From assembly GCA_949295465.1 (NCBI GenBank), contig CASFKY010000006.1:1-54423 (forward strand): a stretch of DNA of 54,423 nt, written 5' to 3'. The notes under the pieces are model-generated. The model was not told the DNA's origin. It saw nothing but the letters and a program-made list of their open reading frames with translations, and made no database searches. Shown here piece by piece: positions 1 to 54,423 of the stretch. The position numbers and the translations under genes were made by a program. The DNA is from an uncultured Oscillospiraceae bacterium. Its GTDB lineage: Bacteria; Bacillota; Clostridia; Oscillospirales; Ruminococcaceae. How positions within the stretch are numbered: the first letter of the stretch is position 1; each line of letters opens with the position of its first letter.

Positions 1-1284
1 CCAGGTACGGCCGATGCTGTCCTGCAGGTGGAAGTCGATCTTGGGGCCGTAGAAGGCGCCGTCGCCCTCGTTGATGGTGTAGGGCAGACCCAGTTTTTCC
101 AGGGCGCCCTTCAGGCCGTTGGTGGCATCCTCCCAGTCCTCGTCCGAGCCCATGCTGTCCTCGGGGCGGGTGGAGAGCTCAATGAAGTACTTGAAGCCGA
201 ATTTGGAGTACACCTGGTTGATCAGGTGTACAACACCCATGATCTCGTCGGTGATCTGGTCCCGCCGCATGAAGATGTGGGCGTCGTCCTGGGTGAAGCA
301 GCGCACCCGGAACAGCCCGTGCAGCGCACCCCGAAGCTCATGCCGGTGCACCAGGCCCAGCTCACCCACCCGCAGGGGCAGTTCCCGGTAGCTGTGGGGC
401 TGGCTGGCGTAGACCATCACGCCGCCGGGGCAGTTCATGGGTTTGATGCAGTACACCTCATCGTCGATGAGGGTGGAGTACATGTTGTCCTTGTAGTGAT
501 CCCAGTGGCCGCTGGTCTCCCACAGATGCCGGTTCATAATGAGGGGAGTGGAGACTTCCACATAGCCGTTGGCGGTGTGCAGCTCGCGCCAGTAGTCCAC
601 CAGGGCATTTTTCAGGATCATGCCGTTGGGCAAAAAGAAGGGGAAGCCCGGGCCCTCGTCGCACAGCATGAACAGGCCCATCTCCTTGCCAATCTTCCGA
701 TGATCCCGGCGGGCGGCCTCTTCCATCAGCTTCAGGTGAGCGTCCAGCTCCTCCTGGCTGGCAAAGGCGATGCCGTTGATGCGGGTGAGCATCTTGTTGT
801 TCTTGTCGCCCTTCCAGTATGCGCCGGACTGCTGGGTGATCTTAAAGGCCTTCAGGGCCTTGGTGTAGGTGAGGTGAGGGCCCACGCACATGTCGATGTA
901 CTCGCCCTGCTGGTAGAAGCTGATCTCGGCGTCCTCGGGCAGATCCCCGATGTGCTCCACCTTGTACTTCTCGCCCCGCTCTTCCATCAGCTTGACAGCC
1001 TCTTCCCGGGGAAGGATGAAGGGCTTGATGGGCAGGTTCTCCTTGACGATCTTCTTCATCTCTTTTTCGATGGCGGCCAGGTCCTCATCGGTGAGCTTGC
1101 GCTCGCCCAGGTCCACATCGTAGTAAAAGCCGTTTTCAGTGGCCGGCCCGTAGGCAAAATCCGCCTCGGGGAACAGCCGCTTGATGGCCTGGGCCATCAC
1201 ATGGGCGGCGGTGTGGCGGATCACATGGAGCTGTTCCTCTGCGGGGCACTCCTTGACGGTGCCGTCTTTGTAGATGATCTTCAT
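1..1284 (-). CDS. thrS: Threonyl-tRNA synthetase (3' end outside window)
   Basis: Charges tRNA-Thr with threonine in the cytoplasm. The first 428 codons are visible; the gene runs off the left edge. Recognised by the editing-domain HxxxH (His24/His28, HTAAH), the class II core with KPMNCPG, LRGALHGLFRVR and FTQDDAH, and STRPEDSMGSDE further on. The start ATG at 1284 lies behind an AAGGAG-type site. Compared with E. coli ThrRS, whose HxxxH is near residue 73, this protein begins only about 23 residues before that motif, so the usual N-terminal TGS domain is missing or reduced to a stub (MKIIYKDGTVKE). It is controlled by the T-box leader immediately upstream. The function assignment is secure; the consequence of the missing TGS is unknown. 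Confidence 0.97.
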   Translation of the reverse strand, partial: MKIIYKDGTVKECPAEEQLHVIRHTAAHVMAQAIKRLFPEADFAYGPATENGFYYDVDLGERKLTDEDLAAIEKEMKKIVKENLPIKPFILPREEAVKLMEERGEKYKVEHIGDLPEDAEISFYQQGEYIDMCVGPHLTYTKALKAFKITQQSGAYWKGDKNNKMLTRINGIAFASQEELDAHLKLMEEAARRDHRKIGKEMGLFMLCDEGPGFPFFLPNGMILKNALVDYWRELHTANGYVEVSTPLIMNRHLWETSGHWDHYKDNMYSTLIDDEVYCIKPMNCPGGVMVYASQPHSYRELPLRVGELGLVHRHELRGALHGLFRVRCFTQDDAHIFMRRDQITDEIMGVVHLINQVYSKFGFKYFIELSTRPEDSMGSDEDWEDATNGLKGALEKLGLPYTINEGDGAFYGPKIDFHLQDSIGRTW

Positions 1285-1313
1285 AAATACACTCCTTCTC
1301 TTGTGTGAGGGGT

Positions 1314-1349
1314 ACAAAAAAGCACCCCCGGAAAAATTCCAAGGGTGCT
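1314..1349 (-). terminator. T-box intrinsic terminator
   Basis: On the minus strand a hairpin with arms AGCACCC (1349-1343 strand partner) and GGGTGCT closes over a GGAATTTTTCC inner segment and is followed by six T (1321-1316). The 5' arm overlaps sequence that would otherwise pair with the T-box antiterminator, as expected of a T-box attenuator. Confidence 0.88.
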
Positions 1350-1546
1350 GTTGTAAGCACGGTTCCACCTTGATTTTGACTCATGGCCCGGTAACGGGGG
1401 CAGGGCGGCGGCATTTGTGCCCAAAGGCTTTTCATGCCGCGGCTCGGGAGCGGTGTCCGCCATGACCGCCGGGAAACGCTTGCAGCCGGGGCGCTTCTCT
1501 CTGAACGGGCGGGAAAAGATGGTTTCGGTCTCCTTCGTGGCCTTTT
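1314..1546 (-). promoter_or_regulatory. T-box riboswitch (tRNA-Thr responsive) leader of thrS
   Basis: Read on the minus strand, the leader holds a canonical T-box sequence AAGGTGGAACCGTG at 1371-1358, followed by an alternative antiterminator/terminator pair. The distal part of stem I shows the AGAGA and GGCTG-type elements near 1500-1480. The likely specifier is ACC (Thr) at 1454-1452, in the bulge context GGACACCGC, matching the downstream gene. Uncharged tRNA-Thr pairing through its anticodon and NCCA end would stabilise the antiterminator and let thrS be transcribed. The family and control logic are established; the exact specifier position is my reading by eye. Confidence 0.93.
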
Positions 1547-1555
1547 GTACCCCTT

Positions 1556-1583
1556 ATTATAGCCGCCCAAAAGGGAAAGTCAA
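1556..1583 (-). promoter_or_regulatory. Promoter of thrS T-box transcript
   Basis: TTGACT (1583-1578), 16-bp spacer, TATAAT (1561-1556) on the minus strand; transcription would begin near 1549, directly ahead of T-box stem I. Confidence 0.85.
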
Positions 1584-1627
1584 GGCCTTTTTTCGAGTTT
1601 TTTTCGACCCCTGTCAAGGCCCGGAAT

Positions 1628-2563
1628 TCAGACCAGACGGCCCTCCGGGTCCTTGCCGGCAAACACATCCAGGATGTTCTGGCAGCCGATCTCCGACACC
1701 CGGATGGAGGCCTCCCGGGTGGTGGGGGCGTAGTGGGGGGTGATGATCAGGTTGGGAATCTCAAACAGGGGGCTGCCCTCGGGCACCGGCTCGGGATCGG
1801 TCACGTCCAGCCCGGCGCCGGCCAGCCGGCCGCTTTGCAGGGCATCTACCAGGGCGTCCTGCTCCACCATGGGGCCGCGGGCGCAGTTGAGCAGGATGGC
1901 GGTGGGCTTCATGAGGGCGATCCGCTCCCGGTTGAGGATGTGGCGGGTCTCGTCGGTGAGGTTGCAGTGGAGGGAGACCACGTCGCTCTGGCGCAAAAGC
2001 CCTTCCAGATCATAGGTGAGCTCTACCCCTTCGGGGGCCGACTGGATGTAGGGGTCATAGGCCAGCACCTTCATCCCGAAGCCGCCCGCGCACATGTGGG
2101 CAAAACGGGTGCCGATATGGCCCAGGCCGATGATGCCCACCGTCTTGCCTGCCACCTCCATGCCGGGGGCGCTGTTCTTGGCGGCAAAGCCGATCTGGGC
2201 ATAGGCCCGGCTCACCGGGATCAGATTCTTGGCCAGGGCCATCATCAGTGCAAAGGTGTGCTCGGCCACGCTCTGGCTGTTGGACCCCACGGCCAGGGTC
2301 ACCGGGATGCTCCGGCGCTTGCAGTACTCGATGTCGATGTTGTCATAGCCCACGCCGTGTTTGCTGATCACCTTCAGGTTCTTGGCGGTGGAGAGCAGGG
2401 CCTCATCCAGGTCGATGATGCGCACGAACACCGCGTCGGCGTCCACGATCTCCCGTCGGATGATGTCCATATCCCGGTCGGCAAATACCAGCTGATGGCC
2501 GGCAGCCCGCAGCAGGTCAGGCCCGACAGGGTGTACGTTTTCGGTTACCAGAATTTTCGCCAT
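1628..2563 (-). CDS. D-isomer-specific 2-hydroxyacid dehydrogenase (PGDH-like)
   Basis: 311-residue cytosolic NAD(P)-dependent oxidoreductase interconverting a D-2-hydroxy acid and its 2-keto acid. The Rossmann signature is GIIGLGHIGTRF (about residue 143 on), with the family's catalytic Arg in NCARGPMVE, Glu in DPEPVPEG and His in TPHYAP. The N-terminal substrate-binding segment carries SKHGVGYDNID. It is shorter than a full serA product with an ACT domain, so it could be a hydroxypyruvate/glyoxylate reductase or phosphoglycerate dehydrogenase-like enzyme; the substrate cannot be read from sequence. The ATG at 2563 has GGAAAGGAAGG upstream. It has its own promoter (2617-2645) and lies head-to-tail with the thrS leader, so it is a separate transcription unit. 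Confidence 0.9.
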   Translation of the reverse strand: MAKILVTENVHPVGPDLLRAAGHQLVFADRDMDIIRREIVDADAVFVRIIDLDEALLSTAKNLKVISKHGVGYDNIDIEYCKRRSIPVTLAVGSNSQSVAEHTFALMMALAKNLIPVSRAYAQIGFAAKNSAPGMEVAGKTVGIIGLGHIGTRFAHMCAGGFGMKVLAYDPYIQSAPEGVELTYDLEGLLRQSDVVSLHCNLTDETRHILNRERIALMKPTAILLNCARGPMVEQDALVDALQSGRLAGAGLDVTDPEPVPEGSPLFEIPNLIITPHYAPTTREASIRVSEIGCQNILDVFAGKDPEGRLV

Positions 2564-2616
2564 GAAAGTGCCTTCCTTTCCAAAACAGAGAGTAGAGGGT
2601 ATAAAGAGCTGATATG

Positions 2617-2645
2617 ATTATAGAATGGTTATAAATCAAAGTCAA
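2617..2645 (-). promoter_or_regulatory. Promoter of the hydroxyacid dehydrogenase gene
   Basis: TTGACT (2645-2640), 17-bp spacer, TATAAT (2622-2617) on the minus strand, about 54 bp ahead of the ATG. Confidence 0.8.
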
Positions 2646-2754
2646 CCAAAAGGGGCACAAAAGGAAAAAATCCAGAAAAAAAGAGGCGTTTTCTTGGAAT
2701 TCCAGAAAAATCAAAGCGAAAACCATAAGCAAAAGATAATGATAATATTAACAA

Positions 2755-2781
2755 ACGCAGAGGGCAAAACGCCCTCTGCGT
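2755..2781 (-). terminator. Terminator downstream of corA-like gene
   Basis: Perfect 11-bp stem ACGCAGAGGGC / GCCCTCTGCGT around a five-base loop, followed on the minus strand by TTTGTT. It lies 13 bases past the stop codon at 2794. Confidence 0.8.
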
Positions 2782-2793
2782 CAAAAAATACCA

Positions 2794-3744
2794 TCAAAAA
2801 TTTCCCCACTTCTTTTTGCTCACAAAGAACAGCGACACCACAATGCTGAGCAGCAGCGACAGGCAAAGGATGATGGTGAACCCGTGGGGATCGGTGGAAA
2901 AGGGCATCCCCTCGGTGGAGACATTCATGCCATAGGCCGAGAAGATCATGGTGGGCACCGACAGCACGATGGTGACAATGGCCAGCACCTTCATCACAAT
3001 ATTCAGGTTGTTGGAAATAATGGAGGCGTAGGCGTCCATCATGCCGCTGAGAATGCCGCTGTAGATGTTGGCCATCTCGATGGCCTGGCGGTTTTCCACG
3101 ATGACATCTTCCAGCAGGTCGGCATCCTCGGGGTATTGCTCGATCCGATCAGTCTTGAGCAATTTCTCCAGCACCACCTCGTTGGAGCGCAGGGAGGTGG
3201 TAAAGTAGACCAGGCTCTTTTCCAGCTCCATCAGCTCAATGAGCTCCCGGTTTTGGGAAGAGGCGTGGAGTTTGCGCTCCACCACATTGCTCTGCCGGTC
3301 GATCAGGCGCAGGTACTGCAAATACCGGGTGGCGTTGCGATACAGAATCTGCAAAATAAGCCGGGTCTTCATGTGGGTGCTGAAGATCCGCTCTTTTTTG
3401 CCCTTGAAGAAGTCCAGCACCGGGGTGTCTTCCAGGCAGACGGTGATCACCGCCTCCTGGGTGAGCAGGATACCCAGCGGGATGGTTACATACCAGTTCT
3501 TGCCGTTGCGCTCCTCCACCGTGGGAATATCCACCAGAATCAGGGTGTAATTGTCCTCCACCGACAGGCGGGACCGCTCCTCCTCGTCCAGGGCGGCCCG
3601 CAGATCGTCCGGGTCGATGCTGTAGCGGCGGCTGATGGTGGCCAGCTCCGGCTCGATGGGCTTGATCAGATTGATCCAGCAATCCTTCTCCGGCTTCTCG
3701 ATGGCGCGGGTCTCCCCCTCAAAGGTCTTATAAATTTTGATCAT
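2794..3744 (-). CDS. corA: CorA family divalent cation (Mg2+) transporter
   Basis: 316-residue inner-membrane pentameric channel of the CorA/MIT family. A long cytosolic N-terminal domain rich in charged helices (to about residue 250) is followed by two C-terminal membrane helices; the first ends in the defining loop signature YGMN (SAYGMNVS), and the protein ends in a short basic tail KKKWGNF. Length is typical. The ATG at 3744 has AAGGAGG nine bases upstream. Transported ion (Mg2+ versus Co2+/Ni2+) is by family only. The gene is monocistronic, with a 324-bp upstream region that contains a promoter and a structured, terminator-containing leader, suggesting control by attenuation. Confidence 0.93.
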   Translation of the reverse strand: MIKIYKTFEGETRAIEKPEKDCWINLIKPIEPELATISRRYSIDPDDLRAALDEEERSRLSVEDNYTLILVDIPTVEERNGKNWYVTIPLGILLTQEAVITVCLEDTPVLDFFKGKKERIFSTHMKTRLILQILYRNATRYLQYLRLIDRQSNVVERKLHASSQNRELIELMELEKSLVYFTTSLRSNEVVLEKLLKTDRIEQYPEDADLLEDVIVENRQAIEMANIYSGILSGMMDAYASIISNNLNIVMKVLAIVTIVLSVPTMIFSAYGMNVSTEGMPFSTDPHGFTIILCLSLLLSIVVSLFFVSKKKWGNF

Positions 3745-3892
3745 ATGGTGTACCTCCTTGACACGCCGCAGAAAGCGGGTGCCGGCAGAGGCGCACGCTT
3801 TTTGCAGCTAAATCATTCTACTTCGTCCGGGATCGGCGTCCAAGAATGTTCAGCTCCTTTCGGTAAGAATAGGTTGGCCCTTATTGCGGGGC

Positions 3893-4003
3893 AATAAAAA
3901 CCTGCGAAAAAAGGGATACTTTTTCCGCAGGGGGTCACAAAAAATCGGGCGGGCAAGAGGGCCCCGGCGGCAGGTACGGTACCGCGGGGAAAAAGGCCTT
4001 GCC
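3893..4003 (-). ncRNA. Structured leader RNA with intrinsic terminator ahead of corA-like gene
   Basis: Fills most of the 324-bp gap upstream of the CorA gene. On the minus strand, just after the promoter, GGCAAG (4003-3998) pairs with CTTGCC (3957-3952), enclosing CCCCGCGG...CCGCCGGGG with a small GGTAC/GTACC apex. Then comes a terminator-like hairpin with arms CCTGCGGAAAAAG and CTTTTTTCGCAGG (3931-3901) and a TTTTTATT tail (3900-3893). A terminator about 150 bases before a start codon is the layout of an attenuated leader or of a small RNA. I do not recognise an M-box or other named riboswitch class. Confidence 0.55.
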
Positions 4004-4011
4004 TCTTTTTT

Positions 4012-4041
4012 ACTATACCACGGTAAAAAGAGGTAAGTCAA
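4012..4041 (-). promoter_or_regulatory. Promoter for the corA leader transcript
   Basis: TTGACT (4041-4036), 18-bp spacer, TATAGT (4017-4012) on the minus strand, placing the start of transcription at about 4005, at the base of the structured leader. Confidence 0.72.
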
Positions 4042-4068
4042 GCCGAACGACTGCCAAAAAAGAACGGA

Positions 4069-5859
4069 TTAAACGTGCTTTTTTAGGGCATTCCACAGGG
4101 TGGAGCGGCTGATGCCCAGCCGGGCGGCGCTGCGGCTCTGGTTGCCTCCCTCTTCCTGGAGCACCAGGCGGATCACGTCGTACTGAATCTCGCTGAGCGG
4201 TTTGCGCAAATCCAGGACTGCCCGGCCCGGCTGGGAGGCCGTACCGGGTCCGGGAGCCTCCTGGCGCAGCAGTCGGTCTACCTGCTCCTCCCCGATGTAG
4301 GGGGTGCGGGCCTCCACCACCAGAGCCCGGGCTACCCGGTTGAGCTGGGTGAGGTTGCCGGACCAGTCGAATTCCACCATCCGGCGAAGAGCACCGGGAG
4401 TAAAGCCCACCACCTGCTTGCCCAGGGAGACGTTCAGCTGGTTCACATACAGTGCCAGCAGGTTGGGGATGTCTTCCTGCCTTTGGCGCAAGGGCGGGAT
4501 GCGCAGCAGCAGGGTGGAAAAATGGTTTTTCAGATACCGGCAGGCATAGTCGTTTTCGCTGTGGGAACCGTCCAGAAGGGCGGAAAAGATCATTCGGGTG
4601 CGCCGGTCAAGCCGGGTGTTCTCCATGTACTCAAAAAGAGAATGGGCCTGTTCGGAGGAGAGAAAATTCACGTTTTTGATGTAAAAGCCCAGCCCGGAAC
4701 GCAAGAAGGGGGAATCCTCACTGGAAAGCAGCTGTTTCCACCGCTTTTCACAGATCACTTGACAGTCCAGGGTGACCAGGGCCGACCGGGAAGAGCCGCT
4801 TTTGCACAGCTGAAGAGCCACCCGGTCCTTGCCGGTGCCCTCTTCCCCCAGAATCAGGACGGGGAAGGGGGCGGCGGCACAGGCGGCAATGGCCTCGCCC
4901 AGTTCGCCCACGCAGATGGGGCCGGGCGCCAGCTGTAAATCGATGCTCTGAAAGTCCCGGCAGCCCAGCATGGAGATCCCTTTTTCCTGGATCAGCAGGG
5001 AGCGGCTGTGCTTTTTCAGGCACAGAGCCGACGCTGTGCCCTGTTCGGTGCGCACCGGCCGGCCGGATACCTGCCAGTAGGTCCCGTTCCACTCCCACTC
5101 GGCCTCAAAGGGAAGCTGCTGCGCACAGGAGAGATGGGAGCGGAGCATTTCCAAAAAAGGCGCGTGTTCCTCGTCCTGGGGCAGGGTGGCGTATTGCAGA
5201 TTTCCATCCGGGCCGAACACGGCCAGCTCATCCCACTGTATGGCGAAAAGCTGGCGATACAGCTCGTCTTGGTAAGAAAAGCGTTTTTGGGCTTTGATGA
5301 TTCGCACAGCCTCATCCAATGCGTCCGAAACACTTTTTTCGCCTGAGGTGATCAGCATGGAATTCAGCCCCAGCTCTTCGGCATTGTGCTGGGAGATGTT
5401 GTCACAGAGGATCATGTTGCAGCCCTCGCCCTTCAGCCGCAGAAGTTCCTTTTTGATGTCGCTGTCATTGTGGATGGTGCAGACCGTGACATCATATTGC
5501 ATCAGTTCCGAGAGCTGCATGGCACATTCGGTGATATTGGGATGGCCCATCACCGCAAACTTGCCGGTGTAGTTCTGGGCGTTTTTCAGGCTGCAAAGCA
5601 TGTCGTAAATGGATACGCCGATCTCCACCACCGGCACATCCGCAGCCTGGCGCAGGGCGCGCGCGGTGCCGCCCCGGGAAATGATCACATCATAAGAAGA
5701 GGAGGGGACGCTCTGCAATGCCTGCCGCCAGGTAGGCAGGCTGGCCACGGCCGTGATCAGTTCCAGCTCAGGACGCTGGGCTGCCAGCTGTTGGATGATG
5801 CGCTCCAGGCCGGGATAGGGGGTGATGGCCAGAATTCGAAATTTGGGAAACAGCGCCAA
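4069..5859 (-). CDS. PrpR_N-domain transcriptional regulator with degenerate AAA+ domain and Fis-type HTH
   Basis: 596-residue one-component regulator. Residues 7-190 form a PrpR_N sensor (ISRGGTA near 60-66, GHPNITE near 105). A PAS-like segment follows (about 200-290), then a sigma54-activator-type AAA+ domain with Walker A GEEGTGKD (338-345), LRIPPLRQRQEDI (452-464) and WSGNLTQLNRV (499-509), and a Fis-type helix-turn-helix at the C-terminus (NQSRSAARLGISRSTLW). The GAFTGA loop that touches sigma54 is absent and Walker B is eroded, so it probably works as an ordinary DNA-binding regulator. I chose the TTG at 5859 (AAAGGAGA at 5874-5867, seven bases upstream) over the ATG at 5901, because the minus-strand -10 at 5909-5904 would put the transcript start downstream of that ATG. 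It is divergent from, and likely controls, the lactonase/permease/dehydratase operon. Confidence 0.85.
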   Translation of the reverse strand: MALFPKFRILAITPYPGLERIIQQLAAQRPELELITAVASLPTWRQALQSVPSSSYDVIISRGGTARALRQAADVPVVEIGVSIYDMLCSLKNAQNYTGKFAVMGHPNITECAMQLSELMQYDVTVCTIHNDSDIKKELLRLKGEGCNMILCDNISQHNAEELGLNSMLITSGEKSVSDALDEAVRIIKAQKRFSYQDELYRQLFAIQWDELAVFGPDGNLQYATLPQDEEHAPFLEMLRSHLSCAQQLPFEAEWEWNGTYWQVSGRPVRTEQGTASALCLKKHSRSLLIQEKGISMLGCRDFQSIDLQLAPGPICVGELGEAIAACAAAPFPVLILGEEGTGKDRVALQLCKSGSSRSALVTLDCQVICEKRWKQLLSSEDSPFLRSGLGFYIKNVNFLSSEQAHSLFEYMENTRLDRRTRMIFSALLDGSHSENDYACRYLKNHFSTLLLRIPPLRQRQEDIPNLLALYVNQLNVSLGKQVVGFTPGALRRMVEFDWSGNLTQLNRVARALVVEARTPYIGEEQVDRLLRQEAPGPGTASQPGRAVLDLRKPLSEIQYDVIRLVLQEEGGNQSRSAARLGISRSTLWNALKKHV

Positions 5860-5878
5860 AAAAACATCTCCTTTGATA

Positions 5879-5895
5879 TGTATGAAATTTATACA
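5879..5895. promoter_or_regulatory. Palindromic operator candidate 1 (TGTAT-N7-ATACA)
   Basis: TGTAT at 5879-5883 and ATACA at 5891-5895 with an AAATTT-containing centre. It lies just downstream of the predicted regulator transcript start (about 5897) and upstream of its ribosome site, a position suited to autorepression. Confidence 0.6.
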
Positions 5896-5903
5896 GTACA
5901 TAG

Positions 5904-5909
5904 ATTATA
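5904..5909 (-). promoter_or_regulatory. -10 element of the PrpR-like regulator promoter
   Basis: Perfect TATAAT on the minus strand; the -35 region 17 bp further upstream is only weakly conserved (T-rich), consistent with a weak or activated promoter. Confidence 0.55.
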
Positions 5910-5949
5910 TCATAAATTGAATGAAAATAAAACACATAAATATATAAAA

Positions 5950-5966
5950 TGTATAAAAATAATACA
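5950..5966. promoter_or_regulatory. Palindromic operator candidate 2 (TGTAT-N7-ATACA)
   Basis: Same arms and same seven-base spacing as site 1 (TGTAT 5950-5954, ATACA 5962-5966). The centre lies 71 bp from that of site 1 and about 63 bp upstream of the predicted start of the rightward operon. Confidence 0.62.
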
Positions 5967-5985
5967 AAAACGGCCTCAAAAATTC

Positions 5986-6014
5986 TTGTTGGGGAAAGGC
6001 TGTATGTATATAAT
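5986..6014 (+). promoter_or_regulatory. Promoter of the lactonase/permease/dehydratase operon
   Basis: TTGTTG (5986-5991), 17-bp spacer, TATAAT (6009-6014). This is a vegetative-sigma promoter; no GG/GC -24/-12 element is visible, in line with the regulator lacking GAFTGA. Confidence 0.72.
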
Positions 6015-6071
6015 ATGAACATACAAAGGGGCGGATTGCGGATGCCCCCGAGAGAGAAAGGAAAAGGCGCT

Positions 6072-6791
6072 ATGAAAATCGATCTGTTGACCAAAGTGTT
6101 TCCCGGCAAATCCAGCGCAGGCGCCCTGGGCCTGAGCACCTGTGTGTTGATCCAGACGCAAGGCAGAAAAATTTTGTTTGATACCGGCGCTCATGGGGTG
6201 ATCAAGATCCTGCAGAAGTCCTTGCAGGATCTCAAGGTCGATCCCGGTGAGATCGACACGATCTTCCTCAGTCACCTGCATTATGACCATCTGAACAATG
6301 TGGCCTGTTTCCCCAATGCGCAGATTCTTTGCGGGAAAAGGGAATGGGAATACGCCACCACCCAGCGGGATGAGTGGACCCCCCTGGAGAGCATCCTGTA
6401 TCTTCAGAATCAGCGCAATGTGAGACTGGTGGAGGACGACGAGGAGATTTTCCCGGGTATGCGGGCGCTCTGGGTGCCGGGGCATACCCCCGGGCAGATG
6501 GCCCTGGCTATCGAGCAGGAACAGGGAATCCTGGTGCTGGCCGGAGATTCGGTGAAAAACCGCAGTGAGCTGGAACTGGAATTTTCCGATCAGTATGTGG
6601 ACCAGAAGGCCAGCACCGAGAGCATCCGGCGCATCAAAAAAATGGCTTATAAGGTATTGCCGGGCCATGACGGCTATCTGCTGATCCGAGAGGGGAAGGT
6701 CATCCCCCAAGAGGAGCTGAGCCTGGAGATCTTTTTGCCCCGAGGCTGTACAGACGGAGACAACGGCACGTATCACCTGCGGTGCCGCTGA
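6072..6791 (+). CDS. Metallo-beta-lactamase-fold hydrolase, N-acyl-homoserine-lactonase-like
   Basis: 239-residue soluble metallohydrolase. The dinuclear Zn motif HLHYDH is at residues 68-73, with further metal ligands in the GHTPGQ and AGDS segments and GHDG near the C-terminus, the arrangement seen in AHL/gamma-lactone lactonases of the MBL superfamily. A lactone substrate fits the downstream sugar-acid-type dehydratase, but that is inference; this fold also covers thioesters and phosphoesters. The ATG at 6072 follows AAAGGAAAAGG; an in-frame ATG at 6042 is possible but lacks a site. First gene of a rightward operon, 33 bp ahead of the permease gene, and divergent from the PrpR-like regulator. 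Confidence 0.85.
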   Translation: MKIDLLTKVFPGKSSAGALGLSTCVLIQTQGRKILFDTGAHGVIKILQKSLQDLKVDPGEIDTIFLSHLHYDHLNNVACFPNAQILCGKREWEYATTQRDEWTPLESILYLQNQRNVRLVEDDEEIFPGMRALWVPGHTPGQMALAIEQEQGILVLAGDSVKNRSELELEFSDQYVDQKASTESIRRIKKMAYKVLPGHDGYLLIREGKVIPQEELSLEIFLPRGCTDGDNGTYHLRCR

Positions 6792-6824
6792 CCGAAAACC
6801 CAAAAAAGCAAAAAGGAGGAAGAC

Positions 6825-8129
6825 ATGAGTACCGTAGTGATGATTCTGGGAATTGTGGTGGCATTTTTGCTGCTGGGCTACATGTGCATGAAAGGATGGA
6901 GCATCTACATCTCTGCTCCCCTGTGCGCTCTGATTGTGGCGGTTACGTCGGGGATGAATCCTCTCAGCGCCATCGTGGACAGCTTTTTGCCCGGCACCGG
7001 GGAATACTTGGCCCAATGGTTCGGGCTGTTCATGCTGGGGGCGCTGTTCGGCAGGATTATGGAAACCTCCGGCGCCGCGGCTTCGATTGCCCACTCGGTG
7101 ACCCGGGTGATCGGCGCCCACAATGCCTGTCTGGCGGTGATTCTGGCCACCAGTCTGATGACATACGGCGGCATCAGCCTGTTTGTGGTGGTTTTTGTAA
7201 TGTATCCCTTTGCGGTGGGGCTTTTCCAGGAGGCGGACCTGCCCAAAAGGCTGCTGCCCGGCTGTATCGCCACCGGCGCGTTCAGCTTTACGGCGATTGC
7301 CCTGCCCGGCTCTCCTCAGAACCAAAACGTGCTGCCCACTACCTATTTTGGCACTACACCCACGGCTGCCCCTGTTTTGGGCCTGATTGTGGCCGCCTAC
7401 ATTCTGGTGACCAGTGTCCTGTATATGAACTGGAGAGCCCGCCAGGCAAAGGCCCGGCTGGAACACTTTGTACCCAATGAGAAGGACCTGGCCATCATGG
7501 AGGCCAACAAAAATCAGCAGCTGCCCCATATCATTTCCTCCCTTTTGCCCCTGGTGGTGGTGATCTGCACCATCATCTTTGTGGGCTGGGATACGATGGT
7601 CTGCCTGTTGATCGGTATTCTTCTGGCGATCGCGCTCTTCTTCCCCCGGCTGAAGGGGAATTTCAAAGAGACCATCAACCAGGGCGCGCTGAACTCCACT
7701 GCCGCCATCATGAACACCTCGCTCACAGTGGGCATGGGTGCGGTGATCAAGGCGTCTGCTGCCTTTACCATCATCACCGAGGCCATTGACAAACTGTCGC
7801 AGGGCAACGGTCTTGTCTATGAATTCATCTCCATCAATGTGCTGGCCGGCGTGACGGGTTCCGCCTCCGGCGGTCTGAGCATTGCGCTGACCACCCTGTC
7901 TGACCGGCTGCTGGCCACCGGGATCAACCCCGAAATCCTGCACCGGGTGGCGGCAATCTCTGCCAACGGCCTGGATTCCATGCCCTGGTGCGGTGCGGTC
8001 ATGACCATGTTCGCGGTATGCGGGCTGACCCACAAGGATTCCTACAAGGATGTGGCGGTGGTGAATATTGCCATCACCATGAGCGGTGCTGTTCTGGCAA
8101 TCATTCTGGGCTCCATGGGCGTGTGCTGA
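6825..8129 (+). CDS. GntP-family permease
   Basis: 434-residue integral membrane transporter with about a dozen hydrophobic segments across its length. Segment and loop features (TYGGISLFVVVFV near residue 107-120, PGSPQNQNVLPTTYFGT near 165-182, TGSASGGLSIALT near 345-357) place it in the GntP gluconate/sugar-acid:H+ symporter family of the ion transporter superfamily. It probably imports an organic or sugar acid that the neighbouring enzymes process. The ATG at 6825 has AAAAAGGAGGA upstream. It follows the MBL gene after 33 bp; the next gene begins after 94 bp, with an additional promoter in between. Confidence 0.88.
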   Translation: MSTVVMILGIVVAFLLLGYMCMKGWSIYISAPLCALIVAVTSGMNPLSAIVDSFLPGTGEYLAQWFGLFMLGALFGRIMETSGAAASIAHSVTRVIGAHNACLAVILATSLMTYGGISLFVVVFVMYPFAVGLFQEADLPKRLLPGCIATGAFSFTAIALPGSPQNQNVLPTTYFGTTPTAAPVLGLIVAAYILVTSVLYMNWRARQAKARLEHFVPNEKDLAIMEANKNQQLPHIISSLLPLVVVICTIIFVGWDTMVCLLIGILLAIALFFPRLKGNFKETINQGALNSTAAIMNTSLTVGMGAVIKASAAFTIITEAIDKLSQGNGLVYEFISINVLAGVTGSASGGLSIALTTLSDRLLATGINPEILHRVAAISANGLDSMPWCGAVMTMFAVCGLTHKDSYKDVAVVNIAITMSGAVLAIILGSMGVC

Positions 8130-8145
8130 GAGGATACCGCATAGC

Positions 8146-8173
8146 TTGATTCCGGCCTTTGCAGGATTATAAT
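8146..8173 (+). promoter_or_regulatory. Internal promoter ahead of the split UxaA genes
   Basis: TTGATT (8146-8151), 16-bp spacer, TATAAT (8168-8173). An inverted repeat GGCCTTT (8154-8160) / AAAGGCC (8178-8184) straddles the -10 and may be an operator or a weak hairpin. Confidence 0.55.
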
Positions 8174-8223
8174 GGTAAAAGGCCTGCTTTGGGATAGAAA
8201 ATGCGAAGAAAGGGAACGGTTCC

Positions 8224-8496
8224 ATGCTCAGAAGAAGTTTGATGATCAACCCGGCCGATTCGGTGGTCTGCCTGCTGGAAGACGCCCAAAAAGGAGATAC
8301 CGTCAAGACCCCGGCGGGTGAGACGATCACATTGCTGGAAGATATCGAATTTGCCCACAAAGCCTGTATCAAAGATCTGAAAAAAGGCGACCCGGTGTAC
8401 AAGTACGGGGAGGAGATCGGGTATATGCTCGCCGATGCCCCCAAGGGCACCTGGATCCACAACCACAACATGGACTGTGACCGGGGAAAAAAATAA
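8224..8496 (+). CDS. UxaA-family hydro-lyase small subunit (SAF domain)
   Basis: 90-residue protein matching the N-terminal SAF-type domain of altronate/galactarate dehydratases, ending in the typical GTWIHNHNMDCDRGK. In E. coli UxaA this domain is fused to the catalytic part; here it is a separate gene, as in two-subunit UxaA-like enzymes and in (2R)-sulfolactate sulfo-lyase SuyA. It acts with the large subunit encoded 30 bp downstream. The ATG at 8224 follows GAAAGGGAAC; an in-frame ATG at 8242 is an alternative. The substrate (sugar acid versus sulfolactate or another 2-hydroxy acid) cannot be decided from sequence. Confidence 0.87.
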   Translation: MLRRSLMINPADSVVCLLEDAQKGDTVKTPAGETITLLEDIEFAHKACIKDLKKGDPVYKYGEEIGYMLADAPKGTWIHNHNMDCDRGKK

Positions 8497-8526
8497 GAGA
8501 ACACTGCACATAAAGGAGAGAAAGAA

Positions 8527-9765
8527 TTGGGATATACATTTATGGGGTATCGCCGCCCGGATGGCAGGGTGGGCACCCGAAACTACCTGGCGGTGATCCC
8601 CTCGGTTTTCTGCGCCAATACCACCGCTCAAAAGATAGCGGCCCGGATCCCGGGGGCGGTGGCCCTGCCCCACTGCGTGGGCTGTTCCCAGGTGGGGCTG
8701 GACCTGGAGCTGACCGCCCGCACCCTCAAGGCCATGGGCTGCCATCCCAATGCGGGGGCAGTGCTGGTAATCGGGCTGGGCTGTGAGCGATTTGACCCGC
8801 AGGAGCTGTACGATGCCATCAAGGCTACCGGCAAACCTGTGGCAAAGTTTGTCATCCAGGAAGAGGGCGGTGTGACCAACACGGTGGCCCGGGCGGTGGA
8901 GGCCGGCAAAAAATTTGCCGAGCAGCTGACCCGGCAGCAGCGGGTGGAATGCCCGTTGGGAGAGCTGATGATCGCCACCAAGTGCGGCGGTACCGACGCC
9001 ACCAGCGGCCTGGCCGCCAATCCGGCAGTGGGCAAGATGGTGGATAAAGTGATTGCCGAGGGAGGCAGCGCCATTCTCAGCGAGCTGAATGAGCTGCTGG
9101 GCACCGAAAAATACCTGGCAAAGCGGGCGGTCAACCCCCAGGTGGCACAAAAAATCTATGACGCCATCTATGAAATTGAGGATGTGCTGCGGGGCGGGCT
9201 GGATTTCAGCCTGCCGGCCAATCGGAACCACCTGATCAGCCGGGGCAACTTTGACGGCGGGGTCAGCAGCGTGGTGGAAAAGGCGCTGGGCGGCATCCAC
9301 AAATCCGGCACCGCGCCTATCCAGGATGTGCTGCCCTATGCGGTCCCGCCCCGCAAAGATCAGAAAGGGCTGTTCCTGATGGACTACGAGAGCCAGGACG
9401 GCGAGGTTGTCACCGGCATGATCGGCTGCGGCTGCCAGGTAGTGGCTTTTACCACCGGGCGCGGCCATGCCACCGGGCACCCGCTGGCGCCGGTGCTGAA
9501 GATCACCGGCAACTATAAAACCTATGCCAGCATGCGGGAGTGCTTCGATTTCGACGCCAGCGGCGTGATCAGCGGAGAAAAAACGCTGGATGAGCTGGGA
9601 GCGGAATTGCTGGATTTGGTGATCCGGGTGGCCAGCGGCCAGCAGACCGCCGCCGAGAAATTGGGCGGCACCGAGCTGTTCTGCGTGGCACGCCGGCACG
9701 GCTACCACCGCAAGGACCCGGAGGAGCTTCGCCGGCATGCCCGGGAATGTGGAGAGTGCCCGTAA
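8527..9765 (+). CDS. UxaA-family hydro-lyase large subunit
   Basis: 412-residue catalytic subunit of an altronate-dehydratase-type lyase that eliminates from a 2-hydroxy/sugar acid, probably with a bound Fe. Family hallmarks: GYRRPDGRVGTRNYLAV at the N-terminus, PHCVGCSQVG, LVIGLGCE, IATKCGGTDATSG and CGCQVVAFTTGRGHATGHPL; conserved Cys residues are present. I chose the TTG at 8527 because AAAGGAG lies eight bases upstream; the ATG at 8542 would sit too far. Last gene of the operon, closed by a strong terminator at 9774. Equally plausible names are altronate/galactarate-type dehydratase and sulfolactate sulfo-lyase beta (SuyB-like). Confidence 0.88.
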   Translation: MGYTFMGYRRPDGRVGTRNYLAVIPSVFCANTTAQKIAARIPGAVALPHCVGCSQVGLDLELTARTLKAMGCHPNAGAVLVIGLGCERFDPQELYDAIKATGKPVAKFVIQEEGGVTNTVARAVEAGKKFAEQLTRQQRVECPLGELMIATKCGGTDATSGLAANPAVGKMVDKVIAEGGSAILSELNELLGTEKYLAKRAVNPQVAQKIYDAIYEIEDVLRGGLDFSLPANRNHLISRGNFDGGVSSVVEKALGGIHKSGTAPIQDVLPYAVPPRKDQKGLFLMDYESQDGEVVTGMIGCGCQVVAFTTGRGHATGHPLAPVLKITGNYKTYASMRECFDFDASGVISGEKTLDELGAELLDLVIRVASGQQTAAEKLGGTELFCVARRHGYHRKDPEELRRHARECGECP

Positions 9766-9773
9766 AGGCGGAA

Positions 9774-9806
9774 GGGGAAATGTCCCGTGGGACATTTCCC
9801 CTTTTT
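9774..9806 (+). terminator. Terminator of the UxaA-type operon
   Basis: 13-bp perfect stem GGGGAAATGTCCC / GGGACATTTCCCC with a two-base loop and CTTTTTG tail, starting 8 bases after the stop codon. Confidence 0.92.
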
Positions 9807-9818
9807 GAGTGCAGAAAG

Positions 9819-9847
9819 CAGACAAACCGCCCCAAATTTTGTATAAT
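9819..9847 (+). promoter_or_regulatory. Promoter of opine-dehydrogenase-like gene
   Basis: TATAAT at 9842-9847 with a poor -35 (CAGACA, 9819-9824) at 17-bp spacing, downstream of the operon terminator. Confidence 0.55.
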
Positions 9848-9904
9848 ATACTCAGAGCCCATAAAGGCAACAAAGCAAGATCAAAGAGAAAGGAAGCTGT
9901 ACAT

Positions 9905-10939
9905 ATGAGATTTGCCGTGATCGGTGCGGGCAATACCGGCAAGGCGGTGGCCGCGTATCTGAAAAAGGAAGGGCAGGAAGTCGTGCTCTACTGCCGCAAT
10001 CCCCAGCTGGCCCAGCAGCTGTGCCAGGAGGGCCTGAGCGCCCAGGGCGCGGTGGAAGGTCACTTTGAGGTGAAGGCCACCAGTGATCTGGCCGAGGCGG
10101 TGCGGGATGCCCAGGTGATCCTGGTGCAGACGGTGGCCTCCGGGCATGCGCCGGTAGCTCAGGCCCTGAAAGGCCTTTTGCAGCCCGGCCAGATCATTCT
10201 GATTTTCAACGGCAACTGGGGCGCCGCCGAGTTTGCGGCCATCCTGGGCCAGGAGGCCAAGGAGAAAAAGGTGGCCATCTGCGAGACCGGCGCCCAGCTG
10301 TTTTTGTGCGCTTCGCCCACGCCGGTTTCGGTGAATGTGCGGACCATCAAGCAGGGCATTGCCCTGGCCTGCACCGAGACGGCCCGCACCGGCGAAGTGA
10401 TGCAGACCCTGAAGGAGGCCTTCCCCCAGCTGACCCCCGGCAGCAATGTGGTGGACACCTCTCTGAACGGCTCCAACCCGGTGGTGCACGGCCCCATTGC
10501 CACCTTCAACATTACCCGGCTGGAAAACGGGGAGGACTACACTCTTTTTGGCACCGCCCTGCCCCAGAAGACGGTGGAGTATATCGAGCACATCGACGCA
10601 GAACGCTGCGCGGTGGCCGAAGCTGTGGGAGTCAAGAGCATTTCGGTGCTGGATATCCTGAACAGCTTCTGGCCGGATAAAAAGACCAGTGTGTACGGGG
10701 CCCTGAAGGAGAACAAGGCCTATGAGGCCACCCCTGGCCCCAAGAGCCTGAAACACCGCTACCTGGATGAGGATCTGCCCTACGGCCTGGTGCCTCTGGT
10801 GCGGCTGGGCGATGTATACGGGGTGGATACCCCCTATCTGGACGCGCTGATCCGGGTGCTGGGGCTGTACCTGGGCCGGGATTATCTGAAAGAGGGCCCG
10901 GCGGTGGAGACCTTCAATTTCAAGGAGCTTCTGGGCTGA
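9905..10939 (+). CDS. NAD/NADP octopine/nopaline dehydrogenase family protein
   Basis: 344-residue oxidoreductase. The N-terminal Rossmann domain begins MRFAVIGAGNTGKAV (GxGxxG at residues 7-12); the C-terminal opine-dehydrogenase domain carries the conserved His in NPVVHGPIAT. The family links amino acids and keto acids reductively or runs the reverse reaction; ketopantoate-reductase-like enzymes share the N-terminal part, but the C-terminal half argues for the ODH group. The ATG at 9905 follows AAAGGAAG. It has its own promoter and terminators on both sides, so it is linked to, but transcribed apart from, the UxaA-type operon. The real substrate is unknown. Confidence 0.85.
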   Translation: MRFAVIGAGNTGKAVAAYLKKEGQEVVLYCRNPQLAQQLCQEGLSAQGAVEGHFEVKATSDLAEAVRDAQVILVQTVASGHAPVAQALKGLLQPGQIILIFNGNWGAAEFAAILGQEAKEKKVAICETGAQLFLCASPTPVSVNVRTIKQGIALACTETARTGEVMQTLKEAFPQLTPGSNVVDTSLNGSNPVVHGPIATFNITRLENGEDYTLFGTALPQKTVEYIEHIDAERCAVAEAVGVKSISVLDILNSFWPDKKTSVYGALKENKAYEATPGPKSLKHRYLDEDLPYGLVPLVRLGDVYGVDTPYLDALIRVLGLYLGRDYLKEGPAVETFNFKELLG

Positions 10940-10968
10940 AAAACGCGAAATACGGCTGAAAACCGGGG

Positions 10969-10998
10969 GCGGGCGCCGGCAGGGCGCCCGCTCTTTTT
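10969..10998 (+). terminator. Terminator of opine-dehydrogenase-like gene
   Basis: Stem GCGGGCGCC / GGCGCCCGC with loop GGCAG, followed by TCTTTTT. Confidence 0.85.
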
Positions 10999-11038
10999 GC
11001 CGCCTGTGGAAATTTTTTGAGATTTTTTCAAAAACCTC

Positions 11039-11067
11039 TTGCATTCTGGGGAAAGCTGTGATAAAAT
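11039..11067 (+). promoter_or_regulatory. Promoter of tRNA-Val
   Basis: TTGCAT (11039-11044), 17-bp spacer, TAAAAT (11062-11067), 13 bp before the tRNA. Confidence 0.75.
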
Positions 11068-11079
11068 AATTTTCGTTGC

Positions 11080-11156
11080 GGAGGCTTAGCTCAGCTGGTT
11101 AGAGCACCTGCATCACACGCAGGGGGTCTGGGGTTCGAGTCCCTAAGTCTCCACCA
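11080..11156 (+). tRNA. tRNA-Val (anticodon CAC)
   Basis: 77-nt cloverleaf with encoded CCA: acceptor GGAGGCT / AGTCTCC, D arm GCTC...GAGC, anticodon stem CCTGC / GCAGG with loop ATCACAC, anticodon CAC at 11114-11116 reading GTG (Val), T loop TTCGAGT. The gene sits at the left edge of an AT-richer insert, a common integration target. Confidence 0.96.
11149..11156 (+). repeat. Possible left direct repeat (tRNA 3' end CTCCACCA)
   Basis: The eight bases ending the tRNA recur at 13345-13352 at the far side of the AT-rich insert, also followed by a terminator. Short, so only suggestive of an old attachment-site duplication. Confidence 0.3.
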
Positions 11157-11161
11157 TACAG

Positions 11162-11211
11162 AACAAATCCGAACCTTATGCCGATTGGTGATGGGTTCGG
11201 ATTTGTTTTTT
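11162..11211 (+). terminator. Terminator after tRNA-Val
   Basis: 14-bp stem AACAAATCCGAACC / GGTTCGGATTTGTT with T run. Confidence 0.88.
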
Positions 11212-11230
11212 ATATAGTATAAACACGGAA

Positions 11231-11268
11231 AAGCGGCTGAGTGTCCTGCGAGACATTCAGCCGCTTTT
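11231..11268 (+). terminator. Second terminator in the tRNA-Val/insert junction
   Basis: Stem AAGCGGCTGA / TCAGCCGCTT extended by GTGTC / GACAT, loop CTGCGA, then TTTTT. The 272 bases between the tRNA and the next gene hold these two terminators and otherwise nothing I recognise. Confidence 0.8.
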
Positions 11269-11428
11269 TGCATTTTGAGAGAGAGCTTTTGTTCTATCTG
11301 CACATATTTCGTTGTGCGTCTAATAACAAAATGGTATACTGAGTACAACGCAGAGCTGCTTGGCTCTTTGCAGAGGACGATAATTGGTTCCCGCTTTCTG
11401 CAATCGAATTCAGAAGGGAGCGTTTGCT

Positions 11429-12046
11429 ATGTTCTACAGACTAAGTTGGCCTGCAAATGGAAAATTCGCCACATGTGGGCCATACAAACCGTCTTATATC
11501 TCTACTGAACATGACAACTGTCCTTTGTGCGCAAGCCATATTGGTGGTCGTTATTGGGAGCACCCCAGAACACTGGCAATCAATGGAACCCGTTTCCCGG
11601 ATTTCTTATTTACAACGCCATACCCTGCGGTTTCTGAACGATTTGTAGAGCTGTATAAAAGCTCTGGCTTAAAGGGAATCTTGGGATTTGAGGAGATCGA
11701 ACACTATCGCATCCGAAAGACTGCCACGCTCAATCACAAATACTACACTCTTACGGTGATGAGAAGCAAAATGTCCATCAACTACCAAGAGTCTGAACTG
11801 GAATTTGGAAAGACCGAGCACGAGCATTTTTGTCCACTTTGTGATCCCCAACGGAGAACAATAAACGGGATAAAGCGGATGGTCCTCAATGAAGAATGCT
11901 ATGACGGAGAGGACATTTTTAAGCTCTACACAACCGGTAATGCTCTGTATTTGTCAGAAGCGTTTGTGGATTTTGTCAAAAAGAATCATCTCACAAATCT
12001 GGGAATTCGCCCGCTCGATGATTATGAAAAACGCATTGTTCTGTGA
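11429..12046 (+). CDS. Double-CxxC protein, SitI6-like immunity candidate
   Basis: 205-residue soluble protein with two CPLC motifs (Cys31/34 and Cys135/138), about 104 residues apart, in two halves of similar design. That spacing and the N-terminal context resemble the double-CXXCG family that includes the Myxococcus SitI6 immunity proteins, though the fifth position is A or D here, not G. If so it would neutralise a polymorphic or contact-dependent toxin; no toxin gene lies next to it. The ATG at 11429 has AAGGGAG upstream. Base composition (near 45% GC by eye) is well below that of flanking genes, indicating acquired DNA. Confidence 0.6.
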   Translation: MFYRLSWPANGKFATCGPYKPSYISTEHDNCPLCASHIGGRYWEHPRTLAINGTRFPDFLFTTPYPAVSERFVELYKSSGLKGILGFEEIEHYRIRKTATLNHKYYTLTVMRSKMSINYQESELEFGKTEHEHFCPLCDPQRRTINGIKRMVLNEECYDGEDIFKLYTTGNALYLSEAFVDFVKKNHLTNLGIRPLDDYEKRIVL

Positions 12047-12088
12047 TCCTTTTCAAAGAGCAGCTGAGATGAACCGGGAGGAAATCCA

Positions 12089-12569
12089 TTGAACAGCACA
12101 AAGTGGAATGAAATATTTACGGTGTTCTATCAGAACGAATGTGACGGAAATATTCCGCTGGTTCGTTGGCGCACAAAAGATTTGGAAACCGGGCTTATCA
12201 GTAATTGGGATGGGTCGTGGACTCATTTCGGATGTGAGCCGAGAAATTGGAGGCACATCGATTATTTGCAGATTGAACTGACTGAGCAAAATCGGGAGTT
12301 TGTGCTACAAGAGCTCAGAAAAATCCGTGTCCCTGGAACCATTTCTAATGGGATAGCAACAATATATGGGTACAGACAGGATATAGATTATATTACCATG
12401 CTTCGCTCCTGTTTTTGAAGAAAGGATCAATGCGGTTGTAGAACATTTTCCCGAGGCCAGTTATAAGAACGGAGTTTTGTGCCTTAGGCTTTCAGCCTTC
12501 GACGCGAACAACCCGGACGATATTGAATACCAACGGATGGTTCACGAGACATTCTGGCAATCTCGATGA
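12089..12569 (+). pseudogene. Small accessory gene broken by a +1 frameshift (DUF6678-like?)
   Basis: Starts at TTG 12089 behind GGGAGGAAA. The first 104 codons (to ATG 12398-12400) read in one frame, then stop at 12416-12418. If one base (C12401) is skipped, the frame continues as TTC GCT CCT GTT and so on, giving FAPVFEERINAVVEHFPE and more down to the stop TGA at 12567-12569, a coherent product of about 159 residues. So this is either a natural frameshift or a sequencing error. The N-terminal part (KWNEIF..VRWRTKDL..WDGSW) reminds me of DUF6678 proteins, often found among immunity genes; that is a weak guess. It follows the double-CxxC gene by 42 bp in the same orientation. Confidence 0.65.
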
Positions 12570-12583
12570 GCGGGTAAATTATC

Positions 12584-13288
12584 ATGACAAAAATAGAAGA
12601 GTTTGAAAACAAACTTATAGCCAACGGGATGTGCAGTGAGGATTTCACAGAGTTGGAAAAACTGCTCAGACGGGTCCACGACAACTTTTTGAAGCTGCAA
12701 CATTGTTATATAACAGCACAGCGATTCCCCAAAGCAAATTATAAACAAGCCATAGATTTGGTTGTCTTTGGCATGGAAACCTATCCCCCTGATAGTTGGT
12801 TCAGCAAATACAGCTGCTATTTATCCATGGGAACGATATATCAAAAAGCCGAGGTTTTTCAAGAGGCTTATGAGGCATACCGAAAGGCCGAAAATATCCT
12901 TGAGACTTCCCTGGATCCCCGCAACTTCGCTTCTTACCAGCAAAGTCTGGCCTTGGATCTGTTTTGGGTGAAGCTCCACATGGATGATTTTCAGTATTCG
13001 CCCGAACTGGAGAAATATTATAATATTGCCCTCGAGGACAGCAAATTTGCCCGGGCTTTTCTTGGCCATAGATTTCGCTCGGCGGTTGCCGAAATAATCA
13101 TTTGTTTGCATTATGCTCAAAAGGACAAAGCAAAAGCAGCATATAAACGAGCGATAGAGCTTTGCGCACCAGGCTACAAAGGGGATTTGTACGAGCTCTT
13201 AAAGAAGCACCGATATACAGAATCTCTTAAGGTGACAGATCAGTGTGCGGCATATTTGAATCGCCTGAGCCATGAGATGAAAACTTAA
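12584..13288 (+). CDS. Hypothetical helical protein (TPR-like)
   Basis: 234-residue soluble protein with no catalytic motif that I recognise. Helix-rich, with TPR-like spacing of aromatic and Ala residues around residues 85-115 (GTIYQKAEVFQEAYEAYRKA) and 175-195 (AQKDKAKAAYKRAIEL). The ATG at 12584 has only a weak upstream site. It lies 14 bp after the broken gene and shares its low GC, so it belongs to the same accessory block. A role as an immunity or adaptor protein is possible but not shown. Confidence 0.6.
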   Translation: MTKIEEFENKLIANGMCSEDFTELEKLLRRVHDNFLKLQHCYITAQRFPKANYKQAIDLVVFGMETYPPDSWFSKYSCYLSMGTIYQKAEVFQEAYEAYRKAENILETSLDPRNFASYQQSLALDLFWVKLHMDDFQYSPELEKYYNIALEDSKFARAFLGHRFRSAVAEIIICLHYAQKDKAKAAYKRAIELCAPGYKGDLYELLKKHRYTESLKVTDQCAAYLNRLSHEMKT

Positions 13289-13344
13289 AACCGCGAGCCA
13301 GGCTGATGATGTCGCAGCCTTCGGGGTAGATTCTCGGCCCCGTA

Positions 13345-13352
13345 CTCCACCA
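13345..13352 (+). repeat. Possible right direct repeat (CTCCACCA)
   Basis: Copy of the tRNA-Val 3' end at the right border of the AT-rich block, directly before a strong terminator; see 11149-11156. Confidence 0.3.
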
Positions 13353-13355
13353 CAA

Positions 13356-13396
13356 AAGCTCCGAATCTGATTTCAGATTCGGAGCTTTTTGTTTTT
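13356..13396 (+). terminator. Terminator at the right end of the accessory block
   Basis: 15-bp perfect stem AAGCTCCGAATCTGA / TCAGATTCGGAGCTT with a two-base loop and TTTGTTTTT tail. Confidence 0.88.
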
Positions 13397-13411
13397 GCAA
13401 AGTGAAGCCAA

Positions 13412-13454
13412 GGGCCGGGGCGGCCTTCCCGCGAGAAGGCTGCCCCGGCCTTTT
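13412..13454 (+). terminator. GC-rich hairpin, second terminator
   Basis: Stem GGCCGGGGCGGCCTTC / GAAGGCTGCCCCGGCC (one mismatch) followed by TTTT. Between it and the LysR stop at 13568 I see no gene. Confidence 0.6.
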
Positions 13455-13567
13455 GGGTTTAAGCCCATCCCATCCGAGCGGGATGGGATGTCGGAGGAGA
13501 AAGAGCAGTATCTCAAAGCAGCACCCGGCCAAAAGTCACCCGTAGAGAGGCCGGGAACCTGCCGGCG

Positions 13568-14461
13568 TCAGGGCTGAGCCCCCAGTTCGGCCCGCATCTC
13601 CTCCACGAATTTTTCGGTGGCCTTGGAAAATACCTGGTATATTTTCCACACCAGGCGGGCTGTCAGCTCAAAGGGCGGCTCCAGCGGGCGGAAACAGAGA
13701 TTGCTGCCCTCGGTGTGGATGAGCTTGTCCAGACAGACCGCGATTCCAAACCCTTCGTCCACCAGAAGAGAGGCGTTGAAAACCAGGTTGTAGGTGGCCA
13801 CCACCTGGAGTCTGGTCACATTCCGCCTCAGCCAGCCGGAAATCTGTTCCTCGGTGCCCTGCTGATGGGAGAGGATCAGCCGCCGCTTCCACAGGTCCTG
13901 GGGGCAGATCGCCTCTTTGCGGGCCAGAGGATCATCCCGCCGCATCAGCACCCCCATCCGATCTCCCAGGGGCAGCTGGATGGACTCGTATTTCTGCGGG
14001 TCCACCTGGGTGTACACCAGGCCCAGATCGATGAGCCCTTTGTCCAGCTGTTCCAGCACAAATCCCGCGTTGCCGCTGGCAATATGATAGCGGATCTGGT
14101 GGCCCCGGCCCTCCAGACGCCGGGCGGCGCGGGCAAGCAGGCGGATGGAGTCTGTCTCTCCGGCCCCGATATACACCTCGCCCTCCACAGCCTCATCACT
14201 CAGAGCAACCTCGCTCTCCATCTTCTGCACCAGGGACAGAATCTCTTCCGCCCGGCGGCGGACAATGAGCCCCTCGTCGGTGAGCTGTACCCGGCGGCTA
14301 CCCTTGGCGCCCCGGATGAGCAGCTGCTTGCCCAGCTCCTCCTCCATCTGGCGCAGCTGAGTGGAGAGGGTGGGCTGGGACAGGTGCAGGGAGGCCGCCG
14401 CCGCAGAGATGTTCTTTTCCCGGGCAACCGCCAGAAAATATTGCAGCACGCGCAGTTCCAT
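13568..14461 (-). CDS. LysR family transcriptional regulator
   Basis: 297-residue LTTR. N-terminal winged HTH at residues 1-60 (MELRVLQYFLAVAREKNISA, LHLSQPTLSTQLRQMEEELG), then a linker helix and a periplasmic-binding-protein-like effector domain (about 90-290). The ATG at 14461 follows CAAGGAG. Divergent from the SDR operon, with a typical LTTR arrangement in the 226-bp spacer: its own promoter overlaps the palindrome that sits at about -65 of the SDR promoter. Therefore likely an autorepressor and co-inducer-dependent activator of the SDR/lipoprotein/flavodoxin operon. Effector unknown. Confidence 0.93.
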   Translation of the reverse strand: MELRVLQYFLAVAREKNISAAAASLHLSQPTLSTQLRQMEEELGKQLLIRGAKGSRRVQLTDEGLIVRRRAEEILSLVQKMESEVALSDEAVEGEVYIGAGETDSIRLLARAARRLEGRGHQIRYHIASGNAGFVLEQLDKGLIDLGLVYTQVDPQKYESIQLPLGDRMGVLMRRDDPLARKEAICPQDLWKRRLILSHQQGTEEQISGWLRRNVTRLQVVATYNLVFNASLLVDEGFGIAVCLDKLIHTEGSNLCFRPLEPPFELTARLVWKIYQVFSKATEKFVEEMRAELGAQP

Positions 14462-14513
14462 GGCTTTCTCCTTGAAAACAGAGGGCGGATGCCTCCGCGT
14501 TGTCTATAAGTGA

Positions 14514-14542
14514 ATTGTAACAGAAAATTCTATAGGTATCAA
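14514..14542 (-). promoter_or_regulatory. LysR gene promoter
   Basis: TTGATA (14542-14537), 17-bp spacer, TACAAT (14519-14514) on the minus strand; its -35 lies inside the LTTR palindrome. Confidence 0.7.
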
Positions 14543-14549
14543 TTATAGA
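14529..14549. promoter_or_regulatory. LTTR binding site (TCTATA-N9-TATAGA)
   Basis: Perfect 6-bp arms, containing the T-N11-A core (ATA-N9-TAT). The centre lies about 66 bp upstream of the predicted SDR transcript start; a further TCTATA half-site is at 14503-14508. Confidence 0.75.
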
Positions 14550-14569
14550 TAAACATATAAACAAGGTAT

Positions 14570-14598
14570 TTGTTATCTTATCTGGCCGGTGATAGAGT
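14570..14598 (+). promoter_or_regulatory. Promoter of the SDR operon
   Basis: TTGTTA (14570-14575), 17-bp spacer, TAGAGT (14593-14598). The weak -10 fits an activated promoter. Confidence 0.6.
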
Positions 14599-14687
14599 AG
14601 AGACAGAAATAAAGGCGGGCAGCAGTGCCGAAAAAGCCGGACCAGCCCGCCAAGGCAATCAAAAAGCAGCACAAAGGAGAAAAGAAT

Positions 14688-15458
14688 ATGGATGCACAGA
14701 TGCTGAAAGGTCAGGTGGCCATCATCACCGGCGCCAGCTATGGGATGGGCCAGGCCATGGCCGAAGTGTTTGCCCAGGAGGGCGCGGCGGTGGTGCTCAC
14801 CGCCCGGGGCAGAGAAAAACTGGACGCCGTGGTGGAGAAAATCCGGGCCCAGGGCGGCCGGGCCATCGGGGTGGTAGCGGATGTCACCTCTGAGGAGGAC
14901 ACCAAGGCGGTGTTTGAGACTGCCCTGCGGGAGTTCGGCACCGTGGATATCCTCATCAACAATGCGGGCATCGGCGAGCAGAAGATGATCGACGAGACCG
15001 ATGATGACTGGGTCCACCAGGTCACCGACATCAATCTGGTGGGGCCCATGCGCTACATCCGGGAGGCCCTGAAAATCTTCATGCCCAAAAATGAGGGGGT
15101 CATCATCAACATCTCCTCGGTGAACGGCACCCGGCCTTTCTGCGGCGCCGCCTACACGGCCACCAAGGGGGCCTTGAATACCCTCACCAAGAACGTGGCC
15201 ATGCGTTTGATCGACACCGATATCCGATGCAACGCGGTGGCTCCCGGCGCCACCGTCACCCCGGCCCATCTGGCTAACCGGGCGGGTCAGCAGCCCGGCG
15301 GCGCCAAGATGCTGGAGTACAGCGGCCACTTCGTCTACTTCCCCGGCCCGGAGTGTGACCCTCTGGACCAGGCCTATGCCTGCCTGTACCTGGCCAGCAA
15401 GATGGGCCGCCATGTGAAGGGCCAGGTATTGCAGGTGTGCAACGGCGCTTTCCTGTGA
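14688..15458 (+). CDS. Short-chain dehydrogenase/reductase (SDR)
   Basis: 256-residue classical SDR, a NAD(P)(H)-dependent alcohol/ketone oxidoreductase. Cofactor motif TGASYGMG (14-21), structural NNAG (91-94), catalytic Ser143/144 (NISS), Tyr156 and Lys160 (YTATK). The C-terminal part contains an unusual YFPGPECDP segment before the SDR core ending. The ATG at 14688 has AAAGGAGA seven bases upstream. First gene of a three-gene operon with a lipoprotein and a flavodoxin-like protein, divergent from LysR. Substrate not deducible. Confidence 0.92.
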   Translation: MDAQMLKGQVAIITGASYGMGQAMAEVFAQEGAAVVLTARGREKLDAVVEKIRAQGGRAIGVVADVTSEEDTKAVFETALREFGTVDILINNAGIGEQKMIDETDDDWVHQVTDINLVGPMRYIREALKIFMPKNEGVIINISSVNGTRPFCGAAYTATKGALNTLTKNVAMRLIDTDIRCNAVAPGATVTPAHLANRAGQQPGGAKMLEYSGHFVYFPGPECDPLDQAYACLYLASKMGRHVKGQVLQVCNGAFL

Positions 15459-15476
15459 GAAAAGGAGAACAGAACT

Positions 15477-16022
15477 GTGAAACCATGGTTTGTATGTCTT
15501 TTGGCGGCAGGAATGCTGGCGATGGCAGGGTGCAGCGGGGCTTCGCCCTCTTCGCAGGCGCCGGCCAGCGGGCCGGCTTCCTCCGGCAGCTCTGTGCCGG
15601 CGGAGAGTGCCGATTCATCGCTGAGTGCCGCCGTATCCGAGCAAGAAACGCAAGAGGAGGAGAGCAAAGAGATGACACTGAGCCTTAAGGTGAACGGGGA
15701 AGTATTCACCGTGCTGCCCGCTGACACCGAGGCGGCCCGGGCTCTGATGGAGCTGGCAGGGGAGGGCCCCCTTACCCTTTCATTGCAGGATTATTCCGGC
15801 TTTGAAAAGGTAGGCCCCCTGGGCCAAAGCTTGCCGGCACAAGACCAGCAGACCACCACCCAGCCGGGGGATATCGTACTCTACCAGGGGGATCAGATCG
15901 TGCTGTTCTACGGCTCCAACCGCTGGGCCTATACCCGGCTGGGCCGGGTGGAAACCCTCACCGGCTGGGAAGAGGCCCTGGGCAGCGGCGATGTGACGGT
16001 TGCCTTTCGACTGGAGGGGTGA
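15477..16022 (+). CDS. Lipoprotein with cyclophilin-like domain
   Basis: 181 residues. Residues 1-19 are a lipoprotein signal ending in the lipobox AMAGC (Cys19), so the mature protein is anchored outside the membrane. A Ser/Ala/Pro/Glu-rich linker (20-64) is followed by a beta-rich domain (about 65-181) with LKVNGEVFTVLP, QPGDIVLYQGDQIVLFYGSN and TRLGRV, matching the cyclophilin-like (PF18050-type) fold. Such domains often accompany flavodoxins and SDR/aldo-keto reductases in Firmicutes and Bacteroidetes. The GTG at 15477 follows AAAAGGAG; 18 bp after the SDR gene. Peptidyl-prolyl isomerase activity is not implied. Confidence 0.8.
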   Translation: MKPWFVCLLAAGMLAMAGCSGASPSSQAPASGPASSGSSVPAESADSSLSAAVSEQETQEEESKEMTLSLKVNGEVFTVLPADTEAARALMELAGEGPLTLSLQDYSGFEKVGPLGQSLPAQDQQTTTQPGDIVLYQGDQIVLFYGSNRWAYTRLGRVETLTGWEEALGSGDVTVAFRLEG

Positions 16023-16025
16023 AGA

Positions 16026-16565
16026 GTGAAGATTCTGGTTTTGAACGGCAGCCCCCGCCCGAACGGCAACACCGCCGGCCTGACGGCCAGCTTTGCCCGG
16101 GGCGCCCGGGAAAAGGGCCATTCGGTGCAGGTGATCCCGGTCTGTCAGATGCAGATCGGGGGCTGCCGCGCCTGTGAGCACTGCCACCAGGAGGACAGCG
16201 GCCACCAGAGGCAGTGTGTCCAACAGGACGATATGCAAAAGCTGTATCCGCTGCTGGACGAGGCGGAGATGCTGGTGCTGGCTTCGCCTATTTACTACCA
16301 CAATTTCAGCGGGCAGCTCCAGTGTGCCCTCAATCGGATCTACGCCTTGGACCGGCCCCGGTGCCTGAAGCGGGCGGCCCTGATCCTTTCCTCCGGGGAT
16401 GAGGATGTGTATGAGGGGGCCCGGTACGAGTACCGGCGATCCTTCCTGGAATATCTGGGCCTGGAAGACATGGGCGTTTACACCTTCTGCGAGTGGAAGG
16501 ATAAGGCGGCCCAGAAGCGGCAGGAGCTTTACCAATTTGGCAAAAGCCTGCCTCTTGAGCCTTAA
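16026..16565 (+). CDS. Flavodoxin-family / NADPH-dependent FMN reductase-like protein
   Basis: 179 residues with the flavodoxin-like FMN site: LNGSPRPNGNT (6-16) and ASPIYYHNFSGQ. Between them is a Cys cluster GCRACEHC...C (CX2CX2CX10C, residues about 43-62) followed by QQDDM, resembling iron-sulfur flavoproteins of anaerobes, so an additional FeS cluster is possible. The GTG at 16026 lies 3 bp after the lipoprotein stop, implying translational coupling. Likely supplies or accepts electrons for a reaction shared with the SDR. Confidence 0.85.
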   Translation: MKILVLNGSPRPNGNTAGLTASFARGAREKGHSVQVIPVCQMQIGGCRACEHCHQEDSGHQRQCVQQDDMQKLYPLLDEAEMLVLASPIYYHNFSGQLQCALNRIYALDRPRCLKRAALILSSGDEDVYEGARYEYRRSFLEYLGLEDMGVYTFCEWKDKAAQKRQELYQFGKSLPLEP

Positions 16566-16571
16566 AGAGCA

Positions 16572-16611
16572 AAAAAGAGCGGCACGCGCCTTCCGTCGTG
16601 CCGCTCTTTTT
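16572..16611. terminator. Bidirectional terminator between flavodoxin and YkgJ genes
   Basis: Stem AAAGAGCGGCAC / GTGCCGCTCTTT flanked by A-run on the left and T-run on the right, so it can end both converging transcripts. Confidence 0.88.
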
Positions 16612-17326
16612 ATCGCTCCTCCCCCAGCAGCCGGGTCAGGGCGGGCCTCAGCCGGGCCAGATTTTCCCGCAATTGGGGGACATAGGGCCGGGAGGGGTCA
16701 TAATCCAGATACAGGGCGTGGCAGATCTTGCGCTGGGCCAGCTTGAGCCGGATGCGCTGCACCCGGGACGCAGCCCTGCGCACCCGGCGGGAGAGGTCCA
16801 GGTTCAGCCAGGCCCACTCAACATCCTGCTGTTCCCGTTCCAGAATCCCGGAATGTTTCAGAAAATCCCCCAGAGAGCCGGTGCCCTCATGGAGGCCGCA
16901 GCTCTCGTCCTGACAGAAATACCACACCCGGCCATCTTCCTCAATGGTCTGCCCCAGGGGATAGAGGGCGCAGACCAGGGGCCGGGCCTCGTGCACCGAG
17001 CAGCGGTCCTGATGCAAAAAGGGGCAGTTGCCGCCGGCATCCTGCCGGGGTCGAAGCCGCACTACCGGCATCAGGCTCACCGAGCCCATATACAGCCGGC
17101 AAAAGCCGCTGATCACCACCTGGGGCGGCAGGCTCAGCCGGGCGCAAAGCCGGTACAGGTCATACCCGGAGAGGACGATGTCCTGCCGGTCCTTGCAGCA
17201 GTCGGCACATCCCCGGCAGGAAAATCCGAAGGGGGCATCCAGCCCAAGAGGGGTGAAGCGGTCCTCCTCCTCGTGGCCCAGCTCCCCGCACAGATCCACC
17301 TGGCTGTCCGGAATTTCTCTGCTCAT
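16610..17326 (-). CDS. YkgJ-type CxxCxxCC cluster protein
   Basis: 238-residue cytosolic protein with the CRGCADCC motif (residues 37-44), the probable metal or FeS ligand of the YkgJ/UPF0153 family, followed by further Cys residues in GNCPFLHQDRCSVHEARPLVCALYP, the usual second half of the family. The C-terminal 80 residues are basic and helical. Biochemical role of the family is not settled. The ATG at 17326 follows AAGGAGAG. Monocistronic, converging on the flavodoxin gene. Confidence 0.87.
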   Translation of the reverse strand: MSREIPDSQVDLCGELGHEEEDRFTPLGLDAPFGFSCRGCADCCKDRQDIVLSGYDLYRLCARLSLPPQVVISGFCRLYMGSVSLMPVVRLRPRQDAGGNCPFLHQDRCSVHEARPLVCALYPLGQTIEEDGRVWYFCQDESCGLHEGTGSLGDFLKHSGILEREQQDVEWAWLNLDLSRRVRRAASRVQRIRLKLAQRKICHALYLDYDPSRPYVPQLRENLARLRPALTRLLGEER

Positions 17327-17371
17327 GGTGCGATTCTCTCCTTCGGCGGGGCAGAATTATGGCCCCGGATG

Positions 17372-17380
17372 TGTTATACT
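17372..17380 (+). promoter_or_regulatory. Extended -10 promoter of the thioesterase operon
   Basis: TGTTATACT (TG-N-TATACT); no good -35 at 17 bp, which extended -10 promoters tolerate. Confidence 0.55.
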
Positions 17381-17412
17381 TGATTGTAGCACAGAAAAGG
17401 AGGCTTTTCCAT

Positions 17413-17853
17413 ATGACCGTCACCCTGCCGGTGAAGGTGCGCTATGCGGAGACCGACCGCATGGGCATCGTCCACCACAAAAATTATCTGGTATGGTACG
17501 AGGAGGCCCGCACCCTGTTTTCCGATCAGGTGGGAATCCCCTACAGCGAGATCGAGAAGATGGGGGTGATGTCGCCCCTGCTGGAATGCGGCTGCCGGTA
17601 TCTGTCCAGCTGTACCTATGAGGACCAGCTGCTGGTGGAGTGCCGCCTGGTAAAGTGTACGCCGGTCCAGTTTGAGTACCGCTACCGGGTGTTCAAGAAA
17701 GGGGAGGAGAAGCCCCTGAACACCGGCTTTACCCGCCATGCCTGGGTGGACGCCAAGACCTTCCGCCCGGTACGGCTGGACCGCCGCCTGCCCCAGGTAT
17801 ACGAAAAACTGCTGGCCAGCTGTGAGCCGGAGGAAGAGAGGAAAAAGCCATGA
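17413..17853 (+). CDS. Acyl-CoA thioesterase, YbgC/4HBT hotdog family
   Basis: 146-residue hotdog-fold thioesterase. Starts VKVRYAETDRMGIVHHKNYL, the 4-hydroxybenzoyl-CoA thioesterase signature with the catalytic Asp (ETDRMG) and YLVWYEEAR. Hydrolyses acyl-CoA thioesters in the cytoplasm; chain specificity unknown. The ATG at 17413 follows AAAAGGAGG. Its stop overlaps the start of the next gene by four bases (ATGA). Confidence 0.92.
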   Translation: MTVTLPVKVRYAETDRMGIVHHKNYLVWYEEARTLFSDQVGIPYSEIEKMGVMSPLLECGCRYLSSCTYEDQLLVECRLVKCTPVQFEYRYRVFKKGEEKPLNTGFTRHAWVDAKTFRPVRLDRRLPQVYEKLLASCEPEEERKKP

Positions 17854-18671
17854 AACTGACTGTCCTGGTGGAAAACACCTGTACCCGTCCGGGCCTTGCG
17901 GGGGAGCATGGCCTGAGCCTCTATCTGGAGACCGGCCGTCACAGGGTGCTGTTTGACGCCGGCACCACCAATCTGTTCGAGGAGAACGCCAAGGCCCTGG
18001 GGATAGACCTGGCCGGGGTGGATCTGGCCATCCTCTCCCACGGGCACCGGGACCACGGGGGCGGCATGGTGCGCTTTCTGGAGCTGAACCAAAAGGCCAG
18101 GCTCTACCTGCGGCCCCAGGCTCTGGAACCGCATTTTTCCCAGAAGCCCCAGGGCCTGGCCCAGGCAGGGGTGGAGGCCGACCGGCTGCCCCGGGAGCGG
18201 CTGGTGTTCACCGGGGACGAGGAGAAGATCGACGAAGAACTGACCCTCTTTTCCCGGGTGGAGGGGCGGCGATTCTGGAGCGACTCCAACTCTAACCTGA
18301 TGAAGGAGGAGGCCGGCGCCCTGGTGCCGGACGATTTCACCCACGAGCAGGACCTGATCGTCACCGAAGGGGAAAAGCGGATCCTCATTGCCGGGTGCAG
18401 CCACAACGGGGTAGCCAACATCCTGGATCGGTACCGCCAGCTCACCGGCGGCTGGCCGGATGCGGTGGTGGGCGGCTTCCACCTGCTCAGCCCGGGCACC
18501 GGCCGCAGCGTGCCTGCTCCCCAGGTGCGGCAGCTGGGGGAGTACCTGGCCAGCCTGCCCTGCCGGTATCTCACCGGCCACTGCACCGGGGCCGAGGCCT
18601 ACGGGGTGCTGAAGGAAGTGCTGGGCGACCGGCTGGAGGCCCTGACCACCGGCGGCGTGTGGGAACTGTGA
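17850..18671 (+). CDS. MBL-fold metallohydrolase
   Basis: 273-residue metallo-beta-lactamase-fold protein. Motif SHGHRDHGGG (about residues 63-72) gives the HxHxDH ligands, with later ligands in GCSHNG and TGHCTG. This pattern (LVEN at the N-terminus, SHGH.DH.GG, GC.H.G, GGFHL) is that of the family including archaeal ribofuranosylaminobenzene-phosphate-synthase-like proteins and Firmicutes MBL oxidoreductases of unknown substrate. Translationally coupled to the thioesterase by an ATGA overlap. Confidence 0.87.
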   Translation: MKLTVLVENTCTRPGLAGEHGLSLYLETGRHRVLFDAGTTNLFEENAKALGIDLAGVDLAILSHGHRDHGGGMVRFLELNQKARLYLRPQALEPHFSQKPQGLAQAGVEADRLPRERLVFTGDEEKIDEELTLFSRVEGRRFWSDSNSNLMKEEAGALVPDDFTHEQDLIVTEGEKRILIAGCSHNGVANILDRYRQLTGGWPDAVVGGFHLLSPGTGRSVPAPQVRQLGEYLASLPCRYLTGHCTGAEAYGVLKEVLGDRLEALTTGGVWEL

Positions 18672-18692
18672 CGGGCAGAAGAAGGAGCAAAA

Positions 18693-19349
18693 ATGGCGTT
18701 TCACAAAATTGACTGGGACCAGTGGGAGCGGGCGGAGTATTTCCGCTATTACAAGGATTGCATCAAGACCCACTACAACCTGACCCTGCGGCTGGACGTG
18801 ACTGCCCTGCGCCGGGAGCTGGATAAGCGGGGCCTCAAATTCTACCCCGCCTTTGTCTGGGCGGTGATGCGGGCCGTCAACAGCCACAGAGAGTTCCGCA
18901 TGGCGGTGGACGGGGAGGGCAACCTGGGCTGGTACGACGAGTGCCACCCAGGATATACGGTGCTGCATCGGGATACCGGCACTTTTTCGGACCTGTGGAG
19001 CGAGTATTCCCCCTCCTTCCGGGCCTTTTACGGCAACATGACCCGGGATATGGAGCAGTACGGCCAGGTGCACCGGCTCAAGGGCAAACCCGGCTGCCCG
19101 CCAAACTTCTGTTCCCTCAGCTGTGTGCCCTGGCTGGATTTCACCGGCTACGGATGCGACACCTACGGGGACAGCGAGATGTATTTCCCGGTCATCCTCT
19201 TTGGCCGATACCGGCAGGAGAACGGGGCTCTCACCCTGCCCTTCAACATCTGGGTCCACCATGCGGTGGCGGACGGATGGCATGTGCACCTGCTGGTGGA
19301 GACCCTGGAAGAACTGCTGGCCGCCCCGGAAAGCTGGCTGGACAGCTGA
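18693..19349 (+). CDS. Chloramphenicol-acetyltransferase-like protein (CATA superfamily)
   Basis: 218 residues, the normal length of type A CATs. N-terminal YFRYYKDCIKTHYNLTLRLDVT and the catalytic HHAVADGWH (residues 189-197: His189/190, Asp194, His197) are those of CAT trimers, where the His deprotonates the acceptor hydroxyl and acetyl-CoA donates. Could confer resistance, but many chromosomal CAT-like proteins act on other alcohols; no mobile-element context is seen. The ATG at 18693 follows GAAGGAG. Third gene of the thioesterase/MBL/CAT operon, closed by a terminator. Confidence 0.88.
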   Translation: MAFHKIDWDQWERAEYFRYYKDCIKTHYNLTLRLDVTALRRELDKRGLKFYPAFVWAVMRAVNSHREFRMAVDGEGNLGWYDECHPGYTVLHRDTGTFSDLWSEYSPSFRAFYGNMTRDMEQYGQVHRLKGKPGCPPNFCSLSCVPWLDFTGYGCDTYGDSEMYFPVILFGRYRQENGALTLPFNIWVHHAVADGWHVHLLVETLEELLAAPESWLDS

Positions 19350-19383
19350 AAAGGCCTCCGGCTTGTCAGCGAGAGTTTGACAA

Positions 19384-19430
19384 AAAGCACCCCGCTTCTG
19401 GGCACGAAAGCCCAAAAGCGGGGTGCTTTG
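19384..19430. terminator. Terminator after CAT-like gene
   Basis: Long stem AAAGCACCCCGCTT / AAGCGGGGTGCTTT extended by TGGG / CCCA; A- and T-flanked, so also usable by the converging NudC gene. Confidence 0.85.
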
Positions 19431-19444
19431 CTGTGTACAACCGA

Positions 19445-20290
19445 TCACACCGGCCCCTGGCGGAACCGCTCGATCATCTCCCAGGTGAGGGAGATGGGGC
19501 TGCCCCCCTGGGGCAGCTGGGACCGATCAAACCAGGTGCCCTCTCCCAGTTCATCTTCCTGGAGGGTCACCGATTCGTCCTCGCTGTCCAGGTCGCAGTA
19601 AAAGCCGGAGAGCAGGCAGCCGGAAAAACTCCAGGGCTGGCTCTTGTAAAAGCGCAGGTTCTTGACCTTGAGGCCCACCTCCTCCATCACTTCCCGGTGG
19701 ACGGTGTCCTCCAGAGGTTCGCCGATCTCGGCAAAGCCGGCGATGAGGGCGTAATTGCGGGTGGAACCGGGCCGATTTTTGGGGGAGTATTTGGTGAGCA
19801 GAAGCCGGCTGCCGTGGGTGACCGCCACAATCACCGCCGGGGAGATGGTGGGGTAGACCAGGTTGCCGCAGGCGGGGCAGCGCATGGCCCGCTCGGCCTT
19901 GTCCGGCTCCATGGCCCCGCCGCACCGGCCGCAGAACCGATTGTTCTCATACCAGCGGCGCAGCTGGCTGGCGGTGACGGAGGCAAAGGCCAACCAGCCC
20001 GGCTGCAAGGTGCGGAAAGCCGTGTCCTTCACCGGCAGCACCGCCTTTTTCAGGCCGTCGGGCAGGGAGTGGAGCCAGAAAAAGCCAACCTGGTCGATGG
20101 TGAAGAGATAGGTATAGGGGGGCAGGGCCATGCGAGTTTCCCCGGGCAGTTCCTCCCAGGTGAAGGGCAGGCCGGAGGCGGCGCTCAGCAGGGTCTGCCC
20201 CTCCTGGTAAAAGAAGAACCGATCCCCTGGCCGGGGCGCCCGGGGATGGTATGCGTTGTCATAGTGGTGGGGCTGAATATCCTGGATCAT
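19445..20290 (-). CDS. nudC: NAD(+) diphosphatase / NudC-family Nudix hydrolase
   Basis: 281 residues from the ATG at 20290, which has AAAGGCGG upstream; an ATG at 20323 is unlikely. An N-terminal domain is followed by a four-Cys zinc ribbon (FCGRCGG...RCPACG), the motif PTISPAVIVAV, and the Nudix box GEPLEDTVHREVMEEVGLK, then SQPWSFSG, the NudC-specific SQPWPFP-like array that marks NADH pyrophosphatases/deNADding enzymes. Hydrolyses NAD(H) to NMN(H) and AMP and may remove NAD caps from RNA. 45 bp downstream of the DMT gene and probably cotranscribed with it. Confidence 0.94.
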   Translation of the reverse strand: MIQDIQPHHYDNAYHPRAPRPGDRFFFYQEGQTLLSAASGLPFTWEELPGETRMALPPYTYLFTIDQVGFFWLHSLPDGLKKAVLPVKDTAFRTLQPGWLAFASVTASQLRRWYENNRFCGRCGGAMEPDKAERAMRCPACGNLVYPTISPAVIVAVTHGSRLLLTKYSPKNRPGSTRNYALIAGFAEIGEPLEDTVHREVMEEVGLKVKNLRFYKSQPWSFSGCLLSGFYCDLDSEDESVTLQEDELGEGTWFDRSQLPQGGSPISLTWEMIERFRQGPV

Positions 20291-20335
20291 ACAAAACCGC
20301 CTTTCTGCCCGCAGGCACAGCATTTTGAGGCAAAT

Positions 20336-21271
20336 TCAGTGTTTGGGAGCCCGGTTTACCACCCAGATGCCCAGGCAGACCAGCAGCAGGGCCGCCAGGC
20401 TGATGGGGCGGAAGGCCTGTTCCGATTCCCCCAGCAAAACCGCACTGAGCAGGACCCCGAACACCGGGTTGGTGAAGCCGATGATGGTTACCCGGGAGAC
20501 CGGGTTGTATTTGAGCAGCAGAGCCCAGATGGAATAGGCGGCCGCCGAGACAAAGGCCAGGTACAGGAGCATCCCCGCCGCCGGCAGGGAGGTCAAGGTG
20601 AGCCGGCCGCCCATGCCCAGGCCGATGCCTGCCAGGATCAGGCCGCCCGCCAGGAACTGATAACCGCTGAGGGTTACCGGGTCCTCCCGGCTGCCGTACC
20701 GCTTGAGCAACACCGAGGAGAGGGCATACCCCACCATGGCCAGGAAGACAAACCCCTCCCCGTTGAGGGCAAGGTCCGGGGTCAGGGCGTCCGGGCTCCA
20801 GTTGATGCAGACCACGCCCCCAAAGCCCGCCAGGCATCCCAGCAGCTTGCGGCGGGTGAGGGGTTCCATCCGAAAGATCAGGCTGGCCATCAGGATGGAG
20901 AGAAAGACGTTGCAGCCCACGATGATGGCCGACTTGACGCCGGAGGCGTGGGCAAGGCCGATGTAGAAGAAAAAGTACTGCCACACCGTCTGGCACAGGC
21001 AGAGGGCCAGGATGGGCCGGGCCGAGCCCCGCCGGGGCACCAGGAGCCGGCCCTGGGCCAGGCTGCCCAGCAGGATGCTCAGCACCCCCGCCAGGGCAAA
21101 GCGGCATCCGGCAAAGAGCAGGATGGTGGCAGTGTCACTGCCCTCGATGCCAAAGAGTTGGTACCCCACCTTGATGCAGGGGGTGGCGCTGCCCCACAGC
21201 AGGCAGCAGAAGAGGGCCAGCAGGGTAACCACTGGCCTGCGGGTGAGTTGAGAAGAAAAGTTTTTAAACAT
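20336..21271 (-). CDS. DMT/EamA family transporter
   Basis: About 311 residues with ten predicted membrane helices in two EamA repeats (first repeat from LLALFCCLLWGSATPCIKVGY, second from GFVFLAMVGYALSSVLL), an inner-membrane drug/metabolite exporter. Substrate unknown. The start is uncertain: the ATG at 21271 has no clear ribosome site and a TATACT hexamer just upstream, so it may be expressed from an unusual or leaderless start, or the start may be further in. Upstream of NudC in the same orientation and divergent from the AlkA-Ogt fusion. Confidence 0.88.
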   Translation of the reverse strand: MFKNFSSQLTRRPVVTLLALFCCLLWGSATPCIKVGYQLFGIEGSDTATILLFAGCRFALAGVLSILLGSLAQGRLLVPRRGSARPILALCLCQTVWQYFFFYIGLAHASGVKSAIIVGCNVFLSILMASLIFRMEPLTRRKLLGCLAGFGGVVCINWSPDALTPDLALNGEGFVFLAMVGYALSSVLLKRYGSREDPVTLSGYQFLAGGLILAGIGLGMGGRLTLTSLPAAGMLLYLAFVSAAAYSIWALLLKYNPVSRVTIIGFTNPVFGVLLSAVLLGESEQAFRPISLAALLLVCLGIWVVNRAPKH

Positions 21272-21437
21272 ATAGTATAAATAAAATGAAATATACAGAT
21301 ATCGGGGAGAAACAAGATTATTATAGCACAATCAGTCGGATAGAAAAAGAAGGAGCGGGCATAAACCCGGCGGGCAGATTGCGGTTTTTGGCGGATCCGA
21401 TATAATAAGAGCAAAAGAGAAAAAGGGGGATGGAAGG

Positions 21438-22589
21438 ATGTTCTTTCCATACGGAGATAAGGAGATGGTCTGGCTCTCCCGGCGGGATGCCCGCATGGGG
21501 CGGCTGATCGGCCGGGTGGGGAAGATCCGGCAGGAGCTGCAGCCCGACCTGTTCCAGAATCTGGCCTTCAACATCGTGGGGCAGCAGATCTCCATGGCGG
21601 CCCAGAGGACGGTGTGGGGCCGGCTGGAACAGATGCTGGGCAGCGTCACGCCCCAGGCGCTGGCCCGGGCGGATTCCCAGGCTCTGCGGCAGCTGGGGAT
21701 GAACGGCCGCAAGGTGGAGTACTTGCAGCAGCTGGCCCAAAACGCAGCCTCGGGCCGGCTGGACCTGGGGGCGCTGTCCGGCCTGCCGGATGAGGAGATC
21801 GTACAGATTTTATCAGCCCAGAAGGGAGTGGGCGTCTGGACGGCGGAGATGATGCTGATTTTCAGCCTGGGCCGGCCGGATGTGCTCAGCTGGGGAGATT
21901 TGGGCATCCGGCGGGGGATGGAGATGCTCTACGGCAGAGCGCCCACTCGCCAAGATTTTGAGCGGTACCGCAAGCGGTACTCTCCCTACGGCACCACCGC
22001 CAGCTTCTATTTGTGGGAGCTGGCAGGCGGCAAGGCAGAGGGATGGCGGGAGGCCGCCCGCTTTTCCCGCCCGCCCCGGCCGGCGGCGCAGAGCCGGTTT
22101 GGGTGGTACGATTCGCCGCTGGGGCCCCTTTTGCTGGAGAGCGACGGCCGCGCCCTGAAGCGGCTGGAATTCTGGGAGGGGGAGAAGGCGGAGGGACCTG
22201 CCCCCGGCGAGGACTGCGAGGTGTTCCGCCAGGCCCGCCGCTGGCTGGACGAGTATTTTGCAGGCAAAGACCCGGGCCGGCCCCCGCTGCTGGAGCCGGA
22301 GGGCAGCGATTTTCAGAAAGCGGTCTGGCACCAGCTGGCCCGCATCCCCTACGGCCGCCTCACCAGCTATGGGGAGATCGCCCGGGCCCTGCGGGCCGAG
22401 GGCAGGTCCGCCTCGCCCCGGGCCGTGGGCGGTGCGGTGGGCAAAAACCACATCGGCCTGATGCTGCCCTGCCACCGGGTGGTGGGGGCCGGCGGCAAGC
22501 TTACCGGCTTCTCGGCGGGGATGTGGCGCAAGGAGTTCCTGCTGGAGCTGGAAAAATCCTGCCGGGAGCCGCTCTATCCGCTGGCCTGA
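21438..22589 (+). CDS. Fused DNA-3-methyladenine glycosylase (AlkA-like) and O6-methylguanine-DNA methyltransferase
   Basis: 383-residue two-domain DNA alkylation repair protein. Residues about 1-208 are a helix-hairpin-helix glycosylase: VGQQISMAAQ (47-56), HhH LSAQKGVGVWTAEMML (125-140) and the catalytic Asp153 in WGDLGIRRGM. A proline/arginine linker (RPPRPAA, 211-217) joins it to an Ogt/MGMT domain with IPYGRLTSYGEIA (303-315), RAVGGAVGKN and the acceptor Cys345 in LPCHRVVG. One chain would remove N3-methylated purines and dealkylate O6-alkylguanine. No Ada-type N-terminal metal domain. Length and conserved residues indicate both halves are intact. The ATG at 21438 follows GGGGGATGGAAGG. 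Confidence 0.92.
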   Translation: MFFPYGDKEMVWLSRRDARMGRLIGRVGKIRQELQPDLFQNLAFNIVGQQISMAAQRTVWGRLEQMLGSVTPQALARADSQALRQLGMNGRKVEYLQQLAQNAASGRLDLGALSGLPDEEIVQILSAQKGVGVWTAEMMLIFSLGRPDVLSWGDLGIRRGMEMLYGRAPTRQDFERYRKRYSPYGTTASFYLWELAGGKAEGWREAARFSRPPRPAAQSRFGWYDSPLGPLLLESDGRALKRLEFWEGEKAEGPAPGEDCEVFRQARRWLDEYFAGKDPGRPPLLEPEGSDFQKAVWHQLARIPYGRLTSYGEIARALRAEGRSASPRAVGGAVGKNHIGLMLPCHRVVGAGGKLTGFSAGMWRKEFLLELEKSCREPLYPLA

Positions 22590-22654
22590 CTTTTCCGCCG
22601 CCGCCCCTGCCGGTGGAAAAAACGCAAAGGATTTTGTAAAGCAGATGAGAGGAA

Positions 22655-22694
22655 AAAGCGCCGGAGTCTTTCAGGGAAAGGCTCCGGCGCTTTT
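22655..22694. terminator. Bidirectional terminator
   Basis: Stem AAAAGCGCCGGAGTCTTT / AAAGGCTCCGGCGCTTTT (one mismatch), loop CAGG; serves the fusion gene and the converging glycosyltransferase gene. Confidence 0.88.
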
Positions 22695-22708
22695 GCGCAG
22701 GGAAATCC

Positions 22709-23986
22709 TCATTTTTGCCGGATGGCGCAGATGTCCTGGCTGCTGCAGGCAATGGAGTGGCGGATGGGTTTCCAGGTGACATTGCGGCGCAGCGCGGCCA
22801 CGGCGATGGGAATATAAGTAAGGATGAATACCGGGAAGGTGAACAGATACAGGATCTTTTTGAGGGGGTGACAGTGGATGCTGGCCCACTCGGTGAGGGT
22901 GGTGATGAGGCCGAAGAGGAACAGGGAGAAGTAAATGCTGAGCAGAGTGTTGGTGACCTCGAAGAGGGTAAGGAAAAACAGATACTTTTTGCCGGCCCAG
23001 ACCGCATAGGCCAGGGAGCCGCCGTTGAACAGCAGCATGGCCAGGGTGAGCAGGGTGGCGGGGGCGATGGTCATCAGCATGTCGTAGCAGGAAAAGCCCT
23101 TGCGCCGGGCAGCGCCCTGCACCAGGCGGCAGCCGTAGTGGCGCACCACCTGGTAAAAACCCTTGGACCAGCGCAGCCGCTGGTTCCAGGATTCTCCAAA
23201 GCAGACCGGCTGTTCGTCGTAGAGCACGGCCCGGGGGCAGTAGCCGATGGGGTTGTGATGGATGGCGTTGTCCACCGAGAACTCGATGTCCTCGGTGAGC
23301 AGGTGCCATTTCCAGCCGCCGGCCTTTTCCAGCAGGCGGGCCGACACCAGAAAGCCGGTGCCCGAGATGGCGCAGTTCAGCCCCAGCTTGCAGCGGGCCC
23401 CGTTGAGAAAGCGGCTCTCCCGCAAAAACCACAGGGCATATCCGGCGCTGATCCAGTTGCTGCCGTAGTTCTTGGAGTTGCGGTAGCTGGTGACCACCGG
23501 GTAGCCGCTGCGGAAGGTGCGGTCCATCTCTTTCACAAAGTCAGGGTCCAGCACATTGTCCGCGTCAAAGACAAAATAGCCGTCGTAGGGCAGGCCGGTG
23601 TTGTGCCGGGGCAGGTAGGCCAGGGCGGCGTCCAGGGCGTAGCCCTTGCCCACCAGCCGGCTGCTGTGGCGCTCCAGCACGTCCACGCCCGGGTGGAGTC
23701 GGGCCTTCTGGGCGGTGCGGTCGGTGCAGTTGTCGGCGATTACATAGATGTCCAGCAGCTCTTTGGGATAGTTCTGGGCCTCCAGGCTTTCCAGGAGCTT
23801 GTCGATCACTGCCTCCTCGTTGCGGGCGGGGATCAGCACCGCATAGCGGCCCGGAGTGCCCTTGGGGTCCAGGGGCTTTTCTTTTTTGAACAGCCCCACC
23901 AGCAGGTAGAAGGCCTGGTAGGCGTAGGCGGCAAAAAACAGGATCAGAATGGCCAGATTGGCGTAAATCACAAGATTTGTCAGCAT
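22709..23986 (-). CDS. Membrane glycosyltransferase, GT2 (cellulose-synthase/poly-GlcNAc-synthase-like)
   Basis: 425 residues. An N-terminal membrane helix (8-32) is followed by a cytosolic GT2 domain: VLIPARNEEAVI, the metal-binding DADN, catalytic-base TED and QRLRWSKG (QxxRW). Three to four C-terminal helices (about 300-405) make the usual translocating arrangement. It likely polymerises or transfers a sugar from a nucleotide donor to an envelope glycan; the product cannot be named. The ATG at 23986 follows GGGAAAGG. Between it and the ftsH stop lie about 216 bases without a gene. Confidence 0.9.
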   Translation of the reverse strand: MLTNLVIYANLAILILFFAAYAYQAFYLLVGLFKKEKPLDPKGTPGRYAVLIPARNEEAVIDKLLESLEAQNYPKELLDIYVIADNCTDRTAQKARLHPGVDVLERHSSRLVGKGYALDAALAYLPRHNTGLPYDGYFVFDADNVLDPDFVKEMDRTFRSGYPVVTSYRNSKNYGSNWISAGYALWFLRESRFLNGARCKLGLNCAISGTGFLVSARLLEKAGGWKWHLLTEDIEFSVDNAIHHNPIGYCPRAVLYDEQPVCFGESWNQRLRWSKGFYQVVRHYGCRLVQGAARRKGFSCYDMLMTIAPATLLTLAMLLFNGGSLAYAVWAGKKYLFFLTLFEVTNTLLSIYFSLFLFGLITTLTEWASIHCHPLKKILYLFTFPVFILTYIPIAVAALRRNVTWKPIRHSIACSSQDICAIRQK

Positions 23987-24202
23987 AACTTATACCTTTC
24001 CCTTTTTGGCGATGAAGCAGGCTGAAAGGCAGCGGCCGGGCCCTTTTAAAGGGGCGCAGTCTCTGCCTTTCGGGGATTGCTCTTTGCTTTTTGTCGATGC
24101 TATGAGGAACAAAAATATGCCGGAAATCGCAGCTTTTCAAAAATCACAAAATTTTCATGGGCGGCCCGGCGCGGGGCGCCAAAAGCCCCGCAGGGGAATC
24201 TG

Positions 24203-26149
24203 TCAGGACTGGGCCCCCTCGGGGGTGTCGTCCGGGCTGTGGGGAGCCTGCGGCTCGCCGTCGGCCTGGGATGCGTCATCGGCCTGAGGCTCCTTGCGGG
24301 TCTCGGAACCGCCGGGCAGAGCCAGGTATTCCGGGTTTTCCATCAGGTGCATGAACTCGGGGCCGGTGATGGTCTCCTTGGTGTAGAGGTGCTTGGCCAG
24401 GGTGTGCAGCTGGGCCATGTTGCTGCTCAGCAGCCGCTTGGCCTTTTCCCGCTGGGTTGCAATGATCTCTTCCACCTTTTTGTCCACCAGGGCCGCCGTC
24501 TCGGAGCTGCATGCCAGGGAGGAATCCCCGCCCAGGTAGGCGTTGCTGGTGGTTTCCAGGGCCACCATCCCGAAATCGCTCATGCCGAACCGGGTCACCA
24601 TTTGGCGTGCCAGCTTGGTGGCCTGCTCGATGTCGTTGGAAGCGCCGGTGGTGATGGTGTGGAACACCAGTTCCTCGGCCACCTGGCCGCCGGTGTAGGT
24701 GCAGATCTTATCCTCCAGCTCCTTCTGGTTCAAGAGGGCCTTATCCCGCTCTTCCACCTGCATGGTGTAGCCCAGCGCGCCGGAGGTGCGGGGGATGATG
24801 GTGATCTTGGAGACGGGGGCCGAATGGCTTTGCAGCGCCGCCACCAGGGCGTGGCCGATCTCATGGTAGGACACGATCATCTTTTCCTTGTCCGAGAGGA
24901 TGGAGTTCTTTTTCTTGTAGCCGGCGATGACCACTTCCACGCTCTCCATCAGGTCGTTCTGGGTCACGGCCCGGCGGCCGTCCCGCACGGCCCGCAGGGC
25001 CGCCTCGTTCACCATGTTGGCCAGCTCGGCGCCCGAAGCGCCGGCCGCCATCCGGGCAATGACCTCAAAATCCACATTGGGGCTGATCTTTACCTTGCGG
25101 GCGTGCACCTTCAGGATCTCGGTGCGGCCCTTCAGGTCGGGCAGCTCCACCGGGATGCGCCGGTCAAACCGGCCGGGCCGCAAAAGGGCCGGGTCCAGGC
25201 TGTCGGGCCGGTTGGTGGCGGCCAGGATGATGACGCCCTTGGTGGCGTCAAAGCCGTCCATCTCGGTGAGCAGCTGGTTCAGGGTCTGTTCCCGTTCGTC
25301 GTTGCCGCCCACCATGCCGCCGGCGCCGTCCCGCTTTTTGCCGATGGTGTCGATCTCGTCAATGAAAACGATGCAGGGAGCCTTCTCGGCGGCCTGCTTG
25401 AACAGGTCCCGCACCTTGGCGGCCCCCATGCCCACAAACATCTCCACGAATTCCGAGCCGGAGATGGAGAAGAAGGGGACCCCTGCCTCGCCGGCCACTG
25501 CCTTGGCCAGCAAGGTCTTGCCGGTGCCCGGAGGGCCCACCAGCAAAGCGCCCTTGGGGGCCCGGGCGCCGATGGCCGCGTACTTGCCCGGGTCGTGGAG
25601 GAAATCCACGATCTCGCTCAGCAGCTCCTTGGCCTCATCCTCGCCGGCCACATCACTGAACTTGATGCCCTCGCTGGAAGGCACATAGACCTTGGCGTTG
25701 GATTTGCCGAAGCTCATGGCGTTGCCGCCGATGCCCTTCTTGGACAACTGTTTCATCATCACTTGGCCCAGCGCCGCAAAGAGCAGGATGGGGAAGATCC
25801 AGGTAAAGAGGAACTGAAGCAGGGGGCTGGCCTGCTGGATGATGGGCGAGCTGAAATCCCGGATGCCCGCCTCGTACAGCCGGTCGGCCAGGCCGGGGTC
25901 ATCCATGGGGCCAGTCTTGTAATAGTTGCCGGAGGTGTCCTCAAAGACGATCTCGTTGGTGTCGATCTCCACCCGGGAGATCTGCCCCTCGTCCACCATC
26001 TCCATGAACTGGCCGTAACTCACCTCTTCCACCCGGGCCCCCATCATGCTGGGGAACACCAGGCTGTTGAGCAGGATCATCACCACCAGCACAATCAGGG
26101 CGTAGTAGATCAGAGGCTTGCGATTGTTGGTAGGATTTGTGGTTTGCAT
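24203..26149 (-). CDS. ftsH: ATP-dependent zinc metalloprotease FtsH
   Basis: 648-residue membrane-anchored AAA protease. TM1 at about 13-35, an extracytoplasmic segment to about 105, TM2 to about 130; AAA domain with Walker A GPPGTGKT, Walker [12 protein letters not shown] region [20 protein letters not shown]; peptidase zinc motif HEIGH (usual HEAGH) and distal Asp in [10 protein letters not shown]. An acidic, Ser/Pro/Gln-rich tail (last 45 residues) is variable. Degrades membrane and regulatory proteins. The HEIGH variant hints at a paralogue rather than the sole housekeeping copy. The ATG at 26149 follows AAGGAG. Apparently monocistronic. Confidence 0.97.
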
Positions 26150-26339
26150 AGTACAGTCTCCTTATCCCGGCCGGGCCGGAAAGACATATAGAACATTATA
26201 GGCATTTGGGGAGAAAAGAAAAGGGTTTGCTTTGTTTTTGATCATTATCACAAAAAGATATGAACGTTTTCTTGGAAAAAGATGAAATAAGTGTGAAAGA
26301 TAGCACTCTATATGATTGACTGCCAAAACTTTACCACAA

Positions 26340-26373
26340 AAAGGCTCCGGCCCCAAAATCCGGGGCCGGAGCA
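26340..26373 (-). terminator. Terminator of the RND-TetR operon
   Basis: On the minus strand, GCTCCGGCCCCGG / CCGGGGCCGGAGC stem with ATTTT-type loop and CTTTTTG tail, 30 bases past the TetR stop. Confidence 0.85.
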
Positions 26374-26401
26374 GCATAAAACAATCAACAAAAAATAAAA
26401 A

Positions 26402-27016
26402 TCATTCCAGCGCGCTTTTCAGCATAGCCTGGGTGTAGGCGCGCAGTTTTTCCTTGTCACAGAGGAAAGCGAACTCTGGCGGCACCTCGCTTTTCTGGTG
26501 CATCAGCGCATTGGCAAAAGCCATGTAGGCCGAGGAAATCACATAGGCAAAATAGGAGTACTCACAGTCCGGCCGCACCTGGTGGCTGAGCTTGCCCAGC
26601 TCCATAGCACGCCGCAGCAGGGACTGAAGCCGACCGCAATAGGACGATGAGAGCTCCTGGTAGCAGGGCTGCTTGCCCGGGTTCAGGGCCAGGGCGATCA
26701 TCCGATAGGAGGAGGCCCGGGAATCGATCAGCCCGGAAACATAATCCAGGGATTTCTCCAGCAGGGTGCCGAAGTCCGGGCAGGAGGACACCATCTGTTC
26801 CAGAGCGGTCAGTTCCCCCTCGATGCAGTAGAAAAAGGTGCCCAGGAGGATCTCTTCCTTGGAGCGGAAGTATTCGTACAGGGTGCCCTTGCCCATGCCG
26901 GCAGCGTCCGCAATCTGCTGCACCTTCAGCTGGCTCAGGTCGCTGCCGCTGGCGGCCAGCCGCAGCACACCCTCGAAGATCTGGGTTTCCCGGTCAGGGA
27001 AAGAGCGGGGTTCCAT
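26402..27016 (-). CDS. TetR/AcrR family regulator
   Basis: 204 residues. N-terminal HTH (residues 10-55) with LKVQQIADAAGMGKGTLYEYFRSKEE, the classical TetR signature, and a helical ligand-binding/dimerisation C-terminal domain. Its ATG directly follows the RND stop (TGA-ATG), so it is coexpressed with the pump and probably represses the shared promoter at the 18-bp palindrome 31182-31199, induced by a pump substrate. Confidence 0.94.
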   Translation of the reverse strand: MEPRSFPDRETQIFEGVLRLAASGSDLSQLKVQQIADAAGMGKGTLYEYFRSKEEILLGTFFYCIEGELTALEQMVSSCPDFGTLLEKSLDYVSGLIDSRASSYRMIALALNPGKQPCYQELSSSYCGRLQSLLRRAMELGKLSHQVRPDCEYSYFAYVISSAYMAFANALMHQKSEVPPEFAFLCDKEKLRAYTQAMLKSALE

Positions 27017-30000
27017 TCAATCGCCTCCCTTCGGGGCGGCCGCGGCGGGCTCCTGCCCGGCAGACTGGGCCAGGCGGGCCTGCTCCTGCTGGATGAACTC
27101 GGCGGCATCGTCGGGCAGATCGTCCAGATTCTCGCTGCCCACGTCGATCTCCAGGGGCTTGCGCTTGAACAGCAGGTCGTACATGATGGGGATGATGAAG
27201 AGGGTCATCAGGGTGGCATAGGCCAGGCCGCCGATGATCACGATGGCCATGCCCTTGCCCAGCTGGCTGCCCATATCGTCGCCCATCACCATCTTGGTCA
27301 TGGCCAGGATGGTGGTGAGGGCAGTCATCAGGATGGGCCGCATCCGGGTCTTGCCGGTGGCGATCAGGGCCGAACGGCGCTCCATGCCGCCCAGCCGCAG
27401 CTGATTGGCGTAGTCCACAAAGACGATGCCGTTGTTCACCACGGTGCCCAGCAGCACCACAAAGCCCATCAGGCTGGTGATGGAGAGCAGCTCCCCGGTG
27501 AACAGCAGCCCGAACAGGCCGCCGGTGAAGGCCAGGGGCACCGTGAACAGCACGATGAAGGGGGAGAGCAGGCTCTGGAACTGGGCCACCATCACCAGGT
27601 AGATGAACAACAGGCCCAGGCCCATGATCAGCAGCATCTGCTCCACCATGTCGTTGACGCTCTCGCTCTCGCCGCCCAGGTCCACAATATAGCCGTCGGG
27701 GGCCTGGTAGTCTGCCAGCAGGGGTTCCAGCTCCCGGGCCAGCAGGGTGGCGTTGTAGCCGTCGGCCACCGTGGCGGTGACCGTCATATACCGGGACTGG
27801 TTCTCCCGGCTGATGGAGGCCACGCCCTTCTCATTTTGGATGGTGGCAAATTCGCCCAGGGTGTGGGTCTCGGTGACGGTGTCGTTGTCCTCATCCACCA
27901 CCGATACCTCAAAGGGGTACTCCATCAGGTTTTCCACCGTGAGGGGGTCGGTCTCATCCTTGACCACCACGTCCATCTCGGCCCCGTCGATGTTGACGGT
28001 GGTGGAGGTGGACTCCACCGTCAGGCTGGAGGACAGCTCCTGGTAGATCTGGGCCACCGAGAGCCCCAGGCTCATGGCCTTGTTCTTGTCCAGCATCAGG
28101 TGAATCACGTCGTCTCCGTCTTCCTGGCCGTTTTCGATCTCCTCAAAGCCTTCCACCTGGCCCACGATCCCCATCACGTCCTCGCTGACGCTCTGGAGAG
28201 TCTCCAGGTCGGGGCCGTAGATGTTGATGGACAGGCCGCTGGCCGAGAGGGCCGACAGGTCCGCGCCGGAGGAGATCTCCACCGTGCAGGGCAGGCCGGC
28301 GGTGGCGTCCAGGATCTGCTGGGTCAGGGCCTGCACCTGGGCCTTGCCGGCCTTTTCGTCCTCCAGGGTCACATAGAACATGTAGTCCAGATATTCATCC
28401 ATGGCCGAGGAGATCTCGGAAGAGGAGGAGAGCATGGCCATCGCGTTGCCGGATACCATGGCACCCACATTCTTGACTCCCTCCAAGGGGATGATGGCGT
28501 CCATCACCTGGTCGGCGGTGGAATAGGCATCCTCCTTTTCCATGTCCTCGGGCATGGTGACGGTCACCGAGAGCTCGTCGGTGGTCATTTCGGGCATCAC
28601 CACAATGCCCATGCGGCCTACCTGCCACACCGAGAAGGCCAGCAGCACAATGGCCAGGGCCAGGGGCACAACCTTCACCTTCAGGCACCAGGCCAGCAGC
28701 CGGCCGTAGGCCTCCTGCACCTGGTCAAACCAGGGATGGCTCTTGGGGTGGCTGTTGCGCAGCAGGCTGGAGCCGGCAGCGGGCACCACGGTCATGGCCA
28801 CCAGCAGGCTGGCCATAAGGCAGAAGATGATGGTCAGGCACATGGGCATCATCAATTCCCGCACCTGGCCGGTGGAGAACACCATAGGCAAAAACACGCA
28901 GACCGTGGTGAGGGTGGAGGAGAGGATGGCGCCCGCCACCTGGCGGGTGCCCTGCACCGCCGCCCGGGGAGCTCCCACGCCCCGGGTGCGCAGCCGGTAG
29001 ATGTTCTCAATGACTACGATGGAGTTGTCCACCAGCATGCCGATGCCCAGCGCAAGCCCCGACAGGGTGAGCATGTTCAGGGTGATGCCGCTGAAATACA
29101 TGCACACCAGGGCGGCCAGTACGCTCAGGGGGATGCTGAAGGCCACCACCAGGGTGGGCAGCACGTCCTTGAGGAAGAGGGCCAGCACGATGATGGCCAG
29201 CACACCGCCCACAATCATGCTGTCCTGCACGCTGTTGACAATGATATTGATGTAGTCGCCCTGATCCATCAGGGGAACCACCGACAGGCCGGGGTACTTG
29301 GCCTCCAGGTCTTCAATGGCGGCCAGACAGGTCTCGCTCACCTCGTTGGTGCCGGAGGTGCTGCCCTTGAACACCGACAGGATCACCGAGTTTTCCCCGT
29401 TCATCCGGGCATAGCTGTCGGCGGCGTTGTCCACCACCGTGATGTCGGCCACGTCCGAGAGCCGCACATCGCCCACATCGTGGATGTTGCACAGCACGGT
29501 GCCGGCCAGTTCATCCAGGTCGGCATAGTTTTCGCCCACCTTCAACAGCCAGGAGCTGTCCTGTTCATCGTCGATATAGCCGGCAGGCATCTCAAAGTTC
29601 TGGGCATAGATCAGCTGGGAGAGGGTGTCCAGGCTCAGAAGGCTGTCGGCGTTGGCCTTGAGCAGGGCCTCCCGGCGCTGCTTTTCAAAGGATTTTACCC
29701 CGTCGTTGTAGCTGTCCCATCCCTCGTCGATCTGCTCCTGCCCCTCGGAGACGGAACTCCAGCTGTCGTCCAGCTGATCCCGCCCCTCGTTGATGGAGTC
29801 CAGCCCGTCGTCCAGCTGGCTTTCAGCCGAATCCAGGCTGGCCTTCTGGGCGCGCAGGTTGGATTCGGCGGTCACCAGGATGGAGGGCCAGGATTCCTGG
29901 ATGGCGTTCACGTCCTCTGCGGTCAGGCTCTCGGCGGCATAGCCGAAATCACCCAGCCCGGCGGCAGTGGCCATGGTCTGAAAAACGGTGAGGGATTGGG

Positions 30001-31090
30001 CCAGCCCGTCCTTCAGGCTGGTCAGCTCTTGATTGGAGGTGGTCAGGGCGCTTTCCAGCGCGGCAGAGGCGTCCTGTACCGTGGCCAGCCCGTCGGTGGC
30101 GACTTGCAAGTCGGTCAGGGCATCCAGGTCCTCGGGGGCCAGTTCCTGGGCGGGGTCCCTCTGGGCAAACCCGTCCCGGCAGGCCTGGAGGCCGGCAATC
30201 TGCTGATTGAGGGCATCCCGCTGGGAGATCAGGGAGACAATGGTATCGCCCAGCCCCTCCAGCTGGGGACGCTTATCCGGCTCAAACTGGGCCAGGGCCT
30301 GGTCCAGGGCATTCTTGCCGTCCTCCAGCTCCCGCTTGGAGTCCCAGAGCTGATCCTCGTTGTCCTGCAGGTCCTGCTCGCTGTCCAGGAGGGTCTGCTT
30401 GGATTCATCCAGGTCGCTCTGGCTGTCGATGAGGGCCTGTTTGGAGTCGTTCAATTCCTGCAGGGCCTCGGCAAAGGTAGCGTCGGTGGCCGCCAGAATC
30501 TTGTCGTTCAGGGCGTCCACCTTGTCCTTGTTCAGCTCAATCTGAACGCTCTTCTCCACCAGGCCGGTCTCGGAGACGCTGGCCACGCCGTTCTGGCGCT
30601 CCAGCACCGGGGTGACCTCTTCGTCCACAAAGTCGCTCAGATCATAGACATCCTTGCCCTCATAGCTGACGCTCAGGTACATGGTGGCCATCATGTCCAT
30701 GCTCAGCTCCAGCACCGAGGGGGTGGCGCAGCCCTCGGGCAGGCTGCTCTCCACCTCGTTCAGCGCGCTGGAAAGTTTGACCATCGCGCTGTCCATGTCG
30801 GTGCCGTCCTCAAACTCCAGCTGCACCATGCTGTAGTTTTCGGCGCTGGTGCTGTAGACGTTTTTCACCCCGTTGATGGTGCCAAGGGCGCTTTCCAGCG
30901 GCTCGCTCACGTCGTTTTCCACCTTTTCGGGGCTGGCCCCGGGGTAGGTGGTAATCACCATCAGGTAGGGCAGGGTCATGTTGGGCAGCAGGTCGGTGGG
31001 CATGCGGGTCAGGCTCACCACACCCAGCACCAGCACCATGATCACCGCCACCAGCACGGTAAAGGGCTTCTTTACACTGAATTTTGCCAT
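27017..31090 (-). CDS. RND-family efflux transporter permease with long coiled-coil insertion
   Basis: 1357-residue AcrB-type transporter (usual length about 1,030). TM1 at about 10-30 is followed by the porter loop, with a second TM bundle from about residue 590 (GLALGIGMLVDNSIVVIENI with the proton-relay acidic residues) and a third at the C-terminus (FVVLLGTVVNNGIVFVDYAN). Residues about 205-490 are an insertion: perfect heptads (ELNDSKQ, ALIDSQS, DLDESKQ, TLLDSEQ, DLQDNED, QLWDSKR, ELEDGKN), a helical middle and a second heptad run (425-468), i.e. an antiparallel coiled-coil hairpin projecting outside the cell. The ATG at 31090 (GAGGT upstream) is preferred over the longer frame, because the promoter and operator lie beyond it. 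First gene of the RND-TetR operon. Confidence 0.92.
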   Translation of the reverse strand: MAKFSVKKPFTVLVAVIMVLVLGVVSLTRMPTDLLPNMTLPYLMVITTYPGASPEKVENDVSEPLESALGTINGVKNVYSTSAENYSMVQLEFEDGTDMDSAMVKLSSALNEVESSLPEGCATPSVLELSMDMMATMYLSVSYEGKDVYDLSDFVDEEVTPVLERQNGVASVSETGLVEKSVQIELNKDKVDALNDKILAATDATFAEALQELNDSKQALIDSQSDLDESKQTLLDSEQDLQDNEDQLWDSKRELEDGKNALDQALAQFEPDKRPQLEGLGDTIVSLISQRDALNQQIAGLQACRDGFAQRDPAQELAPEDLDALTDLQVATDGLATVQDASAALESALTTSNQELTSLKDGLAQSLTVFQTMATAAGLGDFGYAAESLTAEDVNAIQESWPSILVTAESNLRAQKASLDSAESQLDDGLDSINEGRDQLDDSWSSVSEGQEQIDEGWDSYNDGVKSFEKQRREALLKANADSLLSLDTLSQLIYAQNFEMPAGYIDDEQDSSWLLKVGENYADLDELAGTVLCNIHDVGDVRLSDVADITVVDNAADSYARMNGENSVILSVFKGSTSGTNEVSETCLAAIEDLEAKYPGLSVVPLMDQGDYINIIVNSVQDSMIVGGVLAIIVLALFLKDVLPTLVVAFSIPLSVLAALVCMYFSGITLNMLTLSGLALGIGMLVDNSIVVIENIYRLRTRGVGAPRAAVQGTRQVAGAILSSTLTTVCVFLPMVFSTGQVRELMMPMCLTIIFCLMASLLVAMTVVPAAGSSLLRNSHPKSHPWFDQVQEAYGRLLAWCLKVKVVPLALAIVLLAFSVWQVGRMGIVVMPEMTTDELSVTVTMPEDMEKEDAYSTADQVMDAIIPLEGVKNVGAMVSGNAMAMLSSSSEISSAMDEYLDYMFYVTLEDEKAGKAQVQALTQQILDATAGLPCTVEISSGADLSALSASGLSINIYGPDLETLQSVSEDVMGIVGQVEGFEEIENGQEDGDDVIHLMLDKNKAMSLGLSVAQIYQELSSSLTVESTSTTVNIDGAEMDVVVKDETDPLTVENLMEYPFEVSVVDEDNDTVTETHTLGEFATIQNEKGVASISRENQSRYMTVTATVADGYNATLLARELEPLLADYQAPDGYIVDLGGESESVNDMVEQMLLIMGLGLLFIYLVMVAQFQSLLSPFIVLFTVPLAFTGGLFGLLFTGELLSITSLMGFVVLLGTVVNNGIVFVDYANQLRLGGMERRSALIATGKTRMRPILMTALTTILAMTKMVMGDDMGSQLGKGMAIVIIGGLAYATLMTLFIIPIMYDLLFKRKPLEIDVGSENLDDLPDDAAEFIQQEQARLAQSAGQEPAAAAPKGGD

Positions 31091-31142
31091 AGTAAACCTC
31101 AAGATCTCTGTGGATGTCCGGCCGGAACTTTCCCAAACGCAA

Positions 31143-31180
31143 AAGCCGGGCAGCACAGGCCAAAGCCTGCTGTGCCCGGT
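31143..31180 (-). other. Leader hairpin in the RND mRNA
   Basis: On the minus strand, GCCGGGCA...TGCCCGGC with inner GCAGGC / GCCTGT pairing and a TTTTG tail, lying between the operator and the ribosome site. It could be a weak attenuator or an mRNA-stabilising stem. Confidence 0.5.
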
Positions 31181-31181
31181 C

Positions 31182-31199
31182 TGACCGACCGGTCGGTCA
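31182..31199. promoter_or_regulatory. TetR operator (18-bp perfect palindrome)
   Basis: TGACCGACC / GGTCGGTCA, perfect dyad symmetry, just downstream of the predicted RND transcript start (about 31204). The cognate regulator is most likely the TetR gene at 26402-27016. Confidence 0.85.
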
Positions 31200-31210
31200 A
31201 ATGCGTTTCC

Positions 31211-31239
31211 AGTATAGACGATAGCCGGTTGGCTGTCAA
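31211..31239 (-). promoter_or_regulatory. Promoter of the RND-TetR operon
   Basis: TTGACA (31239-31234), 17-bp spacer, TATACT (31216-31211) on the minus strand; near consensus. Confidence 0.88.
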
Positions 31240-31284
31240 CGGTCTTGGGGCCGCCGGGGAAAATTTTACAATCCTTCCCAGCGC

Positions 31285-31319
31285 AAAAAATCCCGGCAGG
31301 GCCGTGGGCCCTGCCGGGA
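31285..31319 (-). terminator. Terminator of the GntR-ABC operon
   Basis: Stem TCCCGGCAGGGCC / GGCCCTGCCGGGA with a short loop, followed on the minus strand by TTTTTT. Confidence 0.9.
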
Positions 31320-31343
31320 GCAAGACTGTATGGGAAGAGAGGC

Positions 31344-32150
31344 TCAATCCAGGTTGAGCCGCTTTTCCAGCAGATAAGAAGTGACGGCGAAAAAAAGGAC
31401 TCCCAGCACCGCTTCTGTCGGAAGCAGCACCCAGAACTGGGAACTGAAATGGATGAATCCTTCGCCCTCCACGAAGAGGACACCTTCGGAGGCATTGACC
31501 CAGGGGATCAGGTCCATCAGAGTGCTGACCGCAAAAGAGATGAGAAAATAGGCGATGATGCTGGCCGCCACCCGCCAGCGGCGGAACTGATGGCCCACCA
31601 TGCAGCTGGTGTACAGCCGGCAGATAGAGGAGATCCCCTCTACGGCCATCAGCAAAAGGAATTGCAGCAGGGACAGCCAGAAGGACAGCCCGGTGCTGGC
31701 CTCAAAATAGGCGGGCAGATGGCTCAGCTGGACAAAGAGCTCGCCCAGGCTGGAGAAGAGGACGGGCGCCGAGGTGATAGTGGCGGCGGTGAGCAAAAAG
31801 AAGGAGGCGCCGGCCATGATGATGCTGGCGGCGGCCCAGACCAGGGCGGCGATGAGCTTGCTGGTCACCAGCTGCCAGGCGTGCACCGGCAGGGTGTTCA
31901 TCAGGTAGCCCTCGCCCCCCAGCAGATTTTGGTAAAACCGCCGGATGATGGTGAGGAAGGTAAACAGCATCACCGCCACCAGCATGCAGATATAGGCAGT
32001 GAGAAGGATGCCCCCCACGATGCTGTTGGAGGTGGCGGGGAAATTCATGGAAAGCCCGGCCAGAATGCTCAGGGCAGCCAGGCCCAGGTAGCAGGCGCCG
32101 AACACCCGAGCGGTGGCCAGAAATTCGTATTTCAGCAGTTTTCTCAGCAT
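31344..32150 (-). CDS. ABC transporter permease (ABC-2-like)
   Basis: 268 residues with six predicted membrane helices (first YLGLAALSILAG, last VLGVLFFAVTSYLL) and the cytosolic N-terminus MLRKLLKYEFLAT typical of ABC-2/YtrC-like permeases. Starts seven bases inside the end of the ATPase gene (ATGCTGA overlap), so both are translationally coupled. Exported substrate unknown; homologues with a GntR/YtrA repressor respond to cell-wall-active compounds. Confidence 0.87.
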   Translation of the reverse strand: MLRKLLKYEFLATARVFGACYLGLAALSILAGLSMNFPATSNSIVGGILLTAYICMLVAVMLFTFLTIIRRFYQNLLGGEGYLMNTLPVHAWQLVTSKLIAALVWAAASIIMAGASFFLLTAATITSAPVLFSSLGELFVQLSHLPAYFEASTGLSFWLSLLQFLLLMAVEGISSICRLYTSCMVGHQFRRWRVAASIIAYFLISFAVSTLMDLIPWVNASEGVLFVEGEGFIHFSSQFWVLLPTEAVLGVLFFAVTSYLLEKRLNLD

Positions 32151-32845
32151 TTGAACACCTCCCGGAAGTACTCGTCCACACTTTTGCCCTCGTGTTCCCG
32201 GATGTCGTCCACCGGGCGGTGCAGCAGGATCTTGCCGTTCTGGATGAAGATGGCCTCGTCCAGCACCGGCTCGATGTCGCTGATCAGGTGGGTGGAAATG
32301 AGCACGGTGGCCTCGGGGGAATAGTTTTGCAGGATGGTGCGCAGGATGTAGTCCCGGGCGGCCGGGTCCACCCCGCCGATGGGTTCATCCAGCAGGTAGA
32401 GCTGGGCCTGGCGGCACATGGCCAGCACCAGCTGGACCTTTTCCTTGGTGCCCTTGGACAGGTGCTTCAGCCGCTCCCCGCCGCTGATCTCCAGAGTGGA
32501 GAGCATCTCCACCGCCCGGTCGGCGCTGAAATCGGCATAAAAATCCTCAAACATGTTCACCAGGTCCCGCACCCGCATCCAGGAGGGCAGGTAGTTTGCG
32601 TCCGGCAGGTAGGAGACCACCGCCTTGGAGGCAGGGCCCGGCGCCTCGCCGTTGATGAGGATCTCGCCCCGGCTGGGGGTGAGCAGCCCGTTGGCCAGCT
32701 TGATGAGGGTGGTCTTGCCGCTCCCGTTGGGGCCCAGCAGACCCACGATCCTCCCCCGGCCCAGGGACAGGTCCACCCCGGCCAGCGCGGTTTTGTGCCC
32801 GAACTGTTTGGAAAGACCTTGGCAGCTCAGCAATTCTTCTGTCAT
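32144..32845 (-). CDS. ABC transporter ATP-binding protein
   Basis: 233 residues. Walker A GPNGSGKTT (about 36-44), Q-loop region LPDANYLPSWMRV, signature LSKGTKEK (in place of LSGGQ), Walker B LYLLDEPIGGVDP and switch His in STHLISD. Energises the permease encoded next. Begins with ATGA overlap on the GntR gene. Confidence 0.95.
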   Translation of the reverse strand: MTEELLSCQGLSKQFGHKTALAGVDLSLGRGRIVGLLGPNGSGKTTLIKLANGLLTPSRGEILINGEAPGPASKAVVSYLPDANYLPSWMRVRDLVNMFEDFYADFSADRAVEMLSTLEISGGERLKHLSKGTKEKVQLVLAMCRQAQLYLLDEPIGGVDPAARDYILRTILQNYSPEATVLISTHLISDIEPVLDEAIFIQNGKILLHRPVDDIREHEGKSVDEYFREVFKC

Positions 32846-33207
32846 TTCTCTTCACTCCTTCTGCGGACCAGATCGACCGCCTGATCTTTGGAATATCCCA
32901 GCTTTTGGGTCTGGCCCAGATATTGATCCGCCAGTTCCCGCGCCATCTCTCCCCGCAGGTATTCCACCAGGGAGACATCCTCGGTGACAAAGCGCCCGGA
33001 GGTGCGCTCGGTGTGCAGCAGCCCGTCCCGCTCCAGCTCGGAAAAGGCGCGTTGCAGGGTGTTGGGGTTTACGCCCGCCTCGGCGGCCAACTCCCGCACA
33101 GGGGGAATCCTCTGGCCGGGCGGGTATTCGCCGGAAACAATCTTGGCTTTCAGCTGCTCCACCAGTTGGGTATAAAGCGGGCGGCCGCCGTCAAAAGTCC
33201 AGCTCAT
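32842..33207 (-). CDS. GntR family regulator, YtrA subfamily
   Basis: 121 residues from the ATG at 33207 (GAGG eight bases upstream). The wHTH spans about 8-72 (PLYTQLVEQLKAKIVSGEYP, PPVRELAAEAGVNPNTLQRA, GLLHTERTSGRFV) and the C-terminal tail is short (about 45 residues) as in YtrA-type repressors. First gene of the operon; likely represses it at the GCTTG-ATA-CAAGC palindrome overlapping the -10. Confidence 0.93.
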   Translation of the reverse strand: MSWTFDGGRPLYTQLVEQLKAKIVSGEYPPGQRIPPVRELAAEAGVNPNTLQRAFSELERDGLLHTERTSGRFVTEDVSLVEYLRGEMARELADQYLGQTQKLGYSKDQAVDLVRRRSEEK

Positions 33208-33243
33208 AGGGTTCACCTCGGTTCATGTGTCATTGTGTTAATT

Positions 33244-33256
33244 GCTTGATACAAGC
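33244..33256. promoter_or_regulatory. YtrA-type operator palindrome
   Basis: GCTTG-ATA-CAAGC, overlapping the -10 element (33259-33254) of the GntR-ABC promoter, a placement for repression. Confidence 0.68.
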
Positions 33257-33282
33257 ATAGCTGGTTTTTGCCGGTTTGTCAA
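33254..33282 (-). promoter_or_regulatory. Promoter of the GntR-ABC operon
   Basis: TTGACA (33282-33277), 17-bp spacer, TATGCT (33259-33254) on the minus strand. Confidence 0.8.
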
Positions 33283-33477
33283 CAGGGAAAACACAAAAAA
33301 CCGAAATTTCACCCCCGGCAGCCGGAAAAGGCGGGCGCCTTGCAAAAAGGGGCCGGGTCTGTTACCATGAAAGACACGGCAGGGCAAAAAAATACCACAT
33401 CTGCCCGCCGCAGCCATCGCAGAAAACCGCTATTTATAGAATAAGGATAAAAAAGAAAGAAAAAGGAGGAAATCACC

Positions 33478-34362
33478 ATGAATACCGGAGGGATCCAGTA
33501 CAGCGGGGCGGTATACCGGCCCCCCAGCGAGGCCTACAGCCTGATCATCCAGGCCACGCTGGGGTGCAGCCACAACAAGTGCGCCTTCTGCAATATGTAC
33601 AAGGCCAAAAAATTCTCGGTGCGGCCGCTTCAGGCGGTACTGGGCGAACTGGCCTGGGCGCGCAGGCAGTACTCCTATATCCGCCGCATCTTCCTGGCGG
33701 ACGGGGACGCCCTGATCCTGCCCATGGACTATCTGACGACGGTGCTGAACTTTGTGCGCAGCAACATCCCCGAGTGCGAGCGGGTGTCGGTATACGGCTC
33801 GCCCAAGAGCATCCTGGCCAAGAGCGAGGAGGAGCTGAGCCGCCTGCACGACGAGGGGCTGGGGATGGTGTATATGGGGCTGGAGACCGGCAACGAGGCC
33901 CTGCTCAAGAAGTTCTGCAAGGGCCAGCCGGTGAGCGAGGTGATCCACGCCGGCAAAAAGGTGCGCCAGAGCGGCATTGCCCTCTCGGTCACCGCCATCT
34001 CGGGGCTGGGCGGGCTGGAAAACTGGCAGGACCACGCGGTGGACACCGGCAAGGCCCTCAGCGCCATGAACCCGGAATATATCGGGCTGCTGACCCTGCG
34101 GGTGTACCGGGGTACCCCCCTGGCCCAGTGGGTGCAGGAGGGAAGCCTCACCCTCATGGACCCCCTCCAGCTGGCCCGGGAAACCCGCCTGCTGCTGGAA
34201 AACACCGACAGCGAGGGCAGCGTGTTCCGCTCCAACCACGCCAGCAATTACCTGGTGCTCAAGGGCACCCTCAACGCCGACAAGCCCCGGCTGCTGGCCC
34301 AGCTGGACGAGGCCCTGGAGGGCAAGCGCCGGTTCCGCAGCCAGGTGGAGCTGGGCTTCTGA
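33478..34362 (+). CDS. Radical SAM protein
   Basis: 294 residues. The cluster motif is GCSHNKCAFCNMYK, i.e. CX4CX2C rather than the usual CX3CX2C, a spacing known in one radical SAM subgroup. TIM-barrel elements follow (FLADGDALILP; YMGLETGNEALLKKF; TAISGLGG). No additional Cys-rich auxiliary-cluster domain. Reaction unknown. The ATG at 33478 has AAAAAGGAGGA upstream. Upstream 33283-33477 holds only a weak promoter-like TTGCAA/TACCAT pair. Probably cotranscribed with the HAD gene 36 bp downstream. Confidence 0.88.
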   Translation: MNTGGIQYSGAVYRPPSEAYSLIIQATLGCSHNKCAFCNMYKAKKFSVRPLQAVLGELAWARRQYSYIRRIFLADGDALILPMDYLTTVLNFVRSNIPECERVSVYGSPKSILAKSEEELSRLHDEGLGMVYMGLETGNEALLKKFCKGQPVSEVIHAGKKVRQSGIALSVTAISGLGGLENWQDHAVDTGKALSAMNPEYIGLLTLRVYRGTPLAQWVQEGSLTLMDPLQLARETRLLLENTDSEGSVFRSNHASNYLVLKGTLNADKPRLLAQLDEALEGKRRFRSQVELGF

Positions 34363-34398
34363 AAAACCGGGAACGGGAAAGGAAATGAAACTATCCAT

Positions 34399-35193
34399 AT
34401 GATCCGTCTGATAACCTGTGACATTGACGGCACTCTCCTGCAAAACGGTGAGGTGCGCATTCGCCCCCTGCTGTTTGAGCAGATCCGGGCGCTGAAAGAA
34501 AAAGACATCCTGTTCTGCCCGGCCAGCGGCCGGCAGTACGCCAGCCTGCGCTGGCTGTTTGAGCCGGTGGCCGACGAGATCGGTTATCTGTGCGAGAACG
34601 GGGCCATCCTGTACCGGGACGGCAAGATCCTCTCCACCCGGCCCCTGCCCCGCCCCTGGGCCAGCCAGATCATCCGGGACATCCTGGATATGCCCAAGGC
34701 CGAGGTGCTGATCAGCGGCGCCAACACCAGCTATCTCATCCCCAAGGCCCCCAAGATGGGCCGGCATCTGGCCGAAAAGACCCACAACAACATCCGGGTG
34801 ATCCGGGACGAGAGCGAAATCCAGGAGGATATTCTCAAGGTGTCCGCCTGGTACGAGGAGGGGGCGCCCATTGCCCGCCAGGCCCTGGAACCCCTCTGGA
34901 AGGATAGGGTGAAGGTGGCCATCTCGGGCCCCACCTGGCTGGATTTCACCCTGTCGGACAAGGGCACCGGCCTGGAGGACCTTTGCCGGGTGCTGGGGGT
35001 GGACCCGGCACAGGTGCTCTCCTTTGGGGACAATTACAACGACATCCCCATTCTCAGCCGGGTGGGGCGGCCCTTTTTGATGCGCTCGGCCGTGGAGGAA
35101 CTGCGCCGGCAGTTCCCCCACCAGTGCGGCCGGCCCGAAGAAGTCCTGGCCCTGCTGCTGGAAAAGGGCGAGGCGGCCCTGGACACCCTGTAA
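34399..35193 (+). CDS. HAD-superfamily (Cof-type) phosphatase
   Basis: 264 residues. Motif I DIDGTLL (residues 8-14) with nucleophile Asp8 and Asp10, motif II ASGR, and motif IV SFGDNYNDIP with the metal-binding Asp residues; the type IIB cap between them is as in Cof/YidA sugar-phosphate phosphatases. Cytosolic; substrate unknown. The ribosome site is weak (AAAGGAAATG 12-14 bases away). Confidence 0.92.
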   Translation: MIRLITCDIDGTLLQNGEVRIRPLLFEQIRALKEKDILFCPASGRQYASLRWLFEPVADEIGYLCENGAILYRDGKILSTRPLPRPWASQIIRDILDMPKAEVLISGANTSYLIPKAPKMGRHLAEKTHNNIRVIRDESEIQEDILKVSAWYEEGAPIARQALEPLWKDRVKVAISGPTWLDFTLSDKGTGLEDLCRVLGVDPAQVLSFGDNYNDIPILSRVGRPFLMRSAVEELRRQFPHQCGRPEEVLALLLEKGEAALDTL

Positions 35194-35204
35194 CCCAAAC
35201 AACA

Positions 35205-35240
35205 AAAAAGCCGCGGCAGCCCTTGGGCCGCCGCGGCTTT
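35205..35240. terminator. Bidirectional terminator between HAD and dapF
   Basis: Stem AAAAGCCGCGGC / GCCGCGGCTTTT with AGCCCTTGGGCC-type inner part, A-run and T-run flanks. Confidence 0.88.
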
Positions 35241-35253
35241 TGCTGTATAAAAA

Positions 35254-36114
35254 TCAGTTCAGTTCCAGGTCCTCGTCGGTGATGAAACCCTCCACCACAA
35301 TGTTGGTGGGGCCGGTGAGCAGCAGCTGCTCCACCTTGCCCTCCTGCCAGACCGGCTCTACCCACAGATCGCCCCCCGGGTTGGAGATGCGGATGGGGCC
35401 CATCTGCACCAGGCCCAGTTTTTGCAGGGCGGCCACGGCGCTGCCGCTGCCGGTGCCGCAGGCCAGGGTGAAGTCCTCCACCCCCCGCTCATAGGTGCGC
35501 ACCAGCACATGGTCCGGTGCCAGCACCTGGCAGAAGTTGATGTTGGCCCCCTTGGGCCCAAAACCGGGATGGTAGCGCAGGGTGCGCCCCAGGCTGAACA
35601 GCTCCTTCTGGTAGTCCAGCCCTTCCAGCCCGTCCCACACAAAGACGCCGTGGGGCAGGCCCGGATCGCCCAGCACCACAAACATACCTTCCAGGCTGCG
35701 GCCCTCGGCCTCCAGCCGGACCTGGGCCATCCGGGTGGGTTTGTTCAGCTGTACCTGGTACATCCGCTCGTCGATCCGCCGGGCGGGCACGTCCCCGGCC
35801 GTGGCCTCAATGACCACCGTATCCGCCGATTTGTGGGGAAAATGCTCGTAGCCGAACCGGCCGATGCAACGGGCCCCGTTGCCGCACATCTCCCCCATAC
35901 TGCCGTCCGAGTTGAAAAAGTACATCTTCAGATCGCCGCCGTGTTCCGGCGCATCAGCCACCATCAGGCCGTCGGCCCCCACCGACAGCCGGCGGCAGCA
36001 CAGCCGGCGGGCCAGGGCGGGGAAGAGGGAGGGGTCCAGGCGGAGCTGGCGATTGTCCAGCATGATGAAATCGTTGCCGGCCCCCTGCATTTTCAGGAAA
36101 GGAATTTTTTTCAT
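35254..36114 (-). CDS. dapF: Diaminopimelate epimerase
   Basis: 286 residues from the ATG at 36114 (AAAGGAGG upstream). Converts LL-DAP to meso-DAP for lysine and peptidoglycan synthesis. Catalytic Cys pair: Cys77 in MCGNGARC and Cys219 in ACGTGSGSA; MQGAGNDF near the N-terminus and HPGFGPKGANINF complete the signature. Length is normal. Downstream of the PAP2 gene with a 68-bp gap. Confidence 0.97.
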   Translation of the reverse strand: MKKIPFLKMQGAGNDFIMLDNRQLRLDPSLFPALARRLCCRRLSVGADGLMVADAPEHGGDLKMYFFNSDGSMGEMCGNGARCIGRFGYEHFPHKSADTVVIEATAGDVPARRIDERMYQVQLNKPTRMAQVRLEAEGRSLEGMFVVLGDPGLPHGVFVWDGLEGLDYQKELFSLGRTLRYHPGFGPKGANINFCQVLAPDHVLVRTYERGVEDFTLACGTGSGSAVAALQKLGLVQMGPIRISNPGGDLWVEPVWQEGKVEQLLLTGPTNIVVEGFITDEDLELN

Positions 36115-36182
36115 GGCAAAAGCCTCCTTTGGATGAACAGATGTGGAAAGCCTTGAAAAGTCCAAAACATTTTATGGGCCCT

Positions 36183-36677
36183 TTACAGCAAACAGAAGCC
36201 CAGCAGCCCCAGCCCCCAGCCGTAGGCAAGGCCGGCCGCTACGTCCCGGGGCCAGTGCACCCCGCCGATCACCCGCAGCAGGGCCACCGCCACCGTCACC
36301 AATGCCATGGCCCAGCCGGCGGCAGGCAGAATGTACCCCACTGCGAGGCTGATGACCGCCGAGCAGAACACATGCCGGCTGGGAAAACTCTTGCCCCGGG
36401 TCTCCTTGTGAAAAAGAGGCGGCACGCCGCCATTTTCGTAGGGGCGGGGGCAGTTGAGCTTTGCCCGCAGCCAGGACCCGGTGAGGAATACCGCCGCCGG
36501 CACCGCCAGCACCCGGGCAAGACGGAGATCCCTTTTGACCAAAAGGGCCAGGCAGAGCAGGATATAGACCAGATAGACCAGCACCGTCAGGGTCTTGTTG
36601 GCCAGCCGAAGGGCGGTCAGAGCCCGGGGCCGGGCACAAAACCAATCGTACAGAAGGCGGCGGGAATTCTGTTCCAT
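36183..36677 (-). CDS. PAP2-family membrane phosphatase
   Basis: 164 residues with about five membrane helices and the three PAP2 motifs: KLNCPRP (a short KX6RP variant), PSRH in GKSFPSRHVF, and GGVHWPRDVAAG (SRX5HX3D type). Dephosphorylates a lipid pyrophosphate or phosphatidic acid, possibly undecaprenyl-PP. I chose the ATG at 36677, which has GAGGAGG five bases upstream; a longer upstream frame lacks a site and overlaps the promoter. Confidence 0.9.
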   Translation of the reverse strand: MEQNSRRLLYDWFCARPRALTALRLANKTLTVLVYLVYILLCLALLVKRDLRLARVLAVPAAVFLTGSWLRAKLNCPRPYENGGVPPLFHKETRGKSFPSRHVFCSAVISLAVGYILPAAGWAMALVTVAVALLRVIGGVHWPRDVAAGLAYGWGLGLLGFCLL

Positions 36678-36711
36678 GAAAACCTCCTCAGACAAGACAG
36701 ACTGCAAAATT

Positions 36712-36740
36712 ATCATATCTCGAACCAGAAGGAAAAGCAA
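36712..36740 (-). promoter_or_regulatory. Promoter of PAP2(-dapF)
   Basis: TTGCTT (36740-36735), 17-bp spacer, TATGAT (36717-36712) on the minus strand. Confidence 0.6.
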
Positions 36741-36782
36741 GCGCCGCCTTGCGCCCGGTTCCGCCTTTTTTTGCGGGGGATA

Positions 36783-36791
36783 TGGTATACT
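36783..36791 (+). promoter_or_regulatory. Extended -10 promoter of the esterase gene
   Basis: TGGTATACT, no recognisable -35. Confidence 0.5.
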
Positions 36792-36863
36792 ATACAGGAA
36801 TGAATGAGCAAAGAATCCAGCGCCCCGGGCGGGCGCCGAAGCATGAAGGAAGGAAACAGCATC

Positions 36864-37613
36864 ATGGTGGAAAAATTCAGCGTACATATCACCCCCTTTG
36901 ATCTGGAGCGCACGGTGCAGCTCTACCTGCCCGATGACTGGCAGACCAGCGGACAGAAATACCCGGTTTTATATATGTTTGACGGCCACAACCTCTTTTT
37001 TGACCAGGACGCCACCTACGGCAAGAGCTGGGGCCTGAAGGAGTTTCTGGATGGCTGGGACAAAAAGATCATCCTGGTGGGGGTGGAGTGCAACAAGGAG
37101 GGGGACGGCCGCCTGCGGGAGTACTGCCCCTACCCGCAGCACGGCTGGCTGGGCCGAGATTTTGAGGGCCGGGGGCAGGAGTATATGGAGTGGCTCTGCA
37201 AGGAGCTCAAACCTCTGATTGACAGGCAGTATCCCACCCTGCCCGGCCGCAGCAACACCGGCATTGCCGGTTCCAGCATGGGCGGACTGATGAGTTTGTG
37301 GGCTCTGGTGCACTGGGGGGATGTGTTCGGCAAGGCGGGGTGCCTTTCCTGCGCGTTCCAGTGCTGCTGGGAGCCTCTGCGGGCCGAGATGGAGCAGTAT
37401 GTGCTGCGTCGGGGCGCCCGGGCGTATCTGAGCTGGGGTAGCCGGGAGAGCAGCCCCGAGACGGTGGAGTTTCTGGGGGCTGCCACTCTGGAGACGGCCC
37501 ACATCCTCAGCGAGCGGGGAGTGAAGGTGTACCCCTTTATGCAGGTGGGCGGCGGCCACTGCGAGGCCGACTGGGAGCGCCAGCTGCCCCGGATGATGAA
37601 CTGGCTGTTCTGA
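36864..37613 (+). CDS. Alpha/beta-hydrolase esterase (putative esterase, Fes/EstD-like)
   Basis: 249 residues. Nucleophile elbow GSSMGG with catalytic Ser (about residue 134), acid and His towards the end (VGGGHCEADWERQLP). N-terminal YPVLYMFDGHNLF is the family's oxyanion-side motif. No signal peptide, so cytosolic. Substrate unknown (carbohydrate or siderophore esters in relatives). The ATG at 36864 follows GAAGGAAGG; an ATG at 36843 is possible. Confidence 0.87.
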   Translation: MVEKFSVHITPFDLERTVQLYLPDDWQTSGQKYPVLYMFDGHNLFFDQDATYGKSWGLKEFLDGWDKKIILVGVECNKEGDGRLREYCPYPQHGWLGRDFEGRGQEYMEWLCKELKPLIDRQYPTLPGRSNTGIAGSSMGGLMSLWALVHWGDVFGKAGCLSCAFQCCWEPLRAEMEQYVLRRGARAYLSWGSRESSPETVEFLGAATLETAHILSERGVKVYPFMQVGGGHCEADWERQLPRMMNWLF

Positions 37614-37628
37614 GAAAAAGGCCTGCCC

Positions 37629-37657
37629 TTGACAAAAAAAGGAAGGAATGGGATAAT
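37629..37657 (+). promoter_or_regulatory. Promoter of the ECF S component/kinase operon
   Basis: TTGACA (37629-37634), 17-bp spacer, GATAAT (37652-37657). A second TATAAT at 37746-37751 lacks a -35. The roughly 190-base leader contains several GC-rich hairpins (for example GCCGGCCAAGCCGGC near 37686-37700) but no riboswitch class I can name. Confidence 0.65.
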
Positions 37658-37849
37658 AAATCCGCTGCCAAGCAGCGAACAAAAGGCCGGCCAAGCCGGC
37701 AGGAGGGCAAAAATGCCTGCCCCGGGCCCCGGCCTGTGTTTCTTTTATAATAAGGTAAAGAGCGGAGATGTCAGGAAGACGTCGGCCTCGCCCCCAGGGC
37801 GGGATACCGGCGGCTTCCTTTTTTGCTGCCGGAGAGTGAGGAGAAAAGC

Positions 37850-38392
37850 ATGAAACTGAATGTGAAAAAGCTGGTGCTGTCCGGGCTGTTTCTGGCCCTG
37901 GCCCTGATTCTGCCCTTCTTCACCGGGCAGATCCCTCAGATCGGCAGTATGCTCTGCCCCATGCACCTGCCGGTGATGCTCTGCGGCTTTGTGTGCGGGG
38001 GCGGCTGGGGCGCCGCGGTGGGCTTTGTGGCCCCGCTGCTGCGCTACCTGCTCTTCCAGATGCCCCCCATCTATCCCACCGGCCTGGCCATGGCCTTTGA
38101 GATGGCGGTGTACGGCTTTGTGTGCGGCTGGCTGTATCTGCGGCTTTCGGGCAAAAAGTGGAGGATCTATCCGGCTCTGCTCAGCGCCATGGTGCTGGGC
38201 CGGGTGGTCTGGGGCATTGTGCGGATGATCCTGGCGGGGCTGAGTGCCCAGAGCTTTACCCTGGCGGCCTTTGTGTCGGGCGCGCTGCTCACCGCCATCC
38301 CCGGCATTGTGGTCCAGCTGATCCTGGTGCCCTTGCTGGTCACCGCCCTGGAGAGAGCCCGGGTGCTGCCCTATGAGCGCCGAGCTGCTTGA
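37850..38392 (+). CDS. ECF transporter S component
   Basis: 180 residues, six hydrophobic segments, with the S-component style N-terminus (KKLVLSGLFLALALILPFFTG) and PMHLPVMLCGFVCGGGWGA. Binds a vitamin-like or nucleoside-like substrate at the membrane and uses a shared EcfA/A'/T energising module encoded elsewhere. The overlapping kinase gene suggests that the imported compound is phosphorylated on entry. The ATG at 37850 follows GAGGAGA. Confidence 0.85.
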   Translation: MKLNVKKLVLSGLFLALALILPFFTGQIPQIGSMLCPMHLPVMLCGFVCGGGWGAAVGFVAPLLRYLLFQMPPIYPTGLAMAFEMAVYGFVCGWLYLRLSGKKWRIYPALLSAMVLGRVVWGIVRMILAGLSAQSFTLAAFVSGALLTAIPGIVVQLILVPLLVTALERARVLPYERRAA

Positions 38393-39425
38393 GGTGCTGC
38401 GGGCCCAGGGGGCCCGCTGGCCTGCCATGACCGCCCGGGACATCCTCAAGCTGCTGTACCAGCACAGCTTTGGGGGCGGACACCTGATTGAGGATGAGGA
38501 AAAGATGGCCGCCCGGCTGGAGGAAGAGTACCGACAGGCCGAACCCTGCCCGGGGCTGCCCCTCTTTGAGCCGCTGGGGGGCGGCTGGGCACGGCTGCAT
38601 CTGGCCCCGGCCCGAAAGGCGGGGCTGAGCGCCGGGCTCATCGGCCGGATGTTCCGGGCCAGCGCCCGCCCCAAGCCGGAGGGGGCCCTTCTCCAGGGGG
38701 TGGACGAGTGGAAAAGCCTGGCCTGGCAGGGGGTGTTCCCCCACTGCACCCTGGCCCAGGCCGAGGCCTGCCTGGCAGAGTATAAGGGCGGGCCGGTGAG
38801 CCACAGCGAGGCCTACCGGCAGGCCTATCACCCCGCCTATCGGGTGGTGGACGCCCGGCTTATCCCCCTGCTGCCCCTGCTTCGGCAAATCGATGAGACC
38901 CATCCCCGGCGGGTGGCTCTGGACGGCCGCTCGGCCAGCGGCAAGACCACCGCGGCCCGGCTTGTGGCACAGATCTTCGGCTTTGGGCTGGTGCACATGG
39001 ATGACTTCTATCTGCCGCCCGCCCTGCGCACGGCGGCCCGGCTAGCCGAGCCGGGAGGCAATCTGCACTACGAGCGATTTGAGGAGGAAGTGCTGGCCCC
39101 GCTGCGGGAAAACCGGCCCTTCTCCTACGGAGTCTATGATTGCGCCACCGGCCAGATCCGGGAGCATCGCCGGGTGGACGGCTCCGGCCCGGTGCTGGTG
39201 GAGGGGGCCTACTGTATGCGGCCCGGTTTCGGCAGCCCCTATGACCTCACCGCTTTTTACGACATTGACCCCGAGACCCAGAAAAAGCGGATCCTGGCCC
39301 GGAACGGGCCCGAGGCTGCCCGCCGCTTTGAGAGCCTCTGGATTCCCCTGGAAAACCGCTACCATTCGGCCTGCCATACGGCGGCCCGGGCCGATCTGGT
39401 GCTGCGGGCGCCCCGGGAACTTTGA
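38373..39425 (+). CDS. Two-domain uridine-kinase-like P-loop protein
   Basis: 350 residues. Residues about 1-170 form a domain with DILKLLYQHSFGGGHLI, seen in Firmicutes hypothetical proteins. Residues about 180-350 are a P-loop kinase: DGRSASGKTT (Walker A), HMDDFYLP (uridine-kinase-type DD motif) and EGAYCM. It overlaps the ECF gene by 20 bases, so both are coupled. It probably phosphorylates the imported small molecule; whether that is a nucleoside is inference. The N-terminal domain's role is unknown. Confidence 0.82.
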   Translation: MSAELLEVLRAQGARWPAMTARDILKLLYQHSFGGGHLIEDEEKMAARLEEEYRQAEPCPGLPLFEPLGGGWARLHLAPARKAGLSAGLIGRMFRASARPKPEGALLQGVDEWKSLAWQGVFPHCTLAQAEACLAEYKGGPVSHSEAYRQAYHPAYRVVDARLIPLLPLLRQIDETHPRRVALDGRSASGKTTAARLVAQIFGFGLVHMDDFYLPPALRTAARLAEPGGNLHYERFEEEVLAPLRENRPFSYGVYDCATGQIREHRRVDGSGPVLVEGAYCMRPGFGSPYDLTAFYDIDPETQKKRILARNGPEAARRFESLWIPLENRYHSACHTAARADLVLRAPREL

Positions 39426-39436
39426 ACAGAATCCCT

Positions 39437-39472
39437 GCCCTGCCGGGTATTTTGCCTGGCGGGGCGTTTTTT
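39437..39472 (+). terminator. Terminator of the ECF/kinase operon
   Basis: Stem CCCTGCCGG / CTGGCGGGG (with G-T pairs), loop GTATTTTGC-like, tail CGTTTTTT. Confidence 0.7.
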
Positions 39473-39473
39473 G

Positions 39474-39502
39474 TTGCGTCCTGAAAGAGAAGAAGGTACA
39501 AT
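39474..39502 (+). promoter_or_regulatory. Promoter of the first YfhO-like gene
   Basis: TTGCGT (39474-39479), 17-bp spacer, TACAAT (39497-39502). Confidence 0.65.
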
Positions 39503-39532
39503 GGAGGCAATACAACCAAACAGGAGGAAACT

Positions 39533-42268
39533 GTGAAAAATACGGCGCTCCGTCGGCAGGCCGCCCTTCAGGGGGTGGGGTATGTCCTGGGTTTTGCGGC
39601 CATTGCGCTGGCCCATGCCTGGCCCTTTATTCAGTCAGGCAAATATTTTATTTTCGGGGCAGATGGGTATACCCAGATGTTCCCTGTGTTCTGTTATACG
39701 CTGGACTATATAAAAGGACTGCTGCACAGCTGGATGAGTCAGGGAATTTCTGCCGCCTCTATCCCGCTCTATGATTTTTCTCTGGGGCTGGGCGGAGACA
39801 TCCTCTCCTCTCTCAATTGGCACGGATTTGGGAATGTGTTCTATCTGCTGGCTCTGCCGGTGGAACAAGCCAAGCTGCCCTTGGCTTACAGCCTGATCCT
39901 GGTATTGCAGTACTTTCTGGCGGGTCTGGCTTTTTGGGGCTTTGCCCGCAAGATGGGCAGCCGGGATTGGGGCGGAGTGCTGGGAGCCTGGATCTATGTG
40001 TTTACCGGCTTTTATCTCATGACAGTGGAACACCCCCTCATGGCTCATGCGGTCTTGTACCTGCCTCTGGTATTGTGGGGCGCTGAAAAGATTCTTCGGG
40101 GCGAAAGCCCCTTGTTGCTGGCCCTGAGTATTTTCTTCCATGCGCTGTCCGGCTTTTATTTTTTGTTTATTACCTCGGTAATCCTGGCTTTTTATATCCT
40201 GATCCGGGTATGGCAGCAGGGGAAAAAGCCTTATTGGAAGGCCCTGGTCTTTCAGGTCGTGCGGCAAATGGCCTCCTATCTCAGCGGTCTCGGCATGGCC
40301 TGTGCGGTGTTTCTGCCGGCAGTGCTGGGATACCTCCATTCCAACCGCACAGGCGGCGAACGGGATTGGAGCCGGATGTTCTTTATTGGAGGCAAAGAGG
40401 TAATCCAGTGGTTTGTCCAGTGGCTGGACTTCTCGGCGGACTGGTCGATCTGCGGATTGTGCCTGCTGGTACTGGCCGTTTTCCTGGCGGGATCCCGGCG
40501 GGCAGGCAGGGAAAAAAGAGCACTGGAGGCCGGCCTGTGCCTGGCTGCACTGTTTGTGATCTGCCCTCTGGCTCAGTCGGCACTGGTGGGATTTGGAGAA
40601 AGTGAATACACCCGTTTCTGGTATGGCATCAGTTTCCTGCTGGCATATTTGACGGTGAAAATGTACCCGGCTTTGTGGTCGCTCTCCCGCCGTCAGCGGA
40701 TAGCCGGCGGGTTGGCTGTGGTGTTGTATGGGGCTGCTCTGCTGGCCTTCGGCGCCAGCACCGGGCGGATGCTGGGGCTGGTTTTCCTGGCGGCGTTCTG
40801 GCTGGCGGCAGCTGCGGGAAGCTGGGCCAGCGCCCGCAGGCCTGTTTTGGTCCACCGGGGCGGGGCGGCTTTGCTCACAGGGTTGGTGATTTGTCAGCTG
40901 GGGCTGGGATTTTATCGGGATGCACAAGAGACGAGCCCCTCCTATCGGGATGGCCGCTTTGCGCGGCAGATGCCGATGATCACCGGGGAAAATTTATCCG
41001 GGGAGGCTTTTCGGATCGATGCGGGAGATGTGACGTTCCATCAGTGGTGGGCCTCTGCCAATGCGGCGCTGGTGGGAAAATATAAGGGTCTCTCGGAGTA
41101 TTTCAGCATTCTGCGGGCAGAGTATGCCCGGTCCGTGCTGCAGGATTGGGCGCTGGCCCCTGCCCAGCAGGGGAGCTTCTCCTTTCAAAGCCTGGACGGC
41201 TGCGCGGCGCTGAATACTCTGGCCTCCGTGCGGTATGTGATCCTGCGAGAGGGCGAGGAAGCTTATCTGCCCTACGGATATGAGCTGGCGAAAACCGATG
41301 AGCAGAGTTCGGCTTTTACGCTGGTGCCGGAAAACGGTTCTACCATTTATTGGTATGAGAACCAGTATGCCCTGCCCATGGGGTATACCTATGATCGGTA
41401 TATCACGGAGGAGGAGTATCGGACACTGAACGGGCTGCAAAAACAGGCAGCACTCATGCATGTGATGGTTACGGACAGCCCGGCCGAGGGAATGGAACAT
41501 GCGGATCTCGCCCGGGACTGCGGCCAGCAGGCGGTGACCCGGTTGGAGGTGGGTGAACCGCAGATGGCCCAGGGGATTTCCTGGCAGGATGACATCCTGG
41601 AAGAGGCCGGCGGTTCCCCCGACTCGGCAATAACCTTTCAGGTGGAGGTGCCGGCCGGCAGCGAAGTGCATTTGGAACTGGAGAATTTTGAGTACTTGGG
41701 GGATGGCAGCGATTGGGTGAGCTTTGATATGGAGGGCGGCCAGGAGCGGCGAGTGCAGATCTCCCCCGTGCTGAATGGCTCTGAAACCTGGGTCAATCTG
41801 GGATACAGCCCGCAGGGCGGCAACCTGAAAGTGACTTTCACCCTCAGCGAATCTGTCAGAATGCGGCTGAGCGGCCTGAAGATATGGGCCTATGATATGC
41901 AGGACTATGCCGCAGCGGCACTCCAGCGCCGGCAGCACAGCTTGCAGAATGCGAACCTGTCGGTACCCAACAGCCTGGAAGGGATTCTGGAGAGCGAGAA
42001 AGATACCGCCCTCTGTATGTCGATCCCATACAGTGAAGGGTGGCAGGCTACGGTGGACGGAGTTTTGGTGCCGCTAAAATTGGCCAATGGCATGTTCATG
42101 CAGCTGGAGGTGCCGGCTGGCCGGCATATCGTGCGGATCCATTATGTAACTCCCGGGCTGAAAACAGGAGCAGTCCTGATGGTGGCGGGGGCGCTGGCCC
42201 TGATGGCGCAGCTGGCAGTTTACCACCGCAAAAAGAAATCGGGCTCGCTCTCGCCGGAAAAACAATAA
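39533..42268 (+). CDS. YfhO-family membrane glycosyltransferase, copy 1
   Basis: 911 residues. The N-terminal half has about a dozen membrane helices; the first extracytoplasmic loop carries GADGYTQMFP, where the Asp is the likely GT-C catalytic residue. An extracytoplasmic beta-rich C-terminal region includes GWQATVDGVLVP (near 840), then a final helix and a basic tail. Relatives such as B. subtilis YfhO add sugars to teichoic or lipoteichoic acid from lipid-linked donors. The GTG at 39533 has GGAGGAAACT upstream. A paralogue follows downstream. Confidence 0.88.
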   Translation: MKNTALRRQAALQGVGYVLGFAAIALAHAWPFIQSGKYFIFGADGYTQMFPVFCYTLDYIKGLLHSWMSQGISAASIPLYDFSLGLGGDILSSLNWHGFGNVFYLLALPVEQAKLPLAYSLILVLQYFLAGLAFWGFARKMGSRDWGGVLGAWIYVFTGFYLMTVEHPLMAHAVLYLPLVLWGAEKILRGESPLLLALSIFFHALSGFYFLFITSVILAFYILIRVWQQGKKPYWKALVFQVVRQMASYLSGLGMACAVFLPAVLGYLHSNRTGGERDWSRMFFIGGKEVIQWFVQWLDFSADWSICGLCLLVLAVFLAGSRRAGREKRALEAGLCLAALFVICPLAQSALVGFGESEYTRFWYGISFLLAYLTVKMYPALWSLSRRQRIAGGLAVVLYGAALLAFGASTGRMLGLVFLAAFWLAAAAGSWASARRPVLVHRGGAALLTGLVICQLGLGFYRDAQETSPSYRDGRFARQMPMITGENLSGEAFRIDAGDVTFHQWWASANAALVGKYKGLSEYFSILRAEYARSVLQDWALAPAQQGSFSFQSLDGCAALNTLASVRYVILREGEEAYLPYGYELAKTDEQSSAFTLVPENGSTIYWYENQYALPMGYTYDRYITEEEYRTLNGLQKQAALMHVMVTDSPAEGMEHADLARDCGQQAVTRLEVGEPQMAQGISWQDDILEEAGGSPDSAITFQVEVPAGSEVHLELENFEYLGDGSDWVSFDMEGGQERRVQISPVLNGSETWVNLGYSPQGGNLKVTFTLSESVRMRLSGLKIWAYDMQDYAAAALQRRQHSLQNANLSVPNSLEGILESEKDTALCMSIPYSEGWQATVDGVLVPLKLANGMFMQLEVPAGRHIVRIHYVTPGLKTGAVLMVAGALALMAQLAVYHRKKKSGSLSPEKQ

Positions 42269-42271
42269 GCC

Positions 42272-42313
42272 CAAGCCCCGGCCGGGAACAGCTCTCCCCG
42301 GCCGGGGCTTTTG
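42272..42313 (+). terminator. Terminator between the YfhO paralogues
   Basis: Stem AAGCCCCGGCCGGG / CCCGGCCGGGGCTT with loop AACAGCTCT-like, followed by TTTTG. Confidence 0.85.
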
Positions 42314-42329
42314 CGGCTTTGGGAGGCGG

Positions 42330-42358
42330 TTGAATCCCCAAAAGGGGTATGCTACAAT
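42330..42358 (+). promoter_or_regulatory. Promoter of the second YfhO-like gene
   Basis: TTGAAT (42330-42335), 17-bp spacer, TACAAT (42353-42358); the spacer holds CCCC-AAAA-GGGG, a small palindrome. Confidence 0.7.
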
Positions 42359-42391
42359 GAAATCGAATTTCTAAAGGAGAAGCAAAAGCGG

Positions 42392-45151
42392 ATGAAGCAA
42401 ACTTGCGGGGGAGGGCCCCGGCGTGTCCCTTCCGACCTGATTTTTTATACGGCGGGCTTCGGGCTGATGCTGGCGGCCCTGCTGCTGCCCTTTTTCCTGG
42501 ACGGCCTGACCCTGATCCACGGCTCGGACGGATATACCCAGCACTACCCGGTCTTTGTGTATCTGCACAATTATTTTTACGATGTGCTGGGCAATCTGCT
42601 GAAGGGCGATTTCTCGGTGCCCCTTTTTGATTTCAGCATCGGGCTGGGGGAGGATATTCTCCTCACCCTGAATTACTACGGCTTGGGTGATCCCCTGTAT
42701 TTTCTGTGTGCCATGGTGCCTCAGGCGGCCCTGCCGGTGAGCTATGTGCTGCTGTTTGTGCTGCGGGGGTATCTGGGCGGCCTGTGCTTTATGGCGTTTT
42801 GCCGGGAGCAGGGCAAAACCGGCCGGTGGGCGGCTGCGGGGGCCTGGCTGTATGTGTTCAGTGGGCTGTATCTGAGCAGCGTGTACCAGCAGGTGTACGG
42901 CCATGCCCTTTTGTATATGCCCCTCATGTTCTGGGGGCTGGAGCGGTTTTTGCGGGGGAAGAGCCCTGCCGTGTTTGTGCTGGGCGTGTGCTGCTTTGCG
43001 CTGAGCGGGTTCTATTTTTTGGTCCTTTCCTCCTGGGCCCTGGCGGCGTATATTCTCATCCGCAGTCTGGGAGGCGGCCTGGCGGGATGGGTGCGCACCA
43101 GCTTTCGCTCGGCCCTCAAAGCCCTGTGGGCGTATGGCACCGGCCTGGCGCTGGCGGGCGTCTTGTTCCTGCCTCAGGTATGCTTTTTCCTCTCCTCCCA
43201 GCGGAATGTGAAGGAATGGCGCCCTCTGCTGGACAGCCTGGCCGGCTATGGGCAGACCCTGCGGGAGGCGCTGGCCACCGGCGGGGCCCTGAGCCTGGGC
43301 GGGCTGGCTTTGCTGGGGGCAGTGCTGGCCCTCGCTGCCCCCAAGGGGCAGAAAAAGCTCAAACTGGCCCTCTGCGCGGCGCTCCTGCCCATGCTTTCGC
43401 CCTTTGTCTCGGGGATGCTGATCCTGTTTACCCAGAGCGAAAATGACCAGTGGTGGTTCCTGTCCGCTTTTGCCCTCTGTTATGGAGCCGTCTGTGTGCT
43501 GCCCCGGGCCGGCCGGTATACCCGCCGTCAGATGGCGGCCTGCGGACTGTTCACCCTTCTCTGCCTGGCGCTGGCCTGGGCCGGCCGGGAGAATGGAAAC
43601 CTGGTGCGGGGGGCTCTGTTTTTGGCCCTGACGTTCGGGGCGCTGGTGCTGGCCCAGTTCTGGCACAGCCGCCCTGCCGGCCCGCGCCGGAGCGCCCTGC
43701 TGCTCTGCGGGCTGTGTGCGGTGCAGCAGATCGTCTGCCTGTGGGGCTGGGCGATGGGCGTGCGGGAGGGATTCCACTCGGTCCTGTACGCAAAACCCAT
43801 GGCCACCCTCACCGGGGATGAACTGCCGGAGGGAGAGACCTATCGGGTGGATGTGACCGATGTGAGCCTGTATCGGTGGTGGAGCGGTTCCAATGCCTCC
43901 ATGATGGGGGGTTACAACGGCCTGTCGGCCTATTTCAGCATGCTGAACCCGGATGTGCTGGGCTTTTTGGATGATCTCGGGCTGGCGGCGGCCCGCCAGC
44001 GGGCCTATTATTACCGCAGTCTGGACGGATGCGCCATCCTGAACACCCTGGCCAGCGTCAAATATATTTTCCTGCGCCGGGGGGAGGAATGGTATCTGCC
44101 GTATGGGTACAACCGGGTGGGCGTTACGCCCCAGAGCACCCAGATCGTGATGGCGGACACCGGCGGCAATCGGCTGGAGCGGTATGAGAACTTGCTGCAA
44201 TTGCCGCTGGGCTACACCTATTCGGGGTATATCTCCCGCCAGACCTATGAAGAGCTGGACGGCTACGAAAAACAGGTGGCCATGATGCAGGGGATAGTGG
44301 TGGACCAGATCCCGGAGGGCGGCCGGGAGATCCAGCCAAGCTGGGACGGTCTGACCCGGATGGACTGCACTCTGGCCGCCACCCAAAACTGTGTGGAAAC
44401 GGAGCCGGGGGTGTTTCAGTATCAGGAGGGGGCGAGCTGGCAGGGCCAGGCGCTGCCCGGGGATGCCCTGTGGCCGGAGGGAGAGGGCCACGGCTTTGTG
44501 TGTTATCTTCTGGATGTGCCGGCCAACAGCGAGGCCCACGTCTGCCTGCCCTATCTCCAGCGGGAGGGGCAGCATGCCTGGATCTCGGCCCATTGCGGCA
44601 GCCGCACCGAGAGTTTCTGGGTGACGGACGAAAACAATATTGAGGGCGCCGGGCTGAGCCGCACCGCCTGGATCAATCTGGGGTATTTTGAGGAAGGCGG
44701 CCAGGTGGCTCTCTTCCTGGAGGTGCCCCAGGGTGAGCCGATCTCCTATGGGCAGGTGTGGGCCCGGGCCTATGATATGGATCAATATGAGCAGTATGCC
44801 GGGCAGCGGGCCCAGACCACCCTGCAGGAGGTGGAGGTCAGCGACAACCATGTGACCGGGAAGATCACCAGCGAGGAGGACACCATCCTCTGCTTCTCGG
44901 TGCCCTACAGCGGGGGATGGCAGGCCATGGTGGACGGCCAGCCGGTGGAGTCCTTCCGGGCAAACCGGGCCTTTATCGGGCTGGAAGTGCCGGCCGGCAC
45001 CCATGATGTGGAGCTGTATTATATCACCCCCGGCCTCAAACAGGGCATTCTGCTGTCCGGGGCGGGGCTGGTGTCACTGGCGGTGCTGCTGGTGGTGTAT
45101 CGAAAGCGGAAAAACGGGGGTCAAAATGGAAGCCTTGCTGCAAACCCATGA
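42392..45151 (+). CDS. YfhO-family membrane glycosyltransferase, copy 2
   Basis: 919 residues, same architecture as copy 1: loop 1 GSDGYTQHYP, twelve or so helices to about residue 470, an extracytoplasmic beta domain with GWQAMVDGQPV near 850 and a last helix (SGAGLVSLAVLLVVY) with basic tail. The two copies align over their length but are clearly diverged, so they are old paralogues and may use different donors or acceptors. The ATG at 42392 has AAAGGAGA upstream. Overlaps the start of the next gene by 26 bases. Confidence 0.88.
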   Translation: MKQTCGGGPRRVPSDLIFYTAGFGLMLAALLLPFFLDGLTLIHGSDGYTQHYPVFVYLHNYFYDVLGNLLKGDFSVPLFDFSIGLGEDILLTLNYYGLGDPLYFLCAMVPQAALPVSYVLLFVLRGYLGGLCFMAFCREQGKTGRWAAAGAWLYVFSGLYLSSVYQQVYGHALLYMPLMFWGLERFLRGKSPAVFVLGVCCFALSGFYFLVLSSWALAAYILIRSLGGGLAGWVRTSFRSALKALWAYGTGLALAGVLFLPQVCFFLSSQRNVKEWRPLLDSLAGYGQTLREALATGGALSLGGLALLGAVLALAAPKGQKKLKLALCAALLPMLSPFVSGMLILFTQSENDQWWFLSAFALCYGAVCVLPRAGRYTRRQMAACGLFTLLCLALAWAGRENGNLVRGALFLALTFGALVLAQFWHSRPAGPRRSALLLCGLCAVQQIVCLWGWAMGVREGFHSVLYAKPMATLTGDELPEGETYRVDVTDVSLYRWWSGSNASMMGGYNGLSAYFSMLNPDVLGFLDDLGLAAARQRAYYYRSLDGCAILNTLASVKYIFLRRGEEWYLPYGYNRVGVTPQSTQIVMADTGGNRLERYENLLQLPLGYTYSGYISRQTYEELDGYEKQVAMMQGIVVDQIPEGGREIQPSWDGLTRMDCTLAATQNCVETEPGVFQYQEGASWQGQALPGDALWPEGEGHGFVCYLLDVPANSEAHVCLPYLQREGQHAWISAHCGSRTESFWVTDENNIEGAGLSRTAWINLGYFEEGGQVALFLEVPQGEPISYGQVWARAYDMDQYEQYAGQRAQTTLQEVEVSDNHVTGKITSEEDTILCFSVPYSGGWQAMVDGQPVESFRANRAFIGLEVPAGTHDVELYYITPGLKQGILLSGAGLVSLAVLLVVYRKRKNGGQNGSLAANP

Positions 45152-46784
45152 AAAAAAGCTGCTGGGTATCTTTTTTGCCCTGGCTCTGGCGCTGGCAGTA
45201 TTCCTGTCGGCGGGCTACGGCAGCCCGCTGGATGAGGGCAGCGAACAGGCCATTCTCAACAGCAATCTGCGCTCCTACGCGGAATGGATCTGGGGGGAGG
45301 AGGACCCCCGCTGTGAGGCCATCGCCCCTGTCAGAATTCAGGACTCCATCGAGCGGGACCATGGCCAGGCGGCCTTTTATCCCCTGGGTCCTCTGCTGCT
45401 GGCCCTGGCCGACCAGGAGGGGCTGTGTACCCGTCTTTACCATTTCTATATCCAGCTTCTCTTTTTGCTGGGCCTGTTCTCCCTCTACCGCATCCTGCGC
45501 ACTCTCACCGGCAGGGCAGCGCCGGCCTGGCTGGGGGTGGGCATGTTCTGGCTCAGCCCCCGCTTTTTTGCCGAGGGGCACTACAACAACAAGGATATTG
45601 TGCTGGCCTGCCTGTGCCTGACGGTATTCTGGCGGGGGCTGGAATTCTGGAAAAGCAAAAACTGGGCCGATTGCCTCTGGTTTGGGGTGGCGGGGGCCTT
45701 TGCAGCCAACCTGCGGCTGGTGGGGCTGGAGGCCTTCGGGCTCATGGGGCTGGGGTATCTGGCCCTGCTCACCCTGCAAAAGGGGTGGAGCCGCCGGGCG
45801 TTCGGCCGGGGCTGCCTGGCCCTGGGGTCCTGGCTGGCGGCCTTTGTGTTCCTCACACCGGCCTGCTGGCCGGGCTTTGGGGCGTACTGGCAATATGTGA
45901 CCTCAGCCTCCCTCAGCTTTACCCGCTGGGGCGGATATGTGTGGTACGGGGGGCAGCTGTACGATATGGCCAGCCAGAGCCTGCCCTGGCATTATCTGCC
46001 CCGGCTGATCCTGCTCACCACGCCGCCGCTCTTTCTGTTGATGGCCCTGTGCTGGCCCTTTTCGCTGCTGCGCCGGGGCACCGGCAGGGCAGAAAGGCCG
46101 GCCTTTGCCGGCTTGTTCCAGCTGGTGATGCTGGCTTTTGGGGTGATCCCGCTGCTGGGGGCCATGGCGGGCGGTTCGGTGCTGTACAACGGCTGGCGGC
46201 ATTTCTATTTTGTATACGGGCCCCTGGTGATCCTGGCGGTGTGCGGCCTCTGGAAGCTTACCGAGGGGCACAGATTCTGCCGACGGCTGACCCTGGGGCT
46301 GGCGGGGCTCCAGCTGGCGGGCTGCGTCCTTTACATCGGTGCCAACTACCCGGTGGAGGGGCAGTATTTCAATGTTTTGGCCGGCCCAAATGCCCAGCTG
46401 CGCTACGATGCGGATTACTGGAGCCTGGGGGCTGTGGAGGCACTGCGCTGGGTGTGTGAAAACGACCCGGATGAAAAACTGTATGTGGCCGGCGTCTGTG
46501 CCGGGCCCTATCTGGTGGAACTGACCCGGGCCCTGCCCCTGCTGGAGCAGGAGGACCGGGACCGGGTGGTGCTGAAAAGCGAGGACAGCCGCACCGGCTG
46601 TGAATACCTGCTGGTGAACACCACCTACGATATCCACGGCTGGGAGGCGCTGGCCAGGGGCTGGCCTGCCCCTGGCTTTGACGACTGGCTGAGACAGGTG
46701 GAACAGGGCGAGCCGGCGGCCGAGATCAAAAGCGGGAAAACGGTGTTGTGGAAAATTTACCGCAACCCGGGCTACCAAGAATAA
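45126..46784 (+). CDS. Multi-span membrane protein, GT-C/GT39-like glycosyltransferase
   Basis: 552 residues with about ten membrane helices. The first loop holds YGSPLDEGSE (acidic, as in the catalytic loop of PMT/ArnT-type GT-C enzymes), and later GHYNNKDIV lies at a helix end; a soluble C-terminal domain covers about 430-552. Likely a lipid-linked sugar transferase acting outside the membrane together with the YfhO proteins. Its ATG lies inside the end of the YfhO copy 2 gene, so expression is coupled. The family assignment is tentative. Confidence 0.65.
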   Translation: MEALLQTHEKKLLGIFFALALALAVFLSAGYGSPLDEGSEQAILNSNLRSYAEWIWGEEDPRCEAIAPVRIQDSIERDHGQAAFYPLGPLLLALADQEGLCTRLYHFYIQLLFLLGLFSLYRILRTLTGRAAPAWLGVGMFWLSPRFFAEGHYNNKDIVLACLCLTVFWRGLEFWKSKNWADCLWFGVAGAFAANLRLVGLEAFGLMGLGYLALLTLQKGWSRRAFGRGCLALGSWLAAFVFLTPACWPGFGAYWQYVTSASLSFTRWGGYVWYGGQLYDMASQSLPWHYLPRLILLTTPPLFLLMALCWPFSLLRRGTGRAERPAFAGLFQLVMLAFGVIPLLGAMAGGSVLYNGWRHFYFVYGPLVILAVCGLWKLTEGHRFCRRLTLGLAGLQLAGCVLYIGANYPVEGQYFNVLAGPNAQLRYDADYWSLGAVEALRWVCENDPDEKLYVAGVCAGPYLVELTRALPLLEQEDRDRVVLKSEDSRTGCEYLLVNTTYDIHGWEALARGWPAPGFDDWLRQVEQGEPAAEIKSGKTVLWKIYRNPGYQE

Positions 46785-46810
46785 AAACCGAGACAAAAGA
46801 GGGCAAAACC

Positions 46811-47302
46811 ATGGGAAAAGAAGCAAAAACCAATGCCATGCGGATTCTGGACCGGGAGAAGATCTCCTACACCGCCCACGAATATGAGCACAAGGACGGG
46901 GCCATCGACGGGGTGAGCGTGGCCCAAAAAATGGGAGAGGACCCGGCCTGTGTCTACAAGACCCTGGTCACCCGGGGCAACAGCGGCAACTACTTTGTCT
47001 TTGTGGTGCCGGTGGCCGCCGAGCTGGACCTGAAAAAGGCAGCCCGCAGCGTGGGCGAAAAGAGCGTGGCCATGATCCATGTGGCCGAGATCAACAAGGT
47101 CACCGGCTATATCCGGGGCGGGTGCAGCCCGGTGGGGATGAAAAAGCAGTACGTCACCGTGATGGACGAGAGCATCCTCAGCCACGAGAAGGTCTATGTG
47201 AGCGGCGGCCGGGTCGGCACCCAGGTCTGCCTGGCCCCCGCCGACCTGGTGCGGGCGGCCAGGGCCACCACCGCCCCCATCCAGTTTGGCAGCGAGGAAT
47301 AA
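46811..47302 (+). CDS. ybaK: Cys-tRNA(Pro)/Cys-tRNA(Cys) deacylase YbaK
   Basis: 163-residue trans-editing enzyme hydrolysing mischarged aminoacyl-tRNA. Family features: N-terminal RILDREKISYTAHEYEH, KTLVTRG with the catalytic Lys (about residue 50), FVVPVAAELDLKKAA, and GYIRGGCSPVGMKK with the GxxSPxG loop. Length is normal. 26 bp after the GT-C gene and closed by a bidirectional terminator; functionally unrelated passenger of that operon. Confidence 0.95.
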   Translation: MGKEAKTNAMRILDREKISYTAHEYEHKDGAIDGVSVAQKMGEDPACVYKTLVTRGNSGNYFVFVVPVAAELDLKKAARSVGEKSVAMIHVAEINKVTGYIRGGCSPVGMKKQYVTVMDESILSHEKVYVSGGRVGTQVCLAPADLVRAARATTAPIQFGSEE

Positions 47303-47307
47303 CCCCC

Positions 47308-47344
47308 AAAAAGCCCGGAAGGCAGAGATGCCTTCCGGGCTTTT
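47308..47344. terminator. Bidirectional terminator between ybaK and DUF2812 gene
   Basis: Stem AAGCCCGGAAGGCA / TGCCTTCCGGGCTT, loop GAGA-type, with A and T runs on either side. Confidence 0.9.
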
Positions 47345-47348
47345 GTCG

Positions 47349-48686
47349 TTATGTGCCGGCCAGAGTCTGCCCGATCAGGGCCTTTTGCTGGGGGCTCAGG
47401 TCCCCGTAATAGTGCAGCTGGGCCACGGTGCCCTTCCAGCGCAGCAGATATTCCCCCCAGGGCTCGTCACCCTCAAAAAGCTGGTAGGCTTCCAGCGCAC
47501 CCCATTCCTCCGGGTCCACCGGCTGGTACGAGACCTCCCAGGAGGGGTGATCTTCCGGGGCTTCCCGGTACAGCTGGCCCGAAAAAGCGGAATCCAGCCC
47601 GGGCACCCAGGTCCTGAAAAGGGTGTAGTCCAGCCAGGGCGCCCCCTGGACCGTCTCTTCCAGAGAGGGGGAGAGGCGATACTCCTCCCGGCTGGCAAAG
47701 AGGGAGTGTTCTCCATAGCTGTTTGTCCGCCCGGGGTCCTCTTCCACCCCGGCCAGCCGGGAAAGGCTCAGGGGAGACTGGGGCTGTCCCCAGGTGAGCA
47801 GATCGCTGTCTGCCAGGCGGAAAATCCCCCAGGTGAGCCCCGCCATCATCCCAAAGGCCAGCAGCAGATCCGCCCCCAGGGTCAGGGCCAGATTGAGCCG
47901 GGCAGGGACCTTCTGCTTTTTCAAAAATTTTTTGACGCCGTTCACCGCCAGGCACAAAACCGCCAGATAGCCGATCAGCACAAAGAAGATCAGCAGCACC
48001 AGGGGCTGGTCCAGCAGGGCCAGCAGGTAGAGGGCCAGCCCCGCCACGGCTAGGAAAAGCGCCGCCAGCAGGATGCGGTGGCAGCCCCGGGCAAAGAGAA
48101 ACTCTCCCTGCAGGGCCGCCTGCTTTGCCCTGTGCATCCATCGGAGATAGGTGAACAGATCCGCCCCGAAGTAGACCAGCAGCGCGCCATAGCACACCAG
48201 GCTGTACAGGGGAGAGGGGCTGGTCCAGAAATGGATGGGGTCAAAGACGGCGGTGGCCAGCCCCCCGTAGGTCCCCGCCAGGGTGATCAGCAGCATGATG
48301 ATCCAGAAGGGCAGGGCCTTCCGGCTCATTTTGCGGATCATCCGAAGCTCTTCGCCGGGCTCGGTGTGGATGGGCAGAGGGTCGGGCTGATCGGTGCAGA
48401 AAACCTGCAAGGGACCGTTGGAACCCACGAATTTCCAGCCCGAGTGGAGGCAGAAATCCTGGAAGGTCAGCTCTCCCTCGCTGGGCTCCGGCTCAAAATC
48501 CGAGGCCGGGGGATAGTAGGTGGCGGCAAAGCGGAGCTTCTGGGGCGGGATGGCCCGGTAACGCCAGCCGAAATTGGAGAGTTTTTCGATCATCCAGCCC
48601 TGGGCGGCCCGCTTTTCCAGGTGCCGGGCGATGCCGCAGAGGTCGTAAAAGGAAAAGGGGATCAGATCATGCTTTTTCTGTTTCAT
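47349..48686 (-). CDS. DUF2812 domain membrane protein
   Basis: 445 residues. A cytosolic DUF2812 domain (1-135; FYDLCGIARHLEKRAAQGWMIEKL, RYRAIPPQKLRFAATYYP) is followed by a central bundle of about five helices (125-290) and an extracytoplasmic or cytosolic C-terminal domain. These proteins are almost always encoded beside a PadR regulator, as here, and are thought to be its regulated partner, perhaps a sensor or anti-regulator. The ATG at 48686 follows AAAGGAGG and overlaps the PadR stop by four bases. Confidence 0.85.
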   Translation of the reverse strand: MKQKKHDLIPFSFYDLCGIARHLEKRAAQGWMIEKLSNFGWRYRAIPPQKLRFAATYYPPASDFEPEPSEGELTFQDFCLHSGWKFVGSNGPLQVFCTDQPDPLPIHTEPGEELRMIRKMSRKALPFWIIMLLITLAGTYGGLATAVFDPIHFWTSPSPLYSLVCYGALLVYFGADLFTYLRWMHRAKQAALQGEFLFARGCHRILLAALFLAVAGLALYLLALLDQPLVLLIFFVLIGYLAVLCLAVNGVKKFLKKQKVPARLNLALTLGADLLLAFGMMAGLTWGIFRLADSDLLTWGQPQSPLSLSRLAGVEEDPGRTNSYGEHSLFASREEYRLSPSLEETVQGAPWLDYTLFRTWVPGLDSAFSGQLYREAPEDHPSWEVSYQPVDPEEWGALEAYQLFEGDEPWGEYLLRWKGTVAQLHYYGDLSPQQKALIGQTLAGT

Positions 48687-49006
48687 GGCGCGTCCTCCTT
48701 TGGGGCAAAGCGGCGGTAATCCTCCGCCTGCCGGCAGAGCCGGTCATACTCCTCTTTCAGGGCGGCTTGACCCGCCTGGGTCAGGATATAGCTGCGGCGG
48801 CGGCCCTCGGCCCGGGTCTGGCGGATAAGGCCGGCCCCGACAAACTGTTCCAGCAGATTGTACAGGGTGCCCGGGCCCACCTGTACCCGCCCCCCGGTGC
48901 GGGCGGGGATCTCCTCCATGATGTCCATGCCGCATTTTTCCTCGCTCAGACAGAGCAGGATGTAAAACATCTGCTCGGTGAGGGTCTTGAATTTGGCGCG
49001 GGGCAA
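48683..49006 (-). CDS. PadR family transcriptional regulator
   Basis: 107 residues from the TTG at 49006, which has GGAGG eight bases upstream; the GTG at 49015 would leave no spacing. The PadR wHTH is complete (LTEQMFYILLCLSEEKCGMDI, VGPGTLYNLLEQFVGAGLIR, RRSYILTQAGQAAL). Likely autoregulates the PadR-DUF2812 operon through the TATCGA palindromes in its promoter. Between its start and purB lie 346 bases holding this promoter and that of purB. Confidence 0.93.
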   Translation of the reverse strand: MPRAKFKTLTEQMFYILLCLSEEKCGMDIMEEIPARTGGRVQVGPGTLYNLLEQFVGAGLIRQTRAEGRRRSYILTQAGQAALKEEYDRLCRQAEDYRRFAPKEDAP

Positions 49007-49039
49007 GGCGCTCACCTCCCATCCCCAAACGATAATCTC

Positions 49040-49053
49040 GAATATCGATATTC
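49040..49053. promoter_or_regulatory. PadR operator candidate A (GAATATCGATATTC)
   Basis: Perfect 14-bp palindrome just downstream of the predicted transcript start (about 49056). Confidence 0.7.
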
Positions 49054-49062
49054 CTCAGCTTC

Positions 49063-49091
49063 AGTATATTATCGAACATCGATATTGTCAA
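49063..49091 (-). promoter_or_regulatory. Promoter of the PadR-DUF2812 operon with operator B
   Basis: TTGACA (49091-49086), 17-bp spacer, TATACT (49068-49063). The spacer is itself a palindrome TATCGA-ACA-TCGATA (49070-49084), so a bound dimer would block RNA polymerase. Confidence 0.82.
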
Positions 49092-49241
49092 GAGGAAAAA
49101 GCCGGCCCGGCCGGGATTTGAGGGCCCGGCGCCCCCGGCGGCTGCTTTCAGAGCCGGCCGCTCCGGGGCGGCATGTGTGCGCCGGCAGGCCCCCCGCCGC
49201 CCATCGGCCCCGGCATTCCGGCGGGTTATCCGGGCGGCTTC

Positions 49242-49271
49242 TTGACGGGCACTCTTTTTATGGATTATAAT
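49242..49271 (+). promoter_or_regulatory. Promoter of purB
   Basis: TTGACG (49242-49247), 18-bp spacer, TATAAT (49266-49271). No purine riboswitch is visible in the 80-base leader. Confidence 0.75.
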
Positions 49272-49352
49272 AAAAATATCTATGAAAAAAGGCGGGGGAG
49301 AACCCCGATAAACCCAAAAAAGAGCGGCCCTTTGGCCGGAAAGGATGCAGCC

Positions 49353-50795
49353 ATGGCACAGCACGATCGCTATCTGAGCCCTTTTTCCACCCGATATGCT
49401 TCGGATGAAATGCAGTACATCTTCTCGGAGGACAACAAGTTCCGCACCTGGCGCCGGCTGTGGATTGCCCTGGCCCGGGCCGAAAAGGAGCAGGGGCTGG
49501 ACATCACCGACGAACAGATCGCCGAGCTGGAAGCCCACAAGGACGATATCAATTACGAGGACGCCATCGCCCGGGAAAAGGAAGTGCGCCACGATGTGAT
49601 GAGCCATGTCTACGCCTACGGGCTCCAGTGCCCCCACGCCAAGGGCATCATCCATCTGGGGGCCACCAGCTGCTATGTGGGCGACAACACTGACGTGATC
49701 GTCATGCGCCAGGGCCTGCGCCTGGTGCGCAAGAAACTGATCGGCGTGCTGGGCCTGCTGAACGATTTTGCCAAACAGTACAAGGACATGCCCTGCCTGG
49801 CCTATACCCACTGCCAGCCCGCCCAGCTCACCACGGTGGGCAAGCGGGCCACCCTGTGGATGAACGAGCTGGTGATGGATCTGGAAGAGATCGATCATCG
49901 GATTGCCACCCTCAAGCTGCTGGGCAGCAAGGGCACCACCGGCACCCAGGCCAGCTTTATGGAACTTTTTGAGGGGGATTCCGCCCGCATCAAGGCGGTG
50001 GACGCCTCCATTGCCCGGGAGATGGGCTTTGAGCCGGACCAGATCGTGCCGGTATCCGGGCAGACCTATTCCCGCAAGGTGGACGCCATGGTGCTCAACG
50101 CCCTGGCGGGCATTGGCCAGAGCGCCATGAAGATGGCCACCGACATCCGGCTGCTGGCCAACTTCAAGGAGATGGAGGAGCCCTTTGAGAAGCACCAGAT
50201 CGGCTCCTCCGCCATGCCCTACAAGCGCAACCCCATGCGCTGCGAGCGGATCTGCGCCCTGGCCCGGTACCTGATGGTGGATGTGCTGAACCCCAGCTTC
50301 ACCGCCGGCACCCAGTGGTTTGAGCGCACCCTGGACGACAGCGCCAACAAGCGCATCGCCATGGCCGAGGGCTTCCTGGCCGCCGACGCCATCCTGAACA
50401 TCCTGCTGAATGTTTCGGATGGGCTGGTGGTGTATCCCAAGGTCATCCGCAGCCGGGTGATGGCAGAGCTGCCCTTCATGGCCAGCGAAAACATCATGAT
50501 GAAGGCCGTGAAAAAGGGCGGCGACCGTCAGGAACTGCACGAGCGCCTGCGTGAGCACGCTGTGGCCGCTGCCGCTGTGGTCAAGCAGGAAGGCAAACCC
50601 AACGACATGATCGCCCGCGTGGAAGCCGATCCCGCCTTTGGGCTGAGCCGCGAGGAGATCGAAGCGGAGCTGAGTCCGGAAGATTTCACTGGTCGGGCTC
50701 CGGAACAGGTACAGGAGTATCTGGACCAGTATATTCGTCCCCTGCTGGCCGCCAACCCTGATGCCGTTGGTCAGAAGGCCGAACTGAGCGTTTAA
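49353..50795 (+). CDS. purB: Adenylosuccinate lyase
   Basis: 480 residues. Cleaves SAICAR and adenylosuccinate with release of fumarate in purine synthesis. Fumarase-superfamily signature GSSAMPYKRNP (flexible loop with catalytic Ser), plus the active-site segments HLGATSCYVGDN and TQASFMELF. The ATG at 49353 follows AAAGGATG. Third-position GC is high until about 50.5 kb, then falls in the last 80 or so codons, where the composition changes towards that of the following cell-division genes. Confidence 0.96.
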   Translation: MAQHDRYLSPFSTRYASDEMQYIFSEDNKFRTWRRLWIALARAEKEQGLDITDEQIAELEAHKDDINYEDAIAREKEVRHDVMSHVYAYGLQCPHAKGIIHLGATSCYVGDNTDVIVMRQGLRLVRKKLIGVLGLLNDFAKQYKDMPCLAYTHCQPAQLTTVGKRATLWMNELVMDLEEIDHRIATLKLLGSKGTTGTQASFMELFEGDSARIKAVDASIAREMGFEPDQIVPVSGQTYSRKVDAMVLNALAGIGQSAMKMATDIRLLANFKEMEEPFEKHQIGSSAMPYKRNPMRCERICALARYLMVDVLNPSFTAGTQWFERTLDDSANKRIAMAEGFLAADAILNILLNVSDGLVVYPKVIRSRVMAELPFMASENIMMKAVKKGGDRQELHERLREHAVAAAAVVKQEGKPNDMIARVEADPAFGLSREEIEAELSPEDFTGRAPEQVQEYLDQYIRPLLAANPDAVGQKAELSV

Positions 50796-50825
50796 TGCTG
50801 GCTTTGTCGCTGAGATAAAACAAAG

Positions 50826-50861
50826 AACCCCCGCAGTACCCGAAAGGGCTGCGGGGGTTTT
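50826..50861. terminator. Terminator between purB and ftsQ
   Basis: Stem AACCCCCGCAG / CTGCGGGGGTT around CCCGAAAGGG, T-flanked on the plus strand; also usable by the converging ftsQ transcript. Confidence 0.88.
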
Positions 50862-50886
50862 ATGTTATTCCGTGGCGGCGATGGTC

Positions 50887-52146
50887 TCAGCCTTCCGGTA
50901 CGGGAGTCGGTTCCGGAGTGGGGGTGGTTTCGGTGGAATCGCCGCCGCTGCCGGTTGCATCGGCCCCTTCGCCGGTTTCATCTCCGTCCCCTTCCGGGGT
51001 AGGAGTGGGCGCGGGTGTGGGCGTGCTGGTATCACTGTTGAAGGTGGCCTCAATATTGCCATCCTCCAGCTGACGGCTCACATCCAGCGTGCCGCGGTCC
51101 GAAGAGGTCAGGCCGGTACCGTTCACATCCAGAATCAGGGTCGCTGCAAAGCGAATCTTGTAATCCAGATTGTTGGCAGTACCCAGTGTGACGGAAACAC
51201 GGCCCTGATACAGGAAGTTCAGTTCACTCAAGTCGGTCATATCAATGACGGAAATTCCATCCTTGAGCCCATTTTCTTCCAACGCTGTCATCATCTGCTC
51301 CAGCGTGTCCTGGGCAGAAATATGGCTGGTCTCTGCCGTCGCCTGCTCCTCTGTCTGTGCCTGCAGTGACAGGAAGCTTCCCGGCGTGGTTGCCTGTCCC
51401 TGCGGTATGTCGGCTTCCAGCCAGATCAGCCCATCGGGTTGGCTGTCACTGGTGCGAAGTACCTTGAGATGATCGCTGAGTACCAGCCATTGGCCTGCGT
51501 ATTCCATCATAAAGCGCTCGGTAGCCGGCTGTACTTTGACAACCACCGTACCTGGCATCTGGGTGCCCACATCCGCCACATCCAGATAGGGAAGATTACT
51601 GAGCAGGAACTGGGACTTTTCCCGGGCGGAAAAGCCAAACAGGCTGTCGCCTTCCGAAATTCCCAGCAATTCGATGATCTGGTCTTCGGTATAAACACCG
51701 GTGTTCGCTGGTGTGGAACCATCGGTGTTTTCAACGCGGAAGTCCGTGACCTTGAACAGCAGATTGACCGAAAGAATGATCCCGCCAACAAGGACTGCAA
51801 ACACCAGCAGCGCTCCCAGCACAGCGCGCTGGCGACGGCGGCGCAGCTGTTCGGCATGTGTCACGCGGCGCGGCGGACGACGGTTCGGATTCTGACGGTA
51901 AGCGGCTTTCTGCGGATTTTGCTGCGGACGGCGAGCCTTGGTGTTTCCCCTGCTGTCCACCCCCTGCTGCGGGCCTGTGCGCTGTCCTGTGGGCTGCTGC
52001 ACCGGACGGGCGCGTCGGGGCTGTCCGGCGGGTTGGGCTTTCTTGGTCAGTCCCAGGCGGCTTTTCATGCTGCGTGGTGCCGGACGTTGGTTTGCGGACG
52101 GGGTCGCGGCTGCTTTCTGCCGGCGGCTTCGCTGGTTACGATCCAT
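50887..52146 (-). CDS. ftsQ: Cell division protein FtsQ/DivIB
   Basis: 419 residues. A long basic, Gln/Arg/Pro-rich cytosolic N-terminus (1-105), one membrane helix (about 108-130, VLGALLVFAVLVGGIILSV), a POTRA domain (FRVENTDGS...LLGISEGDSLF) and the beta domain (SNLPYLDVADV, GTVVVKVQPATERFMM). It ends in a Thr-Pro/acidic low-complexity tail (STPTPAPTPTPEGDGD) of about 50 residues outside the cell, not part of the core family. Recruits and regulates septal peptidoglycan synthesis with FtsL/FtsB. The ATG at 52146 follows AAAGGAGG. Last of the visible ftsW-murG-ftsQ cluster. Confidence 0.9.
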   Translation of the reverse strand: MDRNQRSRRQKAAATPSANQRPAPRSMKSRLGLTKKAQPAGQPRRARPVQQPTGQRTGPQQGVDSRGNTKARRPQQNPQKAAYRQNPNRRPPRRVTHAEQLRRRRQRAVLGALLVFAVLVGGIILSVNLLFKVTDFRVENTDGSTPANTGVYTEDQIIELLGISEGDSLFGFSAREKSQFLLSNLPYLDVADVGTQMPGTVVVKVQPATERFMMEYAGQWLVLSDHLKVLRTSDSQPDGLIWLEADIPQGQATTPGSFLSLQAQTEEQATAETSHISAQDTLEQMMTALEENGLKDGISVIDMTDLSELNFLYQGRVSVTLGTANNLDYKIRFAATLILDVNGTGLTSSDRGTLDVSRQLEDGNIEATFNSDTSTPTPAPTPTPEGDGDETGEGADATGSGGDSTETTPTPEPTPVPEG

Positions 52147-52190
52147 CCGCGGCCTCCTTTCTGTCGTGAAAATAGAAAAAGGACAATACG

Positions 52191-52220
52191 CACAAAACGC
52201 CCCGCACAGGGTGGGGCGTT
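52191..52220 (-). terminator. Hairpin between murG and ftsQ
   Basis: Stem AACGCCCC / GGGGCGTT followed on the minus strand by TTTTG. With only four T it may be a partial terminator or processing stem that tunes ftsQ relative to murG. Confidence 0.5.
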
Positions 52221-52226
52221 GACTTC

Positions 52227-53351
52227 TTACCTGCCCGTTTTGACCAGGGCAAGCAGACGTTCTGTAATCATGTCCAGACTGCGAGGCTGGGCCAAGGTGC
52301 GTGCCTGACGGCCCATCTCGGCCAGACGTCCTGGGGCAGCCAGCAACTGCTGCACAGTCTCAATCAGTTTTTCGGCGGTCAGGTCCTTCTCTTCAATGAC
52401 CACCGCTGCGCCGGCCTTCTGCAATTCCAGGGCATTATAATACTGGTGGTTTTCGGCCACATTGGGGCTGGGAATCAGGATGGCGGCACGGCCCATGGCT
52501 TCCAGTTCCGCCAGCGTCAGAGCGCCCGAACGGGAAATGACCAGATCGGCTGCGGCCAGCAGTTCCGGCATATTCTTGATATATTCCTTTACCACCAGAT
52601 TGGGACCGGGCGCAAAACCTTCCTGTTTGGCCAGGTCCTGAAACAGCTGTACCCCACGGCTGCCTGTGGCATGCAGATGCAGCACATTCTGATGGGTCTT
52701 CTGTTCCCAGCCGCACAGGGCTCCCACCACCTCGTTGATGCGTCGGGCGCCCAGGCTGCCGCCAAAGCTCAGAATCACCGTACGGTCCCCTGCTCCGATG
52801 GCAGCGCGGGCGGCCGCCCGGTCCTGGGTCAGGATTTCCGGACGGACAGGGTTGCCTACCACCTGCGTCTTATCCGGAGCGCCCAGTTTTTCCACCGCGG
52901 CGGCACTGGCCGCAAAGACCACATCCACATCTTTTGCCAACAGCTTATTGGTGACTCCGGGGAAGGCATTCTGCTCATGAATTGCCGTCTTGATTCCCTT
53001 TTTGGCCGCAGCCCGCACCACCGGACCGCTGACATAACCGCCGCAGCCGATGACCAGATCCGGCTGGACCTCCCGGAGGATTGCCGCCGTGCGCGGGCCG
53101 GACAGGGCCAGATGATAAAGCGCCTGGAAATTGCGGGCAATATTTTTGGGCGTCAGGCGGCGCTGAAAACCATTGATTTCAATATGATGAAAGGGATATC
53201 CGGCCGCCGTCACAAGGCCGTACTCCATTCCTTCCCGGCGCCCCGCAAAGTGAATTTCCGCAGACGGCTCTGCCTTTTTCAACGCACCGGCAATGGCCAG
53301 CGCAGGATTGATGTGTCCGGCAGTACCGCCGGCGGCGATCAGAACACGCAT
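52227..53351 (-). CDS. murG: UDP-GlcNAc:undecaprenyl-PP-MurNAc-pentapeptide GlcNAc transferase
   Basis: 374 residues from the ATG at 53351 (GAGGGAACC upstream); a start 30 bases earlier lacks a site. GT28 fold: N-terminal GGTAGHINPALAIA, IGCGGYVSGPVV, HEQNAFPGVTNK; C-terminal donor site SFGGSLGARRINE, SRSGALTLAELEAMG and PSPNVAENHQYYNA. Makes lipid II on the inner face of the membrane. Sits between ftsW and ftsQ with short gaps, the classic division/cell-wall order. Confidence 0.97.
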   Translation of the reverse strand: MRVLIAAGGTAGHINPALAIAGALKKAEPSAEIHFAGRREGMEYGLVTAAGYPFHHIEINGFQRRLTPKNIARNFQALYHLALSGPRTAAILREVQPDLVIGCGGYVSGPVVRAAAKKGIKTAIHEQNAFPGVTNKLLAKDVDVVFAASAAAVEKLGAPDKTQVVGNPVRPEILTQDRAAARAAIGAGDRTVILSFGGSLGARRINEVVGALCGWEQKTHQNVLHLHATGSRGVQLFQDLAKQEGFAPGPNLVVKEYIKNMPELLAAADLVISRSGALTLAELEAMGRAAILIPSPNVAENHQYYNALELQKAGAAVVIEEKDLTAEKLIETVQQLLAAPGRLAEMGRQARTLAQPRSLDMITERLLALVKTGR

Positions 53352-53393
53352 ATGGTTCCCTCTCTTTCCCTCGATACCCAAAAGCGGCGGGTG

Positions 53394-54423
53394 TCAGCCG
53401 CTGACATTCTCCCGCCGGCGATAGACTTTGCGTGTGGGGCTGTTGCCATGCAGGCGACGCATCAGCTCATCCTGGCTGCGTTTCCGCTGCGCCATGATTT
53501 TGGCATTTCCCGCCCGTGATACGCTGAGTACGACCCCCATTTCACATAGCAGCAGCAACAAGCTGCTTCCGCCCGATGAGAAGAACGGCAGGCTGATGCC
53601 AGTGTTGGGCAAGGTGGCCGTAACCACACCGATATGACAGAATACCTGCCATGCGATCTGCGCCATCACGCCAATGGTCAGCATACTGCCAAAATAGTCC
53701 GGCGAGCGCAGAGCAATCAGAATCCCCTGAATGAGCAGGGCCGCAAACAGCCCGATGCAAAGCACCGCACCGATAAAGCCCAATTCTTCACACAGAACAG
53801 AAAAGATGAAGTCATTGGTCGCTTCCGGCAGCCACAGCTGTTTCTGACGGCTGTTGCCGATGCCAAGACCGGTCAGGCCGCCCGAAGCAATGGAATACAG
53901 GCTCTGGGTTGTCTGATAGCCAAGATCCACATCACTTTCAGCAAACAGGCCCCAGGCACCCAGGCGCTCGTTGGCGACATCATTCCCTTCAGCGGTCAGC
54001 ATCAGATACAGACCGCCCATGGCCACACCGGCCATCACAGGCATCCAGCGCAGCGCGCAGCCGCCGCACAGAAGCATGGTGCCCAGGATCATGCAGATCA
54101 GCAGAATGGCAGAGTTATGGGGTTCCATACGCAGCAGAACCACAATGGGAAGTACCGGCAGGATCGGCATGATCATGCCATGCACCAGGGTCCGCCGTTG
54201 TTCATAGTGTTCATCGGTATACAGGGCCACTCCCAGAATAACCGCAAACTTGGCGATTTCCGAAGGCTGGACGTTAATGCCCAGAATATACACCCAGCGA
54301 TGAACGTAGTTGATCTCCTTACTGAACAGAGCCAGGATCAGAAGCCCGATCAAGATCACATACATGTGCAGGTACAGATGACGCAGGGCATGGTAGTCAA
54401 TGTTGGAGATCAAGAACATAAGC
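53394..54423 (-). CDS. ftsW: SEDS-family peptidoglycan polymerase FtsW (N-terminal end outside window)
   Basis: C-terminal 343 or so residues visible; the reading frame continues past the right edge, so the ATG at 54419 is probably internal. SEDS motifs: VHRWVYILGINVQPSEIAK, the active-site Asp in AESDVDLGYQTTQ, SGGLTGLGIGNSRQKQLWLPEATNDFIF, and LPNTGISLPFFSSGGSS. Polymerises glycan strands at the septum with a class B PBP (FtsI), or acts as SpoVE in spore formers. The basic cytosolic tail is about 50 residues. FtsW rather than RodA is inferred from the murG/ftsQ neighbourhood. Confidence 0.92.
   Translation of the reverse strand, partial: LMFLISNIDYHALRHLYLHMYVILIGLLILALFSKEINYVHRWVYILGINVQPSEIAKFAVILGVALYTDEHYEQRRTLVHGMIMPILPVLPIVVLLRMEPHNSAILLICMILGTMLLCGGCALRWMPVMAGVAMGGLYLMLTAEGNDVANERLGAWGLFAESDVDLGYQTTQSLYSIASGGLTGLGIGNSRQKQLWLPEATNDFIFSVLCEELGFIGAVLCIGLFAALLIQGILIALRSPDYFGSMLTIGVMAQIAWQVFCHIGVVTATLPNTGISLPFFSSGGSSLLLLLCEMGVVLSVSRAGNAKIMAQRKRSQDELMRRLHGNSPTRKVYRRRENVSG

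Follow-up and report, generated by a model that had tools for sequence, protein, structure and literature searches.

A predicted two-gene UxaA/GarD-family dehydratase with a swapped transporter block and a divergent PrpR_N regulator in a relative of Fournierella massiliensis

Results

The window, the whole 54,423-nucleotide stretch of DNA analysed here, comes from a same-genus relative of Fournierella massiliensis. Coverage of the genus comprised two genomes only, and that of the window is 84% complete. The features considered are as follows.

1628..2563, minus strand: D-2-hydroxyacid dehydrogenase, a candidate partner (Pfam 2-Hacid_dh_C, 203.4 bits)
4069..5901, minus strand: regulator with PrpR_N, degenerate AAA+ and Fis-type HTH domains (Pfam PrpR_N, 152.8 bits against a cut-off of 29.1; HTH_8)
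6001..6025, no strand: candidate operator, the imperfect palindrome TGTATGTATATA-A-TATGAACATACA over TATAAT (12-nt arms, 83% complementary)
6072..6791, plus strand: MBL-fold hydrolase of 239 aa, putative lactonase (Pfam Lactamase_B, 79.0 against 22.7)
6825..8129, plus strand: divergent member of the GntP permease family (Pfam GntP, 48.6 bits against 22.5)
8224..8496, plus strand: small SAF-type subunit of 90 aa, the N-terminal part of UxaA/GarD (TIGR03248 positions 3-79, 41.4 bits)
8527..9765, plus strand: UxaA/GarD-family dehydratase core, TTG start (GD_AH_C, 262.3 against 26.8; GD_AH_second, 145.4 against 27.3)
9774..9806, plus strand: terminator-like hairpin and T run 3' of UxaA (sequence; fold z -4.47)
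9819..9847, plus strand: promoter-like site 5' of the Octopine_DH gene (consensus scan)
9905..10939, plus strand: Octopine_DH-family dehydrogenase (Pfam Octopine_DH, 128 bits; 1bg6, 172.7 bits)

The five genes named in an earlier note on this DNA were all confirmed in order, a divergent PrpR_N regulator followed by MBL, GntP, SAF and UxaA, with domain scores far above chance by the Pfam cut-offs. The regulator faces away from the MBL-GntP-SAF-UxaA operon. The MBL start was set at 6072, after an AGGA-type site (the program-made reading frame starts at 5949). The cluster probably serves the import of a sugar-derived or hydroxy acid, followed by removal of water. The D-2-hydroxyacid dehydrogenase gene is linked to it in both members of the genus, and a counterpart 58% identical lies near the UxaA gene of a further relative (L077).

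The operon end at 9765, as first proposed, looks right because the Octopine_DH gene is preceded by a terminator-like hairpin and then by a promoter-like site, and the sister species F. massiliensis (L072) has both. The L072 hairpin has a fold z of -5.70; the window's was absent from the output of the consensus scan, in which the promoter-like site was present. Both hexamers and the spacing of that site are preserved in L072, and promoter-like sites show no clear enrichment in the region (6 found against 3.2 +/- 1.9 in shuffles). The Octopine_DH gene itself, 3' of UxaA, had gone without mention in the earlier note. It is probably a separate transcription unit, membership of the operon being rejected on account of the conserved hairpin and promoter-like site, and it occurs in 2 of the 15 clade loci described below. 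A plasmid search for this gene gave a best identity of 29.8% among 40 of 279 records. Direct repeats that would mark an integration end beyond the tRNA were sought; of the four repeat families in 11060-15000, none holds the tRNA end.

On sequence grounds the SAF and UxaA genes encode a split UxaA/GarD-family dehydratase. Both GD_AH_second and GD_AH_C exceed their Pfam cut-offs in the core, and the SAF-like subunit has no Pfam match at 0.001. Four conserved cysteines are a criterion for the superfamily (PMC6336799). C29, C53, C86 and C153 are kept in the window core and present in all 46 non-SuyB rows of the alignment; from this family-wide conservation they would correspond to Cys134, Cys173, Cys208 and Cys276 of that study. 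In the tree, which carries a long-branch warning for E. coli UxaA and GarD, the core falls in a clade of 13 rows with signature residues at the CERF and LI..GN positions. We know of no characterised member of this clade and of no substrate for the branch. A scan of viral contigs for UxaA found no relative.

The same cysteines bear on the suggestion, raised earlier, that the split enzyme is a SuyAB-like sulfolactate sulfo-lyase working with a TTT importer and an SlcC-like dehydrogenase. There is some resemblance: a Paracoccus SuyAB locus also has split subunits, a TTT importer and a 2-hydroxyacid dehydrogenase, the window dehydrogenase is 37-41% identical to proteins in the SlcC position, and an AU test did not reject SuyB as sister group (p-AU 0.185). 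However, three of the four cysteines kept in the window are missing from all three SuyB references, so this alternative is not supported. SuyB is also placed elsewhere in the free tree, and no Ldh-type (ComC) gene or exporter was seen among the ten proteins scanned from 1628 to 15458. The tree test alone does not decide the matter; we reject this reading on the cysteine set and regard it as highly improbable.

GarD is the only relative found for the UxaA core among solved structures, and the two have a basic residue at position 88 in common. In Bacillaceae, split forms occur in what looks like a glucarate/galactarate context. Against an ordinary galactarate/glucarate dehydratase, the core scores 225.1 with the TIGR03248 equivalog model (built for the fused protein; cut-off 730.85), is 34% identical to E. 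coli GarD, and lies in a separate clade with its own signature residues. Nor did the ten proteins that were scanned there include GarL, GarK or a ketoglutarate-semialdehyde dehydrogenase. An ordinary GarD function is quite unlikely.

The gene neighbourhood was surveyed at 15 clade loci, namely the 13 tree rows plus L098 and L099, which are not in the tree and were included because of their profile scores and a CERF and LIS.GN signature. Duplicates were counted once (L033 with L072, L034 with L078, L097 with L079); five of the 17 loci of the surveyed set lie outside the clade, and L037, also outside, was left out of the counts. SAF adjoins UxaA in 15 of 15. Among the other genes that recur, a LarA-type nickel isomerase is found at 8 loci, an IlvD-type dehydratase at 7, a 2-hydroxyacid dehydrogenase at 6 and a PrpR-type regulator at 5 (that of L081 known only from its C-terminal part). 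All neighbour counts given here, those of importers included, are lower bounds because flanks differ and several loci end at contig ends. LarA and IlvD genes are both missing from the locus in the window, and a search of the two Fournierella genomes (84% completeness for the window's) gave no Lar_N protein. The proposed MBL, GntP and UxaA set is not conserved as such, while the SAF-UxaA pair with an importer is, a PrpR-type regulator accompanying it in 5 of 15.

Near the UxaA-type gene, 11 of the 15 loci carry an importer gene, which belongs to one of three types (TctA 6, including L073, whose TctA runs into a contig end; GntP 3; DUF401 permease 2). This supports the idea of a unit for hydroxy-acid import and dehydration that is controlled by a divergent PrpR_N regulator. 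The window permease scores below the cut-off of the GntP gluconate symporter subfamily (TIGR00791; 45.4 against 292.75). In F. massiliensis, TctBAC stands in place of MBL-GntP, a module swap between L072 and the window.

The MBL protein is first in the operon and carries HLHYDH at residues 68-73, matching the HXHXDH motif of AiiA-type AHL lactonases, with further His and Asp present; AHL lactonases are its nearest solved relatives. These features favour the pathway of the earlier note, a single dedicated route in which the MBL lactonase opens a lactone or sugar acid after its import and UxaA dehydrates the product, as does a 47-codon MBL stub, 81% identical, directly 3' of UxaA in L073. In AiiA, the third residue past the Asp of the DASY motif is a functional tyrosine. 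The window protein has K162 at this position, and its score of 73.2 bits falls short of the AiiA-type equivalog cut-off of 375. Intact MBL occurs in one of 15 clade loci, the stub adding one more; the sister's locus lacks it, and no relative at E 1e-30 or better was found in 394 sampled genomes of the order, its own genome apart. The lactonase as a conserved first step is not supported, and the dedicated pathway is unlikely; the putative lactonase step would be optional.

The regulator scores 110.9 against a PrpR equivalog cut-off of 499.2. Its Sigma54_activat match is confined to profile positions 12-64 of 168, the AAA core being degenerate. GAFTGA is absent from the regulators of the window, L072 and L073, all three that were compared within the close clade; the L080 regulator has it intact. 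A sigma-54 gene is present in both Fournierella genomes. A sigma-54 promoter for the operon was rejected: a search for the -24/-12 pattern that allowed one mismatch yielded 97 matches, where chance predicts 92.8, and none of them lies in 5902-6071. The palindrome at 6001..6025 is, judged by its sequence, a putative operator. When up to 3 mismatches are allowed, its pattern occurs 3 times in the window (0.39 expected), and the occurrence at 6001..6025 is exact because the pattern was derived from it; no similar palindrome was seen in L073.

The LarA-type neighbours include matches above the cut-off of NCBIfam group 22 (NF052515) at L080, L077 and G736:C17. In 398 genomes, a group-22 match lies within 8 kb of 11 of 95 UxaA-type matches, against about 0.7 expected. 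Only one of the four window-clade members in this sample is among the 11, and it is chiefly in neighbouring branches of the family that the link is seen. It may already be present in the gene-context table of PMC7583248.

Discussion

We propose that the SAF and UxaA proteins form a two-subunit dehydratase, probably iron-dependent, which would take water from a 2,3-dihydroxy acid to give a 2-oxo-3-deoxy acid; the reaction is deduced from the family, since we know of no characterised clade member. The acid would be imported by GntP in the window and by TctABC in the sister species. The divergent PrpR_N protein would switch the operon on sensing the acid or a related compound. Because it has lost the GAFTGA loop, it probably works in a sigma-70-type manner, and its site of action may be the palindrome that covers the -10 box. 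MBL would be an extra of this lineage; where the substrate comes as a lactone or in some other ester-like form, the enzyme may be what opens it. In many relatives LarA or a 2-hydroxyacid dehydrogenase may set or read the configuration at C2, a part that the linked dehydrogenase at 1628-2563 may fill in the window. Dehydration of an imported hydroxy acid to a 2-oxo acid is the most likely overall conversion, and to this explanation as a whole (two-subunit dehydratase, imported acid, PrpR_N control, MBL as an extra) we assign a probability of about 0.7.

The substrate is possibly tartrate, another aldarate or a similar hydroxy-dicarboxylate, although we hold this only tentatively. The hints stem not from Fournierella but from relatives that are about 52-65% identical: a tartrate dehydrogenase above its cut-off in L087, a malic enzyme in L098, and in L079 a malate-racemase-like LarA, below its family cut-off (325.1 against 500), with Mar2 nearest among solved structures. 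Equally, a C5-C6 acid that is converted to 2-oxoglutarate could fit the Pelosinus neighbours, which by eye resemble a 2-oxoacid oxidoreductase and SucCD.

A bolder and rather doubtful extension would make the 15-locus clade a new subfamily of dehydratases, acting in a pathway that first epimerises hydroxy-dicarboxylates and then dehydrates them. Here group 22 isomerases (in Fournierella, the 2-hydroxyacid dehydrogenase) would supply the C2 stereoisomer used by UxaA, the IlvD-type enzyme would dehydrate the other isomer, the importer would be exchangeable, and the PrpR_N regulator would have moved off sigma-54.

No placement of the UxaA pair in a characterised pathway was found, and no description of this gene set in titles and abstract starts of the open-licence literature. 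The locus marks a UxaA/GarD branch without a known substrate and offers a testable list of partners. It also points to a link between an unassigned LarA group (group 22) and sugar-acid dehydratases, and its regulator is an opening to study the loss of its partner by a sigma-54 activator whose locus stays in place.

The locus can be compared with four known systems. LarA-family nickel isomerases of group 22 adjoin the dehydratase in several relatives of the window's, whereas neither Fournierella genome yielded one by its Lar_N domain. With PrpR-type sigma-54 activators the window regulator shares the PrpR_N sensor and Fis-type HTH but differs in its degenerate AAA core without GAFTGA. The (R)-sulfolactate sulfo-lyase SuyAB has the same two-subunit layout, and a TTT importer and 2-hydroxyacid dehydrogenase also lie near some window relatives, but the window keeps the cysteines of which SuyB references lose three, and no sulfonate genes were seen at its locus. 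The fourth is the UxaA/GarD superfamily of altronate, galactarate, idonate and arabinonate dehydratases, with which the window pair shares the GD_AH domains, the four cysteines and the SAF-type N-terminal part, and from which it differs in its two genes, its distinct clade and its CERF and LI..GN signature positions.

Results

The PrpR_N regulator, MBL protein, GntP permease and SAF and UxaA subunits named in an earlier note were all found where it had placed them. The locus reads as follows (window coordinates).

1628-2563, minus strand: D-2-hydroxyacid dehydrogenase
2794-3744, minus strand: CorA
4069-5901, minus strand: PrpR_N regulator
6072-6791, plus strand: MBL protein
6825-8129, plus strand: GntP permease
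8224-8496, plus strand: SAF (small) subunit
8527-9765, plus strand: UxaA (core) subunit
9905-10939, plus strand: Octopine_DH-family gene, downstream of the terminator-like hairpin that separates it from UxaA
11080-11156: tRNA-Val

A second Octopine_DH-family gene (G000:C43:32115-33074, in L100; 41% identical) lies elsewhere in the window's genome. The window also encodes another MBL-like protein of 273 aa at 17850-18671, in which an SHGHRDH motif was recognised by eye, and three membrane proteins in tandem at 39533-46784: the first two are large and alike in appearance (911 and 946 aa), the third has 593 aa, and they may be YfhO-like.

The UxaA core subunit contains both UxaA/GarD domains, far above the Pfam cut-offs, and the sole relative of solved structure found was galactarate dehydratase 6u7l (183.5 bits). 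Four cysteines that fit an iron site are described as conserved across the superfamily, sulfolactate sulfo-lyase excepted (PMC6336799). In our 49-row alignment C29, C53, C86 and C153 are kept in all 46 non-SuyB rows, and since they are so conserved they would correspond to those four; the first three are missing from all three SuyB rows. The SuyB references were picked by gene context, the SuyAB-SlcC-ComC setting being described in PMC9594981: Cupriavidus (hpsN and hpsO nearby), Paracoccus (TTT, a hydroxyacid dehydrogenase, an Ldh-type gene and an exporter) and Methylobacterium (the same dehydrogenase type, an Ldh-type gene and exporters). In the tree the window falls inside the starred 13-row clade (support 100/99), separate from SuyB, E. 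coli UxaA, E. coli GarD and the split Bacillaceae enzymes. Joining this clade to SuyB was not rejected by an AU test (p 0.185), so the argument against the sulfolactate-lyase role, which the note had offered as an alternative, rests on the cysteines and not on the tree. The clade has signature residues rare elsewhere, R88 (two residues past C86) and L236-I237. In the 36 non-clade rows position 88 is basic only in E. coli GarD (K), position 236 is mostly Q or N, and position 237 is P in 33.

A species-genome scan with a three-row alignment as query gave 17 loci, 12 of them in the clade. Searching 398 genomes from the phylum with a profile added three strong matches, one of which (G646) duplicates the Halanaerobium locus L079; the other two (L098 and L099) were not included in the tree, carry the signature residues and were added as clade loci. 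SAF adjoins UxaA in 15 of 15 distinct clade loci, window included. Other neighbours, all lower bounds, are LarA (8/15), IlvD (7/15), a 2-hydroxyacid dehydrogenase (6/15), TctA (6/15, L073 of the close clade among them), PrpR-type regulators (5/15), GntP (3/15), a DUF401 permease (2/15) and Octopine_DH (2/15). The window's own locus contains neither LarA nor IlvD. The gene set is not a conserved pathway, as MBL is intact in one locus and a stub in one other, and the importer is exchanged. Near the Lawsonibacter UxaA cluster (L077, 14948-15802) is a 284-aa protein with no Pfam match at 1e-8 or NCBIfam match at 1e-20.

The exchange can be followed within the genus, which has one further genome in the compared set (G012, Fournierella massiliensis). 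Identity between the two is 83% across 1732-5791 and 85% across 8206-11156; the intervening stretch holds the regulator start, MBL and GntP in the window and TctBAC in F. massiliensis. In the latter (strain An912, L072, about 4037) regulator and tctB stand head to head with no intergenic region and both lack their 5' ends; deletion or assembly error has therefore removed the promoter region. L073 retains a 47-codon MBL start, 81% identical, that stops directly before tctB. Given the swap and this stub, GntP, TctABC and MBL seem to be movable extras around a core that stays the same. The window's GntP is only 22% identical to the Pelosinus permease and 24% to the RUG075 one, which suggests separate recruitment. 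Homology with F. massiliensis stops at the tRNA-Val 3' end (window 11080-13300; L072 9882-10987), next to which lie a phage-type integrase in the sister and, in the window, DNA of low GC content (about 0.44) that includes an Imm11-like gene. This boundary resembles an integration site that has been used.

The GAFTGA segment is missing from three regulators, those of the window, F. massiliensis and L073, and the sigma-54 domain match is only partial in the first and last of these. The regulator adjoining the UxaA cluster of another clade locus (L080) has a complete domain. GAFTGA or a close variant is regarded as required for contact with sigma-54 (PMC6615313). Both Fournierella genomes possess a sigma-54 gene, thus the loss lies in the regulator. 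A palindrome at 6001-6025 spans TATAAT; as L073 showed no comparable site, a regulatory role is a guess.

LarA proteins of L080 and Lawsonibacter, and that adjoining the L099 gene, exceed the threshold set for NCBIfam NPN isomerase group 22 (NF052515). A group-22 match lies within 8 kb of 11 of 95 UxaA-type matches in the 398 genomes, where a uniform 2.8-Mb genome would lead one to expect about 0.7. This unassigned nickel isomerase group is found close to UxaA-type dehydratases more frequently than expected by chance; only one of the 11 (G736) belongs to the window clade, of which the sample has four members. In passages of PMC7583248 and PMC12611868 no link between group 22 and a dehydratase is named. 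The Halanaerobium LarA scores under the malate-racemase cut-off; its closest solved structure is Mar2, and it has HHR where Mar2 has AHK. Malate racemases have H/Q and K at two selectivity positions and a reported side activity on tartrate (PMC11770544). The Pelosinus locus encodes a tartrate dehydrogenase above cut-off (485.9 vs 470.4), and a malic enzyme is encoded by a Halanaerobium relative (L098). Neither Fournierella genome yielded a Lar_N protein, the window's being 84% complete; IlvD and DHDPS proteins are present elsewhere in both.

Discussion

Alongside the observed family, subunit pairing, cysteines, partners and exchangeable importer, we propose that SAF/UxaA would dehydrate a 2,3-dihydroxy acid, whose C2 configuration may be handled by LarA or the 2-hydroxyacid dehydrogenase, and which the PrpR_N regulator would sense. 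The locus is of an ordinary acid-catabolic kind with an uncharacterised dehydratase clade. Its interest lies in that clade, in the family's link with LarA group 22 and in the regulator's loss of the loop that contacts sigma-54.

The window's MBL protein shares the HLHYDH-type motif of AiiA lactonase but, by residue comparison, not its tyrosine. A protein near the Lawsonibacter UxaA is 58% identical to the window dehydrogenase; dehydrogenases at the SlcC position of SuyAB loci share 37-41% identity with the window enzyme, little higher than the 35% of the Pelosinus and Halanaerobium enzymes.
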